From contig OX387608.1 of NCBI GenBank assembly GCA_947568835.1, positions 16,216,535 through 16,280,534 of the forward strand: a stretch of 64,000 nt of DNA. Reading direction: 5' to 3'. The translations under genes and the position numbers were made by a program. Positions 1-64,000 of the stretch are shown in pieces (position 1 is the stretch's first letter; each line of letters begins with the position of its first letter). The notes under the pieces were generated by a model. That model saw only the letters and a program-made list of their open reading frames with translations. It did not search any database and was not told the origin of the DNA. Source of the stretch: Protonemura montana (taxonomy: Eukaryota; Arthropoda; Insecta; Plecoptera; Nemouridae).

Positions 1-432
1 CATGCCGACTACTGTCTAGCTCGCGAGGGAAGTTACCGGAACAGAGCACGGCCTGCATTTCAGCAATAGCAAAAGTCATCACACTGCAATTTTTAATCTG
101 GGATAGGCTTACCTTTGTCCTGGCGGGGAGGTAAATGGAGTCTTGGAGACTGCTGGTAGTCGAGTCACGTGCAAGGATTGAGCTGCTACCGGCGGCTCTT
201 TCTTCGAAATGCCCAATACGCGAGCCCGCCCTCGGCCCCACTTCGGAGCAGGTGCTTCCCTGCTCGCAGACATGATTCTCCACCTAGATGGACAAGGCTA
301 CCTGAGGGAGAAACAATCGCTTAGTTTTTCAACACCATGGCTAGTTTTTGAAACGAGTTATTTGCAAACTATGTTACAAGTGAACGATCACCGTAACATA
401 AATTAATTTTTGTGAACGACAAGTAAGCCATG
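1..432. other. Upstream intergenic DNA, no supported gene
   Basis: No conserved protein, RNA or repeat was recognised. The short open frame at 209-406 has no recognisable domain and no splice context. Confidence 0.4.
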
Positions 433-835
433 ATTGTTTTTAGACTCATGTCTACTTGATGCAACCTTAGCACTAGTTTTGACAAAAACTATTTCAACTG
501 GGTTTTGAATGCTAAGTGAAGAACAACTAAATTTCCCAACGTTTCGTAACTTGTACCTGTTACTTTATCAAGGGGTAGAGCGGTCCTGACAATTTTCTGA
601 TAACAAATGAACCACATAAAATTAGAACAGTTACCAAGTTCAAGCTTCCTAAATGCAAATATGCATCTGATGGTTCTTTTGTTATAGGAAAATTGTCAGG
701 ACTGCTCTTACTCTTGAAGAAATAACAGGTACAAGTTACGAAACGTTGGGAAATTAACTTGTTCTTTACTTAGCATTCAAAACCCAGTTGAAATAGTTTT
801 TGTTAAACAAGCAAACCATGTTTCATTCCGAACGT
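433..835. mobile_element. Fold-back MITE, long-inverted-repeat family, copy 1
   Basis: Two arms of about 140 bp face each other. The left arm (480-610) contains AACTGGGTTTTGAATGCTAA and CCCAACGTTTCGTAACTTG, and the right arm (672-812) carries their reverse complements. A short spacer of about 60 bp separates them. The outer left flank contains TAGACTCATGTCTACTTGAT, which also ends the copies near 8260 and 44385. No coding capacity is present, so this is a non-autonomous hairpin element. Related copies lie at 8000, 18815, 25518, 28636, 44220 and 56155. Confidence 0.85.
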
Positions 836-2604
836 TTTGTCTACCTTGTTGTTGTATTGATGTTAAGTGATTGGTTGTGCTGGACACTTTTACATTTCAA
901 TCCTTCACCGATTCACATTTATAAAATAATTGAGTAAGTGGAAACTGGCTTCAAACTAATCACTAACATTTAACCGGATTTGCGAATCGAAAGTCGGAAT
1001 CATCAAGTTTTAAATTGTGATTTCTATTCCGCGATATTTAACTGTACAAACAAATTTTATCTCAAACCAAAAAAAACTATTCATAGATGACAGCAAAATG
1101 CTAAGTTCAACACTCGCAATAATTTCGCAACAATGTCCGCTTCGCTCGCTACGCTCTTCAATTAGGACGCCCATAAATTAAGCCATCGGAATCCAATGTA
1201 AGTATTGTTGGTCGAATGCAAAACCATTGAAGTGGTAAATTCTCAAACAGAACCGAGCGATATTCAACCATGGATAATATGATATGTTTTAAATGTGATA
1301 CAGCAATACCAGCTGATGAATTTACATTCAGATATATTCTGATTCGATTGGATTCATTTAACATGGAAGCCTGTCGCGACTTGGTGTCTGCGTAAAATTA
1401 ATCCTCAGACATCCGTGATAAAAACGCTAAAAGACACCCAAATTCGCACGCAAATAAAACCCTGAAAAGTTCCACGCAGAAATTAATAGAATTTGAAAAA
1501 TTTCCGATGAGATCACTTCATAAAATCGGTGATTTGATTCGCGATGAAATCATAAATGGATGCCGGGGATTAAATTTGATCGCCATGATTTGCACATTTG
1601 GTTAAACCGTATTTTGAGCGAAATATCGGACATCGTTTCACGGAGAAGGAAAATATTTGCGCCCACGCACAGGCAAAGACTTGGTGCAAGTTTAAAGCCA
1701 CACTTGATTTGCCAGAATACCAAGATAGTTTATCTGGAAGGGTGAGAAGTTTGGAATTGAATTCGGAGACCGAATAATCCCTAAATAAACCACTCGCAAA
1801 TAATGATTGTTGCTGTAAATTAATAAATATTCGGTAATTATTCACTGATGGTTAAGCTCACGTCAATTGAATCGTTCAAATCGATGGTAAAGTTAGGAAA
1901 TTTCGATGAAGAATAATTTCAGCAAGTCATTCTGTGGCCGATGTATTCGCGAATTAACATGGCGAAGCCAGAAAAAATTTGATATCAAATAGGCAATCAC
2001 AAATATGCAAAAATATTAAAAAATAATTGTCGCAAAGCAATAAAAATAAGTTTCACACGTTCACACGAGCTGGTGGCACATTTTGGTCGTTGCACAGAGA
2101 GATAAAAATGCTGGATGACGGTGAAATTACCTGGATATATTTCTCGGAAATCTCGGCCACAACCAAACCGTCGGAGGACTTGGTAAGAAGAAGGGTGCTT
2201 CTGTCGACGGGCATCCCCAACAGCACCCAAGGAAAGCAAAGCGCAGACGCGTCACTTTCTAGTAACATCCTGATTGGTTCACTCTTTGCTTGACCAATCA
2301 CAGCTCGGCAAGGACACGGTGCAAGTCGAATACCGTTGAAAGCTTACTTTGCAAGCAAGCTCATTAATTAAAATCTACCAAACAATCACAATTTAAAAAT
2401 ACAATTAATTTTTCAAACAAGTTTTAGACTGTTGTTTGTAAAATAGGTGAGAAAAGCTACGACTTAAACTCTGATTTAATCTGAGACCACTGCAGGAGTT
2501 TATTTATTTGGCCGGTAGATGGCACCAAGTGACAAAAAAAAACTTTTTTTAATGTTTAAATTTAAAATAATACTACGAACGTCAAAAGCGACCGTGATTC
2601 AGAG
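836..2604. other. AT-rich intergenic DNA, no supported gene
   Basis: Overlapping short frames on both strands near 1560-1845 and 1997-2300 have no recognisable domain, and frames on opposite strands cover the same bases, as expected by chance. I see no tandem or inverted repeat here. Confidence 0.4.
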
Positions 2605-4020
2605 GGTCATGTGTATGACGGTCACCCATCCAATACCTGACCCAGCGCAGTGTTGCTTAACTTTCATCCCTCTAAACTCTCTCCGAACAGAACTGGTCAT
2701 GTGTATGATGGTCACCCATCCAATACCTGACCCAGCGCAGTGTTGCTTAACTTTCATCCCTCCAACCTCTCTACCGAACAGAACTGGTCATGTGTATGAT
2801 GGTCACCCATCCAATACCTGACCCAGCGCAGTGTTGCTTAACTTTCATCCCTCCAACCTCTCTACCGAACAGAACTGGTCATGTGTATGATGGTCACCCA
2901 TCCAATACCCGACCCAGCGCAGTGTTGCTTAACTTTCATCCCTCCAACCTCTCTACCGAACAGAACTGGTCATGTGTATAATGGTCACCCATCCAATACC
3001 TGACCCAGCGCAGTGTTGCTTAACTTTCATCCCTCCAACCTCTCTACCGAACAGAACTGGTCATGTGTATGATGGTCACCCATCCAATACCTGACCCAGC
3101 GCAGTGTTGCTTAACTTTCATCCCTCCAACCTCTCTACCGAACAGAACTGGTCATGTGTATGATGGTCACCCATCCAATACCCGACCCAGCGCAGTGTTG
3201 CTTAACTTTCATCCCTCCAACCTCTCTACCGAACAGAACTGGTCATGTGTATAATGGTCACCCATCCAATACCTGACCCAGCGCTGTGTTGCTTAAATTT
3301 CATCCCTCCAACCTCTCTCCCGAACAGAACTGGTCATGTGTATGATGGTCACCCATCCAATACCTGACTCAGCGCAGTGTTGCTTAACTTTCATCCCTCC
3401 AACCTCTCTACCGAACAGAACTGGTCATGTGTATGATGGTCACCCATCCAATACCTAGCCCAGAGCAGTGTTGCTTAACTTTCATCCCTCCAACCTCTCT
3501 TCCGAACAGAACTGGTCATGTGTATGATGGTCACCCATCCAATACCCGACCCAGCGCAGTTTTGCTTAACTTTCATCCCTCCAACCTCTCTACCGAACAG
3601 AACTGGTCATGTGTATGATGGTCACCCATCCAATACCTGACCCAGCGCAGTGTTGCTAAACTTTCATCCTTCCAACCTCTCTCCCGAACAGAACTGGTCA
3701 TGTGTATGATGGTCACCCATCCAACACCTGACCCAGCGCAGTATCGCTTAACTTTCATCCCTCTAACCTCTCTCCTGAACAGAACTGGTCATGTGTATGA
3801 TGGTCACCCATCCAATACCCGACCCAGTGCTGTGTTGCTTAACTTTCATCCCTCCAACCTCTCTCCCGAACAGAACTGGTCATGTGTATGATGGTCACCC
3901 ATCCAATACCTGACCCAGCGCAGTGTTGCTAAACTTTCATCCCTCCAACCTCTCTCCCGAACAGAACTGGCCATGTGTATGATGGTCACCCATCCAATAA
4001 CTGACCCAGCACAGTGTTGC
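2605..4020 (-). repeat. 91-bp tandem array derived from the 5S rRNA internal control region (array 1)
   Basis: About 15.5 head-to-tail units have a strict 91-bp spacing; GTGTATGATGGTC recurs at 2701, 2792, 2883, 2974 and onward. Read on the minus strand, each unit contains AAGTTAAGCAACACTG, then GGTCAGGTATT, then GGATGGGTGACC. These are the box A, intermediate element and box C of a eukaryotic 5S rRNA gene, in order and at near-native spacing. The 5' and 3' thirds of 5S are missing and are replaced by unrelated sequence (ATCATACACATGACCAGTTC, then a GGTTGGAGGGATG stretch). A three-unit block of 273 bp is repeated almost exactly (2701-2973 and 2974-3246), so the array has a local higher-order period. 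It ends about 540 bp upstream of the myosin start codon. Short open frames in it are by-products of the repeat. Confidence 0.85.
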
Positions 4021-4559
4021 GTATGGCAGCTCTATACTACATAATCTGGCTTCAGGTTCCTGACTCAGAGAAATGATATCTCCTGATGTCTAGACCCTTG
4101 CGGATCCCGATCCTGGTAAACGTTTTAACAGATAACAGGTCCAGAGGATCACGTACAACGCCACATGCGGAGTACGTTCCTCTCCAGCCGTCGATGAAGT
4201 ATGTCATCCCCGAGCGACACAGGTAGCCGACAAAGACGTGCCAAGCGCCACGCACAGGTGCAACGAAGACAGCGGCATCTGACGAGAGAAGATGGCGCCC
4301 GCCAGATGAAAGGTACTCGCAGGTAACACAGCGCTGCGACTTCAGTTGGTGCGGAACCCTCGCCGTACACGGACAGCGAACCGTCGCCCCTGATCTCGCG
4401 CTCCGTTTCTGTGTCGCCTCCGAACGGTTCGCGTCGACGGCGACCTCGTGTGTTAGGGTGGTGTGTTGTGCCAGTGAAACGCCGCTATGGACGGCGTTGA
4501 GAAGGCAGCGCGGTGACCGACGTCGTGTGGAGGCGTAAGACGACGTTGAGGGAGGCAGG
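4021..4559 (+). promoter_or_regulatory. GC- and CpG-rich 5' flank or 5' UTR of the myosin gene
   Basis: The DNA becomes sharply richer in G+C and CpG directly upstream of the first myosin codon, unlike the AT-rich DNA on either side. This suggests the promoter and 5' UTR. No TATA box or initiator could be assigned with confidence. A long minus-strand frame (4052-4609) runs through it and over the first coding exon; I treat that as a composition effect. Confidence 0.4.
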
Positions 4560-4650
4560 ATGGCCACTCTTGGCTTGTCAAAAGTGTTCATCCTGGACAA
4601 ATACTTCACCGAGTTGCAGAAGTTCTGGGAGACGGAGAAGAAGCTGCAAG
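4560..4650 (+). CDS. dachs-like: Myosin exon 1 (start codon)
   Basis: This exon encodes 30 residues beginning MATLGLSKVFILDKY and ends one base into a codon at CAAG|GTAGTT. The G joins the AC of the exon at 16053 to make Asp, giving a continuous charged helix (KFWETEKKLQ, then DASSNEAVHLQQ). I chose this ATG because it is the first in frame and the joined helix reads through without a break. The next coding exon is about 11.4 kb away. Confidence 0.75.
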
Positions 4651-7600
4651 GTAGTTAATGACTCGGCATCTTCTGTACATCTCTGGTGCTGTCGCATGAG
4701 AAACGCTTCATGTCTTCTTTGGTAGTAACCAGACGCATGACTTTAGTAAAATGTTTGACAATGCACCTTGGCATCTGTTATGTCACAGTCATGTTCCGAT
4801 TCGGCAAAAGACGGGTGAGATAAACGTGTTTAAACGCCCCCGACATTAGATGAAGAAAACCTCTCACTAAAGCGTCGTTTCATGCAACTTTTCTAGCATC
4901 CCTTTGGATCTTAGCTGGTTTGTTGCTTATTACCTGATTCATTCTAACTTAAACAGCTTAGCAAGGGTCAGTTTTACAACGTCTAGTTTAAACGACGGTG
5001 AAAATAAGTAATCTGATTGGCTACGGTTACGAGTCTGGCATTAGAAGCGAGCTGTCGAAACGTCTCTCATTGACCGTTTTGCTTCGCACCTCTCGATCCG
5101 AATAGCAAGAAGTGTTAAACTTTTGATAGCCGCAGTCTTCGGCCGTGCCGTGGTGGTTTGAGGTCGCCATCACAAAAACCAGTCCTGTCAAACCGAACGC
5201 GGCGTCGACGACGGCATCCTCCTGCATGCCCTGTTTGTCTCCTTCACAACTGCGCACTCCTCTCGGCAACCTCCTCCTGAGACGATCAGCGACCCCAATT
5301 GTATGGCTGCAAGTGAAACAAACTAGAATCGCGACCAAGCAAGTGCCTGGTGGATAGCCCGCTGCCCCCCGGCGCTTCGCTTGTTTGGCCTACCTGTTTC
5401 TACCTGTTGCTCTCTTGGATCGCGGTCGGTTGTTGCGGGGTGGGAGGGGGAGGGGGAGACAGGTATGAGAGGGGTGAACAATGCCGGGGGGGCAAGGGAC
5501 CACGGCCACCTTTGTGTCGTCGTAATTATCGAGCTAGATTTCTAATCTTGTTTTCGGGGCACTGATAGGGTTCACGCTAGGACTGTTGTTGATAACGTTG
5601 AGGCTATCAAGTAGTTTCTTTGGAACTCTGGCATCTGGTTGGTGGCATAGAAAAGTTCGGTTAAAGAGATAATTCAAATTTTTGGCTGAAGAGATCCAAG
5701 GGGCTCTTGACGTTAATCTCATGGAAGAAATCACGCGCCTTTCCCCAAATTTGAGTGCGAAATCTAGAGTTGACAGTCGTCGCATTTGCTTGTTTATTGG
5801 AGATCTCGCTTGGCTCTTTGGAGCGAAGCGCCGACAAAATTGGCAAACCTGTATCTTATTATTTTGGGGGGTACCTCCACCGTGACCCATTCGCAAACGG
5901 TAACGGTCCTCCAGATCAACGCGTCGTGACCAGTGTTTTGGCTACTGGCGGTGGTCAGGCAACTAAACGGCCTGTTAGTTGCTAAACAACCGATCATTGA
6001 AAACCTGTTGCGCAGCGCGAATAGGCCAGATGGAACACTTGCGTGGTTCATTTCTTTTTTTTGTCGCGGTTTAATGAGACAATTCTCTGGCGTAATGCGA
6101 AAACGACATGAAATCGAGAGTGATGTTTGCCCCGTTCCAAAGCCCGGTGGTTTTCTCTTGGGGATCGGTATCTGATCGGAGAAGAGGAACTATCAACAAC
6201 AGGGGCCGTTTTTGCGTGAAACTTCGTTCATTTGTTATGTCAAAAATACAGTTCTGCTCTGAAATATCACAAAATAAATCCAAATAGCTCAAGCGTTTAG
6301 AAAATTCCTGTCCGCCTGACATATCTTCCAGTATTTCCGACTTGTTTTCCAATTTCCACGCCAAGAGTTTTGCAACGCAGCTTTTGGCACTCGTGACATG
6401 ACCCCGTACAATGATGCCATACTTCAGACATCACAGCCAGCTAGAGGAGCAGCGCCCATTGTTAGGTGTTAGCAATGCAGGTTCAGTCTACTCCTTAACT
6501 CGGGCTTATTTCAAACTCGTTTCTTTCCCAAACTTGGTTTAATTATTGTTATGATTGATTTCTTGCTACATTTAACTGCTGATGCAAAGATGCAGTGACC
6601 TAAAGTTGATCCACGTGTTATTCACCATAAGAGAGAACCAAAAAGAGACCCACTTTACAGCCCTATAAGATACAGTGACCTAAAGTTGATCCACGTGTTA
6701 TTCACCATAAGAGAGAACCAAAAAGAGACCCACTTTACAGCCCTATAATATACAGTGACCTAAAGTTGACCCACGTGTTATTCACCATAAGAGAGAACCA
6801 AATAGAGACCCACTTTACAGCCCCATAAGATGCAGCGACCTAAAGTTGACCCACGTGTTATTCACCATAAGAGAGAACCAAAAAGAGACCCACTTTACAG
6901 CCCTATAAGATACAGGGACCTAAAGTTGACCCACGCGTTATTCACCATAAGAGAGAACCAAAAAGAGGCCCACTTTATAGCCCTATAAGATACAGTGACC
7001 TAAAGTTGACCCACGTGTTATTTACCATAAGAGAGAACCAAAAAGAGGCCCACTTTATAGCCCTATAAGATACAGTGACCTAAAGTTGACCCACGTGTTA
7101 TTCACCATAAGAGAGAACCAAAAAGAGACCCACTTTACAGCCCTATAAGATACAGCGACCTAAAGTTGACCCACTTTACAGCCCTATAAGATACGGTGAC
7201 CTAAAGTTGACCCACGTGTTATTCACCATAAGAGAGAACCAAAAAGAGACCCACTTTACAGCCCTATAAGATACAGTGACCTAAAGTTGACCCACGTGTT
7301 ATTCACCATAAGAGAGAACCAAAAAGAGGCCCACTTTACAGCCCTATAAGATGCAGCGACCTAAAGTTGACCCACGTGTTATTCACCATAAGAGAGAACC
7401 AAAAAGAGACCCACTTTACAGCCCTATAAGATACAGTGACCTAAAGTTGACCCACGTGTTATTCACTATAAGAGAGAACCAAAAAGAGGCCCACTTTACA
7501 GCCCTATAAGATACAGCGACCTAAAGTTGACCCACGCGTTATTCACCATAAGAGAGAACCAAAAAGAGACCCACTTTACAGCCCTATAAGATACAGCGAC

Positions 7601-10600
7601 CTAAAGTTGACCCGCGTGTTATTCACCATAAGAGAGAACCAAAAAGAGACCCACTTTACAGCCCTATAAGATACAGCGACCTAAAGTTGACCCACGTGTT
7701 ATTCACCATAAGAGAGAACCAAAAAGAGACCCACTTTACAGCCCTATAAGATACAGCGACCTAAAGTTGACCCACGTGTTATTCACCATAAGAGAGAACC
7801 AAAAAGAAACCCACTTTACAGCCCCATAAGATACGGCGACCTAAAGTTGACCCACGTTTAAAAAGACATCTAAACAAGAATAAAAGGATTTAAAAACCAT
7901 TTCCGTAGACCACTCGATCTCACCAGCAGGCAAGTCTTGAGCCGGCGCCTCGAGATGCAAATCGGAGACTCGAACTACCATAGGAGAACCATCTTCCTTT
8001 TAACAAAAACTATTTCAACTGGGTTTTGAATGCCAAGTGAAGAACAACTAAATTTCCCAACGTTTCGTAACTTGCACCTGTTACTTTATCAAGGGTAAGA
8101 GCAGTCCTGACAATTTTCCGATAACAAAAGAACCACGCACAAAATTATAACAATTACTAAGTTCAAGCTTCCTAATCGCTACTAAGCATTCACAACCCAG
8201 TTGAAATAGTTTTTGTTTAAACTAGTGCTAAGTTTAAATCAAGTAGACATGAGTCTAAAAACAATCACAATGTTCCTCTACTTGAGTGACCCACGCAGTT
8301 TACCCAGTTCATCGGTCCACCCGTTGCTGGAGCAGGAAGCCACAGCAAAACACCGGCAGTTTATAATGTTTAACGACGCACTGTTTGTTTAGAGGGAGAT
8401 ACCAAAGACTTGCGTTGAACGTCCGCGTCTTCGCCGAGCGTTTACATCGGACGGCGGCGGCTGCTCAAAGCTTGTCCTGGTTGTTTAATATTCAGGTGCT
8501 GGCAAACATGTGCGACAAATAAGTACGCGCATGTTATACCAGATCGTTGGCTCGCGACTGTAAGGTGGTCTTAGGTGCGGGGTGCAGAGGAGCGGGGTTG
8601 GCAAAATTGAGTTTTATATGTGCAATTGCTTGCGAATTAAACCAATTTATTTGATGAGTGTAATATCTTCTGTACAAAACGCTCTAGGTCAGGTATTGGG
8701 TGAGTGACCATCATACACATGACCAGTTCTGTTCGGGAGAGAGGTTGGAGGGATGAAAGTTAAGCAACACTGCGCTGGGTCAGGTATTGGATGGGTGACC
8801 ATCATACACATGACCAGTTCTGTTCGGGAGAGAGGTTGGAGGGATGAAAGTTAAGCAACACTGCGCTGGGTCAGGTATTGGGTGGGTGACCATCATACAC
8901 ATGACCAGTTCTGTTCGGGAGAGAGGTTGGAGGGATGAAAGTTAAGCAACACTGCGCTGGGTCAGGTATTATAATAATAATAATAATAATAAGTTTATTG
9001 TCGAGATCAACATAAAATGTTACAGGACAGTCAGAGTTTATGATACATTTACAATACAATACATACAATTTTCACAGATGATGACAGTATTCCGACACAG
9101 AGTAAAAGCATTTCTCAATTAAAAATTGTTTTAAGCTATTTGCAAATTTCAAATTTCATTGGATGGGCGACCATCATACACATGACCAGTTCTGTTCGGG
9201 AGAGAGGTTGGAGGGATGAAAGTTAAGCAACACAGCGCTGGGTCGGGTATTGGATGGGTCACCCATCATACACATGACCAGTTCTGTTCGGTAGAGAGGT
9301 TGGAGGGATGAAAGTTAAGCAACACTGTGTTGAGGAATCATATGGTCCAAGTTAAACCGTCCTTCGGAAGGAACGTCAAGTCGACGATTCCTGTGATGCA
9401 CTCCGACAGGAGTACGCTAGGTGCTAGCACCTTCAGAACAGTGATTGCCCATCCAGCGGACTACGTGCTCTGACCTGCGATGGCACGCAAGCGCGTGTCG
9501 CTATAGGCCACGTCGTCCACGCATCTCCAGACGAGTGCGTGACACCCGTGTGCGTGTGAGAGCAGAGGACAGCGACTCGCAGACCGGCCATTAGTACGAC
9601 AGAGACGGGTGACCACGGGCGCTCCTACTGAAGAGGGCCGCGGGTCGGAGCTAGATACCTCGTTGCTATGACTCTAATTGCTTGGACCTTTTTTGTCCCT
9701 CTCCTCGAGGGCGCCATCTTGGATTGGCCTGTTCATCGTTTTGTTTGCCTTTGACGGCCGTTGCTTTGCTTCTTTTGCGTCGAAGAGAACGCTCGCGGTG
9801 TTAGTACCAGTGTTCCTTGTCTCCATGGCAGGCTTCTTACTGTCTTGTCCGTGGTAAATATACGTAGTGAACCTTGCCAGTTGGTTTAACCAAAGAAATT
9901 CCTTGCTTGCACTGCCCAGCGAACACCTGGACGCGTTTTAATGCAATCCAGAAGCCATTCGGGGCATGGTAATGTCTGGGGACCACGAGGACCTTTGCAT
10001 CTTATGTCCAAGGAAAGGTGCGACTCTGGGTCCCGTGCTACGAAGTGGGTTTCTTATTGAGCCCTGGGGTTCGGCCGACGAAATCACTGCCCACAGAATT
10101 GTGCCTACACAATGTGAACGGCAAGTTCGATTCTACCAACCTCGATACGCTATCGCCATGACTAAAACGCAATAAACGGTAATTGATTTGGTACGTCATT
10201 TTATTGCCAATATCACGTCTAATTATCAGCCGTGTGTGTGTACAGAGTTGGGAATTGTGGTACTTGCAGGTGCTACCTTTGAGCGGCGTTATCTGGAGTC
10301 GCTTTTAAGCTTGGCAACGTTTCGTGGCATGGCTACACGTCGTATAATCGAGCGATGAGATATCTCCAGTCAAGAACTTTGCCGTCCGTGGGATAAACAC
10401 TGGGCAATAATTGAGCTCCCAATGTTTACTGATTCTCGACCATGCCCAGCTCGCCGAAGAAGGGGCATTATTAATTGATATTATGATAATGTCGGGCCGG
10501 TCCGAGTCGACCAATCTACCTGGGTCGTCACTGTGTGCTGTCCATAGACTCGTTCCTCTGACTTGGCAAACTCTTGGTCCATATTTCACAAAGATCCACA

Positions 10601-13600
10601 TGCGATACGATGCTTATACCAACAGACATTGAACCCTTCCTCCTTTGTTACCATGCGTATTCTGAACTTCTTCTAACAATAGATAAGCAATCACACTATT
10701 TTATAGCATTTGCATATTTTTTTTTATCTGGTAAGAATTCTGCATTGTCCCGCGTGTAGTTGTGCCTAGTGCAGTGCGGCAGGGTACCGATCGTGGGACA
10801 AAACGTGTTCACGCGTGTTTCTTTGCCAAGGTTTGCCGCGATAGGGGCTAGCTATGCGCGAGAAAAACCATTGCAATGATGTGGTGGTCAATGCACGCGG
10901 GTGTACGCAGTCAACGTATGTATTTATATTTGTGACTTGAACTAATTTGCAATCTGAAGTGGGAACCTGTTAAGATAACAGAACACCGAGAAAAACGATA
11001 CAAATAAATCAATAATTTGGAATTTTTGTGAATGTTCCAGTAATTGAATATCGCAGTGAACAAGTTTTTTAAGTTCAATCAATTCTGTCCGACCTTTTGA
11101 AGCAAAATTTAAAGCAAAATCAAAGCGCATTCCGCTTTTCTCGACGCTACATCGCCGCTTGAATACAGAATGCCATTTGGTTTACATTCTCGCGACATTG
11201 GCTACCGGAATTTGCTCATTGTCGTCGATAATCGTTCTCGTCGAGTTAAGTTGGTCACGTGATCGACATTGTTGCGATGCCGAAGCGGCGGCGTCGGAGA
11301 CAGGAATGGGAACTCATTCCAAAACAGGATCCGGCTAATTGTTGTGTATGCGAACATCATGCGAATTAACGCTAGATCGCGCAATTGGATAAGTGATTGC
11401 CGGCGTTAATTTATCACATCTCAACGCATGCTGCAAATTAAAATTAGGCAATTCGAACGGACAGGTTTTTTTTTTATTGTCGCCGACTTCTTTGCCTGGT
11501 GAACGCAGCTGAACGGTACTAAAGGCTGAGAGACGTTACGCCATGGCGTGCCGACCACTGTACAGTCAAAACACGGTCGTGATGAACCAAGCACATAGCC
11601 CGTCCCCCGAAGCAAAGCACGGCGTACGATGCCCAGGTGGCTCGACGTGGACCCCAGCTCTGTACGGAGTCATGACTTCCAAGGCCCGCACCCTGCGGCT
11701 GCCATGACAACCCGACGTTAGCGACCCTCGTGAATGTAATTACTGTCATCAGCCCAGTCGGCGTCCTGCGCTGGCAAGGCAGCGAATCCGAAGACGGTGG
11801 CTAGAGACTCTCGGCCGCTGGGAGCTGAGAGCAGACCAACGCGGAGCTCGGTGAAGAGGCTCTGGCAATGACCAGGCGCTGGCAATGACCAGGCGCTGGC
11901 AATGACTAGGCGCTGGCAATACCATGGCACTGGCAGCGGCAACGTTCTTTAGAGGCTGCCGTTCCATCCTGTTCGCCAAGAGTCATTGGATATGGGAGTA
12001 AAAGCTGGTATCTACGGTGCCCCGCAGGTTGATGGTACACATGGACGCGTAAATAGGAAGTTATCAGCTCGCGCAACTGTTATCTTCGAGTGCAGTGACC
12101 ACAGGTTAGCTAGCATTCGAAGCCCAACCATCTCGCAATCGACGCGGCAGTCCCGAGCGGTGTGCCCTTGCATTACCCTCTGCCTCTGCGCGACGCCGTC
12201 CTGGTCCTTGCACTCTGCGCTCGCCTCGGTTCGGCTCGGCGAAGAGGCAGGTTGAATCGCCGGGGGCCACGATCGCCTAGCGACCGACAAGAATGCCGGG
12301 TCCCCCCGTCCCGCCGCCTCATCGTCTTCATCATCGCACCTCGCATTGTTGCCCGGCAAGTCGGCGAGAGGTCCGGCTAGCAACTAGAATCCAGACCAGC
12401 TTAGACAATGTCTTGTGGGCCGCGTTCGAGCCCCGACGAGGGGCGGACAAAGACTGACGTGTCGGCTTCGCCGAAGAGGAACAGTTGGTCTGCGCGTTTG
12501 CCGGCGCGGTGGGAGATGACGGCGATCGTCGCCGGTTAGCGTCGTCTCGGCGTCGACTTGGCAACGTGCGGGTATCGGCGGTTGGTCCAGCGTTAACGTC
12601 TCCGCGCAGATCGGTGGCCGGTCCGGGCGACGACGACGACGACTCGGTCGCGGTTACCCGCGGAGGACGATGATGGTTTGGCTGATGCCCGCCGGTGCCC
12701 GATGACCAAGTTGGACGAGGAGCTCGCTCGGTCGCCTTCTGGTGCTATGCCGAATGCCATCGTGGCATCTTGGCAGTCTACTTCTTATTGTCTGGGTGGG
12801 ACGACGACGCCTCCGTCGCGACGATGTTATTTGGGTACCTGGGTATGATCGTCTCTATGATCCGTTCTGACTGGACTAACCCTGGACCCTATATGTCAAA
12901 TAAAATACACCCGGATGTTCCATTCTCTCCGGGAGAAGTCATTAGAGAATAGGGTTTGACGTTACCTTAAACCACTCGCATAGCTTAACAACCTCTAATC
13001 TAATCGATTCTGTTGAGTAAATCGATCTGTTCGGTATAACTAGTCTCGTACGGCTCGGCGATGTTGTTGAGCATGGAAACCTGCAGACAAGCACCGGGTT
13101 CATTGTCGGCTTCCTCCGAGGCTAAAATCACTTGCTACACAGACACTGCACGATCGAGGAAAACGGGATTGGGCTGCGTTGGCAATTCGGTGTTCGATTT
13201 GAACCGTACTTACTTAAAGTGGTTTAATTCAAAATGCAATTCAAAACGTCGGGTCTTGCACCTAAACAACGAGCGCTTGCGGTCGGCCCGTGTGGTTTCC
13301 ATACCAATCCGTCGTCAGAACTCGCCAAAAACCACTTTGCCAATTGCAAATCAGTTTCGTATTCTTCCTGCCGCCTTTCCGCTGGCAATGCTCAGTGCTG
13401 CAAACACCAGCAACAATGCAAGAGAAACGATTTTCATTTACACCTTCCGTGGTCAACATATCCTCATTCGATTGTTGTCATTGAAACCCATTTGCGACGC
13501 ACATGTTTGCATGTTTTACTATTCATTATTGTTATTATTATTATTTTATTTGCTATCATTATAACTTATTATAACTTTCACTGCTATTACCTAAACTGAG

Positions 13601-16600
13601 CTCCAATATACAATATACATTTCAATGTACTGGACACAATTTGTAGCCGTTGATTAAGTAAGAGGGTAGTAGAGTGGAGTGGTCAGAGATTAGAAGTTCA
13701 GTAAGTAAGCCTTGACCGTTTCGAATCATTTGGTAGTCAACTAGACGTGATTACGCAGGCTCTTAATTACCACCAGCGGGAAAATGAAAAAGAAAAGTCA
13801 AGATTATCAGCTCGGCAAGGCATTCCTGTGGTTTGAAATTGTCTGAGAAGTTACGGGCATCCGACCGCGAGAGCTCGCCTGAAGCAGTGCGCAGCCGGGT
13901 CGGATTGTCGTTAGCTGCGCACGTCGCCAGCCGTCGCGTGCTGCTAATGGTCGCGCGCAGCTCAAGGAATGCACACCTCGGTTTGCTGTCCCCGTCCCTC
14001 CGTCGCTGATCATCCCAACGACGTAGAACAGCTTGCGGCTTTGGCGACGACCCCGTCGTGACTTTATTGACAAACCCGAGGATTGGCGAGACGTCGATGG
14101 TAAGACTGCCTCAAGAGGATAGAGGGTCCCCAGTTTAAGTTTTGTCTTAACGGGCTTTATACTTCCTATTGCCTGGATGGGATGACGACGCCAACGGGAG
14201 CAGCTAGCGGATGACGCCTCCGGCTCGTCGGTGTTATTTGGTCCTAAAGTCGTCTCTGTTTTGCAAAGACACCAAATGTAAAATGGTATTTTAGTGGCAT
14301 GACCCGTGCGCTCCTTGCTTTCTCAGAGTAGCGACGATTTTTCGGTGAGCGGGGAAGGCGTTTAGCAGGCTGTCGACAGCTCAGTAGAGCTCCTATTCTC
14401 AAAACTTTATCGCTGTTTAACAATGATTTATTAACTAGGTGAATCGTACGTTAAGGTGGCGTTATCTTTTCACAAATAGGTAGCCAGGTCGTGTGTGTCT
14501 TGGTCTGGTCATGATTGCGTGCTAACAGCTCACGGTACTTAGCAAGGGCCGCTTTTTAGCTCCGTTGTACCTTCGATCATTAATAGCTATTAATGATCGA
14601 AGGTTGTACTTGCACCCCGAATTCCGGACAGGTCCGTTTAGACAGACAAAGTTAGAGAAGTGTTTTTGCCTGCTCATTCCATCCTCGCGTGTGTTCAGCT
14701 TGGGGTTGTTTCACGCACATCTTTAGGAACACCGCGATGAATGTTGGAATGCAGGAACATGCAGTGAACTATTCCACATGATTGTCGATCAGATGACAGC
14801 ACGATAGACCATTTGAGAGGTGGGAAAGTTCTTCGCTCTTTTTGTTTGTTTCACGCGATTTCTTGAGGAATGGAATTGGTCCACGACCCAGATCAAGTAA
14901 AGTGTATCCCAAAAACGCAGCCGCATCCGTTAAATCAATCGATATTTGTTCATGCATATGCAGAAGTCAGTATTTACCTCTGAAATATGTCAGCTGTTTG
15001 AATGGATTGATTGAGCCTTGTTGTCGAATGTGTTGCATTGCATTGCAATTCATGTTTACCCGATAGGAAAGGGTGGGAAGCGTATGTGAGTTGGCAACAC
15101 ACCTAAGATGATACATTGAAGAAGAGTTAAAATCTTAACACCTAACAAGATAAATACGAATCGAAAAAATACCCTCCTAATTGCCACTGCAAACTTGGAA
15201 AACAAAAGCACACCTGTGTTTTTTTGGGACGTGGCTTCGCCTGTTGCTTTCCTTCCAACAAAGATTGTGAATTTGTGAAGACATCCTTGAACATTTTTTG
15301 AAGGATTTTATTCCTTCTTGTTCGCTTCGTTGCCTTCTTGTTCGCTTCGTTGTCTCCTTGTTTGTCGTTTTCTAGAACGTTTTATTATTATCTTTTATAG
15401 GTTAATGTTCTAGCAGCTCTTATAGGTTCATATTGCCAAAGGTTGTGAGTTTGTTCACTTTTGCTGATGTTTCGTATCCATAAAATATCATAAGTGCTTT
15501 TATACCCTGAAGGGATAATTAAATGTGAATAAATGCACCTAGCAATGTTCTTATCACTGCAAGCTATTCTGTACTGCACCATCTAAAGATTACGAAGTGC
15601 ACTCTGCGAGCAGGAGAGATCGGAGACAAGCTACAAGAGAGAATTTATTCTGTTTTTTACAGAACTTATGTTCTTTACTTCTGTTTTTAACTGACATGTC
15701 CAATATTGTTCAACAATTCAATTGGGATGAATAAATTAAATTCAAATTAAAAAATTAATTCAAGGAATGGCACAAGCTTAGGGAAAGAGGTGCTAAGACC
15801 GAAGTAGGGAGAAATTCTTTCCTGAATCGCACAAAAGTCGCTGGAACAGTTTGAAACTAATGAAGGTCAGCTGCGACCAAATTATCACATAAATCATTCA
15901 GACAGATTTTGTGAATGTACCGACCCAACGAATTAGTATCAGTCTGATGTACTAGTTTTAGCAATTTATAATATAACAATACCTTACCAATGTACAAAAC
16001 TGTGCACAGTAAGAAGCAACAAACTAACAACCCCGCTTCTCTGTCTCCCCAGACGCATCCTCATCCAACGAGGCGGTGCACCTGCAGCAACGCCTGCGCA
16101 GTCTGAGCACGGAGCTGGTGACGCTGCGCAATCGACTACACGTAACGCAGGCGGCCGGCGGGGGAGCAGCCCACCACGGGCAGCTGGGCGGTCCGGGGTC
16201 CGTACCGGGTGCAGGACAGGGTGCAGGCTCTCCGCACAAAGCCCAACACCCTCCGGTGCCGAGCGGCAAGCCAGTAGTCAGTCCGCGCAGCCATGCGCAG
16301 CCCAACGCACACGCCGCGGCGCAGCTCCATGCTGCCCAGGCACACCACGGGGGAAACCCGAATGCAGGGAACAACAATCATGCAGGTCGGTGGTCATTCA
16401 TATTGTTACGACTAGAATTTTGACTTGAGCTAGGCTGAAAGATCTCGCTTGGCAATGTGAGAGGTCGTAACTTGCCGGGATATAATTTAGATTCTACTTG
16501 GAAAGAAAGGAATATAATAATGCGCTTACCAAATCTGTAGTCAACCAGAAGAACCGTTCAAACCGGGAGCTGGTTTCTCTCTGCCACACTTCCTGACCAC

Positions 16601-19600
16601 ATGAATACAGCTGGACAGTTGGATATTGCTGGATATATTTGTACTTTAAGAATGTCCCCATTTAGCCATGGATTGTGGATTACCCTTCATGCTTCTTTTG
16701 GGTTTGTTCTGTCCATCGAATTTTTCATTTTTGCTGTCATGGAAATCGTCATGGAACTAGGAAAAAGGTAAATGAAATCGAAACATTTTTGCTGTCATGG
16801 AAACTATTTCTGCAAGGTCTAAGTTGAGAACAAACAAATGCTCAGAAAATTTGGTTCAAATTAGAGAATGCATTTGACACACAAAAAAAAACAAAAAAAC
16901 ACAGGTGTGTTTTATTATTAACAACACTATAACCGTCTCAAAAATTGATGCCCAAATGGGGACTCAAACCCCGATCTCCACCTGTCGCGGGTGTTGCTCT
17001 TACCCATTGAGCTATCTGGACACTGGCTTTTTGAGACGATTTTAGTGTATTTGATTCTATGGTTAGTTTCTATTCTATGTGCCTTATGGTTCTACTCCTT
17101 GGAGATCCGTAATTCTCATCAAATACACTAAAATCGTCTCAAAAAGCCAGTGTCCAAATAGCTCAATGGTTCAGAGCAACACCCGCGATAGGTGGAGATC
17201 AGGGTTCGAGTCCCCGTTTGGGCATCAATTTTTGAGACGCTTATAGTGTTCATAATAATAAAATACCCCGCGCATTGCAAGCGTTTGCAATTTAAATCAG
17301 ATTTCAACCTAACACAGATGTGCTTTTTTTTCTGGGGTATATGAAATTGAAGATTTTTCTTCGCTCTCTTCGCCCATCAACGTCAACGTATCAACGGTTT
17401 TACAAAAGCCGTGCAGAGAATCGAATCAAACAACTCTTGCTTTGCAGAGCCGCTACCGCTGCGCAAGTCTGGCGGAGCCCAGACGGGCGGCACGCAGGAG
17501 AACACGTGTGCTCCGCAAGGAGGGGCGGAGCTACGTCCCATGGGGTACGCGGAGATGGACGATCTGATTCACCTCGCGGGACCTCTCACTGAAGACGCCG
17601 TCCTCAAGTGCCTACAAGCACGCTTTGGACAACACCACTACCTCGTACGTCCTTCTGTTTGTTTGCTATGTTTTATTCAGCTTACAGATTTTCAATACGA
17701 ATACATTTAAACATAAATATTTGCATAATAGGGAAATCTCCTTAAGATTATTATTTAATTATTATCATTGTGTTCAAATATGCATTCATAATAAAATCTG
17801 ACATATTTTTTCTTTTTATAATCCGATCATAACTTTTCTATTTATATTTGTTTTAAGAATGGCTAAAATTTGAATTCTCGTGGCGGGATTAAAACGGGCC
17901 GTGATTAACTACAGGTAGTTCTGACGTCATTTTGTTGTATCCTTTGCGTTCGCTTCTGTTTCTTGACGTCATACTGACGTCAGATTTCACTTCATGTCAT
18001 AAACCATGGCGAACCCTCGTTTTCGTACGAGATTTAAACGCAAACATTTTAAACAGAGATATTTTATTCAAAAGTGGCTTTAGAAGAAAATAAAAAAATA
18101 CGTGTTCATTATTTTCTCAAAAAAAAATGAAAAAATAGTTTCAAATTTAAAGAGATTTCCCTATTAGATGAAATCTTAATTCATCTAGATGTTATCTCCA
18201 GGCTGGACAACTGACAACCTATACAGTTACTATGTAATCGTCCTGGAATTCAAATTAATAAATCACAAATCGTGGAAAACTTTTTAAGGTTTGAGGTCAC
18301 GATTGCAATCGCATAAAAACATCACCATAAAGTGAATACTAAAAAGAAAGACATCTTGTTCAAACCGTGCATTGTGTCGCATGGAAATAATGCCGATCTC
18401 GTGGCTGGTTCCAGACAAACGTTGGCCCAATCCTCCTGGCGGTGAACCCGGGCACGGAGGCTGGCAACCCGCTGACCTTGACCTCCACGAGGGGGGCCGC
18501 GCTCAGCCCCAAGTTGTTGAAGGTCGTACAAGAGGCTTGCAGACAACAGTCTGAGACTGGATACCCGCAGGCTATCATCCTTTCTGGTAAGTTGCTGGTG
18601 AACATGCGATCTTGATTTCTTTAGCGGAATAGTTTTCCAAGGATCGGTTATCAATTCACGTCTGTTTTTGTGATTTTCTGCGCTTTTCTGTTGAAATATC
18701 CGTTCTTTTTGACAGTAACTGCTTAATAATCCTACTATTTAGTCTATTTTCATCCTCAATAAAGGTCCTTGCTTCCATTTATTATAAAATTATTTGATAA
18801 TCAATCAATTTTCTGACAAAAACTATTTCAACTGGGTTTTGAATGCTAAGTGATAAAACAACTCAATTTCCCAACGTTTCGTAACTTGTACATGTTACTT
18901 TATCAAGGGTAAGAGCAGTCCTGACAATTTTCCGATAACAAGAGACCTGGTGGTAGACAGAATACGGATGTGGAACAAACTCCCCGCCCCGGTCATGTCC
19001 CCCTTCCCCAAGAACGAATAGGAATTTAGACGCCGGTTAAAAGAAAGCCAAAGACGGAACAATCCAAAAGACAAGTCCTGTAAATAACGTAGCTAACTTC
19101 AAATAACTTGGCTAATTTCATTGTATAACTTCACTGTATTACTAAATTTAATTTAATGTAACACTAACCGGACACCATACAACCGGCAATCAAGATTTAA
19201 CAGATATGTACTTTCCTATTACTCTAAGAACTTGCATAAGAACATGTATCATGCCTAAGTATGAGAATAAATAAATAATAATAATAAAACTTAAATAGTT
19301 GAAATATTTTTTGTCAAAACTAGTGCTAATAGTGTTTGTTATGTGCAGGCACGAGTGGTTCTGGGAAGACGTATGCATCGATGCTGTTGCTACGACAGCT
19401 GTTTGACGTGGCCGGAGGTGGACCCGAGACGGACGCCTTCAAGCACCTAGCTGCCGCCTTCACAGTCTTGCGGTCTCTCGGCTCCGCTAAGACAGCTTCC
19501 AACGCGGAATCCAGCCGCATTGTGAGTAACTGCGTGGTCCACTTACCCCTTTCTTGCCGTCAGCCTTTCACCGATTGTATGTTGGGCAATTTGTGGGGTC

Positions 19601-22600
19601 AACCATTGGTTGAAGTTCCTTTTTGAAATGCTAGGGTACCTAAGCGAGCAATAAATTTCCATATAACGATGAAATATCTGTGCAAGCTTTACCTGTGCTT
19701 AATCTATTGCTAAGTGATATACAAATTTTATTGTTTATCACGCAGGTACTCAATATGTGATCTGAATTTATTAAATGTTGGATGAACAAAATACCTACAT
19801 TAAAATACATAACCTATTTCCCCATTAAGATGCAATATCTGCCTGAGCTTTATTTGTGATTTGGCTTAATAATAATAATGTTTATTTGATAGCACAGAAG
19901 CCAATTCTTCATACATTACATTACAAACAATTCAGATGTGAGTTAAAATTAACCCAAGTACCGTTGTTATTGCGGTACTGGTAAACAAAAGTGTATTACA
20001 ATTAAAAGTTTATTATTCTTATAAATCATAAGTATTCATGAGTAATTTTAATTCACTCGACGCACTTAACAATCATACACTTGTCAAGTTTCTAATTTAA
20101 TTATGTATTTATTTATTTTCAATCCGTAACACACATACTTATTAGCAGTTATTCATCGTCAAAAGGATGATACATTCTTTTAGAAGTCTCCATGAAATTC
20201 ACTAAAGGAATAAAATTCATTATTTACATGATATTCTTTAACTGTTCGTTTAAAATTCCTCGTATTCTCTACTTTCTTTTCTTGATGCTATCGGGAAAGG
20301 CTTTAAAGAGATTTGCTCCCCTGTATTATAAGTCAGTTTGGTATCGGGCTGTACTGTGATTCTGGATTCTTGGTAGAAGTTTATGTCTGGTGTTGTGAAA
20401 ATGGGCCTCTTTATTAATGAATAATGAACCGTAATAGTGTGGGGCAGTTTATCATGAAGTTCATTCCTGCATTAAATATAGAATTGAACCGTTTATTCCC
20501 TCTACACCTTGTTCTGTACCCCAACTCGAGAACCCTACGAGTGTTGGCTTTCAAGTGCTAATCAAGATCTGTTTGCAGGGGCACTTTATTGAAGTGCAAG
20601 TGACGGATGGTGCGCTCTACCGAACCAAGATTCACTGCTACTTTTTGGACATGACTCGAGTCACTCGGCCGCTGCCCAACGAGAAGAACTACCACATCTT
20701 CTACCAGATGTTGGCTGGGCTCACTCCCGAGGAACGAGGTACGGACTTGTATTTCACTGTGGCTTGCAAGTGAAACTGCTTATCTTATTTAGATTAAATT
20801 TTCAGCAAAACTCTTTTCCTGAACACAACTTGGACCCCTTACGCTGTCCAGCAAAATGAGTCAAATTGTTTTAAATACTGAACATTTACAATAATTTCTG
20901 GGGTTTCCTTATAATTTTCCATGTCAGATCATTCTCAAGCTGAACCAATACATAGCATGTTGAAATGAAACGGGCGTGAAGTTTTTTACTCCGTTTCTTT
21001 TCTTGCTTCCTCCGTTTTGTCTGTACATTTTTAGTAAAATTTTTTTCTTTTCGTGCCAGATTCCGTTTTATTCAATTTCAAGCGATCAATAATCTCAGTT
21101 ATTTGAGTCTGAGAATCCAAATGCAACTCAAGCAACTTGTCGGAGTGTGCACTTGAGTTTGTTTTCTTTTATTCTTTCCCTATTTTAAAATAAAAATAGT
21201 AACATAACATGCATGTGGAGGAAGGCAGCAAAGTTCTGCAGGGAACAGAGTTATTTTGAATCTAGGTACTATTGACTGGTCTTATACGGGTGCTATTGAA
21301 GAATTGTAATACGTCCAGTTTGTATTTGTATTTGTATTTGTTTGAAGTGGCGGACAAGTACATAGTATTTGTATGTGCTTTTTACGTTAACTTGTTAACA
21401 ATAAAGTGACAATAGTAATTAGCAGGTCATGCAGGTCATGCATGCAGGTCATGATTATGGGGGAAGGTTCGGAGTTTGGAGTTAGAAGAGAGATGGTTGG
21501 TGAGATGTTGTGGTGAGGTATTCTTCGAGGCTGTAGAAAGGGTTTTGGAGAAGGAAGTTTCGAAGGTTCGAATCGAAGGAGCTACGTTTGGAGGATTCTT
21601 TGATTTGGGTCGGGAGGTGGTTAGGTTAGGTATAGCCCAGCCAGCTAATGATAGGTTTGTTTCGTGCTTGCAGTGAAACTGAATCTGGAAGGTTACTCTC
21701 CGAAGAATCTGCGCTACCTTTCATGTGGAGACACGCGGCAGGATACGGCTGAAGATGCTGCAAGATTTGTTGCGTGGAAGCAATGTCTTAGTAAGTTGTC
21801 ATTCCATATTCTCGGCCGACCTTTGCTTCGGCTTAAATCCTTGTAGACTTGTCTTAACAACAACAGTGGGAGAAAGCAACGGGTTTAGAGTTGATTATTA
21901 TTATTATTATTTGTGGTGTTTAACGACGCACTGTTTTGACATCTGGCCATGCGGCACTGGTCTAATGGGGTCGGTGAATGAGTGGATGATGATGAACCTA
22001 ACCTAGCCTAGAAGGGAGAAGGGGAAACCCGGTGCTGGCACGTAGCCTACTCCTGTCTAAGACCAAGAGGACCATCGGCTTAATGTCCCTTCCAAAGGAC
22101 GGTACAAAGCGAACAACAGGATTCCTCCACAAATCCATGCTGTCGAGAGGTTGATAAGCAAGGCGAGTGAAGTTGCTGTACTAACTTTCATCCCTCCAAC
22201 CTCTCTCCCAAACAGAACTGGCCATGTGTATGATGGTCGACCATCCAATACCTGACCCAGCGCAGTGTTGCTTTACTTTCATCCCTCCAACCTCTCTCCC
22301 GAACAGAACTAGTCATGTGTATGATGGTCACCCATCCAATACCTGACCCAGCGCAGTGTTGCTTAACTTTCATCCCTCCAACCTCTCTCCCAAACAGAAC
22401 TGGTTTAGAGTCGAGCTAGTAGAGCTAATATATATAGCTATGTAATAAAGATTAAGTTAAACCAAAATAGAGCTATTTACGTAACCATTTCTTGTCACCA
22501 GTCTCGGATGAAAACACACCTTTGGATGTTTTTATTATTTTCTTTTTATCTAAGAAGAGAAATGAAAGTGATGATTAAAGCAGTAATGAATTAGGAATTT

Positions 22601-25600
22601 GTTGCAAGAATCAGCTTTTCCTGTTACATATTCCAGTCATTCTGTATTCTTGCCAGCAATAAACTTATCCAACTTCTTTGTGTGCTGTCAAGTCTTCTTG
22701 GCCTGATCAATTAGTCTGTTGAATGCGCTGCCCCATGATATAATGACTACATTTACAAAAAAAATGTCAAATACCACTTTCAATTTTATAAACTAGCCTC
22801 AAAATTCCATGTAATTATATTGTAAATTCTATAAATACTATTGTAATTCTATTAGTATCAGGTAATTAAAGTAATACCAAAGCTATTAATAAAGTTCTCC
22901 TTGGAGAACTGTCATTCTCATCAAATACACTAAAATCGTCTCAAAAAGCCAGTGTCCAAATAGCTCATTGGTTAAAGCAACACTCGCGACAGGTGGAGAT
23001 CGGGGTTCGAGTCTGCGTTTTGGGCATCAATTTTTGAGACCGTTATAGTGTCGTTAATAATTAATTATTAACTAAATCTGATTTGAAAGTCGCTGGTGCT
23101 CACTGCTTACCGTGCTTGCAGGCGTGCTGGGAATCCCGTTCCTGGACGTTGTACGAGTTCTATCGGCCGTGCTGCTTCTTGGCAACGTACGCTTCGTCGA
23201 TGGAGGCGGGCTGGAGGTGGAGGTTCGGGGGGAGGCGGAGCTTGAGGCGGCCGCCGGGCTGCTCGGAGTTGCGCCTGCCGTTCTCTTCCGCGGTCTCACT
23301 TCGCGCACGCACAACGCTCGAGGGCAGCTCGTGATGTCCGTGTGCGATGCCAACATGGTACGGACATAGTCATGATACTAGGAATAGGAATAATATATTT
23401 GTTAAGTCTTCTAAATTAAATACAGTATTAACTAAAGGAACTAGTAATTATAATAAATTATCAAAGGAAATTAGGAATATAAAAACTATAAGTACATTTA
23501 AGACTAAATTGTACGAGAAATTTAAAGAGGACGAAGAGAAAATGTAATGTAAAATTGTTCTCTTTTTTTTAATAGCTAATAAGTAGCTAATACAAAATTA
23601 GTTGCCGCTCGGTGATGTTTTTATGCGATTGCAATCTTTATTTATAAATCTATTCTCTCATTCTCTAACTAAAATCATCAGAAATATGCAACTACATTTA
23701 TGTATTTGTTTTTATTTGTATTTATTTTTCTTTTACAAATGTGCATTTGCTGCACTGTGGTAAGGCACATACTGCATAGAACCATAGGTACATAGGTACA
23801 CATGGAATGTAGATTTACAACTATAGTCCATAGACCAACAAATAATTATAATTATGAGTACATAAACATCTTGTGCAAATATTACTGTTTATCTAGAGAC
23901 TAGCCAACTGACCGTACCAACGACAGTTACTATGTAATTGTCCTGGGTTTCAAATTAATAAATAAATAAATCTTAACCTCAAATAAAAATGTTGTCCACG
24001 ATTTGCGATTTGCATGATCTGGGTTTTTAATAAGTTCATGCAAACTTTATTTACTTGCTGTTAAAGTTGACAAATTCCAGCTCGGGCTTCATTTTCATCA
24101 CTCGTTCGGATGTTACTCGTTAGCAAATTAAAAATCAGAGTCCCTCCAACAGATTTGAATGCTGATAAAAAAAGAAATGAATTTCGTGTTAAGACATTTT
24201 AATGGGAACCATTCTTGAGACGTTGTATTGGCATTGTAAAGAAATATGAAAATAGCTTTTTTTTTGTAAACTAGTACTTATTTGGAGGTAAAGTAAGAGA
24301 CCTTTTTGCTAGCTTGATTCAAAAAGTAATTTAAAGAATTTTTAAAAAATCCCTTGGCATCCACACCAAGTGATTTATTTATTTAATTATTCATTTGAAA
24401 CCCAAGACAATTACATGGATAGTAACTTTATAGGTTCTGTCAGTTGTCTAGCCTATAGATAAAAAGGAATATTTGCATAAGATGTTGGTACATATGTTTG
24501 ATGATTACAGTTAGACAATGTGAGAATAGCTTTATAAATAGTTAATGTAGTTCTGTGTTGGGTTGATCGTGGAGGATTGGTATTCATCTCGGCAGTAGAA
24601 GGGGTTTTAGATATTTTCATTGCAGAGAAGTAATTAAGACTATAGAAGTATCGAGTGCTCCTCTTCAACTCAGAGCCCACTTGAGTGCGTGAGCATGAAC
24701 GTCCTGTCTCCTGCTTTCAGTCCAACAGCACCCGCGACTCGCTGGCCAAGGCTCTGTACTGCCGCACGGTTGCCACAATCGTACGTCGTGCCAACAGCCT
24801 CAAGCGTCTTGGCTCTACGCTGGGAACGCTCAGCTCCGACAGCAACGAATCAGTACACAACCAGGTAATAACAATAATAATAATAATGGTTTGGTGAAGT
24901 GGTTCAGAGCTGTGGGTGAATGTTGTGGTAAGTAATGGACTTGCTCTGGTGGGACTGACTTGTGGTCCTAAAAAGGACCAAAAAAGTCGACGTTTTGTCA
25001 GCGATGGCACCGACATCTTCAGGACTGTTGGCGCTGAAGATGTCGGCGCCATCGCCGACGAAACGTCGACTTTTTAGGTCCTTTTTAGGACCACAAGTCA
25101 GTCCCACCAGAGCAAGTCCATTACTTACCACAACAATAATAATAATGTTTGTTTGATAGCTCAGAAGCCAATTCTTCATACATTACATTACAAACAATTC
25201 AAATGTGAGTTAAAATTAACCCAAGTATCGTTGATATATTGTGGTACCGGAACACAAAAGTATATTACAATTAAAAGTATATAATTCTTATAAATCATAA
25301 GTATTCATGGGTACTTTTAATTCACTCGATGAACTTAACATTCCTACACTTGTCAAGTTTCTAATAATGTGAGGCAGTTCATCATGACATTCATTCCTGC
25401 GTTAAATATAGAATTAAACCATTTGTTCCCTCTTCACCTTCTTCTATAGCCCAACATAAGGGTATAGGCTATAGTCACATACCTCTAGAAGCCGAACTTG
25501 GCAAAAAGCCTCCAGTTTTAACAAAAACTATTTCAACTGGGTTTTGAATGCTAAGTGAAGAACAACTAAATTTCCCAACGTTTCGTAACTTGTACCTGTT

Positions 25601-28600
25601 ACTTTATCAAGGGTTAGAGCAGTCCTGACAATTTTTTAGTTACAAAGGTTCTTTAGTTTCAGAAAATTGGCAGGACTATGCAAGAGTTTAAAATGAATAA
25701 AAAAATAAATAAAAAAACCGTGGCTAACCTTGTGAGATTGGCCCTGATTCCAAGACGACGGCTGACCTTGTGTTTGTTTGCAGGCGGAAGTCCTGTCGCA
25801 ACACGCTTCTACTGTCGGCACGGCGGGATCCAAGAGCAGCAAGTCGATGGCGATACTCAACAACGCCGTGCGCCACGCAACTGACGGCTTCATCGGAATC
25901 CTCGACATGTTCGGCTTCGAGGAACCGAAGGTACGTCGTCCCGTTTTATAACCTTGCTTCGTTCACGCAATGGATTCTTGGTAAAGAATCACAGTCATTG
26001 GCTGTGTGTCTTCAAGATTATAGTTGTTGTTCTAAGGTATGGAAGTTCTGAGGCTCCCTGCCTAACAGGGACCCTGCTCTAATGTCCCATGTCTCGTATC
26101 CCAGCCTTGCCTGGACCCTACCCCCATGTCCCATGTCCCATGTCCCAGCCTTGCCTGGACCCTGCCCCCATGTCCCGTGTCCCATTTATCGTGTCCCAGC
26201 CTTGCCTGGACCCTGCCCCCATGTCCCATGTCCCATGTCCCAGTCTTGCCTGGACCCTGACCCAGTGTCCCATGTCTGGAGGTCGTGGGAAAAACCCCAA
26301 TCGTGTGGGTTATTTTTGGTTATTTTCACTAACGAAGTCTGGCTCATAACCTAACCTGGATTGTGCAGCCGAGCCAACTGGAGCACCTGTGCGTGAACCT
26401 GTGTGCCGAGACGATGCAACATTTCTACAACACGCACATCTTCAAGTCGAGCATCGAGTCTTGCCGCGAGGAGGGAATCCGCTGCGAGGTGGAGGTGGAC
26501 TACGTTGACAACGTTCCCTGCATTGATCTTGTCTCATCGCTGGTAAGCTAACATCATGTAGTCTTTATACTGATAGCAGTCTCTGGCAGCTGTTTACTAA
26601 ACTAAAAGTCTTGTGATGTATAAAGATGATTACACTCTATTATTATGAACATTATAACCATCTCAAAAATTGATGCCTAATTAGTAATTGGGGCATCAAC
26701 GGGGGCTCCTAACGGGGCATGTTCAGGGAAAATGACTGCTGATTTAAAATAACTTCGACCATCCCCTCAAAGTTTTTCCTGCTGACAGATGTTTCCTTTA
26801 TCTTGCGGGGCAGTTTGTTGCATAAAATCGGTCACATAAAAGTCGCGTTCTTTCTTCCTGTTTCTAACAAGCTTTTTTTTTGTCTTACATGCCTTGTTTT
26901 CTGGTATTCAAGACCGATGTGTTGATGGACTGTCACTTGTGTTTACAGCGTACAGGCCTGCTCAGCATGCTGGACGTTGAGTGCTCGCAACGTGGCAGCG
27001 TGGAGTCGTACGTCGCGAAGCTGAAAGTGCAACACAAACAGAATCCTCGACTCTTCGAACCGCGGCCGCTGGAGCCTCGCACGTTCGGTATTCAGCATTT
27101 TGCCGGTCGGGTGGTCTACGACGCTTCAGACTTCCTCGGTACGTGTATTTCTATTTTGTATTTATTTTTCTTTTACAAATGTGCATTTGCTGCACTGTGG
27201 TAAGGTACATGCTACCGTTGAGTGTAGGTTATAGGTAGAGAAACAACATCAATGGCCGCCAAATGACTACCTTACCGACAAAAATGCAGAGTACCAGAAC
27301 ATCACGTTAAGTGGAGCCACTGTCGTTTGAAATTTAATTTCGATATTTCTCGTAGGTTACTCGCTTTTTAATATGCTTACGTGTATATCAGTCGTTGAGG
27401 TAAACATTGATGGAGATCTTTTGAGCATGAAAAGTCTCAAAAGCGAGTTAACCTACGAGAAATATCGAAATTCTCCTTCAAAGGAGAAGGAATACGCTTG
27501 TGGAACAAATGTGACAATGAACATTTTAGCTCCAAGCCAGGGCAAGTCAGGACATGCCAGGACATGCCAGGGCAAGCCAGGACATGCCAGGACATGCCAG
27601 GACATGCCAGGGCAAGCCAGGACATGGCAGGACATGCCAGGACATGGCAGGACATGGCAGGACATGCCAGGACATGGCAGGACATGCCAGGACATGTCAG
27701 GACATGTCAGGACATGCCAGGACATGCCAGGGCAAGCCAGGACATGCCAGGAAATGTTAAGCCCGGCAACCGGTTGTTGACGTGTTTGCATTCCTCCAAC
27801 AGATACCAACAAGGACGTTGTGCCAGATGACCTCGTGGCCGTCTTCTACAAACACACTTGCAACTTCGGCTTTGCAACGCATCTGTTCGGCTCCGAGCTC
27901 AAAGCGCTGTACTCGGTGGAGACCGTTCCGAGGGGCGTGTCTTTCCGCATCTCACCCACGTCCCACTCGGACCTGTACGTATTTATTTTATTTATTTATA
28001 TACATTTTTAATAGTATTTTTCAGGATTTAGTATTTAATATTAATTTTTCTCTTACAAATGTGCATTTGCTGCACTGTGGTAAGGTACATGCTACATAGA
28101 ACCATAGGTACATAGGTACACATGGAATGTATATTTACAACTATAGTCCATAGTCCATAGACCAACAAATAATTATAATTATGAGTACATAAACATCTAA
28201 TATATAATTATAAATATAGTTACGCAAAATATAATTGCTGGATTAATCATCATACAACATGATCTTGGTGTTTTAAATATACACAGTATTTTGGATACGT
28301 TCGAAATTTTACATTAAAAAATTATACATGAAAAGTTTGGACAGTAATCCTTTATCTTGTAGTAGCATTTGTCGACAAGGTAGGCTTTTTTTGGATGAAA
28401 TCTTATTTAAATTGCAAACGCTTGCAATGCGCGGGGTATTTTATTATTATCAACACTATAACTGTCTCAAAAATTGATGGCCTAACGGGGACATATCTTA
28501 TCTTATGTCCCCGTTTGGGCATCAATTTTTGAGACAGTTATAGTGTTCATAATAATAATAAAAAAAATGGTAGGCTTTCAATTTTATTTTAAAGGTAATG

Positions 28601-31600
28601 GCAACTTGGTGCCTGCCTGTGCTTGAGATTAAGAAAAAGTAACAGGTACAAGTTACGAAACGTTGGGAAATTTAGTTGTTCTTCACTTAGCATTCAAAAC
28701 CCTGTTGAAATGGTTTTTGTTAATACTTAATTTCTATAATAATTTATTTAACATCCCCTGCGTTGCTACGTGGTGCTAATTAGTGATTGGTTTTGTTTCT
28801 CCGCCAGCCTGAACGGCGACGAGCCAGTGACTACGCTAACGCAAGACTTCCACACGCGACTGGACAACCTGCTTCGAACGCTGGTCCACGCGAGACCTCA
28901 CTTCGTGCGCTGCTTGCGTGCAAGCGGGGCCGACGCGGCGGGACGCTTCGATCGCGGAGCCGTCATGCGGCAGATCCGTGCTTTGCAAGTTCTAGAGACT
29001 GTCAACCTCATGGCGGGAGGTGAGCAGACCATGGGTTCCTAGGTTCCTAGCGTAGCTCTATCACATGAAATATTGTGCCAGACTTTGATTGCTTTCGATT
29101 AAGCAAAGTACTGAACCAAATTCCAAATATATACTGTGGAGTGAGTGACAGGTAGAATCAATGAGACGAGATGATGGTTTGTAAGTCTTCGTTTATTTAG
29201 ACCGGATGGGTCACAGAGATTTCTAAATAGGGATCCGAGCAGACTCGTTGACGTTGCTCGAGGATGACTAATTGCTTTCACCAATCTTGGCACCACCCAC
29301 GCATCCCGTAACGCCGCGCCATCGGCGCGTAGTTCAAAAGGTGGCGGGAGGCATCCCCCACAATATATATATTTTTTTATTTGGCTACTGACAAGTTATA
29401 TATTTTGATTGATTGATTGATTTCCTGTATTGGCTTAAATAAAAAAAAAATTTACGAGCCACGAATCTTGTTAGGGATCGCCAGGATAGTACATAAAAGT
29501 AATATCAATAAAATACAGTTATAATAATATTAGTACCTAGTAGCGTGAGTTTGGGAGCGAGCCGTTAACGCAGTTGTACCACATTAAAAAATGGTGCCAT
29601 TCTTTGATCGCTTTCAATTAAGCAAAGTATTAGACAGAATTCCAAATATTTTATTTGTTTATTTATTTATTTGGCTGCTGACAGGTTACATAGTAATTGT
29701 ATGGTCTTATAGAATAAGTTTACATATGGGAATTTAAACAGTGATGTAAATAATAATAATATTGATTAAGACTACAATCAGTAGAGTACCTCGTAATAAA
29801 GTAATGGTTGGTCCTACTCTGTGTTAGGGTTATTAATAATAGTGGACTTAGTAGGTACTAATTTAGTAGTGGTAGTCTTAATAAAATTAAAATTAAGTAA
29901 TGACGTGGATGTGCCACTTGCTTGAAGTTTTAAGGCCCAAAGATATTTTATTGTTAATTTTCTCAAAATTTGAGCGAGAAACCTGGGGCTCAACTTGCAG
30001 TCCCTCTTAGCATATTTGGTAAAATTGATACAAGCTTTGTTGTTTATTGTATGGAGAAGTGCCATGCCAACTTACAAGTAGGTACTTGCTATTGCTGCTC
30101 TCTAAATCTTGATGGCTACATTTTCTTAAAACACATTGTAACTTTAACAACCTAAACAATTTTTTTGCAGTATTTCACCTGGCTATTACCAGTGAATCCA
30201 AAACGGCATCGCTACCTGCAGAATTTGACCGGCTTTTTTTTAATTTCAATGAATTTAATTTGATTCAGGTCAGAAATTCAGTAGTTGATTAGAAATGATT
30301 CATAACCCAATCGAATTTTTGCAGGTTATCCGCACCGCATGCGCTACAAGGCGTTCAACGTGCGGTTCCGCCTTCTCGCCGACTTCCACAAGTTGTCTCG
30401 CGCGGACGAGCGAGCGACCGACGACTGCGCGCTCATCCTAGAGGCGTTGCGTAGACGGCAACCGCAGCCCGCTCGCTCTCCCGTTTCCACCGGCTGGATG
30501 CAGGTGAGAACAAATCAACTAACTCGCTTTCGATCAGGAACTTTTGGCGTCGATTTGATTTATTTATTTATACTATTTATATACCTTATAGGCTCTTTGC
30601 TGGAGTTTTATAATACCACCGGTCGTATTATGTAGCTCTATGGTAGCACCCCCAAATGACCGCTCTAGGTCGGGGTTATATAATACCACCGGTCGTATTA
30701 TGTAGCACCATGGTAGCACTGCCAAATGACCGCTCTAGGTCGGGTTTATATAATACCACCTGTCGTATTATGTAGCACCATGGTAGCACCGCCAAATGAC
30801 CGCTCTAGGTCGGGGTTATATAATACCACCTGTCGTATTATGTAGCACCATGGTAGCACCGCCAAATGACCGCTCTAGGTCGGGGTTATATAATACCACC
30901 GGTCGTATTATGTAGCACCATGGTGGCACCGCCAAATGACCGCTCTAGGTCGGGGTTATATAATACCACCGGTCGTATTATGTAGCCTCATGGTAGCACC
31001 GCCAAATAACCGCTCTAGGTCGGGGTTATATAATACCACCGGTCGTATTATGTAGCACCATGGTAACACCGCCAAATGACCGCTCTAGGTCGGGCTTATA
31101 TAATACCACCGGTCATATTATGTAGCACCATGGTAGCACCACCAAATGACCGCTCTAGGTCGGGCTTATATAATACCACCGGTCATATTATGTAGCGTCA
31201 TGGTAACACCACCAAATGACCGCTCTAGGTCTGGGTTATATAATACCACCGGTCGTATTATGTAGCACCATGGTAGCACCGCCAAATGACCGCTCTAGGT
31301 CAAGGTAATATAATACCACCTGTCGTATTATGTAGCGCCATGGTAACACCGCCAAATGACCGCTCTAGGTCGGGGTTATATAATACCACCGGTCGTATTA
31401 TGTAGCACCATGGTAGCACCGCCAAATGACCGCTCTAGGTCGGGGTTATATAATACCACCGGTCGTATTATGTAGCCACATGGTAACACCACCAAATGAC
31501 CGCTCTAGGTCGGGGTTATATAATACCACCGGTCGTATTATGTAGCACCATGGTAGCACCGCCAAATGACCGCTCTAGGTCGGGTTTATATAATACCACC

Positions 31601-34100
31601 GGTCGTATTATGTAGCGCCATGGTAGCACCGCCAAATGACCGCTCTAGGTCGGGGTTATATAATACCACCGGTCGTATTATGTAGCACCATGGTAGCACC
31701 GCCAAATGACCGCTCTAGGTCGGGGTTATATAATACCACCGGTCGTATTATGTAGCCACATGGTAACACCACCAAATGACCGCTCTAGGTCGGGGTTATA
31801 TAATACCACCGGTCGTATTATGTAGCACCATGGTAGCACCGCCAAATGACCGCTCTAGGTCGGGGTTATATAATACCACCGGTCGTATTATGTAGCGCCA
31901 TGGTAGCACCGCCAAATGACCGCTCTAGGTCGGGGTTATATAATACCACCGGTCGTATTATGTAGCCACATGGTAACACCACCAAATGACCGCTCTAGGT
32001 CGGGGTTATATAATACCACCGGTCGTATTATGTAGCACCATGGTAGCACCGCCAAATGACCGCTCTAGGTCGGGGTTATATAATACCACCGGTCGTATTA
32101 TGTAGCGCCATGGTAGCACCGCCAAATGACCGCTCTAGGTCGGGGTTATATAATACCACCGGTCGTATTATGTAGCCATATGGTAGCATTGCTATGCGGC
32201 AGCTGAAGGCACGACCCCAGTGAAACTAATCACTTGTTTGTTCTCAGGGCAAACGGCACATCTTCCTGAGCGAAGGAGCGAGACAGCAGCTGGAGGCGCT
32301 GCGCCAAGGAGCGCGCCACGCGGCCGCGGAGAGGATCTCCCGCGCCTGGCGCGGATGGAGACTGCGCCGGCGGTGGCCGCACATGCGCCGGAGCCTGGAG
32401 CTCTTGCGAGATGCGCGGGCAGCCTTGGCGCCAGCGCAAGCCAGCGCGGCGCAGCCTGCACCCAATACTGGTAGGCAACGACAGGAACGATGTGAAGGAA
32501 ACTTTGAGAAAGTATTTTTCTATCTGGTTCTCTACTTTCTTAAATTAAAAAAAAATCGTACAGCAAGTTTATTTGCAAACAGTAAAGAGAAAGTAGAGTG
32601 TTTTATTATTATGAACACTGTAACCGTCTCAAAAATTGATGCCCAAACGCGGACTCAAACCCTGATCTCCACCTGTCACAGGTGTTGCTCTGACCCATTG
32701 AGCTACTTGGACTCTGGCTCATTCTCATCAAAAACACTAAAATTGTCTCAAAAAGCCAGTGTCCAAGTAGCTCAATTGGCTAGAGCAACATCTGCGACAG
32801 GTGGAGATCAGGGTCCAAGTAGCTCAATTGGTTAGAGCAACACCTGCGACAGGTGGAGATCAGGGTCCAAGTAGCTCAATTGGTTAGAGCAACACCCGCG
32901 ACAGGTGGAGATCAGGATTTGAGTTCCGCGTTTGGGCATCAATTTTTGAGACGGTTACAGTGTTCATTATAAAGTCATGTCCCACTTCCTCAAGAACGCA
33001 AAGGAATTTAGACGCCGGTTAAAAGAAAGCCAAAGACGGAACAATCCAAAAGACAAGTCCTGTAAATAACGTAGCTAACTTCAAATAACTTGGCTAATTT
33101 CATTGTATAACTTCACTGTATTACTAAATTTAATTAAATGTAACACTAACTGGACACCATACAACCGGCGATCATGATTTAACAGAAATGTACTTTCCTA
33201 TTACTCTAAGAACTTGCGTCAGAACATGTACCATGCCTAAGTATGAGAATAAATAAATAATAATAACCATAATAATAAAATTTTCTGCTTCATTGGTTTC
33301 CTGATTGCGTGTTGCAGGTGGAGGAGGTGCGGCATCGACAGCGACGGGCGGCCGGCCGCGACCGCAGCCGATCGCCGGGACTCCGCCCCCTGACCCAGCG
33401 GAGAAGTGCGACCAGGAGATGATACAGCAGACGTGTACTCTCTTTGGGCTGGACCTCGTAAGTCTTTATTTGTTTGTTTCTTAATAGCTTCGATATTACA
33501 ATAATTACCTGAGGCTAATAGAATTACAATAGTGTTGATAGAATTTACAATATAATTGTACCCAGGGAGGTACAAGAAGGCTTGATGGCCCATGTCACTA
33601 TTGTACCTAGAGAGGTACAAGAAGGCTTGATGGCCCATGTCGCTATTGTACCTAGGGAGGTACAAGAAGGCTTGATGGCCCATGTTGCTATTGTACCTAG
33701 GGAGGTACAAGAAGACTTGATGGCCCATGTCGCTATTGTACCTAGGGAGGTACAAGAAGGCTTGATGGCCCATGTCGCTATTGTACCTAGGGAGGTACGC
33801 TGTCCAGAAACGTGCTAACTCCCGTTGTTCCCTCAGGAGCGTCCTCCGCCCGTCCCTCCGAGCCGTCCCTACACGGTGGCCGGGAACACAAAGCTCGGCT
33901 ACCCGCAGACCCGGGTCATGAAGATGCCGTTCCCGGAGGACGGAGCTATCGAAGGGGCTGCTGTATTGGCCAAGGGGGACACAGTCCTCGTGGTAGGAGC
34001 CTCGCAGCGTCGAGGGCATCTCGTTGTGGAGCACGGAGCTGCCGCTCTGCACGTGCCCTTCCAGTTCCTGGAGCTCAAGCCGGCGGCGGCGGCAATCTGA
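4560..34100 (+). CDS. dachs-like: Dachs-like unconventional myosin, 18 exons
   Basis: Exons (mine): 4560-4650, 16053-16385, 17448-17644, 18415-18586, 19349-19521, 20579-20738, 21674-21790, 23122-23357, 24721-24864, 25784-25930, 26369-26542, 26949-27138, 27803-27974, 28808-29019, 30325-30503, 32248-32470, 33318-33457, 33837-34100. The sum is 3324 nt, giving 1107 aa, with every junction in frame and GT-AG. The order is a coiled-coil-prone N-terminus (1-60), a Gln/His/Gly-rich linker (to about 140), the motor (about 180-895), one IQ-like motif (about 929-940) and a Pro-rich tail. The P-loop is GTSGSGKT (265-272), switch I NAESSR (316-321) and switch II DMFGFEEP (582-589). All three differ from the usual GESGAGKT, NxNSSR and DIxGFExF, so weak or absent ATPase is possible. 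Drosophila Dachs acts at the cell cortex in Fat/Hippo growth and planar-polarity signalling; I assign this class from overall resemblance, without a search. Another divergent myosin class is the main alternative. Confidence 0.85.
4651..6589. other. Myosin intron 1, first part
   Basis: This is mixed-composition intron with overlapping short frames on both strands (5027-6364), none with a recognisable domain. A run of G near 5430-5500 is low complexity. No RNA gene or repeat family was recognised. Confidence 0.4.
6590..7857. repeat. 80-bp tandem array with an E-box and a nuclear-receptor DR5-like motif per unit
   Basis: About 15.5 units have an 80-bp period (TAAAGTTGA at 6601, 6681, 6761 and onward). 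One unit near 7150-7190 has lost its middle. Most units contain TGACCTAAAGTTGACCC, whose reverse complement is GGGTCA, five bases, AGGTCA. It is followed directly by CACGTG, or CACGCG in a few units. The array lies in intron 1 of the myosin. There is no coding potential. Confidence 0.9.
8000..8267. mobile_element. Fold-back MITE, copy 2
   Basis: The left arm (8003-8135) matches the 480-610 arm closely. The right part is shortened to the terminal CCCAGTTGAAATAGTTTTTG and the outer end TCAAGTAGACATGAGTCTAA. Confidence 0.8.
8687..9332 (+). repeat. 5S-derived 91-bp tandem array 2, split by a LINE fragment
   Basis: Three plus-strand units run from 8687 to 8968 and about two more from 9161 to 9332. 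They are the same family as the 2605-4020 array but in the opposite orientation. The break falls inside a unit, between GGTATT and GGATGGGCGACC, and is filled by an (ATA)n-headed LINE 3' fragment. ATT occurs on both sides, as for a short target duplication. Confidence 0.85.
8969..9160 (-). mobile_element. 3' fragment of a LINE with (TTA)n tail
   Basis: A run of ATA/AAT triplets is followed by AAGTTTATTGTCGAGATCAA and about 150 bp of AT-rich sequence. The same layout, a triplet run and then GTTTATT, starts fragments at 19868, 25132, 44785 and 61180. This is what the 3' end of a minus-strand LINE with a triplet tail looks like. It sits precisely inside a 5S-derived unit. Confidence 0.55.
9333..14568. 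other. Myosin intron 1, middle part; GC-rich islands, no supported exon
   Basis: From 9340 to 9900 the DNA is GC-rich and follows the 5S-derived array directly; it may be the body of a composite retroelement. From 11500 to 12700 it is GC-rich with frames on both strands, none recognisable. At 11870-11925 an 18-bp unit (GGCAATGACCAGGCGCT) repeats about three to four times. Segments near 12780-12890 and 14150-14265 resemble each other (both have GGGAYGACGACGCC and GTTATTTGG), so they may be two copies of an unnamed repeat. Confidence 0.4.
14569..14604. repeat. Perfect 36-bp palindrome
   Basis: ACCTTCGATCATTAATAG is followed at once by its exact reverse complement, with no spacer. It lies in myosin intron 1, well away from any exon. 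Confidence 0.9.
14605..15865. other. Myosin intron 1, third part
   Basis: A 22-bp direct repeat (CTTGTTCGCTTCGTTG) occurs twice near 15315-15350. The stretch is otherwise AT-rich without recognised features. Confidence 0.4.
15866..16018 (-). repeat. Dispersed repeat shared with 47375-47520
   Basis: The stretch containing TTTTGTGAATGTACCGACCC and ACTAGTTTTAGCAATTTATA is the reverse complement of 47375-47520 with few differences over about 150 bp. It ends about 35 bp before myosin exon 2. Confidence 0.8.
16053..16385 (+). CDS. dachs-like: Myosin exon 2: coiled-coil end and low-complexity linker
   Basis: This exon encodes residues 31-141. The first 30 continue the N-terminal helix (LQQRLRSLSTELVTLRNRLH), which has heptad spacing of leucines. 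The rest is rich in Gly, His, Gln, Ala and Pro, probably a disordered linker before the motor. The exon ends in phase 1 at GCAG|GTCGGT and joins AG at 17448 to form Glu. Confidence 0.75.
16905..17317. mobile_element. Head-to-head pair of tRNA-like SINEs
   Basis: A minus-strand copy (16905-17060) and a plus-strand copy (17100-17317) face each other. Each has a tRNA-like body with A box TAGCTCAATGG and B box GGTTCGAGTCC or close variants. Flanking arms AAAATCGTCTCAAAAA and TTTTTGAGACG are complementary to each other. The plus copy ends in the family tail (CCCGCGCATTGCAAGCGTTT). The pair forms a large inverted repeat just upstream of myosin exon 3. Confidence 0.85.
17731..18161. mobile_element. 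TA-flanked MITE carrying three TGACGTCA sites, copy 1
   Basis: The termini are GGGAAATCTCCTTAA and TTAAAGAGATTTCCC, an imperfect inverted repeat flanked by TA on both sides, as for Tc1/mariner-type MITEs. There is no open frame of note. The interior has three perfect palindromes TGACGTCA. A second, inverted copy lies at 56028-56727. Confidence 0.8.
18185..18265. repeat. Short dispersed repeat ending in CAAATTAATAAA
   Basis: The stretch with GACAACTGACAACC, TTACTATGTAATCGTCCTGG and CAAATTAATAAAT recurs at 23885-23965 and inverted at 24370-24455. It probably is the 3' end of an unnamed retroelement. Confidence 0.55.
18815..19330. mobile_element. Fold-back MITE copy 3 enclosing an RT-derived fragment
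   Basis: The left arm (18815-18945) is the family arm. The matching outer end (TTTTTGTCAAAACTAGTGCTAA) lies at 19306-19330. Between them, 18946-19290 reads as a decayed LINE 3' end, with residues RIRMWNKLPAPV, a stop, then EFRRRLKESQRRNNPKDKSC. This resembles the end of a non-LTR RT (W-N-x-L-P, then F-R-x-x-L-K). The element ends about 18 bp before the P-loop exon. Confidence 0.7.
19349..19521 (+). CDS. dachs-like: Myosin exon 5: P-loop and switch I
   Basis: The first codon is split: G from exon 4 plus GC makes the Gly of GTSGSGKT (residues 265-272). The usual myosin P-loop is GESGAGKT, so Glu is Thr and Ala is Ser here, while the GK(S/T) core is intact. The exon ends with switch I NAESSRI (316-322); the third position, normally Asn, is Glu. 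The sequence between the two is Gly/Ala-rich. Confidence 0.9.
19868..20540 (-). mobile_element. LINE-derived repeat, copy A
   Basis: It starts with an AAT run and TGTTTATTTGATAG. Its sequence (CAGAAGCCAATTCTTCATAC, TGTGAGTTAAAATTAACCCA, then GCATTAAATATAGAATTGAA) recurs in the same order at 25132-25460 with a middle deletion. It lies in myosin intron 5 and ends about 40 bp before exon 6. Confidence 0.6.
20579..23357 (+). CDS. dachs-like: Myosin exons 6-8: motor domain, upper/lower 50K region
   Basis: Exons 20579-20738, 21674-21790 and 23122-23357 encode the stretch starting GHFIEVQVTDGALYRTKI. It includes KNYHIFYQMLAGL, the conserved myosin E/K-x-x-Y-H-I-F-Y-Q-x-L signature, and VRVLSAVLLLGNVRF, the conserved L-x-A-I-L-x-L-G-N-I-x-F signature. 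These two matches are the strongest evidence that this is a myosin head. All junctions keep frame. Confidence 0.9.
21890..22177. repeat. Probable SINE-like element next to a 5S-derived array
   Basis: The stretch starts with TTATTATTATTATT and GTGTTTAACGACGCACTGTT. The latter string also occurs near 8370-8390. It ends with AAGAGGACCATCGGCTTAAT and GTCCCTTCCAAAGGACGG. A 5S-derived array follows directly, as one also follows the other copy. Its class is unknown. Confidence 0.4.
22178..22403 (-). repeat. 5S-derived 91-bp tandem array 3
   Basis: About 2.5 minus-strand units of the same 5S control-region-derived family as 2605-4020 lie here in myosin intron 7. Confidence 0.85.
22404..22884. other. 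AT-rich part of myosin intron 7
   Basis: I see no gene, RNA or repeat family here. Confidence 0.4.
22885..23075 (+). mobile_element. tRNA-like SINE, single plus-strand copy
   Basis: The copy has CTCCTTGGAGAACTGTCATT, the arm AAAATCGTCTCAAAAAGCCA, a tRNA-like body (TAGCTCATTGGTT; GGGGTTCGAGTC) and the arm TTTTTGAGACCGTTATAGTG. It ends about 50 bp before myosin exon 8. Confidence 0.8.
23370..23547 (+). pseudogene. C-terminal fragment of a non-LTR reverse transcriptase
   Basis: A short frame reads HDTRNRNNIFVKSSKLN, then YNKLSKEIRN and STFKTKLYEKF. This follows the usual end of CR1/Jockey-type RTs (H-x-T-R, W/Y-N-x-L-P/S, F-K-x-x-L). Only the last 55-60 residues remain. A second, more decayed copy lies at 45330-45550. 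It is a 5'-truncated insertion in myosin intron 8. Confidence 0.6.
23690..23965. repeat. Dispersed repeat (CATTTGCTGCACTGTGGTAA family), longest copy
   Basis: The blocks TTTTACAAATGTGCATTTGC, GCATAGAACCATAGGTACAT and AATTATGAGTACATAAACAT recur at 28045-28200, and the first block also at 27160-27215. The unit seems to end in CAAATTAATAAATAAATAAA. It is likely a SINE or LINE 3' end; the class is not known. Confidence 0.65.
23966..24720. other. Rest of myosin intron 8
   Basis: AT-rich intron. It contains a minus-strand copy of the CAAATTAATAAA repeat at 24370-24455 and otherwise nothing recognised. Confidence 0.4.
24923..25133. mobile_element. Fold-back element with arms of about 100 bp
   Basis: The left arm begins GTTGTGGTAAGTAATGGACT and runs through GACTTGTGGTCCTAAAAAGG and GTCGACGTTT to ATGTCGGTGCCATCGC read in reverse. 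The right arm is its near-exact reverse complement, ending AGTCCATTACTTACCACAAC. The loop is about ten bases (GGACTGTTGG region). The whole could fold as one hairpin of about 210 nt. It lies in myosin intron 9 and abuts LINE copy B. Confidence 0.85.
25132..25460 (-). mobile_element. LINE-derived repeat, copy B
   Basis: This is a second copy of the 19868-20540 sequence. It matches over the first 240 bp, then a deletion of about 340 bp, then the last 90 bp (GCGTTAAATATAGAATTAAA and onward). Confidence 0.65.
25518..25680. mobile_element. Fold-back MITE, copy 4
   Basis: One complete left arm (AACTATTTCAACTGGGTTTT through GAGCAGTCCTGACAATTTTT) is followed by a short remnant of the other arm (AAAATTGGCAGGACT). 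Confidence 0.75.
25784..25930 (+). CDS. dachs-like: Myosin exon 10: switch II
   Basis: The exon encodes residues 542-590 and ends GFIGILDMFGFEEPK. DMFGFEEP stands where myosins have DIxGFExF: the catalytic Asp, Gly and Glu are kept, and the final Phe is Pro. The exon is 147 nt, phase 0 at both ends. Confidence 0.9.
26085..26275. repeat. GC-rich minisatellite in myosin intron 10
   Basis: The unit CAGCCTTGCCTGGACCCTGC plus a variable number of CCCATGTC steps repeats four times. Confidence 0.8.
26369..27138 (+). CDS. dachs-like: Myosin exons 11-12: lower 50K domain
   Basis: Exons 26369-26542 and 26949-27138 encode the region after switch II (LEHLCVNLCAETMQHFYNTH, equivalent to the L-C-I-N-x-x-N-E-x-L-Q-x-F-F-x-x-H signature) and RTFGIQHFAGRVVYDASDFL (the F-x-I-x-H-Y/F-A-G-x-V-x-Y signature). 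The usual Tyr-Thr-Asn-Glu set is changed in places, which fits a divergent myosin. Confidence 0.9.
27160..27215. repeat. Fragment of the CATTTGCTGCACTGTGGTAA repeat
   Basis: About 55 bp matches 23735-23790, only some 20 bp after the exon 12 donor. Confidence 0.6.
27537..27760. repeat. 10-bp minisatellite (GGACATGCCA)n
   Basis: About 22 decamers repeat head to tail without spacers. Variants are GGGCAAGCCA, GGACATGGCA and GGACATGTCA. The array lies in myosin intron 12, ending about 45 bp before exon 13. Most decamers match 9 of 10 positions of the p53-family half-site RRRCWWGYYY. It is open in several frames only because it has no stop triplets. Confidence 0.9.
27803..30503 (+). CDS. dachs-like: Myosin exons 13-15: actin-binding and SH-helix region
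   Basis: Exons 27803-27974, 28808-29019 and 30325-30503 include HARPHFVRCLRAS (the P-H-F-I-R-C-I-K-P-N signature), AVMRQIRALQVLETVNLMAG (V-x-x-Q-L-x-x-x-G-L-L-E-x-I-x-I) and YPHRMRYKAFNVRFRLL (Y-P-x-R-x-x-F-x-x-F-x-x-R-Y). The Lys-Pro-Asn of the first signature is missing. Residues run to about 899. Confidence 0.9.
28045..28210. repeat. CATTTGCTGCACTGTGGTAA repeat, copy 3
   Basis: About 150 bp matches 23735-23880, with a small duplication (ATAGTCC twice). It lies in myosin intron 13. Confidence 0.65.
28375..28562. mobile_element. Fold-back derivative of the SINE without its tRNA body
   Basis: A minus-strand tail (TTGCAAACGCTTGCAATGCG) leads to AACACTATAACTGTCTCAAA, then a short centre, then the reverse order ATCAATTTTTGAGACAGTTA. 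The two inner arms are nearly perfect complements, and the tRNA-like part is reduced to CGGGGACATA and TATGTCCCCG. Confidence 0.8.
28636..28725 (-). mobile_element. Fold-back MITE, copy 5 (one arm)
   Basis: The stretch AACAGGTACAAGTTACGAAA through GTTGAAATGGTTTTTGTTAA is one arm only, about 80 bp before myosin exon 14. Confidence 0.75.
29020..30324. other. Myosin intron 14
   Basis: AT-rich. A segment of about 45 bp (CTTTCGATTAAGCAAAGTAC and CAAATTCCAAATAT) near 29087 recurs diverged near 29607. Otherwise I recognise nothing. Confidence 0.45.
30596..32190. repeat. 70-bp tandem array in myosin intron 15
   Basis: About 22.5 units have an exact 70-bp spacing (TAATACCACC at 30611, 30681, 30751 and onward). 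The unit runs TAATACCACCGGTCGTATTA, TGTAGCACCATGGTAGCACC, GCCAAATGACCGCTCTAGGT, CGGGGTTATA. From about 31480 the variants CACCA, GCGCCA and CCACA follow one another in a recurring order, giving a higher-order period near 210 bp. It fills nearly the whole intron. Confidence 0.95.
32248..32470 (+). CDS. dachs-like: Myosin exon 16: converter end and IQ-like motif
   Basis: The exon starts GKRHIFLSEGARQQLE, the equivalent of G-x-T-K-V-F-L-R before the lever arm. It then has ERISRAWRGWRLRRRW, a degenerate IQ motif (I-x-x-x-x-R-G-x-x-x-R). One light-chain site is therefore plausible. The end is Ala/Gln/Pro-rich. Confidence 0.85.
32600..32965. mobile_element. Head-to-head SINE pair with a triplicated tRNA-like head
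   Basis: A minus-strand copy (32600-32722) faces a plus-strand copy (32725-32965). In the plus copy the head (GTCCAAGTAGCTCAATTGG through GGTGGAGATC) occurs three times at about 52-56 bp spacing before the single 3' part. Confidence 0.85.
32968..33270 (+). pseudogene. 3' fragment of a LINE (same family as 18960-19290)
   Basis: The stretch AATTTAGACGCCGGTTAAAA, GAAAGCCAAAGACGGAACAA and onward matches 19020-19290 nearly base for base over about 250 bp and ends in AATAAATAATAATAA. Its remaining protein is FRRRLKESQRRNNPKDKSCK, the C-terminus of an RT-like frame. Confidence 0.7.
33318..34100 (+). CDS. dachs-like: Myosin exons 17-18: Pro-rich tail and C-terminus
   Basis: Exons 33318-33457 and 33837-34100 encode a Gly/Pro/Thr-rich stretch, EKCDQEMIQQTCTLFGLDL, a Pro-rich segment (ERPPPVPPSRPY) that could bind SH3 domains, and a folded-looking end (AVLAKGDTVLVVGASQRRGH, FQFLELKPAAAAI). 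The stop is TGA at 34098-34100. The last part could be a small beta domain; I do not recognise a named one. Confidence 0.8.
33560..33800. repeat. 45-bp tandem repeat in myosin intron 17
   Basis: Five units of GTACCTAGGGAGGTACAAGA, AGGCTTGATGGCCCATGTCG, CTATT repeat. The period is a multiple of three, so it stays open on both strands, which creates the long minus-strand frame 33237-34205. Confidence 0.9.
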
Positions 34101-34300
34101 TCGAGGCTCGTTTCGAAGGCTTTTCGTTGCTTCTGATCGAAGGCAACCTGTAGCGTTGGAGTGAAATCGAGCAGTCGTCTGGATATGCAACCTAACCAAT
34201 GACATGTCTTCGAGAGAAGAAAAGGATCAGTCGGGAGAGAAATAAAAGAGCGATGCTGAGGGAGATCGTGTTTAAAACTCCGTACCGATCGAATAAAACT
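34101..34300 (+). terminator. dachs-like: Myosin 3' UTR with two AATAAA signals
   Basis: AATAAA occurs at 34241 and 34292, 140-195 bases after the stop codon. Either could direct poly(A) addition. Confidence 0.55.
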
Positions 34301-36079
34301 GACGAAATTTGAGGCAAAAGCTATGTCTGATGTTTCGCTGGTGTTTTCTGATTATCGGAGATAGAGTCTGGTTTGTTCTTTGTTCAAAATTTTTGGTATC
34401 CATGTGATTTAGATGAAATTGACGGACTGAAAGTTCATTGCGATGGCAATCTGTTGGAACGAAGCTACGTCGGGACGATTGAACGCGTTGGTTGCTTTTC
34501 AAGAGGAAACTTAACCTTGCCACGAGCCGTGAACTCCGTACGAGTCCCGGTCGAAAGTTGTCCCGGTATCCGAAACTTTATACTCGCAGAGGAAGCAATA
34601 ATTCGGCCCGTGAAACTCGAGGCAGGGACTGCTAGACGAGGAAGTACGTGCAATGTTTATCAGAAGTGCCATCCGATTACAATGTGGCGATGATTCTTGC
34701 CCAACGGCTGACAGCTCAAGCCAGTGTACACTTGCCATATTAAGATTTATACAAAGTATTGGATAGATAGCGAGTGAGCCGACGTTTTGTAAGTCGGAGA
34801 CATTCAGCCAATGAAACCAAGTTAGCTGCTAGCGTTGGTGATCGGTGTTTAAAGTGGACCTCGTTTGTTCAAGAAATTATACAAAAACCAGTGCCTTCCT
34901 AGTTTTAAAAAGATTGATTCTATAGAATATATATATATATATGTGTGTGAGTGTATTTTTTTTTCTCTTCATCGTTTTACTTTCAGTTTCAAACAAAGAT
35001 TGTTTAACCATGTTTCCTTTACAATCTTTTTTTTTATCATACAATGTACAGAAAGAGAAAAAGACACTATCTATCTAAATGTTGGTATACCATAGAGCGT
35101 AGCTATTTTAGTATGTTTTGTACATAATATTATTACCAATGATGACAACTAGATTGCATGGGATTTGGATTAACTCGAAGACTATCTATCTCGGTGCTCA
35201 TTGTCTCGGTGCAAATCCGTGAACCTCAGGGCTCTGGCCAACCAACTGTCAGCAACTTACTAACCTTTCAAATACAGTTTTAATCGTTGTTACTGGGTTT
35301 TACTCTCCTTGCTTAGAAAAATGCAATTTGTTGATATCCAACCACCAATCCTTCCTTTTATGATCATAGGTTTTTTCCTTATATATCAATGAAACCGATT
35401 CTTCGGAGAAGAGAAATTACGAGGGTTCAACGAGCGGTATCCCGATTTTCAACTGAATTACAAACGTAGCTTGGAAATTGTAAATGGGAATTATTTAAAC
35501 AGAGTCAATGAAAATTGAAACAAGTGATCATGATCACGTTTTACACAGATTGGACTTCAATTGAACGGGTTAAAGAAAGGTCTCAGTTGTACACAGTTGA
35601 TCAAGGAAAGTACCTAATTTTGTTCAGATTTTTAACTCCAATTGATTTCTTGAAATATGTTCCTAAAGTTCACCATTTTAACATTGTTTTTTAGCTCGGG
35701 TCCGGCTCCAGCTTTTGGCGAAAACGCAAAGCGTCAACTCAAAAGATGGCGCTTGATTTTTGTTGTTGTTCAGTTGGTGACAGCTGTCAAGTAAATTGCA
35801 AATGGCAGTGTAAACGGCGTGGAGTTGACTTTGAAGTTTAAATTCACCTGTTTTCGGCATTTATTAGAAGATAAATCTTTGCACTCCAGATTGAGCCGTT
35901 AACTCCAACGAAATATCTTCACGTCTGTAATTTCTTGCGCATCGAAAGCGGTTAATGTCAAGCTGGGCTCGGTGGAGTTTCACGTGTTCGATTGCGACGA
36001 CGCAAGGGTAGGCGTTGTACAACGCTAGCACTTTCAATTCTCGCCTCGGAAATTTTACTTTATCCTCTCGGCCAAAAAG
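34301..36079. other. Intergenic DNA between the myosin and the membrane-protein gene
   Basis: No gene is supported. Short frames at 34373-34738 on both strands lack recognisable domains. A TATATATATATATG run lies near 34930. Confidence 0.4.
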
Positions 36080-36176
36080 ATGGTCGATTTGTCAGGCGGC
36101 CCAGATGGCCCCATCGAACATGGCTTCAGCAATTCAGTGTTCATCATCCCTGGCGCAATTGTCATCGGGCTGTCAG
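36080..36176 (+). CDS. Small membrane protein, first exon A
   Basis: ATG at 36080 opens 32 codons plus one base, ending TCAG|GTAAG. The peptide is MVDLSGGPDGPIEHGFSN followed by a hydrophobic run (VFIIPGAIVIGLS) that reaches the splice site. Joining G to CT at 42651 gives Ala and the shared tail, a 63-aa product with one membrane span that is completed by the shared exon (AFFGYKLY). This is the shortest leader and has almost no N-terminal domain. Confidence 0.7.
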
Positions 36177-38409
36177 GTAAGAATAACTGCTGCCATATGT
36201 CACATCTGCCCACTACCACCCACTACTACCTGTACGGCTCTGCGATCATTTTGTTCATAAACCGGGGGCTCATAAGCATATCAAAAATTTAATTCACAAG
36301 TGCACATTACCCACCACCCACAATGCAGACCTGCCAGTCAAAAGGCCACTGTTTCCACCCTTTTTTGGAAGGTCTTCCGTTGTGGTTGAATTCCATCGTT
36401 TCATTTTAGTTCCTTCCCTTCAGAGCTCAGATTGAAAACTAGCAATTGAATGCAAGTTAACTTATAAGCAATGTTTAATAGCTACTCTTCTCTGTGCACA
36501 GACTCTCAAATATCAACCTGACTTACCTTCCCTGAGTTAATGCTCTAACCTAGCACAGACTAAAGCGCAGAGGAAAAAGTTCTGATTTGTATTTAATAAT
36601 ATTACAGGTGTCTTCCATTTATCAGTAGTGCTGTATTCAAACTAGTTTCACCTGATCAGTGATAATGTAGTTAGAACATAATTTTGTTTCAATATTTTTA
36701 CAGTAGGTATACAAAGTAAAAATGATATCGAGATATGCAGTAAATGTGGTATCGAAGGCCACTTTTCGTGCAGGTTTTTTAAATAAGCGACCAGAAATAA
36801 AAAATTGACTGAAATCACACCTTTACGTCTTGTATTTTAATTGCTTTGTGAATGTAAACATTGATGGTTAAAATGTGGCTAAAAGTGGTTCTACCGATTA
36901 ACTCACCCACCCCTTTGTCAGCATAGAAATCTTTCTACATTACAACCACACCAGTTCTAGAAATTTTAACCCTGAATGTTACAATAAAACTATAGCTTGC
37001 AGGAACTTATCGAATGTGCTTAATTTTTATGTAGAATTAATTGTGAGCCAGTTGGCAAACCAAGAAAATGTTCGACTACCATCTTTGACAGTAAAAATCC
37101 ACGTCTGTTGCACATAGGTGAAAAGGATGCCAGTTGTAACTACTACTAATTAAAGTATGTCAATATTTGCTGATTGTCGTATAATCACTCACATGTGGCG
37201 ACATATCTTCATCCTCCATCTGTGTTATCTTAGCTGGAATCCCAGTATCTGAATTAGAGATTGAGCTGCCAGTAGACTTGTGGCAATTAGGACTCTTTGA
37301 CAAGCAATTCAGGTGAGCAAAACTGAGACTGTCACAACTAAATGTGCAGATATTTTGAAGGGGAACCAAAATTAAATACAAAACTTGTCACTTCTTAAAA
37401 TTTAAATAAAGCCTTGACATTATTTTTACATTTCTTTAGGTACGACCATCTATATATTTATAAAAAATTTGTTTTTAGTGTCTGTATGAGTTAAAGAGGA
37501 TGCTCAATTGTATCAATTTTATACTTAACAATAACGAGATGTTAGTTATTTGTGCCTCTTCTCAAAAATATCCATTAGCAACCACCTTTTAGTGGCATCT
37601 AGGATCTGGGTACAGAACTATCGTGGTTTTAGCATGCTCTGAACTGTCTCAAACTACCACAGCTTTTTATATTTTGGTGAAAATGTGAACTTTTTGGTAT
37701 TTACAGAGCATACAGAGTGGATTGTTAGTGGATTGTTAGATTACCAGAAATTGTTAGTTATTTTATTTTATGCTGTCAAGCCAACTACACTTGTAAGGCT
37801 TACAAAATATTATTTAGATACGCTGATTGCCTTTCAAAATCTTACTGTAGATTTTTCCAAAAAGATGCGCTTAATGCATGAAAACCAATGCTTTTTCAGT
37901 TTTTAATTAAGTTTGCCAAAAATCAAGAAAGCAAAATGATTGAAAACAAATACAGATAATATTGTAGAAAGTTCATCAGCAATGTCTTGAGCAAATCCGT
38001 ACCGATATAGAATCGCTATTACGTAAAAATTCCTTACAACGACAGTGGAATGCATATTAACTGCAAGTTTTTCAATGGGACTTAAAAAAAAGTTCTGTCA
38101 GTAGCCAACAATTCAACATCTACCGTGAAATGTTCCAGCGTAGAATTCACCGAGCATTTGAAATTACCGCTTAGCAAGTAAGTTATCTAATTAACGGTTA
38201 GAGAGACAAAATCCTGGGACACGTATTGGAGAAGAGGAAAAAAGGAACACAGATACCAATACGAAAAAACCGGTTACGATAGATCACCTTACAGGGTTGG
38301 GTATAAAATGCAGATTTATCTCCCATCGAACCTAGCAAAAATACGTTCAAAAATCACCTAAAATATAAAAGATATCACGTCTCTCAAGATCCCCCTACGA
38401 CAGCGCACC
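36177..38409. other. AT-rich DNA between first exons A and B
   Basis: No exon or repeat family was recognised. If leader B has its own promoter it should lie near the 3' end of this stretch. Confidence 0.4.
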
Positions 38410-38668
38410 ATGTCCGACGAGGTGGACGTCAACGTCGCCCCAGAAGCCGGAGAAAGCTTCGTGTACGACCACTCAAAGCCACCGACCACGGACCAGATCC
38501 TGTCCATCCTGGACTCGCTCACCGGGATGAGCCCGGAAGACAAGGACCAGCTTCGTCGTGAGCTCATGTACAAGGATAAGTTCGGCGAGCTTCCGCCGCC
38601 CACTGCACCTTTCAACACGCAGATGGCCGTGCTCTTCGCCTTTCTGCTGATCATCGTACTCATTTTCG
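38410..38668 (+). CDS. Small membrane protein, first exon B
   Basis: ATG at 38410 opens 86 codons plus one base, ending TTCG|GTACG. The acidic N-terminal part (MSDEVDVNVAPEAGESF) is followed by a likely helix (DQILSILDSLTGMSPEDKDQ) and a membrane segment MAVLFAFLLIIVLIF running to the splice site. With the shared exon the product is 117 aa. Tail length and charge suggest a cytosolic C-terminus; membrane identity is unknown. Confidence 0.75.
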
Positions 38669-38957
38669 GTACGCGCCAGCGTAATGACACTGCGTGGCAT
38701 CGTGAACCATTTCATCGCCATTTCAATCCATCGTGGGCCATTTCAATCCATCGTGGGCCATTTCATGTCGTTTAAAATACTTCCGAACGGTTGCCGACCA
38801 TTTATAACCTTTTATAATCATTGCACAAACCAATTCAAACCACTGCCAGCTGTTTCAGGTTGTGGTGAGCTGCAGTAAGCCATTGCATGCCGTTTGCAAA
38901 CATGGTCAACCAATTTAAACCATTGTCAAAGCCATTTTAATCATCTTCATCTGGCTT

Positions 38958-39235
38958 TAGGATGAAATCTGATTTAAATTGCAAACGCTTGCAATTCGCG
39001 GGGTATTTTATTATTATCAACACTATAACCGTCTCAAAAATTGATGCCCAAACGCGGACTCGAACCCCGATCTCCACCTGTCGCGGGTGTTGCTCTGAAC
39101 CATTGATAAAGTCCAAATAAGTGTCCAAGTAGCTCAATGGTTCAGAGCAACACCCGCGACAGGTGGAGATTGGGGTTCGAGTCCGCGTTTGGCCATCAAT
39201 TTTTGAGACGGTTGTTATGTTGTTAATAATAAAAA
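38958..39235. mobile_element. Head-to-head tRNA-like SINE pair
   Basis: A minus copy with the full tail (38975-39110) faces a plus copy (39118-39235). Both have intact A-box and B-box cores (TAGCTCAATGGTT; GGGGTTCGAGTCC). Confidence 0.85.
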
Positions 39236-40321
39236 AAAATCCATCTGGCTTCTTTGGCAGTTTTTTGCAATCAGCAGAGAGTACGTTAAGTCCTCCTTTT
39301 TTTTCACTGAATTTCACTTTAGTTCCAAATCAATCTTCATTGATCAGCAAGAGTAATCACCTGTTTAATTAGTTACTTGGCCCTAAAGCTGTGCGATAGA
39401 AGAGATGAATTCGTCAAATACAGTAAAGCTGGTCTAAAGCAAATGATGTGCTATTATTTAGCTGGCCAAAGCCAAGAGCGTTGAATCAGTTAATATTTGG
39501 GAAAAGCCAAAAAAAATCTCAGCTTAATTGTGCCATAAGTGAAGTTTTGGCTCGAGTAGTAAGCGAGTGTTAGTTGGTCAATGTGTGATAGTGCATCGAT
39601 AAGTTGACCAAGTGTCTTTTTGGCAAAGCAGTGAAAGCCTGGGAGTGCAGCTGTTTTATACAAATTTGTAAGGTGTTCAGTTGAACTGTAATGCCTTCTC
39701 GACTACCGTGCCAAGGTCCAGCCTCTGCTTGACTTTCCTAAGATAAGATAACTGATAAGAGATACAAACTTCTCAACTAACTAGATCCCAGCTGTTATCA
39801 GCTTACAGTGACCTGAGTTCACTCTCATAATCACTGCACTGATTTGATAGCAACTCGTGGAGTTTTTGGCAGGTCATGCCAACGTAGCATTCGGTCAAGG
39901 CTTGTCAGTCAAGTCTGTACGCTGCTGAGTAGGGTTTGTCAAGATTTCCAATTTGTGAATTGAGAGAAGGCAAAGCGAAAATTCTTGCCAAATTCTCCGG
40001 ACATTTGTGATCGTGATATTACGTTTGTCAACCTAATTTGTCTGCAAACCAAGCCGGCGGCCGTGGTTTGTAAATAGCAGCACATATTCGGGGTCTTGTA
40101 TTTTCTGCGGTGGCCAAAAAACGCATTCTCTGCGCTTTTCGTGAGCGAAGAACTCGAAGCCCCCTGCATCCAGTTTGTGTTGTGCATTTCACTCGATATT
40201 TTTGACCGGAGTGACAAATTTATTTCAAAAAGGCTGATTCCTTTTCTGCGTTAACCATTGCCGCAATCTGAGACCGTTAACCTTGGTCAAAGCCCGCCGA
40301 CAGACATAACCTACCACTGCG
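39236..40321. other. Intron or leader region between first exons B and C
   Basis: No gene or repeat was recognised. The last 80 bases before the 40322 start become GC-richer, as expected of a 5' UTR. Confidence 0.4.
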
Positions 40322-40628
40322 ATGGTTGACACCGAAGATCTCCCCGATCACCTTGGCCCTCGTGCTGATCTCGCGTCCGCCAAGGCTATGGTAGATTCGT
40401 TGGACGCCGACGCGATGAAAGGCCTCCTGGACAAGATGGCCGCCATGCGTGCAGACGCGCTGGCCCGCGGCGTGGACGATGACGACACGGAGATGAAGTC
40501 CGCGATGGCGCAGGAGATGTTTGAAAAGATGCGGCTTGCCATGCATCAAGAGGGCGGTGGCGGCGGGGTGGACGCGAGGCGGATAGCAGTTGTCTTCGCT
40601 TGCGCTCTCATCGTCTTCTTGCTTCTCG
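40322..40628 (+). CDS. Small membrane protein, first exon C
   Basis: ATG at 40322 opens 102 codons plus one base, ending CTCG|GTACG. The acidic, helical N-terminal part (MVDTEDLPDHLGPRADLASA; MKGLLDKMAAMRADALAR) is Met/Ala-rich. A Gly run is followed by the membrane segment IAVVFACALIVFLLL to the splice site. With the shared exon the product is 133 aa. The donor context (CGGTACGC) is like that of exon B, so B and C may be old duplicates. Confidence 0.75.
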
Positions 40629-40702
40629 GTACGCCGGTCGCGCCATCATGTAGTTTGTTGACGTTTATTAGTTAGAATCGGTTCTTGTGAGATCACATAA
40701 GT

Positions 40703-41215
40703 CAGCAACTCTGCGCTGGGTCAGGTATTGGATGGATGACCATCATACACATGACCAGTTCTGTTCGAGAGAGAGGTTGGAGGGATGAAAGTTAAGCAAC
40801 ACTACGCTGAGTCAGGTATTAGATGGATGACCATCATACACATGACCAGTTCTGTTTGGGAGAGAGGTTGGAGGGATGAAAGTTCAGCAACTCTGTACTG
40901 GGTCAGGTATTGGATGGATGACCATCATACACATGACCAGTTCTGTTTGGGAGAGAGGTTGGAGGGATGAAAGTTAAGCAACACTGCGCTGAGTCCGGTA
41001 TTGGATGGGTGACCATCATACACATGACCAGCTCTGTTCAGGAGAGAGGTTGGCGGGATGAAAGTTGAGCAACACTGCGCTGAGTCAGGTATTGGATGGG
41101 TGACCATCATACACATGACCAGTTCTGTTTGGGGGAGAGGTTGGAGGGATGAAAGTTAAGCAACACTGCGCTGGGTCAGGTATTGGATGGTGACCATCAT
41201 TCTTATGGTCAGTTA
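40703..41215 (+). repeat. 5S-derived 91-bp tandem array 4
   Basis: About 5.6 plus-strand units lie in the intron after first exon C. They are more diverged than array 1 (for example AGATGGATGACC for GGATGGGTGACC). Confidence 0.85.
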
Positions 41216-42650
41216 TGTTTAGAGGCAAGTTGGGGGGCTTGAAGCTAGTACAACTACTTTACTCAATTTTCTTTTCATCGGAAAGTATGAAGTGGTCCCC
41301 GTTGGTGCTCTTCGACAGAGATAGGCTATGTTCCGGCAACGGGTCTCCCTTCTTTCTAAACTCTAGATTCATCGCCATCATCAACATCTCATCATTTCAC
41401 ATCATAAATCAATCAATTGTCCTCTTGTCTCCTATAGTTGGAGATTGTATGTGTGGATTGTGATGTGTCTGGTATCAGCTCGTGGCTATTTTAGGTGTGT
41501 AAGTTTGTACGCAACACAATTCGCTGTGCATTTTCCGTGAACTTGAATTATCTTGACGAGAGCCGACTTATTCCATTATTTTGATTCGCATCAGTATGCA
41601 CTTATCAGGATCCATTTAAAAAGTCTTAAATCACAAAAAAATTGCATTTGATAACTGCACTATAAAACAAAAAACTTGTTTATTCTTCCGTGGACTGACC
41701 AGTTAATTTGATACATTGTTTTAGGTAGATTTAACAGGAAACGGAAGGGAGTTATTAACAAAAAAAAATGTTGTGAAATGCAATGAATTGTAGATTCTAA
41801 GTACGCAAAGCTGTATCTGGTTTGGTTAATGCATGTAGAAATGTTTCGTACTGTCCTTTGTAAAGTGTGAGACAGTTGGCTTGGTTGGAAGAGATTGGAG
41901 GAAATGTCTTTGTGGGAAGGAAACTTATTGCCAGATTACTTATTGTAGGGCTGAGCTTTTCTCATTGCATGAATAATCGTCTCAAACCACAGCAAATGCC
42001 ACAGTACCTTAGGGTAGGAAATATGTTACCTTGTTTTGTAGTAACTCCCTTGAGTAGTTTCTGTTAGATAGAATAGGGAGGTACCATTCCTCGACCATGT
42101 AGGTAGAACTTGATATGGAGGATCTTTGACTTTTGATGCCATTAGATAAGGTACTGTCTTAGAGAAAAGTAGTAAAGTTTTCTGCTCTGACGCTCTGTGG
42201 TCCTGTCCGCTTCAAGTCCAAGCCAAATCCTCTCCTATTTTGTGATCAGCACTGGGTTATATTTCAGAAATCATTTTCTATGTTGTTAAAAATGTGATTG
42301 GAAATTGATAAAAACATTGAAGCATTGTGTTGGCACATCCAGCAGTTGCAAAGTACTTTGAAAGTAGTAACATGAAATGTGTACGGGTAGGTACGGGGTT
42401 AGATGCTTTAGATGAAACTTGTCACTTGTTTTGCAAAATGGAGGTTGGAAAAACAAATGCCTTGTGGGTTGCCTTGAAGGTTTTAAACCAAGAAAACCTT
42501 GGAAGGTTTTCAACCGAGCACGTCATGCACAATCAGTAGACTTTCACAATCTCGTGCAGTTTTCATTACATCAAGCAATCTCCATGTGTTATTAAAGCGA
42601 TGACCTAGCGATGCAATCTCCTCTAACCTCAATGTTCTCGCCTGCCACAG
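41216..42650. other. Intron before the shared last exon
   Basis: AT-rich DNA. No exon, RNA or repeat was recognised. Confidence 0.4.
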
Positions 42651-42745
42651 CTTTCTTCGGCTACAAGCTCTACCGCAGCCTGGTGGACAAGGAGAGGAAA
42701 CGAGAGGAGAAGAAGAAGCTCAAGCAGCAGAAGAAGCGAAAGTGA
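42651..42745 (+). CDS. Small membrane protein, shared last exon
   Basis: The acceptor is CCTGCCACAG|CTTTCTTC. The first two bases complete GCT (Ala) with the G left by any of the three leaders. The exon encodes the end of the membrane span (AFFGYKLYRSL) and a tail of about 20 residues that is almost wholly Lys, Arg, Glu and Gln, ending KKLKQQKKRK, then TGA at 42743. The terminal KKRK resembles a di-lysine-type ER retrieval signal in charge, not in exact spacing. I do not recognise the family. Confidence 0.75.
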
Positions 42746-43700
42746 ACGCATCTCTCGCTGGCTGCCAATGTCACAATTATATCGAGCTATCACTTTCTAA
42801 CCTAACATTCCCGTGTGTTTTCTACTCGACTGCCTGCCCCGAAACTGTCCGTCACCACGCATTCAACCAACGCTTTAAACCCTTGCCAACTATTCTTGCT
42901 TTTATCAATCGCTTTCGATTGCAGTACAAGGGTATGCAAATGACATGTGATCAGACGAAAAGAGAAGCCGGGAAATCCTTGTATACCAGATACGAGCCTG
43001 CTCATATGTCAAACAACGCAAGTATAGGTCTTGTCCCTTCCGAAGAAATGCACAATTCGAACAGTGCGGACTTCTTCATCAATTAAGTCGTAACTCCTAG
43101 AGATTCTACTTTCCTGTAGACCGTTTGATTGATCTGATCTTGTGGGTTAGAAAAAAGAAAAAGAAATTGTTTCAAATTTGATAGAAAAAGCTTATCAACA
43201 AAATGTAAACAATATTGAGTTAGGCCTAGGTCTTGCTCCCATACTGCCAATTGATTTTTCCAAAGCACAGTTATTCATGGAGTTTTTTAATTAGCAATTA
43301 TAAGTTGGCCATTGAAACTCTTCCTATTGCCAAACTGCACCGCAAATTCGATTAACCGATCGTAAATCTGACGTAAGTATTCCACAGCACTGCAGGAAAC
43401 AACGCTGGTATCTCGACCAGCTGTCAACGCTGCAACAAACAAATGTTTTCAACACCAAGCACAAAGAATGTATTTCTTATCTCGGTATCAGTATTTACGT
43501 TGAATCTATCAGACGAATCGAGATAAGGCTTTTATCTTCTATCGATGGCCGTCATTGCGTGCTGATTGGGATTTCATATCTGGGTCCTAGCTATCAGTTT
43601 GTGTCAGTGTTAAAACAGTTGCAACACGTTACTCACCCTGGCTGCTTTGCTCGAGTCTCGTTTAAGTCGGTACGGATCGATAGGTTGTCGGGGAAACGCA
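42746..43700. other. 3' UTR of the membrane-protein gene and intergenic DNA
   Basis: No clear AATAAA was noticed directly after the stop codon. The frame at 42742-43086 lacks a recognisable domain. The part from about 43560 is presumably 5' UTR or promoter of the next gene. Confidence 0.4.
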
Positions 43701-46238
43701 ATGCGCTGGCTGCAGCTGGCTGCGCTGGCTTCGCTGGCTGCGCTGGCCCAGGCTAGCATCGACGTCACTTGCTCAGAAGCATACTGTAAGGTACGTGGTT
43801 GTGCGAGGTGGGAACGGTAGGCGAACTTTGGTGGCAGTTACCGAGCTAAACGGAACGAACATTAATAAGAATTTAACTTCCTATCTTGGATTTGAATGTT
43901 GTGTGAGTTTCCAGCTGTTTTTTTGTGCAATTGTTTGCATTTATTTATGCGTTCGCAGCCCATGCATGGCGTGGACAGGTTTCATAAGAGTTTTATTTTT
44001 AGTCCAAGTAACAGCTGTGCAAATGTGATTTAAATTGCAAATGCTTGCAAGGTGCAGTAATTTATTATCAGGAACTCAAATAATCTCTCGAATATTGACA
44101 AAAATTCCTTAAACATTAAGTTTTGTTTTTGTTTGGTTTAGTAGGTAATGTAGACACGAGTCTAAAAACCATGATTCTTTATTGGGTTACTAATTTGGTG
44201 CTCAGTGTGGTTGCATTGGTATGGGTTGGAAAATTGTCAGGACTGCCCTTACCCTTGATAAAGTAACAGGTACAAGTTACAAAACGTCGGGAAATTTAGT
44301 TGTTCTTCACTTAGCATTCAAAACCCAGTTGAAATAGTTTTTGTCAAAGCTAGTGCTAAGTTTACATCAAGTAGACATGAGTCTAAAACCTAGAACAGCT
44401 CCGACAGTTTTCGTTTCTTACGTAGCTTTCAGATCCAAGCTTGGAGACAGGGATTCTGAGATAGCTCTTAGGCGTGGGAAAAGAAACGAGACTTGCTGAT
44501 ATCACGAGAATTATTGTATTTTTGTGTCCATGCAAATAATGTCATGGGGTCGCTGTCTGTGTTTTTGTTGTTGAATAAATGGAATAGATATTTTGAAAAT
44601 GAAAAAAGAACCGAAGTTTTATTCAGCATTTGAAACCCAAATTTATTATTTGAATTTCGTTATGCAGTGCTATTTTAACACTCGAGTGTAAACCTATCGT
44701 TTAGATGATCGGCACTGAAATTAGCCAGCTTGAAATTGCCACCCGTGAGGTGATTCTAAGATTCTGCTTCAATTCTGGTTTATAATAATAATTATATTAA
44801 CAGCGTATATTTATTCAGTGAACAATACAATAATTGTTGTAGAACATGTCATACACTAGATAATAAAAATTATCGATAATAACCTACTTTGCGAGAAAAT
44901 CACATATAGAGTATGGGTATAGTTCCACAAGGTGGTCTCTCAGCCGGTTTTTAAAACAATTGTTATTTTGGTTCTTTTTTAATACTTTTAGGTAGGTTAT
45001 TGAATAGTTGAAAACACTTGCATTTGAACGACTGCAACCATTAGCAAAAATTGCAGACATCAATCGAGATATGTAGTCGTCGATATCGGTGCTGGTCTGT
45101 AATCTGGGACAATTTTGTGAGCAATTGTTAAGGTTATGGAAATTGTTGATAGAAGATAGAGAAAAAAATGCAGTAGAGTAGCATGAAAATAGATGATTTA
45201 ATTTCAGTGATTATAATTTAATTTTATGTTATTATCAAAATCCTATTTGAGAGTATAACAGCTAATGTGAAAATGTATTTCAAAATATCATCTGCTAAAT
45301 AAAAATATTACATACTATATAAAATTATGTTAGGATTGGCACCAGAGTATTCGATAGATCTAATTAATATTGCTGATAAGATGCACAATCATGATACTAG
45401 AAATAAGAAAAATATATTTGTTAAATCTGTAAAATTAAATAGTATTTGAACTAAAGGCGTGAGTGAATATAATAAATTAGGAAGCATAATAAGGATTACA
45501 AAATCAATATTAAATTTTAAGAAAGAATTGTGTGAACGTTTTGAAAATTAAGAATTGAGTGAGTATTTGTGTTGAACATTGTGGATGTACTGAATAGCTG
45601 TGAAGCTAATTAAAACATTATAATTAAACAAACAAACAAAAAATGCTGGGTGGGTACCAATTGAGTCTTCTCTTAAAGTTCTGTTGTCTTCCATACAATT
45701 GGAAACCGAAGGCAAGGTACATTAAGCCAGGTTTGTTGCATATGTATGTTGTGTCATACCACCATGAAACGTGGCATTGTTGCTAACTGTCCTAGGAGTA
45801 CGTGGAGAAGACCGGATGCCCCAAGCTCCCGAAGGGGTGCACGGATGCCAACCTTGCCGCGGGGTTGGCGGTGCTGATGCCATCACCGACCATCTGTAAT
45901 TGCTGTGATTTTTGCATCACATACCTTGGTACGTCCGGGGTACGGTTATAGCGATTTTTAGCTGCTTCTTTCTACGCAATGCCAACACAGAAAGTTTATG
46001 GGTAGACAACTCCTCTTTTACGAAGATTATAAAACTACTGCTAACGCAATGATCATCATAAGTTTTCATAAGTTGGACTAGCTGCATAAGAGGAAGGTAT
46101 TCCGATGTGGGTTTTGTGTTTCAGTCGAGGGTGATTCTTGTGTCGTTGGAGGTACGAGCCAGAACGTGCCAGTCTGCGGGCCTGGCCTCGGGTGTGTCAA
46201 GTCGTCTTCACAGTTTGAGTCTTCAACCTGCAAACCAC
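43701..46238 (+). CDS. Exons 1-3: signal peptide and IGFBP-like Cys-rich domain
   Basis: Exon 1 encodes MRWLQLAALASLAALAQA, a textbook signal peptide, then SIDVTCSEAYCK. Exon 2 has CPKLPKGC and TICNCCDFC. Exon 3 has GDSCVVGG and VCGPGLGCV. The Cys spacing and CGPGLxC motif are like the N-terminal domain of IGF-binding proteins, with CNCCxxC in place of the canonical GCGCCxxC. Intron 3 consists almost wholly of a 68-bp minisatellite. Confidence 0.75.
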
Positions 46239-49200
46239 GTAAGTCTCGGAGCAGTGAGCTCTGGGACAAGGCTAAGCGGTGGCCGGTCATTGGTGCTGTT
46301 GGACAGGAGCAGCCAACACAGTGTGTCAAAGGGACAAGGCTGAGCGGTGGCCGGTCCTTGGTGCTGTTGGACAGGAGCAGCCAACACGGTGTGTCAAAGT
46401 GACAAGGCTAAGCGGTGGCCGGTCCTTGATGCTGTTGGACATGAGAAGCCAACACAGTGTGTCAAAGGGACAAGACTAAGCGGTGGCCGGTCCTTGGTGC
46501 TGTTGGACAGGAGCAGCCAACACAGTGTGTCAAAGTGACAAGGCTAAGCGGTGGCCGGTCCTTGGTGCTGTTGGACAGGAGCAGCCAACACAGTGTGTCA
46601 AAGTGACAAGGCTAAGCGGTGGCCGGTCCTTGATGCTGTTGGACAGGAGCAGCCAACACAGTGTGTCAAAGTGACAAGGCTAAGCGGTGGCCGGTCCTTG
46701 ATGCTGTTGGACAGGAGCAGCCAATACAGTGTGTCAAAGGGACAAGGCTAAGCGGTGGCCGGTCCTTGATGCTGTAGGACATGAGAAGCCATTTTGTCGC
46801 TCTAACCACATTTTCGCTTCAGTGGACACGCCGTGCATGAAAGCACGAGCGGAGTGGGACGTTATGCGCGAGAACGGGACCCTGGGCTTCCGTATGCCGC
46901 GCCCGGAATGCGATGCCGTCGGTGACTTCATCCCGGCACACTGTATTCCTGGAGCCACGTGAGTCACGCTGGAGGATGGGGCAAGCGGCTGCCAGTAACT
47001 ACAGCCATACGGGAGTGGGACAAACAACAAACTTGCATTTATCATTTTGTCGTCAGCTAAAACAGTTATAAAAGAACAAATATTTGTTACCTTTCATCCA
47101 AATGCGTAATCAGACACGTATGAAATTATCGAGTGATACAACTGGTACGACAAGTTACGATAATGCCAGGCCTTATTCCAGACATAATCCTTATGTACTT
47201 CTCTATCAAAAGCTACTTCCTTTTGAATTGTGCTTTGTGCAAAAAACTTTATTCTCTTGGTTTTACATCGGTTGCCTAAATTGACTTGCTTGATGTTTTC
47301 AAAATGTCCTTAGCTTACACCAAGTTTAAACTAAAATTATTTATTTATTTATTTATTTATTTGTTTGTTGCTTCTTATAGTGCACAGTTTTGTAAATTGG
47401 TAAGGTATTGTTATATTATAAATTGCTAAAACTAGTGCATCAGACTGATACCAATTCGTTGGGTCGGTACATTCACAAAATCTGTCTGAATGATTGATGT
47501 GATAATTTGGTCCCAGCTTAGCTCCACCGACCCTGACGTGTGGTCCACTTCTTGTAAATGTCACAGTGTCTTTGAATTACCTCCACTTAATGATTTGAAA
47601 CAAAAGCCACAAAATGCAAAGAAATTAGAATCCAAAGAGACCAGCCCCAAGTCTAAAGAGGACGAGTCCTCGATGGACTGCGATGAGGTTGAGGGTGCCG
47701 CCCAGGTGCAAGGAGGCGGTGGTGAAGCGACAGTTGCTGTGCCTAGCAAGAGACAAAAGACTGATGTATGTAAAGTAAAAACCAAAGAGGTGAAACCAAG
47801 TAGACATCTTAATTATCCGTGATGGCCTTTGTGATAATGTCTGTGATATTTATTAGCGCTTCTTTTATCTATATAATTTTATTTTTAATTTTATATGGGT
47901 TTCTGGATCGCTGTTATATTATCTATGATATTTTACTTAGGTTTAGAGATATTTTGGTGCTACTTCGTTGTGATAAACTTTCTGTGATAATCTTAGTGAT
48001 AGTGTCTGTGATATTTATCTCCGCTTCTTTTACCTATATGATTTTATTTTTAATTATATGTAGGTTTTTAGATAGCTGTGATATTTTCTGTGATACTTTA
48101 CTTAGGTTTAGAGAGGAAACTCTTCTGGTGCTAGTTTACTGTGATAAGATTTCTGTGATAGCCTTTGTGATTGTGACTGTGATATTAGTATACGCTTATT
48201 TTACCTGTGTGATTTTATTCTTAATTTTACATGGGTTCGATGGCTGTGATAATATCTGTGATACATTACTTAGGTTTAGAGAGATTTTAAAACGACAAAA
48301 ATGGCTTTAATACAGTGGAACCTCAATGGTTACCATCACCACCGAGAGGAGGTGAAGCTTTTAACAGCTAATTTTAGCCCCCTGTGTCTCTCTTTACAAG
48401 AGACACATTTTAAACCGTCTGACTCGCCTGTGTTAAGTGGCTACACATTCTTTCGGCACGATGATCTGTCACGAAATATAGCGGCTGGTGGAGTGGCGAC
48501 GGCAGTGTTAGACTCCGTCCCTGCACATCCACTGCAGCTGGTAACACCTCTACAGGCAGTGGCAGTCAGAGTCCACATACCACAACCAGTTACTCTTTGT
48601 AACATTTACCTTCCGGAGTGGGCGCCAGCTACGGCCCCGAACCTTCAAAGCCTTGTGTCCCAACTGCCCCACCCCTACGTGCTGTTGGGTGACTTTAACG
48701 CACATAGCCCCCTGTGGGGCGACACAATGGCAGACGGCCGGGGTCGTATGCTTGAGAGTTTTATCAATGACAACGATTTGTTTCTTTTAAATAATGGACA
48801 AAAAACCAGATTTAACTCTTTTAATGGTAATTTTACGGCGATCGACTTGTACATATGTTCGCCCTCTGTGGCACATTTATTCAATTTCTCTGTCCATGAT
48901 GACCTCTGTGGAAGCGATCACTTTCCGATCATCTTAAGGCTCCAAACCGACTTTCAGATCCCCTCTCGTCCTGCTCAATGGAGTTTAAAACGGGCGAACT
49001 GGAAGCGGTTTGCTGCACTGGCAAAACTAAGTTGTTCTGACCAGGAAACGGATGTCGACTCTAAAGTCAAAAGGATCTCAGAGATTATCATAAGTGCCGC
49101 AGAGGAGTCCATACCACAAACCTCCACGAAGCCACGCCACATTCCTGTTCCATGGTGGAACGACGAGTGTGACAAGGCACTCAGGGCGAGGAAAAGAGCT

Positions 49201-52200
49201 CTCAGAGTTTTTACCAAACGACCCACAAATTTTAACCTGCAAGTTTTTAAACAGCTCCGTGCCAAGGCACGACAGGTTTTTAGAAGATCCCAGCGCCAAT
49301 CATGGAACAATTATATATCCTCTCTCACTTGCTTTACCCCCCTCACCAAGGTTTGGCACAGGGTAAACAAAATAAGAGGCAAGCACAAGCCGATTTCAAT
49401 CGCCGGTATAACGAACGATGGACACCTGTTTACGGCCCCCAAAGAAATAGCAGACTGCATTGGCAAACACTTTGCAGATGTCTCCAGTTCCCGCCACTAT
49501 TCGGCATCGTTCCAACAGATAAAGCGCACGGCAGAGCGTAGACAATTGTCGTTTGCCTCTGCCAACTCCGAACGCTACAACATGCCGTTTAGTGAGTGGG
49601 AGCTGGAAAACGCCATTCGGACATCGAAGAACACGTCACCGGGGGCCGACAGGGTCCACAACGAGTTCTTAAAACACCTTTTACCAGATGCTCGCTCGGC
49701 TTTGCTTGAATTATATAATATGATTTGGATATCGCAAGTCTTTCCGGACGAATGGCGACATGCCATTCAAGTTCCCATTCCCAAACCTGGAAAAGACAAG
49801 CTACTGGCAGCCAGCTACAGGCCTATCTCTCTGACCAGTTGTCTTTGTAAGGTGATGGAGAGGATGGTGAGCAATCGTTTGGTTTGGTGGCTGGAGACAA
49901 AAAAGCTACTCTCTAACTTACAATGTGGTTTCCGGAAAAACAGAAGTACGATGGACCATCTTATCAGGATGGAGGCTTTTATCCAGGACTCGTTTCTATG
50001 CAAGCAGCATGCAATTGCTGTCTTCTTCGACCTGGAAAAAGCCTACGACACCACCTGGCGCCACAACATTTTAAAATCGCTACATTCGTGGGGTTTTAAA
50101 GGTCGACTACCTGTTTTTATCACAAATTTTATGACTGATAGAACTTTTAATGTCCGTGTTGGCAATGTTTTGTCAGATACTTTTTCACAAGAGAACGGCG
50201 TGCCCCAGGGCAGTGTGCTCAGCGTGACGCTATTTGCGATTGCAATCAATACAATTACCAGCTGTGTTAACTCCCCGGTGTCATCTTCCTTGTTTGTCGA
50301 TGACCTGGCAATAATCTGTTCATCTAAGAACCTAGCGTCCACCTCTAGGCAGATCCAATTAACTGTCAACAGATTGGTAAAGTGGGCTGATGCCACCGGC
50401 TTTACATTTTCGGCAGCAAAGACAAACTGTGTCCACTTCTCTCGGGTACGGGGCCTCTTCCCAGACCCAGAAATCTATCTCCGTGGGAACTGTCTCCCTG
50501 TTGTTAAAAGTGTCAAGTTTCTGGGGTTAGTCTTTGACCAGAAATTGAATTTTAAAGAACATTTTAACCAACTGCGTATTAAATGTTTTAAATCTCTTAA
50601 TCTCTTAAGGTACCTGACAGGGACAAGGTGGGGAGCGGACCGCACGGTTATGTTGCGTGTTTATCGTGCCCTCATACGCTCTAAACTTGACTATGGCAGT
50701 GCTGTCTACGATTCTGCCCGTGACAGCTACAAAAGAACTTTGAACACCATCCACAACACAGGCATCCGGCTGGCCATCGGCGCTCTTCGAACCAGCCGGG
50801 TGGAAAGTCTATACTGTGATTCCGGGGAGCCGCCACTTACGCTAAGGAGAGAATATCTTCTTACTTCATACGCTGCAAAACTGATCGCAATGAAAAAACA
50901 TCCCACGTACCTGTCTCTACTTCAGCCCAGATTCCAGCCAATTTATGACGCTAAGCCCTTTTCAACTTTGCCGGCAGGTATTAGACTAAGTCGTATTCTC
51001 ACCGAAATAACTTTCAAGATTCCAAGGATGTTCCCTGTCGAATCCAGCCTGGTCGCCCCTTGGTGTGTTCCCAGGCCTTCTTGCCTTATCGGCCTAGCGT
51101 CCTTAGGGAAACAGTGCACCAGCGATCTCGTGTACAGACGCAGGTTTGCTGAAATCTGTGCCGATCACCCACATTTTATACAATATTATACGGACGGATC
51201 AAAGAATAACAATGATGTTGGTTGTGCTTTTACGACGACTCCCAACATTGCATACGGGTTTAAACTAAATAGCAAGTGCAGCATTTTCACTGCTGAATTG
51301 TATGCCATTATGAAGGCTCTGCAACACATAGAAAGCAGAGATGAACCCAACTTTCTTATTTTTTCAGATTCACTCAGCTCTATTGATGCAATTTATGACA
51401 TTTTCTCACCCAACACCCTCGTTCAAAAAGTACATTCCCTACTAGCGACCCTCTCTTCTCGGGACGTGAGAGTAGTGTTCTGTTGGGTGCCTGGGCACGT
51501 TGGCATTAAGGGCAACGAGAGGGCCGATGCAGCCGCCAAGAATGCCTTGCACAATGCTGAAATGGTTGACCAAAGAATCTTCCACAGTGATTTGAAGGTC
51601 TACTTTAAGTCAACTTTCAAACGAAGATTTCAAGATATCTGGGATAGACAAACAAACAATAAATTGAAAGAAATTAAGGCTACTGTCGAACCATGGGAGT
51701 CATCAAGGAGATCTGAAAGGCGTGAGGAGGTCGTTCTCACCCGACTCCGTATCGGACATACTCTTTTAACCCACTCTTTCTTATTCACTATTGACAAGGT
51801 GCCTCCGCGCTGCAATACATGCAACGAGATTTTATCCATCCGACACATTTTAATTGATTGTACAAAGTATAGAGTTGCTAGACAACGTCACTCATTAGAA
51901 AATACTATTGACAAAGTATTAGCAGATGACCCTCGTCGTATTGACAATGTTTTTAAATTCTTACAAGAGCTTGACGTAATAGGTTTGATGTAAACTTTTA
52001 TCAATCTTTTATTGAACAACCTTCTTTTATCCGGCGCAAAATAACCATCCGGTTGACGCGCCGTTAAGCCCCAATATTCATTCATTCATTCGAATAAAAT
52101 CTTATTTGAATTGCAAACGCTTGCAATGCGCCGGGTATTTTATTATTAACAACACTATCACCGTCTCAAAAACTGATGTCTAAACGAGGACTTGGACCAC

Positions 52201-55200
52201 GATCTCCACCTGTCATGGGTGTTGCTCTAACCAATCGAGCTACTTGGACACTGGCTTTTTGATGACAAATATTATTATTACTATTATTATTATCATTTCT
52301 ATACAAAATATATTATTATTATTAAAATAGAATACTATCATTAGTCATTACCTTTATTTTCATCTTATTAAAACTTTTCAGGTGATTTTTTAAATATTCA
52401 TCGTCTTAATCACTACAATTATTATTATTATACTTGGTATTACATCATCTATATAAAATAAAATTATAAAATTACTATAAACCAGTCAGGTAACCAAATA
52501 AATAAATAAATAAATAAAAGTAATTTTCCCCTGCATGATCCAAATGACCAGATCAAGCGATGGCTGCTGTTTTCTTGCAGCTGCTACTGCGTCGCCCCTG
52601 ACAACGAGAGGATCTTCGGAGAGGTGCCGTACGTTACCACGGATACGCCCAGCCAAATGACCTGCTGTGAGTCACCGTTACCATGGGTTACCATAACCAC
52701 ATTTATTTGTTTATTCTCTCACATCTTAACCTACTACGAGATCTGATTGCAACTCACAAAGTATTTTATTATTATAAATACTAAAATCATCTCAAAAATT
52801 ATATGTCCAAGTAGCTCAATTGGTTAGAGCAACACCCACGACAGTTGGTTAGAGCAACACCTGCGACAGGTGGAGATCGGGGCTCGAGTCCCTGTTTGGG
52901 CATCAATTTTCGAGACGGTTATAGTGTTAATAATAAAATACCTCGCGCATTGCAAGCGTCTGCAATTTGAATCAGATTTCATCCTAGTCTAATTCAACGA
53001 CTTGTATCCAGCTTGCAGTGTATCAGGGTGGTACGCTCGTCAGGCGCTGGGCTCGGCAGCCGTTGTATCTCGTTGCCAGGACGACGGCAGGTTCGACGCG
53101 CTGCAGTGCGTTGACTCCAAGTGCTTCTGCGTGGACGTCGACGACGGTAACTTGGACGGCACCGCGTGGTTCATGGAGCCCGACCTGGCTCCCGACACGC
53201 TCAAGTGCTGTGAGTACTTTGACCATGCGGCCTACGTACGTAAGCGATTACATGCGACTTGTTCCCAAGTCCGATTTAAAATGTTCCTGTCGCCAAAGTA
53301 GTGAGAAAAAATTGTCGAATTCCATATTTTTTGGCACAGAACTAGCTCAGAACAAACATGGCCCATAAGAATAACACAGAGACATTTTTCAATCACTAGC
53401 ACCTAGTTCATTGGACTGCTTGGAAAAACATGGCCCATAAGAAGAACACAGAGACATTTTTCAACCACTAGCACCTAGTGCATTGGACTGCTTGGAAAAA
53501 CAAAGCCCATAAGAATAACACAGAGACATTTTTCAACCACTAGCACCTAGTACATTGGACTGCTTAGAAAAACATAGCCCATAAGAATAACACAGAGACA
53601 TTTTTCAACCACTAGCACCTAGTACATTGGACTGCTTAGAAAAACATGGCCCATAAGAAAAACACAGAGACATTTTTCAACCACTAGCACCTAGTACATT
53701 AGACTGCTTAGAAAAACATGGCCCATAAGAATAACACAGAGACATTTTTCAACCACTAGCACCTAGTACATTAGACTGCTTAGAAAAACATGGCCCATAA
53801 GAATAACACAGAGACATTGTTCAACCACTAGCACCTAGTACATTGGACTGCTTGGAAAAACATGGCCCATAAGAATAACACAGAGACATTTTTCAACCAC
53901 TAGCACCCAGTACATTGGACTGCTTGGAAAAACATGGCCCATAAGAATAACACAGAGACAGTTTTCAACCACTAGCACCTAGTACATTGGACTGCTTAGA
54001 AAAACATGGCCCATAAGAATAACACAGAGAAATTTTTCAACCACTAGCACCTAGTACATTGGACTGCTTAGAAAAACATGGCCCATAAGAATAACACAGA
54101 GACATTTTTCAACCCCTAGCACCCAGTACATTGGACTGCTTGGAAAAACATGGCCCATAAGAATAACACAGAGACATTTTTCAACCCCTAGCACCCAGTA
54201 CATTGAACTGCTTGGAAAAACATGGCCCATAGGAATAACTTGGACTTATTCAACCACTAGCACATAAAACCATCATCTGCTTGAATAATATATTCGTTAT
54301 CAGAATTACTTTGTCAAACACAGGTCCTTTATTTTATTTATTTATTTGTGAAAATAGTTTAGGAACTAATATACATTTCGGTATACTTTTCGGTATTTCA
54401 CTGTACAATTAAACAGGAGAATAATAAGTAATAATACAATAGTACAATAAGAATAATAAAAGATTTGAGTATGTAATAGATAATGATACTAGTTTGAGTC
54501 ACAATCACTCTTGTCGATCATCCAGTTGAGTACCATCAAGCTGGGTGGGAAAGTAAACATCATCCCCTGTGTGAGGCTATTGCAGTACCGGAAAGTAGTG
54601 CCCAGGAAAGAGCATCTGCCAGTGTCAGTCCTGTATCGGGGGAGGAAAAAAGCTTCATCTTGTGGTCACCTCTGCCAAGGAAACAAAAAATCATATTTTA
54701 ATCAGAAGTTTTGTTAAGAAAGTGCCGTACATTAACCAACGCTTATTGCCAGTTTTGAGCGAATTTCGATGCTATTTTCACGTCATTATAAGTGTTTTGA
54801 GCTTTGGCGATGATCTTAAAAATTGTTTTAGAAATTCTAGTGACTACAGAACACACTTTTTCTCAAAGGGCTTCGGCATTTTTAGATATTACTTATTATA
54901 TTTTTTATATTACCTATTTTTTGAGACAAAACTGTATTCCAAACACCTGGAAATTACCTCAAGGTCCCAATTACCTGCATACTTTGCGGAATAAAAACGT
55001 TATTATTATTAGGATGCAACGATTCCAACGTCAAATTGAGTTACTCGAGTTTGACAGGTTGTGACGTGGTATAGCGTCACTAGAATCAGAGTGACTGTGA
55101 GTATTCACAGCCTCTTGGTTCTACTCCTTGGAGATCTGTCATTCTCATAAAATACACTAAAATCGTCTCAAAAAGCCAGTGTCCAAATAGCTCAATTGGT

Positions 55201-58200
55201 TAGAGAAACACCTGCGACAGGTGGAGATCGGGGTCCAAGTAGCTCAATTAGTTAGAGCAACACCCGCGACAGGTGGAGATCGGGGTCCAAGTAGCTCAAT
55301 TGGTTAGAGCAACACCCGCGACAGAAGGAGATCGGGGTTCAAGTAGCTCAATTGGTTAGAGCAACACCAGCGACAGGAGGAGATCGGGGTCCAAGTAGCT
55401 CAATTGGTTAGAGCAACACCCGCGACAGGAGGAGATCGGGGTCCAAGTAGCTCAATGGTTCAGAGCAGCACCCGCGACAGGTGGAGATCGGGGTCCAAGT
55501 AGCTCAATTGGTTAGAGCAACACCCGCGACAGGTGGAGTTCGGGGTTCGTGTCCCCGTTTGGGCATCAATTTTTTAGACGGTTTTAGTGTTGTTAATAAT
55601 AAAACGTTATTATTATTGTTATTGTGTGCATATGCTATCCAACTGAAAAGTTTGATTCCCATTTAAAACCGGACAGTTTTTAATGTCCAGAAAAATAATA
55701 TGTAATAAGTACCAACGGACGAACATATCTAAAGTGACGGGCACGGTTCCAGTTGACCCGACCGTGCATGAGACCGGGACGTTCCGCAAGCCTTGCCAGA
55801 CGGAACGGTTCGAGATGGAGCAGACGTTGGCGTTGCTTGCGTTGGAAGGCATCGCCGGGCTTGGACTGAAGCCTCCGCTCTGCGATGCTGACGGCTCGTA
55901 CGCAAAACTACAGGAGACAACAGCCACGTAAGAATCACAGGCACTGAAAGGTTTCTACGACGGGGAAATTCGGGGAAAAGAAAGATTCTTTGTTAACTAT
56001 TAAACTACAGTTTTAGTTTATTTATTAGGGAAATCTCTTTAAATTTGTAACTATTTTTTTTTTGTGAGAAAATACATAATACATTAGTTTTTAAGTTATT
56101 GACCCTGATTATTTTATTTAAATGTATTTAGGAAGCTTGAACTTGGTAATTGTTATAATTTTATGTGGTTCTTTTGTTATCGGAAAATTGTCAGGACTGC
56201 TCTTACCCTTGATAAAGTAACAGGTACAAGTTACGAAACGTTGGTAAATTTAGTTGTTCTTCACTTAGCATTCAAAACTCAGTTGAAATAGTTTTTGTTA
56301 AAACTTGTGCTAAGTTTACATCAAGTAGACCGAGTCTAAAAACAATAATAATGAACACGTATTTTTTTATTTTCTTCTAAATCCAATATTGAATAAAATA
56401 TCTCTGTTTAAAATGTTTGCGTTTGAATCTCGAACGAAAATGAGGGTCGCCATTTTTTATGACATGAAGTGAAATCTGACGTCAGTATGACGTCAAGAAA
56501 CAGAAGTGAACGCAAAGGATACAACAAAATGACGTCAGAACTACCTGTAGTTAATCACAGCCCGTTTTCATCCCGCCACGAGAATTCATATTTTAGCCAT
56601 TCTTAAAACAAATATAAATAGAAAAGTTATGATCGGATTATGAAAAGAAAAAATACATCAGATTTTATTTTAAACGCGTATTTGAATACAATGATAATAA
56701 TTAAATAATAATCTTAAGGAGATTTCCTTATTGTGTTTAACACACTCTAAGATCTGTCAATCTAATCGGTCCACTAGTTTCCTCTCAAAAAGGTCTCGTC
56801 TGATTTGCAAAGGCGGTAAGTTATATGTCCATGGAAATTTACGGCCAGTGTTCCCAGATTAAGTACATTTTTTTGAGAGGTTAGTTTTGTTTAATATAAT
56901 AAAAATATTGAGAGAGTCTTGGCACAGCAGAAATGTTAAGTCACTTTGAAAACAACTTTACGTCATTAAAGAAAAATATATCTACATTTACAAAGATATT
57001 AACTGAATTGTGCGTATCTGGGCTCATTACAGGCAAACGTAGGCTACAATTCCATTTCACGACTTGGCGCTGTGTCACTTTGATAATAATTTAGCGAGAG
57101 CCGATTGCTTTGTTTAACAACTCTGCTGCCTTCGGTTGCAGGTGGTTCTGCGTTGATCCGGAAGGCAACATGCTCGAGGAATTCGAGGTGGCAAAGACTG
57201 CAGTGGCAGCATCGGACATGGACTGCAGTAAGAACCAACTACAGAATAACTGAGCCAAGCTTGCAATTCTTACTTTTAGCAACTTCTAGGTACTAACTTT
57301 AGGTACATTCGGGAGGTCCCAGGTTCGATCCTGGTGGCCGGCTATCCTGGTAGTGAGAGCGCCATGTCTGCCTTGCATTCGAGAGGTCCCAGGTTCGATC
57401 CTGGTGGCCCGGCTATCCTGGTAGTGAGAGCGCCATGTCTGCCTTGCATTCGGGAGGTCCCAGGTTCGATCCTGGTGGCCGGCTATCCTGGTAGTGAGAG
57501 CGCCATGTCTGCCTTGCATTCGAGAGGTCCCAGGTTCGATCCTGGTGGCCCGGCTATCCTGGTAGTGAGAGCGCCATGTCTGCCTTGCATTCGAGAGGTC
57601 CCAGGTTCGATCCTGGTGGCCCGGCTATCCTGGTAGTGAGAGCGCCATGTCTGCCTTGCATTCAGGAGGTCCCAGGTTCGATCCTGGTGGCCGGCTATCC
57701 TGGTAGTGAGAGCGCCATGTCTGCCTTGCATTCAGGAGGTCCCAGGTTCGATCCTGGTGGCCGGCTATCCTGGTAGTGAGAGCGCCATGCCTGCCTTGCA
57801 TTCAGGAGGTCCCAGGTTCGATCCTGGTGGCTGGCTATCCTGGTAGTGAGAGCGCCATGTCTGCCTTGCATTCAGGAGGTCCCAGGTTCGATCCTGGTGG
57901 TCGGCTATCCTGGTAGTGAGAGCGCCATGTCTGCCTTGCATTCAGGAGGTCCCAGGTTCGATCCTGGTGGTCGGCTATCCTGGTAGTGAGAGCGCCATGT
58001 CTGCCTTGCATTTAGGAGGTCCCAGGTTCGATCCTGGTGGTCGGCTATCCTGGTAGTGAGAGCGCCATGTCTGCCTTGCATTCAGGAGGTCCCAGGTTCG
58101 ATCCTGGTGGCTGGCTATCCTGGTAGTGAGAGTGACATGTCTGCCTTGCATTCGGGAGGTCCCAGGTTCGATCCTGGTGGCCGGCTATCCTGGTAGTGAG

Positions 58201-60463
58201 AGCGCCATGTCTGCCTTGCATTCAGGAGGTCCCAGGTTCGATCCTGGTGGCCGGCTATCCTGGTAGTGAGAGCGCCATGTCTGCCTTGCATTCAGGAGGT
58301 CCCAGTTTCGATCCTGGTGGTCGGCTATCCTGGTAGTGAGAGCGCCATGTCTGCCTTGCATTCAGGAGGTCCCAGGTTCGATCCTGGTGGTCGGCTATCC
58401 TGGTAGTGAGAGCGCTATGTCTGCCTTGCATTCAGGAGGTCCCAGGTTCGATCCTGGTGGTCGGCTATCCTGGTATTGAGAGCGCCATGTCTGCCTTGCA
58501 TTCGGGAGGTCCCAGGTTCGATCCTGGTGGCTGGCTATCCTGGTAGTGAAAACGCCATGTCTGCCTTGCATTTGGGAGGTCCCAGGTTCGATCCTGGTGG
58601 CTGGCTATCCTGGTAGTGAGAGCGCCATGTCTGCCTTGCATTCGGGAGGTCCCAGGTTCGATCCTGGTGGCTGGCTATCCTGGTAGTGAGAGCGCCATGT
58701 CTGCCTTGCATTCGGGAGGTCCCAGGTTCGATCCTGGTGGCCGGCTATCCTGGTAGTGAGAGCGCCATGTCTGTCTTGCATTCAGGAGGTCCCAGATTCG
58801 ATCCTGGTGGTCGGCTATCCTGGTAGTGAGAGCGCCATGTCTGCCTTGCATTCAGGAGGTCCCAGGTTCGATCCTGGTGGCCGGCTATCCTGGGAATGAG
58901 AGCGCCATGTCTGCTTTACATTCGGGAGGTCCCAGGTTCGATCCTGGTGGCCGGCTATCCTGGTAGTGAGAGCGCCATGTCTGCCTTGCATTCAGGAGGT
59001 CCCAGTTTCGATCCTGGTGGTCGGCTATCCTGGTAGTGAGAGCGCCATGTCTGCCTTGCATTCAGGAGGTCCCAGGTTCGATCCTGGTGGCCGGCTATCC
59101 TGGTAGTGAGAGCGCCATGTCTGCCTTGCATTCAGGAGGTCCCAGGTTCGATCCTGGTGGTCGGCTATCCTGGTATTGAGAGCGCCATGTCTGCCTTGCA
59201 TTCGGGAGGTCCCAGGTTCGATCCTGGTGGCTGGCTATCCTGGTAGTGAAAACGCCATGTCTGCCTTGCATTTGGGAGGTCCCAGGTTCGATCCTGGTGG
59301 CTGGCTATCCTGGTAGTGAGAGCGCCATGTCTGCCTTGCATTCGGGAGGTCCCAGGTTCGATCCTGGTGGCCGGCTATCCTGGTAGTGAGAGCGCCATGT
59401 CTGTCTTGCATTCAGGAGGTCCCAGGTTCGATCCTGGTGGTCGGCTATCCTGGTAGTGAGAGCGCCATGTCTGCCTTGCATTCAGGAGGTCCCAGGTTCG
59501 ATCCTGGTGGCCGGCTATCCTGGTAGTGAGAGCGCCATGTCTGCCTTGCATTCAGGAGGTCCCAGGTTCGATCCTGGTGGTCGGCTATCCTGGTAATGAG
59601 AGCGCCATGTCTGCTTTACATTCGGGAGGTCCCAGGTTCGATCCTGGTGGCCGGCTATCCTGGTAGTGGGAGCGGCATGTCTGCCTTGCATTCGGGAGGT
59701 CCCAGGTTTGATTCTGGTGGCCGGCTATCCTGGTAGTGAGAGCGCCATGTCTGCCTTGCATTCGGGAGGTCCCAGGTTTGATCCTGGTGGCCGGCTATCC
59801 TGGTAGTGGGAGCTGCATTGCTGACTTGCATTGGAAATGTCCCAAGTTGAGTTGAGGTGAGCAGTTGAGCATCAGAAATGTATTGTATGCTAGTTTGAAC
59901 TCTTTTATAGAAATATACCAATGTGGTTTGAAAAATGCAAGTGTTTTAAGCTTAACACTTTGGTAGTTAGTGAGAATACGTTTTACCACTTTTCAAATCG
60001 TTATGCCACGATATTGTGATATACATTTTCGACTTCAAAGCATCAGTGGGAAGTTTATATTCCACTAGTTTATTTAACAGTTTCCTTCAATATCAATACT
60101 CACTTACATTTAACCATTTTCACAATAGCAATAGAATATTATTCACAGCAAACAAAAAAACGAAATTAATTTTACCACGAAAGAGTTAATGCAATTTGTT
60201 AGTAAACGCCGACAGCGCTTGATGGTTTTTGTCCCGTGCTTTGCTCTACAGATTGTGCCCGCACCCGCTACGCGCTGCTGTCAGCGCCGGCGCTTATGGA
60301 CGTGCCCACTTGTTGCGCCAGCGGGGGATTTGAGCGCTGGCAGTGCATGCGCCAGCGCTGCTTCTGCGTGGATCGCCACGGCAACCAGCTCGGGCTGGAG
60401 CAACGCAACGCCCAGGACTTGCCTTGCTACGATGAGGCGGGGCCATGCGTTGACCTTGAGTAG
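43701..60463 (+). CDS. Secreted IGFBP-like protein with four thyroglobulin type-1 repeats, 9 exons
   Basis: Exons (mine): 43701-43790, 45796-45928, 46125-46238, 46823-46958, 52581-52666, 53012-53209, 55735-55927, 57142-57227, 60252-60463. The sum is 1248 nt, giving 415 aa, in frame throughout with GT-AG introns. A Leu/Ala-rich signal peptide (about 1-18) leads a Cys-rich N-terminal part (about 24-112) with CNCCDFC and CGPGLGCV, like IGFBP N-domains. Four Tg1 repeats follow, each around a C-F/Y-C-V core. Tg1 proteins include cysteine-protease inhibitors and matrix proteins; IGFBPs pair an N-domain with one Tg1. The specific role is unknown. Start of exon 7 is uncertain: an in-frame acceptor at 55753 is also possible. 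The exon 6 acceptor (53012) was chosen over a stronger-looking CAG at 53018 because only 53012 keeps frame. Confidence 0.8.
44143..44395. mobile_element. Fold-back MITE, copy 6, with both outer ends
   Basis: The outer ends TAGACACGAGTCTAAAAACC and its counterpart AAGTAGACATGAGTCTAAAA bracket one full arm (GGAAAATTGTCAGGACTGCC through GTTGAAATAGTTTTTGTCAA). The ends of the family are best read here. Confidence 0.8.
44785..45200 (-). mobile_element. LINE 3' fragment with triplet tail
   Basis: An ATAATAATAA run and TTTATTCAGTGAACAA start the fragment. GAACATGTCATACACTAGAT resembles GAATATGTCATGATGTAAAA of the 61180 fragment, and TTTATTCAGNGAACA is shared. It is probably a minus-strand insertion. 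Confidence 0.5.
45330..45550 (+). pseudogene. Decayed RT C-terminus, second copy
   Basis: Reading with one frame break gives HNHDTRNKKNIFVKSVKLN, then EYNKLG and FKKELCERFEN and a stop. This parallels 23370-23547 in order and spacing. Confidence 0.55.
46255..46795. repeat. 68-bp tandem array filling intron 3 of the Tg1-repeat gene
   Basis: Eight units of GACAAGGCTAAGCGGTGGCC, GGTCCTTGGTGCTGTTGGAC, AGGAGCAGCCAACACAGTGT, GTCAAAGG run at 46266, 46334, 46402 and onward. The array starts about 16 bp after the exon 3 donor and ends about 27 bp before the exon 4 acceptor, so the intron is little more than the array. Confidence 0.95.
46823..52666 (+). CDS. Exons 4-5: first thyroglobulin type-1 repeat
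   Basis: Exon 4 starts LDTPCMKARAEWDVMREN and includes PRPECDAVGDFIPAHC. Exon 5 starts TCYCVAPDNERIFGE and ends SQMTC. The C-x-x-x-x-x-W/A..., P-x-C-D-x-x-G-x-F-x-x-x-Q/H-C, C-x-C-V pattern is that of Tg1 domains. The intron, 5.6 kb, cuts just before the C-Y-C-V core and contains the LINE. Confidence 0.85.
46959..47374. other. Intron 4 of the Tg1-repeat gene, part before the LINE
   Basis: No feature was recognised apart from a TTTATTTATTTATTTATTTG run near 47339. Confidence 0.4.
47375..47520 (+). repeat. Dispersed repeat shared with 15866-16018
   Basis: It contains TATAAATTGCTAAAACTAGT and GGGTCGGTACATTCACAAAA. It directly precedes the LINE, so it is either the LINE 5' UTR or an older element hit by the LINE. 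Confidence 0.75.
47521..47822 (+). pseudogene. LINE ORF1 remnant (C-terminal part)
   Basis: The open frame has a charged, Lys/Glu-rich end (KKLESKETSPKSKEDESSMD, then VPSKRQKTDVCKVKTKEVKP) and stops at TGA 47820-47822. No CCHC knuckles are present. Its position before ORF2 fits ORF1 of an I-clade LINE that was truncated at its 5' end on insertion. Confidence 0.5.
47822..48310 (+). CDS. Hydrophobic ORF between ORF1 and ORF2 of the LINE, three internal repeats
   Basis: ATG at 47822 overlaps the ORF1 stop (TGATGG), and the TAA at 48308-48310 overlaps the ORF2 start (ATGGCTTTAA). The frame is about 162 codons of Ile, Leu, Val and Phe-rich sequence. Three diverged repeats of about 150-170 bp begin near 47834, 47986 and 48155. 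Each runs a hydrophobic stretch (VSVIFISASFTYMILFLI), a short D-x-C-D/Y segment and D-T/I-L-L-R-F-R. Each repeat could be one or two membrane spans. An alternative is a noncoding repeat (TGTGATA recurs) that merely stays open. I know of no matching LINE protein. Confidence 0.4.
   Translation: MAFVIMSVIFISASFIYIILFLILYGFLDRCYIIYDILLRFRDILVLLRCDKLSVIILVIVSVIFISASFTYMILFLIICRFLDSCDIFCDTLLRFREETLLVLVYCDKISVIAFVIVTVILVYAYFTCVILFLILHGFDGCDNICDTLLRFREILKRQKWL
48301..51993 (+). CDS. LINE ORF2: endonuclease, reverse transcriptase, RNase H, zinc knuckle
   Basis: The 1230-aa frame has no breaks. An APE-type endonuclease occupies about 1-225 (WNLNG near the start, LQETHFK, LLGDFNAHSPLWG, SDHFPI). RT spans about 430-760, with SYRPISLTSCLCKVMERM, FFDLEKAYDTTWR, GVPQGSVLS and FVDD at 665-668 (the catalytic Asp pair). 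RNase H spans about 960-1085, with TDGSKNN (Asp 965), FTAELYAIMKAL, IFSDSLSS and GHVGIKGNERAD, so all four acidic residues are present. A CX2CX7HX4C knuckle lies at 1171-1187. The RNase H plus AP endonuclease places it near the I clade. The start ATG overlaps the upstream stop, a layout used for re-initiation in LINEs. Confidence 0.95.
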   Translation: MALIQWNLNGYHHHREEVKLLTANFSPLCLSLQETHFKPSDSPVLSGYTFFRHDDLSRNIAAGGVATAVLDSVPAHPLQLVTPLQAVAVRVHIPQPVTLCNIYLPEWAPATAPNLQSLVSQLPHPYVLLGDFNAHSPLWGDTMADGRGRMLESFINDNDLFLLNNGQKTRFNSFNGNFTAIDLYICSPSVAHLFNFSVHDDLCGSDHFPIILRLQTDFQIPSRPAQWSLKRANWKRFAALAKLSCSDQETDVDSKVKRISEIIISAAEESIPQTSTKPRHIPVPWWNDECDKALRARKRALRVFTKRPTNFNLQVFKQLRAKARQVFRRSQRQSWNNYISSLTCFTPLTKVWHRVNKIRGKHKPISIAGITNDGHLFTAPKEIADCIGKHFADVSSSRHYSASFQQIKRTAERRQLSFASANSERYNMPFSEWELENAIRTSKNTSPGADRVHNEFLKHLLPDARSALLELYNMIWISQVFPDEWRHAIQVPIPKPGKDKLLAASYRPISLTSCLCKVMERMVSNRLVWWLETKKLLSNLQCGFRKNRSTMDHLIRMEAFIQDSFLCKQHAIAVFFDLEKAYDTTWRHNILKSLHSWGFKGRLPVFITNFMTDRTFNVRVGNVLSDTFSQENGVPQGSVLSVTLFAIAINTITSCVNSPVSSSLFVDDLAIICSSKNLASTSRQIQLTVNRLVKWADATGFTFSAAKTNCVHFSRVRGLFPDPEIYLRGNCLPVVKSVKFLGLVFDQKLNFKEHFNQLRIKCFKSLNLLRYLTGTRWGADRTVMLRVYRALIRSKLDYGSAVYDSARDSYKRTLNTIHNTGIRLAIGALRTSRVESLYCDSGEPPLTLRREYLLTSYAAKLIAMKKHPTYLSLLQPRFQPIYDAKPFSTLPAGIRLSRILTEITFKIPRMFPVESSLVAPWCVPRPSCLIGLASLGKQCTSDLVYRRRFAEICADHPHFIQYYTDGSKNNNDVGCAFTTTPNIAYGFKLNSKCSIFTAELYAIMKALQHIESRDEPNFLIFSDSLSSIDAIYDIFSPNTLVQKVHSLLATLSSRDVRVVFCWVPGHVGIKGNERADAAAKNALHNAEMVDQRIFHSDLKVYFKSTFKRRFQDIWDRQTNNKLKEIKATVEPWESSRRSERREEVVLTRLRIGHTLLTHSFLFTIDKVPPRCNTCNEILSIRHILIDCTKYRVARQRHSLENTIDKVLADDPRRIDNVFKFLQELDVIGLM
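52091..52262 (-). mobile_element. tRNA-like SINE, minus strand
   Basis: The reverse-complemented tail (TTGCAAACGCTTGCAATGCG) is followed by the tRNA-like body (GTTGCTCTAACCAATCGAGC, reverse of the A box). The B box is damaged (GGACTTGGACCACGATC). It starts where the LINE tail ends. Confidence 0.8.
52775..52990 (+). mobile_element. tRNA-like SINE, plus strand, with a partly duplicated head
   Basis: GGTTAGAGCAACACC occurs twice within 40 bp. B box GGGGCTCGAGTCCC and the full tail follow. It ends about 20 bp before exon 6. Confidence 0.8.
53012..53209 (+). CDS. Exon 6: second thyroglobulin type-1 repeat
   Basis: The exon holds a whole repeat: CSVSGWYARQALGS, SRCQDDGRFDALQCVDSK, CFCVDVDDGNLDGTAWF, DTLKC. 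C-Q-D-D-G-R-F-D-A-L-Q-C and C-F-C-V-D are close to the Tg1 consensus. Confidence 0.8.
53330..54262. repeat. 72-bp tandem array in intron 6 of the Tg1-repeat gene
   Basis: About 12.5 units of AAAAACATGGCCCATAAGAA, TAACACAGAGACATTTTTCA, ACCACTAGCACCTAGTACAT, TGGACTGCTTAG have a 72-bp spacing (53424, 53496, 53568 and onward). Confidence 0.95.
54263..55034. other. Intron 6, AT-rich part
   Basis: No gene or repeat family was recognised. The frames at 54662-55064 are AT-rich and have no known domain. Confidence 0.4.
55035..55610 (+). mobile_element. Full-length tRNA-like SINE with seven tandem heads
   Basis: The upstream part (GAGTTACTCGAGTTTGACAG to CTTGGTTCTACTCCTTGGAG) is the same as at 63410-63510 and probably marks the 5' end of the family. 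The tRNA-like head starting GTCCAAGTAGCTC then recurs at about 55179, 55233, 55287, 55339, 55390, 55442 and 55494, spacing 51-54 bp. Only the last has the complete 3' half (GGGGTTCGTGTCCCCGTTTG) and arm. Confidence 0.9.
55735..57227 (+). CDS. Exons 7-8: third thyroglobulin type-1 repeat
   Basis: Exon 7 has KPCQTERFEMEQTL and PPLCDADGSYAKLQETTAT. Exon 8 continues WFCVDPEGNMLEEFEV and ends ASDMDC. C-x-x-E-R, P-x-C-D-x-D-G-x-Y-x-x-x-Q and W-F-C-V-D are the clearest Tg1 signature in the protein. The intron cuts just before the C-V core, as in repeat 1. Confidence 0.85.
56028..56727. mobile_element. TA-flanked MITE with TGACGTCA sites, copy 2, hit by a fold-back MITE
   Basis: This is an inverted copy of the 17731-18161 element. 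The termini are GGGAAATCTCTTTAAATTT and CTTAAGGAGATTTCC. Three TGACGTCA motifs are retained (about 56475-56540). A fold-back MITE lies inside it (56155-56345), so the TA-flanked element is older. Confidence 0.8.
56155..56345. mobile_element. Fold-back MITE, copy 7, nested
   Basis: One full arm (GGAAAATTGTCAGGACTGCT to GTTGAAATAGTTTTTGTTAA) and the outer end CAAGTAGACCGAGTCTAAAA are present. Confidence 0.75.
57301..59835 (+). repeat. 70-bp tandem array of tRNA-Ala-like units (about 36 copies)
   Basis: The unit reads GGCTATCCTGGTAGTGAGAG, CGCCATGTCTGCCTTGCATT, CGGGAGGTCCCAGGTTCGAT, CCTGGTGGCC. Its right half is like a tRNA-Ala(TGC): CTTGCAT fits an anticodon loop with TGC, AGGTC a variable loop, and CCAGG-TTCGAT-CCTGG a T arm with an intact B-box string. 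The self-complementary GCCGGC between units could serve as acceptor stem. The D arm is poor and one T-loop base is missing, so these are tRNA-derived, not functional tRNAs. A block of about 700 bp is repeated (58270-58930 and 58970-59630). The array lies in intron 8 of the Tg1-repeat gene. Confidence 0.8.
60252..60463 (+). CDS. Exon 9: fourth thyroglobulin type-1 repeat and stop
   Basis: The exon encodes NCARTRYALLSAPAL, VPTCCASGGFERWQCMRQ, CFCVDRHGNQLGLEQR, PCYDEAGPCVDLE and stops at TAG 60461. The W-x-C-x-x-x-x-C-F-C-V-D core is intact; the first half of the repeat is divergent (TCCASGG for C-D-x-D-G). Confidence 0.8.
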
Positions 60464-60760
60464 TCGACCTTGACATGCCAAGCATAGAGTCTTGGCTCAA
60501 ATTTATAATTAATATATTAAAAAGTGCTGACGAAGAAGATAGGGGGAAATTCAACTTAACTTAAACAACAGAAAGTATCTGGGAAAACATTAACTCCTTT
60601 AAAAAACTTTTTTTTTGTTTAGGACAAGCTGGTTTTCTTCCTTCCCTCTTGCCAGTATTTGTATGTATGTACCATTATGTGCCAGTATGTGCTGGTATAA
60701 GATTGTATGTTATGGATTGAAAATAAATAAATATGCCTGCTTCTTGGCACTCTTAATGGT
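60464..60760 (+). terminator. 3' UTR of the Tg1-repeat gene
   Basis: Overlapping AATAAA signals lie at about 60720-60730, some 260 bases after the stop codon. Confidence 0.5.
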
Positions 60761-61954
60761 TAGAATGTTAAATAAAATAATTCTCAAGTTTATTACTCAG
60801 TTAATTCTCAACGCTTACGTTTGTACCTTTGTACCGTTTGTTAGGCTTTCACAAAAGCCTCCCGAGATTTTTTGTAGCTTTCGATCTTCATTGTACAAAT
60901 AATATGACAAAAATTGCACACGTTCAAGAGATGTAAACCATGTGCAAGGCGAGTAAGCTCTACGATGTGTGATGAGCACTGTGATGAGATGAAGAGATGC
61001 TGCCCCCTGTGTCAAAACAAGCAAACTTTACAGAAAATAAAAAGTGGTGAAATTATAAAAAAACCTATTAAATGGGTAGTTTTATGGATAGTCTTTCACG
61101 GAGAAGGTGAAAAATTACCGTTTAGTGTACTTAATATGCATACGCTCGCGTGCCACTAAAATCTACGTTAGGTATAGTATAATAATAATAATAAGTTTAT
61201 TCAGGGAACATCCATGTACAGATTATACATAGTACGTTATAGAATATGTCATGATGTAAAATAGATTAAGAATAACAACAGCAGATTAGTGTAGATACAA
61301 TACAGTATATATAATATGTTTAAATAAAAACGATACTCCAACGCACTTACACCTATGATGTTACCATAAAAAAAACACATATAAATTTACCACTGACGAC
61401 AGTTTTATCTAATTATAAATTAGCAGAATGAATAAACCTATACAAGGGCCCATACGTATAAAACTAAGAGAAGATACAATAAAACGATCCTAAGAATACT
61501 CATTAATGAGTATATTTTCGTTATTCGTGTAAGGCAATGATTTCATCGTTTAGTTTTAGATCACCCGAATATCAAAACCTGAAACTGTGTACCTTTTCTC
61601 AAAAACACACAAACAAGTCCACGAAACGACCGCAGGTCCACTTAAACAATTTGCACAAATCATTTTGATGAATCGCGTTGATTTTAGTTACATGCAAGCG
61701 AATGAGTTAGTGCTTTTTTAAGGCTTTTGACACATTAAACACTACAACCAGATACTTTTCATTTTCACCGCGCTTATATCCGTGTACTGTGCATTAGTTA
61801 GCTCTTTTGGATCCAGAGAGCAGCACCGATCGAAGGTAATCGGGCAGCAGTCTCAAGGGCTTTGACTCTTTGGCTTTGACCACATGGTGCTACCGGTTAT
61901 ATCAATCTAAGATTTAAACTTTATCATCGTAATACGCCTCGTTTTTTCAACATT
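60761..61954. other. Intergenic DNA with a LINE 3' fragment
   Basis: The stretch 61180-61330 starts with an AATAATAATAATAAG run and TTTATTCAGGGAACATCC, the triplet-tail LINE pattern seen at 44785. No other feature was recognised. Confidence 0.45.
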
Positions 61955-63885
61955 ATGGTACCGAGGGACGACGAAATGTGTGTCGACGCTGGAGCTGATA
62001 AAATCACAGCCGTAAATGCTGTGTTTTCTAAAGAGGTTCGTTAGTCATAGTGGTTCTCTATTCATTGTCCCTTAACCTCAACTTTCCACTTGTATGTTTC
62101 GGGCATGTCAGAGGGAAAGTGGGTTACCTCGGTCAACCTTAGTTTCCCTGCTAGTGCCATTGTTTCTTCATGGAAATGAACTGTCGAAAAGATCGATCAA
62201 CTAACGTTGCTTACCTTTGCTCGCACGAGGAGTTGGGGGTAGGAATTCCAAGGCAATCCTGCTAACATCTTTTGACCAAAACATCCCAAAACAACGGAAT
62301 TGGAAGAAATTCTGTCCAACTTCTAAAGATCAAGTTTGCACAAAATAAAATGGTGTATCGCCTGCACTCTGAGTAAATTAGAACAGCGCATTGACAAGGC
62401 AAAATTAAAATAAAAAGCATTTACCACTGTCTATGTCTTAATTGAAGGCACCTCTACATTTCTGTTCTCAGATCGCCAAGGGTATCAGGACGCTGAAGGC
62501 AGCTGCTGAGTGGCCGAAGGATGTTAAGACACCAGCATTCAGAGATGAAGCTGCCAACGTCTACCTAAATATTGTGCCCAAGAAAATAGAGAAAATTTGC
62601 ATTCTTTCTTTTGGAAGAAGCATGTATGTACCATCTAGTATATAGGGTCATGACCACACTAGGGTCATCTTCAAAATTGCAGTTTTATCATATGATAAAT
62701 TTGGGATTTGGTATAACACTGTTTTAAAATTTGTCTTTAACTGTTCTCATAGCAATCTCTTTATCGAACACACTGATTAAACTGCCCCTCATTTCATCGT
62801 GACCCACAATGTTTGTGGCCCACGAATTTTTCAGGAAGACCAACCAGTACGAGGTTAATTAGCCCAATAGTATTTTACGATGAATTTTAGAATTTTCACA
62901 TAATAACCCATCTTATTTATCATTATTTTAATAGCCAGTTAAATTAGAACATTGCTATCCACTACTGAACACCAAGTCAACTGATAGATATCTGTAATCT
63001 CTGTTGCTTTTTTGTTCTCTTTTCTTCACGTTTTCAGGTAAATTTTATTTTATGCAATCGATTTTATCCAATGACTCGGCAAAAAAACAACAATCGCTTG
63101 GAGAATTTGTAACTTCAAACTTATTCTACATTTTTATGTCTTCTTACGTTCACTCTTAAGTCGTAGCCAGTAAATAACTTCACCCAGCCGCAAAGTAATT
63201 AAAATTGTATTAGGATGAAATCTTATTTAAATTGCAAACGCTTGCAATGCGCGAGGTATTTTATTATTAGCAACACTATAACCGTATCAAAAGTTTAAAA
63301 ATTGAAAATTGATAGTTATAGTGTTGTTAATAACAAAATACCCCGCACATAGCAAGCGTTTGCAATTTAAATAAGATTTCATCCTAATACAGCAACGAAT
63401 CCAATGTCAAATTGGAGTTATTCGAGTTTGACAGGTTGTGACGTGATATAGCATCACTAGAATCAGAGTGACTGTGAGTATTCACAGCCTCTTGGTTCTA
63501 CTCCTTGGAGATCCGTCATTCTCATCAAAAACACTAAAATCATCTCAAAAAGCCAGTGTCCAAGTAGCTCAATAGGTTAGAGCAACACCCGCGACAGGTG
63601 GAGATCGGGGTTCGAGTCCCCGTTTGGGCATCGATTTTTGAGACGGTTATAGTGTTGTTAATAATAAAATTAAAATTGTATTTCCGACGCTGCGTTGGCT
63701 TCCCTATTCCCCCCGCCTTCCCCTTTTTCCCGAGCTGACCTTGATTTATGTCCGCCAGTGACCTGCCGCATCCGCTCAGCATGAACCGCAGCGTATGCTA
63801 CGTCGATCATAACCTCACAACGCCAGAGCAGGTGGCAGAGATGACGCAGAAATTCCTGGACCACGGCGTGCTGGGCAAGATCAAA
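61955..63885 (+). CDS. Unidentified gene, three exons, incomplete at the window end
   Basis: The exons are 61955-62035 (ATG start, MVPRDDEMCVDAGADKITAV...), 62472-62623 (IAKGIRTLKAAAEWPKDVKT; FRDEAANVYLNIVPKKIEKI) and 63759-63885 (DLPHPLSMNRSVCYVDHNLT; EQVAEMTQKFLDHGVLGKIK). The donors are GAG|GTTCGT, AGCAT|GTATGT and ATCAAA|GTAAAG. Phases agree at both junctions, giving 120 codons. The FRDEA...VPKKI stretch faintly recalls the first helix of PA28-type proteasome activators (F-R-E...F-P-K-K-I); the third exon does not support that. I do not recognise the protein. Confidence 0.45.
62631..63214. other. AT-rich intron sequence
   Basis: Nothing recognised. Confidence 0.4.
63215..63390. mobile_element. 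Fold-back SINE derivative without tRNA body
   Basis: The arms AGGATGAAATCTTATTTAAA through AACACTATAACCG and their near-perfect reverse complement (TTATAGTGTTGTTAATAAC through ATAAGATTTCATCCT) meet with about 30 bp between. This is the same design as 28375-28562. Confidence 0.85.
63405..63670 (+). mobile_element. Near-full-length tRNA-like SINE, plus strand
   Basis: This is the best single copy. It has a 5' part (TTCGAGTTTGACAGGTTGTG...), the arm AAAATCATCTCAAAAAGCCA, a tRNA-like body with A box TAGCTCAATAGG and B box GGTTCGAGTCC, the arm TTTTTGAGACGGTTATAGTG, and an AATAATAAAA end. It ends about 90 bp before the exon at 63759. Confidence 0.9.
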
Positions 63886-63892
63886 GTAAAGC

Positions 63893-64000
63893 ATGAAATC
63901 ATATTGAAATTGCAAACGCTTGCAATGCGCGGGGTATTTTATTATTATGAATACTATAAACGTCTCAAAAATTGATGCCCAAACGGGGACTCGAACCCCG
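63893..64000 (-). mobile_element. tRNA-like SINE, minus strand, cut by the window end
   Basis: The tail (TTGCAAACGCTTGCAATGCG), the arm and the start of the reversed tRNA-like body (GGGGACTCGAACCCCG) are present. It begins eight bases after the donor at 63885. Confidence 0.85.

Follow-up and report, generated by a model that had tools for sequence, protein, structure and literature searches.

The locus and its predicted products

Three candidate leader exons, referred to here as A, B, and C, lie within 4.6 kb of one another and upstream of a single candidate last exon in the 64-kb window, that is, the whole stretch of DNA analyzed (Table 1). Each leader starts with an ATG and finishes with an uncharged hydrophobic end at a G/GT donor in phase 1 (the slash marks the exon boundary), and joining any of them to the exon at 42651-42745 creates the same junction codon, G+CT, for Ala. 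The predicted in-frame products are 63 (A), 117 (B), and 133 (C) amino acids in length, and an in-frame stop is found 54 nt (A), 51 nt (B), and 15 nt (C) upstream of the ATG. The coordinates, phases, junction codon, and product lengths given in the initial annotation were all reproduced from the sequence.

Table 1. Predicted exons, candidate promoters, and intron stretches of the locus (span, putative membrane span)
Feature	Positions	Strand	Description
Leader exon A	36080-36176	+	97 nt, phase 1; 18-aa acidic head and 14 span residues
Leader exon B	38410-38668	+	259 nt, phase 1; 71-aa acidic head and 15 span residues
Leader exon C	40322-40628	+	307 nt, phase 1; 87-aa acidic head and 15 span residues
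Shared last exon	42651-42745	+	AFFG completes span, then 27-residue basic tail, KKRK-stop
Candidate promoter A	35580-36079	+	CpG o/e 1.22, TpG+CpA 1.07
Candidate promoter B	37810-38409	+	CpG o/e 1.12, TpG+CpA 0.99
Candidate promoter C	39851-40321	+	CpG o/e 1.04, TpG+CpA 1.21
CpG-depleted intron after A	36177-37800	+	CpG o/e 0.39, TpG+CpA 1.27
CpG-depleted intron between B and C	39240-39850	+	CpG o/e 0.38, TpG+CpA 1.23
CpG-depleted intron before shared exon	41211-42640	+	CpG o/e 0.55, TpG+CpA 1.24

Splice sites and coding signal

The donor of leader A reads CAG/GTAAGA and scores 7.15 with a generic metazoan matrix, while those of B and C both read TCG/GTACGC and score low, at 0.26. Four myosin exon ends in the window, positioned by reading, were checked, and two of them have the G/GTACG form as well. 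The acceptor of the shared exon, TGCCACAG/CTTTC, is modestly rich in pyrimidines (fraction 0.647). With the neighboring myosin gene as the training set (336 codons), the log-odds per codon favor the predicted frame over the other two frames in leader B (0.64 versus -0.17 and 0.20), leader C (0.74 versus 0.22 and 0.24), and the tail exon (0.75 versus -0.41 and 0.23); the codon usage of leader A is neutral (log-odds -0.06).

The window was scanned for ATG-initiated open reading frames of 30-150 codons that end at GGT[AG]NG and whose last 14 amino acids are uncharged with a mean hydropathy of at least 2.1. At 138 donor-like sites, covering both strands and three phases, there were three matches under these thresholds, which were fixed with the leaders already in view: leaders A, B, and C, all in phase 1. 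When the donor filter was changed, A was retained, B and C were lost, and one open reading frame was gained at 47822-48059. This additional frame sits within a tandem repeat.

Aligned in register at the donor, the membrane halves of B and C are identical at 27 of 45 nt, a value reached by 37 of 20,000 codon shuffles, and at 7 of 15 amino acids, with a score reached by 152 of 20,000 shuffles. For A the corresponding scores were reached by 8146 of 20,000 shuffles (against B) and 3081 of 20,000 (against C, where the 4 identities in 14 residues were reached by 613). Similarity across whole heads was beyond chance in no pair (shuffles reaching the score: 688 of 2000 for B-C, 186 of 2000 for A-C, and 995 of 2000 for A-B). 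Over the membrane half, B and C appear to be related, and A appears unrelated to either.

Upstream regions and introns

Because CpG is near expectation before each leader and depleted in the three intron stretches tested, the sequence suggests separate promoters within one transcribed body. The limits of the regions in this comparison were chosen after the profile was inspected, and a SINE-like repeat stretch (38976-39239) and the repeat after C (o/e 0.45) were left out. The TpG+CpA value of candidate promoter C is about that of the introns, the 307 nt following B are without depletion (CpG o/e 0.94), and a CpG o/e of at least 1.05 is fairly common: when the window was divided into 254 overlapping tiles, 70 reached it. 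TATA-like sites were found upstream of B, at 38302 and 38364, and were sought upstream of A and of C without success. A two-state Markov segmentation of the region tracked G+C instead of CpG and was dropped. In an RNA-family search of positions 34000-44000, the only match was a tRNA at 39123-39195.

The shared last exon and its possible alternatives

When phase-1 acceptor-like sites were required to have a pyrimidine fraction of at least 0.65, 10 were listed downstream of A, 5 downstream of B, and 7 downstream of C. This cut narrowly excludes the proposed acceptor itself, and the scan was redone at 0.6, which gave 22 sites after A, 9 after B, and 21 after C, with 17, 4, and 13 phase-1 readings, respectively, of at least 8 amino acids. 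Among these 34 readings, from A to 42651, the proposed tail has a net charge of +10 and the next highest has +5. Separate last exons for leaders A and B were rejected on this count, the proposed tail being the sole strongly basic reading in the acceptor scan. The initial annotation had held that leaders with last exons of their own would speak against a shared tail, and no alternative last exon resembling the tail was found between A and 42651; a last exon of another kind is possible for some leader. Its proposal of promoter-driven leader exchange thus gains sequence-level support from the CpG contrast, the codon scores of B, C, and the tail, and this lack of a tail-like alternative, with the splicing itself predicted.

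Neither a second tail exon nor a second copy of the full products was found among the best-scored candidates in the 258-Mb assembly, in which the tail and the leaders had one genome match each; two further matches, with E values of 1.18 and 2.58, were not credited. AATAAA and ATTAAA are both missing from the interval that separates the stop codon from the next candidate gene, whose start is at 43701, and of ten further hexamers tried there only AAGAAA is present. The first AATAAA downstream of the shared exon is at 44574.

An exon-like stretch at 37234-37312 might offer another way to close the hydrophobic end of leader A; it enters in phase 1, its only open phase, and exits in phase 2. Its inclusion would shift the tail exon into another frame, in which the synonymous-codon score of the tail is -0.48 versus 0.82 in the predicted frame. 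It is the only such exon-like pair found in the introns of this gene; the window as a whole has 9 open-frame pairs of its strength on the plus strand and 15 on the minus strand. The resulting 144-amino-acid reading had no Pfam match at an E value of 5.

Gene organization

These features probably belong to a single gene whose three first exons have alternative promoters and are each joined to the same last exon in phase 1; the splicing, promoter activity, and membrane insertion of the products are what we infer from the DNA. It is rather unlikely that only B and C are real, as tandem relatives sharing the tail exon, and that A belongs to another transcript, for example one with the stretch at 37234-37312, or is a chance open reading frame. 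Such a division would fit the neutral codon usage of A, a membrane half without clear likeness to those of B and C, and the presence downstream of A of an exon-like stretch that is open in phase 1 alone, but A has the best donor score of the three, near-expected CpG upstream, and the same phase and hydrophobic end as B and C, and exon-like pairs of similar strength are found elsewhere in the window. That all three leaders are chance or decayed open reading frames upstream of an unrelated exon is very improbable in view of the codon scores, the CpG contrast, and simulation: of 20 order-2 Markov sequences, searched in phase 1 on both strands, none contained an exon of the scanned class.

Membrane span and orientation

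In the proposed gene, each first exon would supply a distinct acidic head together with 14-15 residues that begin a single span, and the shared last exon would close the span and add a 27-residue tail of net charge +10 ending in KKRK. Promoter choice would thereby swap the acidic head while the anchor and the tail stay constant. The initial annotation had described acidic N-terminal domains and a KKRK-ending tail, in agreement with the net charges of the heads (A -3, B -8, and C -8). No sequons or cysteines are present in heads A, B, and C, and no signal peptide was seen in the products, as judged by reading only. The head of leader C is predicted as helices at low confidence.

A positively charged flank favors the cytosolic side of a membrane (the positive-inside rule). 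The strongly basic tail and the acidic heads therefore favor a cytosolic tail and an outside head, and the most likely orientation, which is also the least secure step of the reading, places the head in the lumen and the tail in the cytosol. KKXX is an ER-retrieval pattern that a terminal KKRK fits; with the basic helix and KKRK in the cytosol, the protein would be retained at the ER.

The products had earlier been described as tail-anchored in type. The architecture bears this out, with a single span ending 27 residues from the C-terminus and no N-terminal signal by reading, but the charge distribution favors the opposite orientation. In the conventional tail-anchored arrangement, the head would be cytosolic, the protein would be inserted post-translationally into the membrane of the ER or the outer membrane of mitochondria, and the three heads would serve different partners; this reading concerns orientation and shares the gene layout preferred above, and we consider it possible though unlikely. 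Besides the position of the span and the lack of a signal, the heads without cysteines or sequons mildly favor a cytosolic head, and the helical model of leader C, at low confidence, would suit it. Against it, a 27-residue tail of net charge +10 would need to cross the membrane, and according to an excerpt of PMC13261788, mitochondrial tail-anchored proteins are poor clients of the ER insertase EMC, partly because their flanks are positive.

Protein families and a functional lead

In Pfam searches of the three products, no family scored above its cut-off. PF15086 (UPF0542), which we take to be SMIM15, gave a weak match to all three forms, over the end of the span and the lysine-rich tail, with 14.5, 13.1, and 12.6 bits compared to a gathering score of 27, and other Pfam families score as weakly as or better than UPF0542 in the 117- and 133-amino-acid forms.

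The best lead on function came from a phmmer search of the 63-amino-acid form against the PDB, which aligned the span end and tail to residues 161-197 of FKBP11 (GY.LYR followed by a lysine-rich stretch, KKKLK), with a nonsignificant E value of 0.79. According to an excerpt of PMC12804085, FKBP11 has a positively charged C-terminal helix that is important for binding the ribosome and adjoins uL22 and 28S rRNA H24. The shared tail might accordingly be imagined as an FKBP11-like helix that docks on the ribosome or translocon, with the heads as interchangeable lumenal factors at the secretory translocon. This concerns function and is compatible with the three-promoter layout, and block-shuffled tails reached the alignment score in only 5 of 5000 cases, but we regard it as improbable: D-amino-acid oxidases ranked above FKBP11 in the same search (E values of 0.61 and 0.65), FKBP11 was absent from the matches of the 31-amino-acid tail alone and of the two longer forms, and the products have no FKBP-type isomerase domain by Pfam and no signal peptide by reading. 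Distinctly improbable is the more elaborate proposal of a miniature variable/constant gene, split within the span, that puts largely unrelated heads on an FKBP11-type docking tail and uses promoter choice to place different factors at one and the same site of the ER translocon.

Comparison with variable/constant first-exon clusters

As described in the part of PMC2819257 that was available, the Ugt1 and clustered protocadherin loci have several first exons with their own promoters, each spliced separately to common constant exons, and their variable exons are highly similar and about the same length. The present gene would share the multiple first exons and the constant part, with splicing here predicted. 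In all three leaders, phase, frame, and splice sites are compatible with separate splicing, and the near-expected CpG ahead of each would be in keeping with own promoters, TATA-like sites being seen only at B. Unlike the variable exons of those loci, the leaders (97, 259, and 307 nt) are neither highly similar nor of equal length, with only B and C alike, and a single coding exon of 95 nt, joined inside the membrane span, makes up the constant part. The chelicerate sDscam genes, in the excerpt of PMC4835542, carry alternative promoters before tandem 5′ cassettes that are joined to a constant part, the cassettes encoding Ig domains and generally comprising two or four exons. Alternative promoters (candidates here) at 5′ cassettes and one constant part would be common to both systems, whereas the leaders of this gene are single small exons with no Ig domain matched by Pfam. 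Among the best matches in the literature on alternative first exons, tail-anchored proteins, FKBP11, and small integral membrane proteins, this gene was not recognized.

Collectively, the gene is a plausible variant of the variable/constant first-exon kind, new in its form. If the layout is correct, it would bring variable/constant first-exon logic to a very small membrane protein whose heads are largely unrelated. Since the splice point would lie within the membrane helix, the joining rule would demand only hydrophobicity and phase 1. The gene would also provide one anchor with three naturally exchanged heads, in which the effects of head and tail charge on membrane orientation could be compared.

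Exon layout and predicted products

The initial annotation placed three ATG-started first exons (leaders A, B and C) before one shared last exon (the tail exon). Re-reading of the sequence, which spans positions 16216535-16280534 of one contig in an assembly of 258,480,905 bases in 34 contigs, bore out these positions, the G|GT ends, the phase 1 exit and the Ala codon made with CT at 42651 for all three leaders, as well as products of 63, 117 and 133 aa for the predicted joins of A, B and C to 42651. An in-frame stop lies 54 nt (A), 51 nt (B) and 15 nt (C) upstream of the ATG. A generic matrix gives the donor of both B and C, TCG|GTACGC, a score of 0.26; of four myosin exon ends examined, all placed by reading, two are likewise followed by G|GTACG. 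A weak point of the layout is that neither AATAAA nor ATTAAA occurs between the stop codon and 43701.

Features of the leader region and its neighbors
Feature	Position	Strand	Observation
Leader A	36080-36176	+	predicted first exon
Leader B	38410-38668	+	predicted first exon
Leader C	40322-40628	+	predicted first exon
Tail exon	42651-42745	+	predicted shared last exon
Exon-like stretch	37234-37312	+	intron 3' of A; acceptor and donor matches
Extra ORF	47822-48059		within tandem repeat
Myosin gene exons	20438-34100	+	upstream of leaders; end of last coding exon placed by reading near 34100, AATAAA-like sites beyond
Myosin_head matches	20438-20770; 26868-27200		ORFs
Candidate secreted-protein gene	43701-53300	+	downstream of leaders; parts may form a single gene; start at 43701 resembles a signal peptide by reading; exons rich in cysteine (IGFBP E 0.042, under cut-off)
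Thyroglobulin type-1 match	52993-53298		within candidate gene region
1237-aa ORF	48280-51993	+	in candidate gene region; resembles non-LTR retrotransposon protein by reading
tRNA-Ser(CGA) matches	16947; 17151; 39122; 55493; 63557		five in 64 kb; that near 39122 within sequence repeated in both orientations, tRNA-derived-SINE-like by reading
91-bp tandem unit	2605-4020; 8687-8970; 22182-22401; 40704-41200		either orientation, same unit by reading; last set in intron 3' of C
70-bp unit arrays	30605-32188; 57306-59832		22.6 and 36.1 copies; first within myosin intron

Leader-type exons, coding signal and alternative joins

The entire window was scanned on both strands and in all phases (138 donor-like sites) for ATG ORFs of 30-150 codons ending in GGT[AG]NG, with the last 14 residues uncharged and a mean hydropathy of at least 2.1, thresholds that were picked with the leaders already in view. 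Three sites matched, those of leaders A, B and C, and each is in phase 1; no such phase 1 ORF occurred on either strand of 20 order-2 Markov sequences. A scan with a different donor filter retained A, dropped B and C, and added the extra ORF. A codon log-odds score was derived from 336 codons in five exons of the upstream gene, two with Pfam Myosin_head in their ORFs and the rest assigned to it by reading. By this score B, C and the tail exon are highest in their predicted frames, and A is neutral (-0.06).

An alternative successor to leader A could be the exon-like stretch in its intron, open in phase 1 only, but this stretch exits in phase 2; such exon-like pairs with an open frame number nine on the + strand of the window, this one counted, and 15 on the - strand. 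In a first list of acceptor-like sites, the proposed acceptor at 42651 itself narrowly failed the pyrimidine cut. With a relaxed cut, the acceptor-like sites from A to 42651 give 34 phase 1 readings of at least 8 aa, and the proposed tail leads them in net charge at +10, the runner-up being +5.

Protein anatomy and family

The predicted membrane span would be split, with 14-15 residues from each leader and AFFG from the shared exon. The predicted heads, N-terminal to the span, comprise 18 (A), 71 (B) and 87 (C) residues with net charges of -3, -8 and -8, and contain neither sequons nor cysteines; the predicted tail has 27 residues counted from Tyr, a net charge of +10 and a KKRK end. A single-sequence model of leader C alone showed four helices, with low confidence (pLDDT 61). 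Over the last 45 full-codon bases, B and C are identical at 27, in register with the donor (matched by 37 of 20,000 codon shuffles), and 7 of the 15 residues in their span halves are identical. For A there was no clear match (its score with C was reached by 3081, and the 4/14 identities by 613, of 20,000 shuffles), and whole-head similarity among the three was not significant. Because B and C resemble each other in the span and A lacks a clear match, the span parts of B and C may descend from an old duplication and A may have arisen separately.

No Pfam family scored above its cut-off on the predicted products: with the 63-aa form PF15086 reached 14.5 bits, its cut-off being 27, and with the 117-aa form other families, among them OAD_gamma (E 0.01) and TRAP_alpha (E 0.02), were similarly weak. 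In a phmmer search of PDB, the 63-aa form matched FKBP11 (E 0.79) over the span end and tail, ranking below D-amino-acid oxidases (E 0.61 and 0.65), with an alignment score reached by 5 of 5000 block shuffles; FKBP11 was absent from the matches listed for the 117-aa form, the 133-aa form and the tail alone. One study assigns the basic C-terminal helix of FKBP11 an important role in ribosome binding and sites it near uL22 and 28S H24 (PMC12804085). The resemblance is a lead rather than family membership.

Candidate promoters

Observed/expected CpG was 1.22, 1.12 and 1.04 upstream of A, B and C, whereas three stretches of intron had 0.39, 0.38 and 0.55; Fisher tests against these introns gave p = 3e-6 (A), 0.004 (B) and 2e-5 (C). 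The limits of the stretches were fixed only after the profile had been viewed. The test excluded the 307 nt after B, which are undepleted (0.94), as well as the tandem repeat downstream of C (0.45) and a SINE-like stretch at 38976-39239. TpG+CpA was 1.23-1.27 in the intron stretches compared to 1.07 before A and 0.99 before B, and was 1.21 before C. Observed/expected CpG in the exons was 0.69 (A), 1.13 (B) and 1.23 (C), and in the 401 nt upstream of the downstream candidate gene start 1.21. A lone CpG island is not rare, as 70 of 254 overlapping window tiles reach at least 1.05; the weight comes from three rises at three leaders inside depleted sequence. The simplest reading would be a methylated, germline-transcribed body with unmethylated promoters. 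According to PMC7343188, exons of arthropod genes usually carry more methylation than their introns, the two differing little in two crustaceans; the CpG pattern thus fits promoters but is not diagnostic of them. TATA-like sites were found before B only among the three upstream regions.

Comparison with known clusters

In layout the predicted gene would work like the Ugt1 and protocadherin clusters (PMC2819257) and the sDscam clusters (PMC4835542); these are recognized by highly similar variable exons, whereas leaders A, B and C are not highly similar. The layout is coherent and, judged from sequence, most likely represents a three-promoter gene exchanging heads on one membrane tail, a gene whose function we infer. 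Its principle would be ordinary; what would be unusual is the small size, the mostly unrelated heads and the join within the span.
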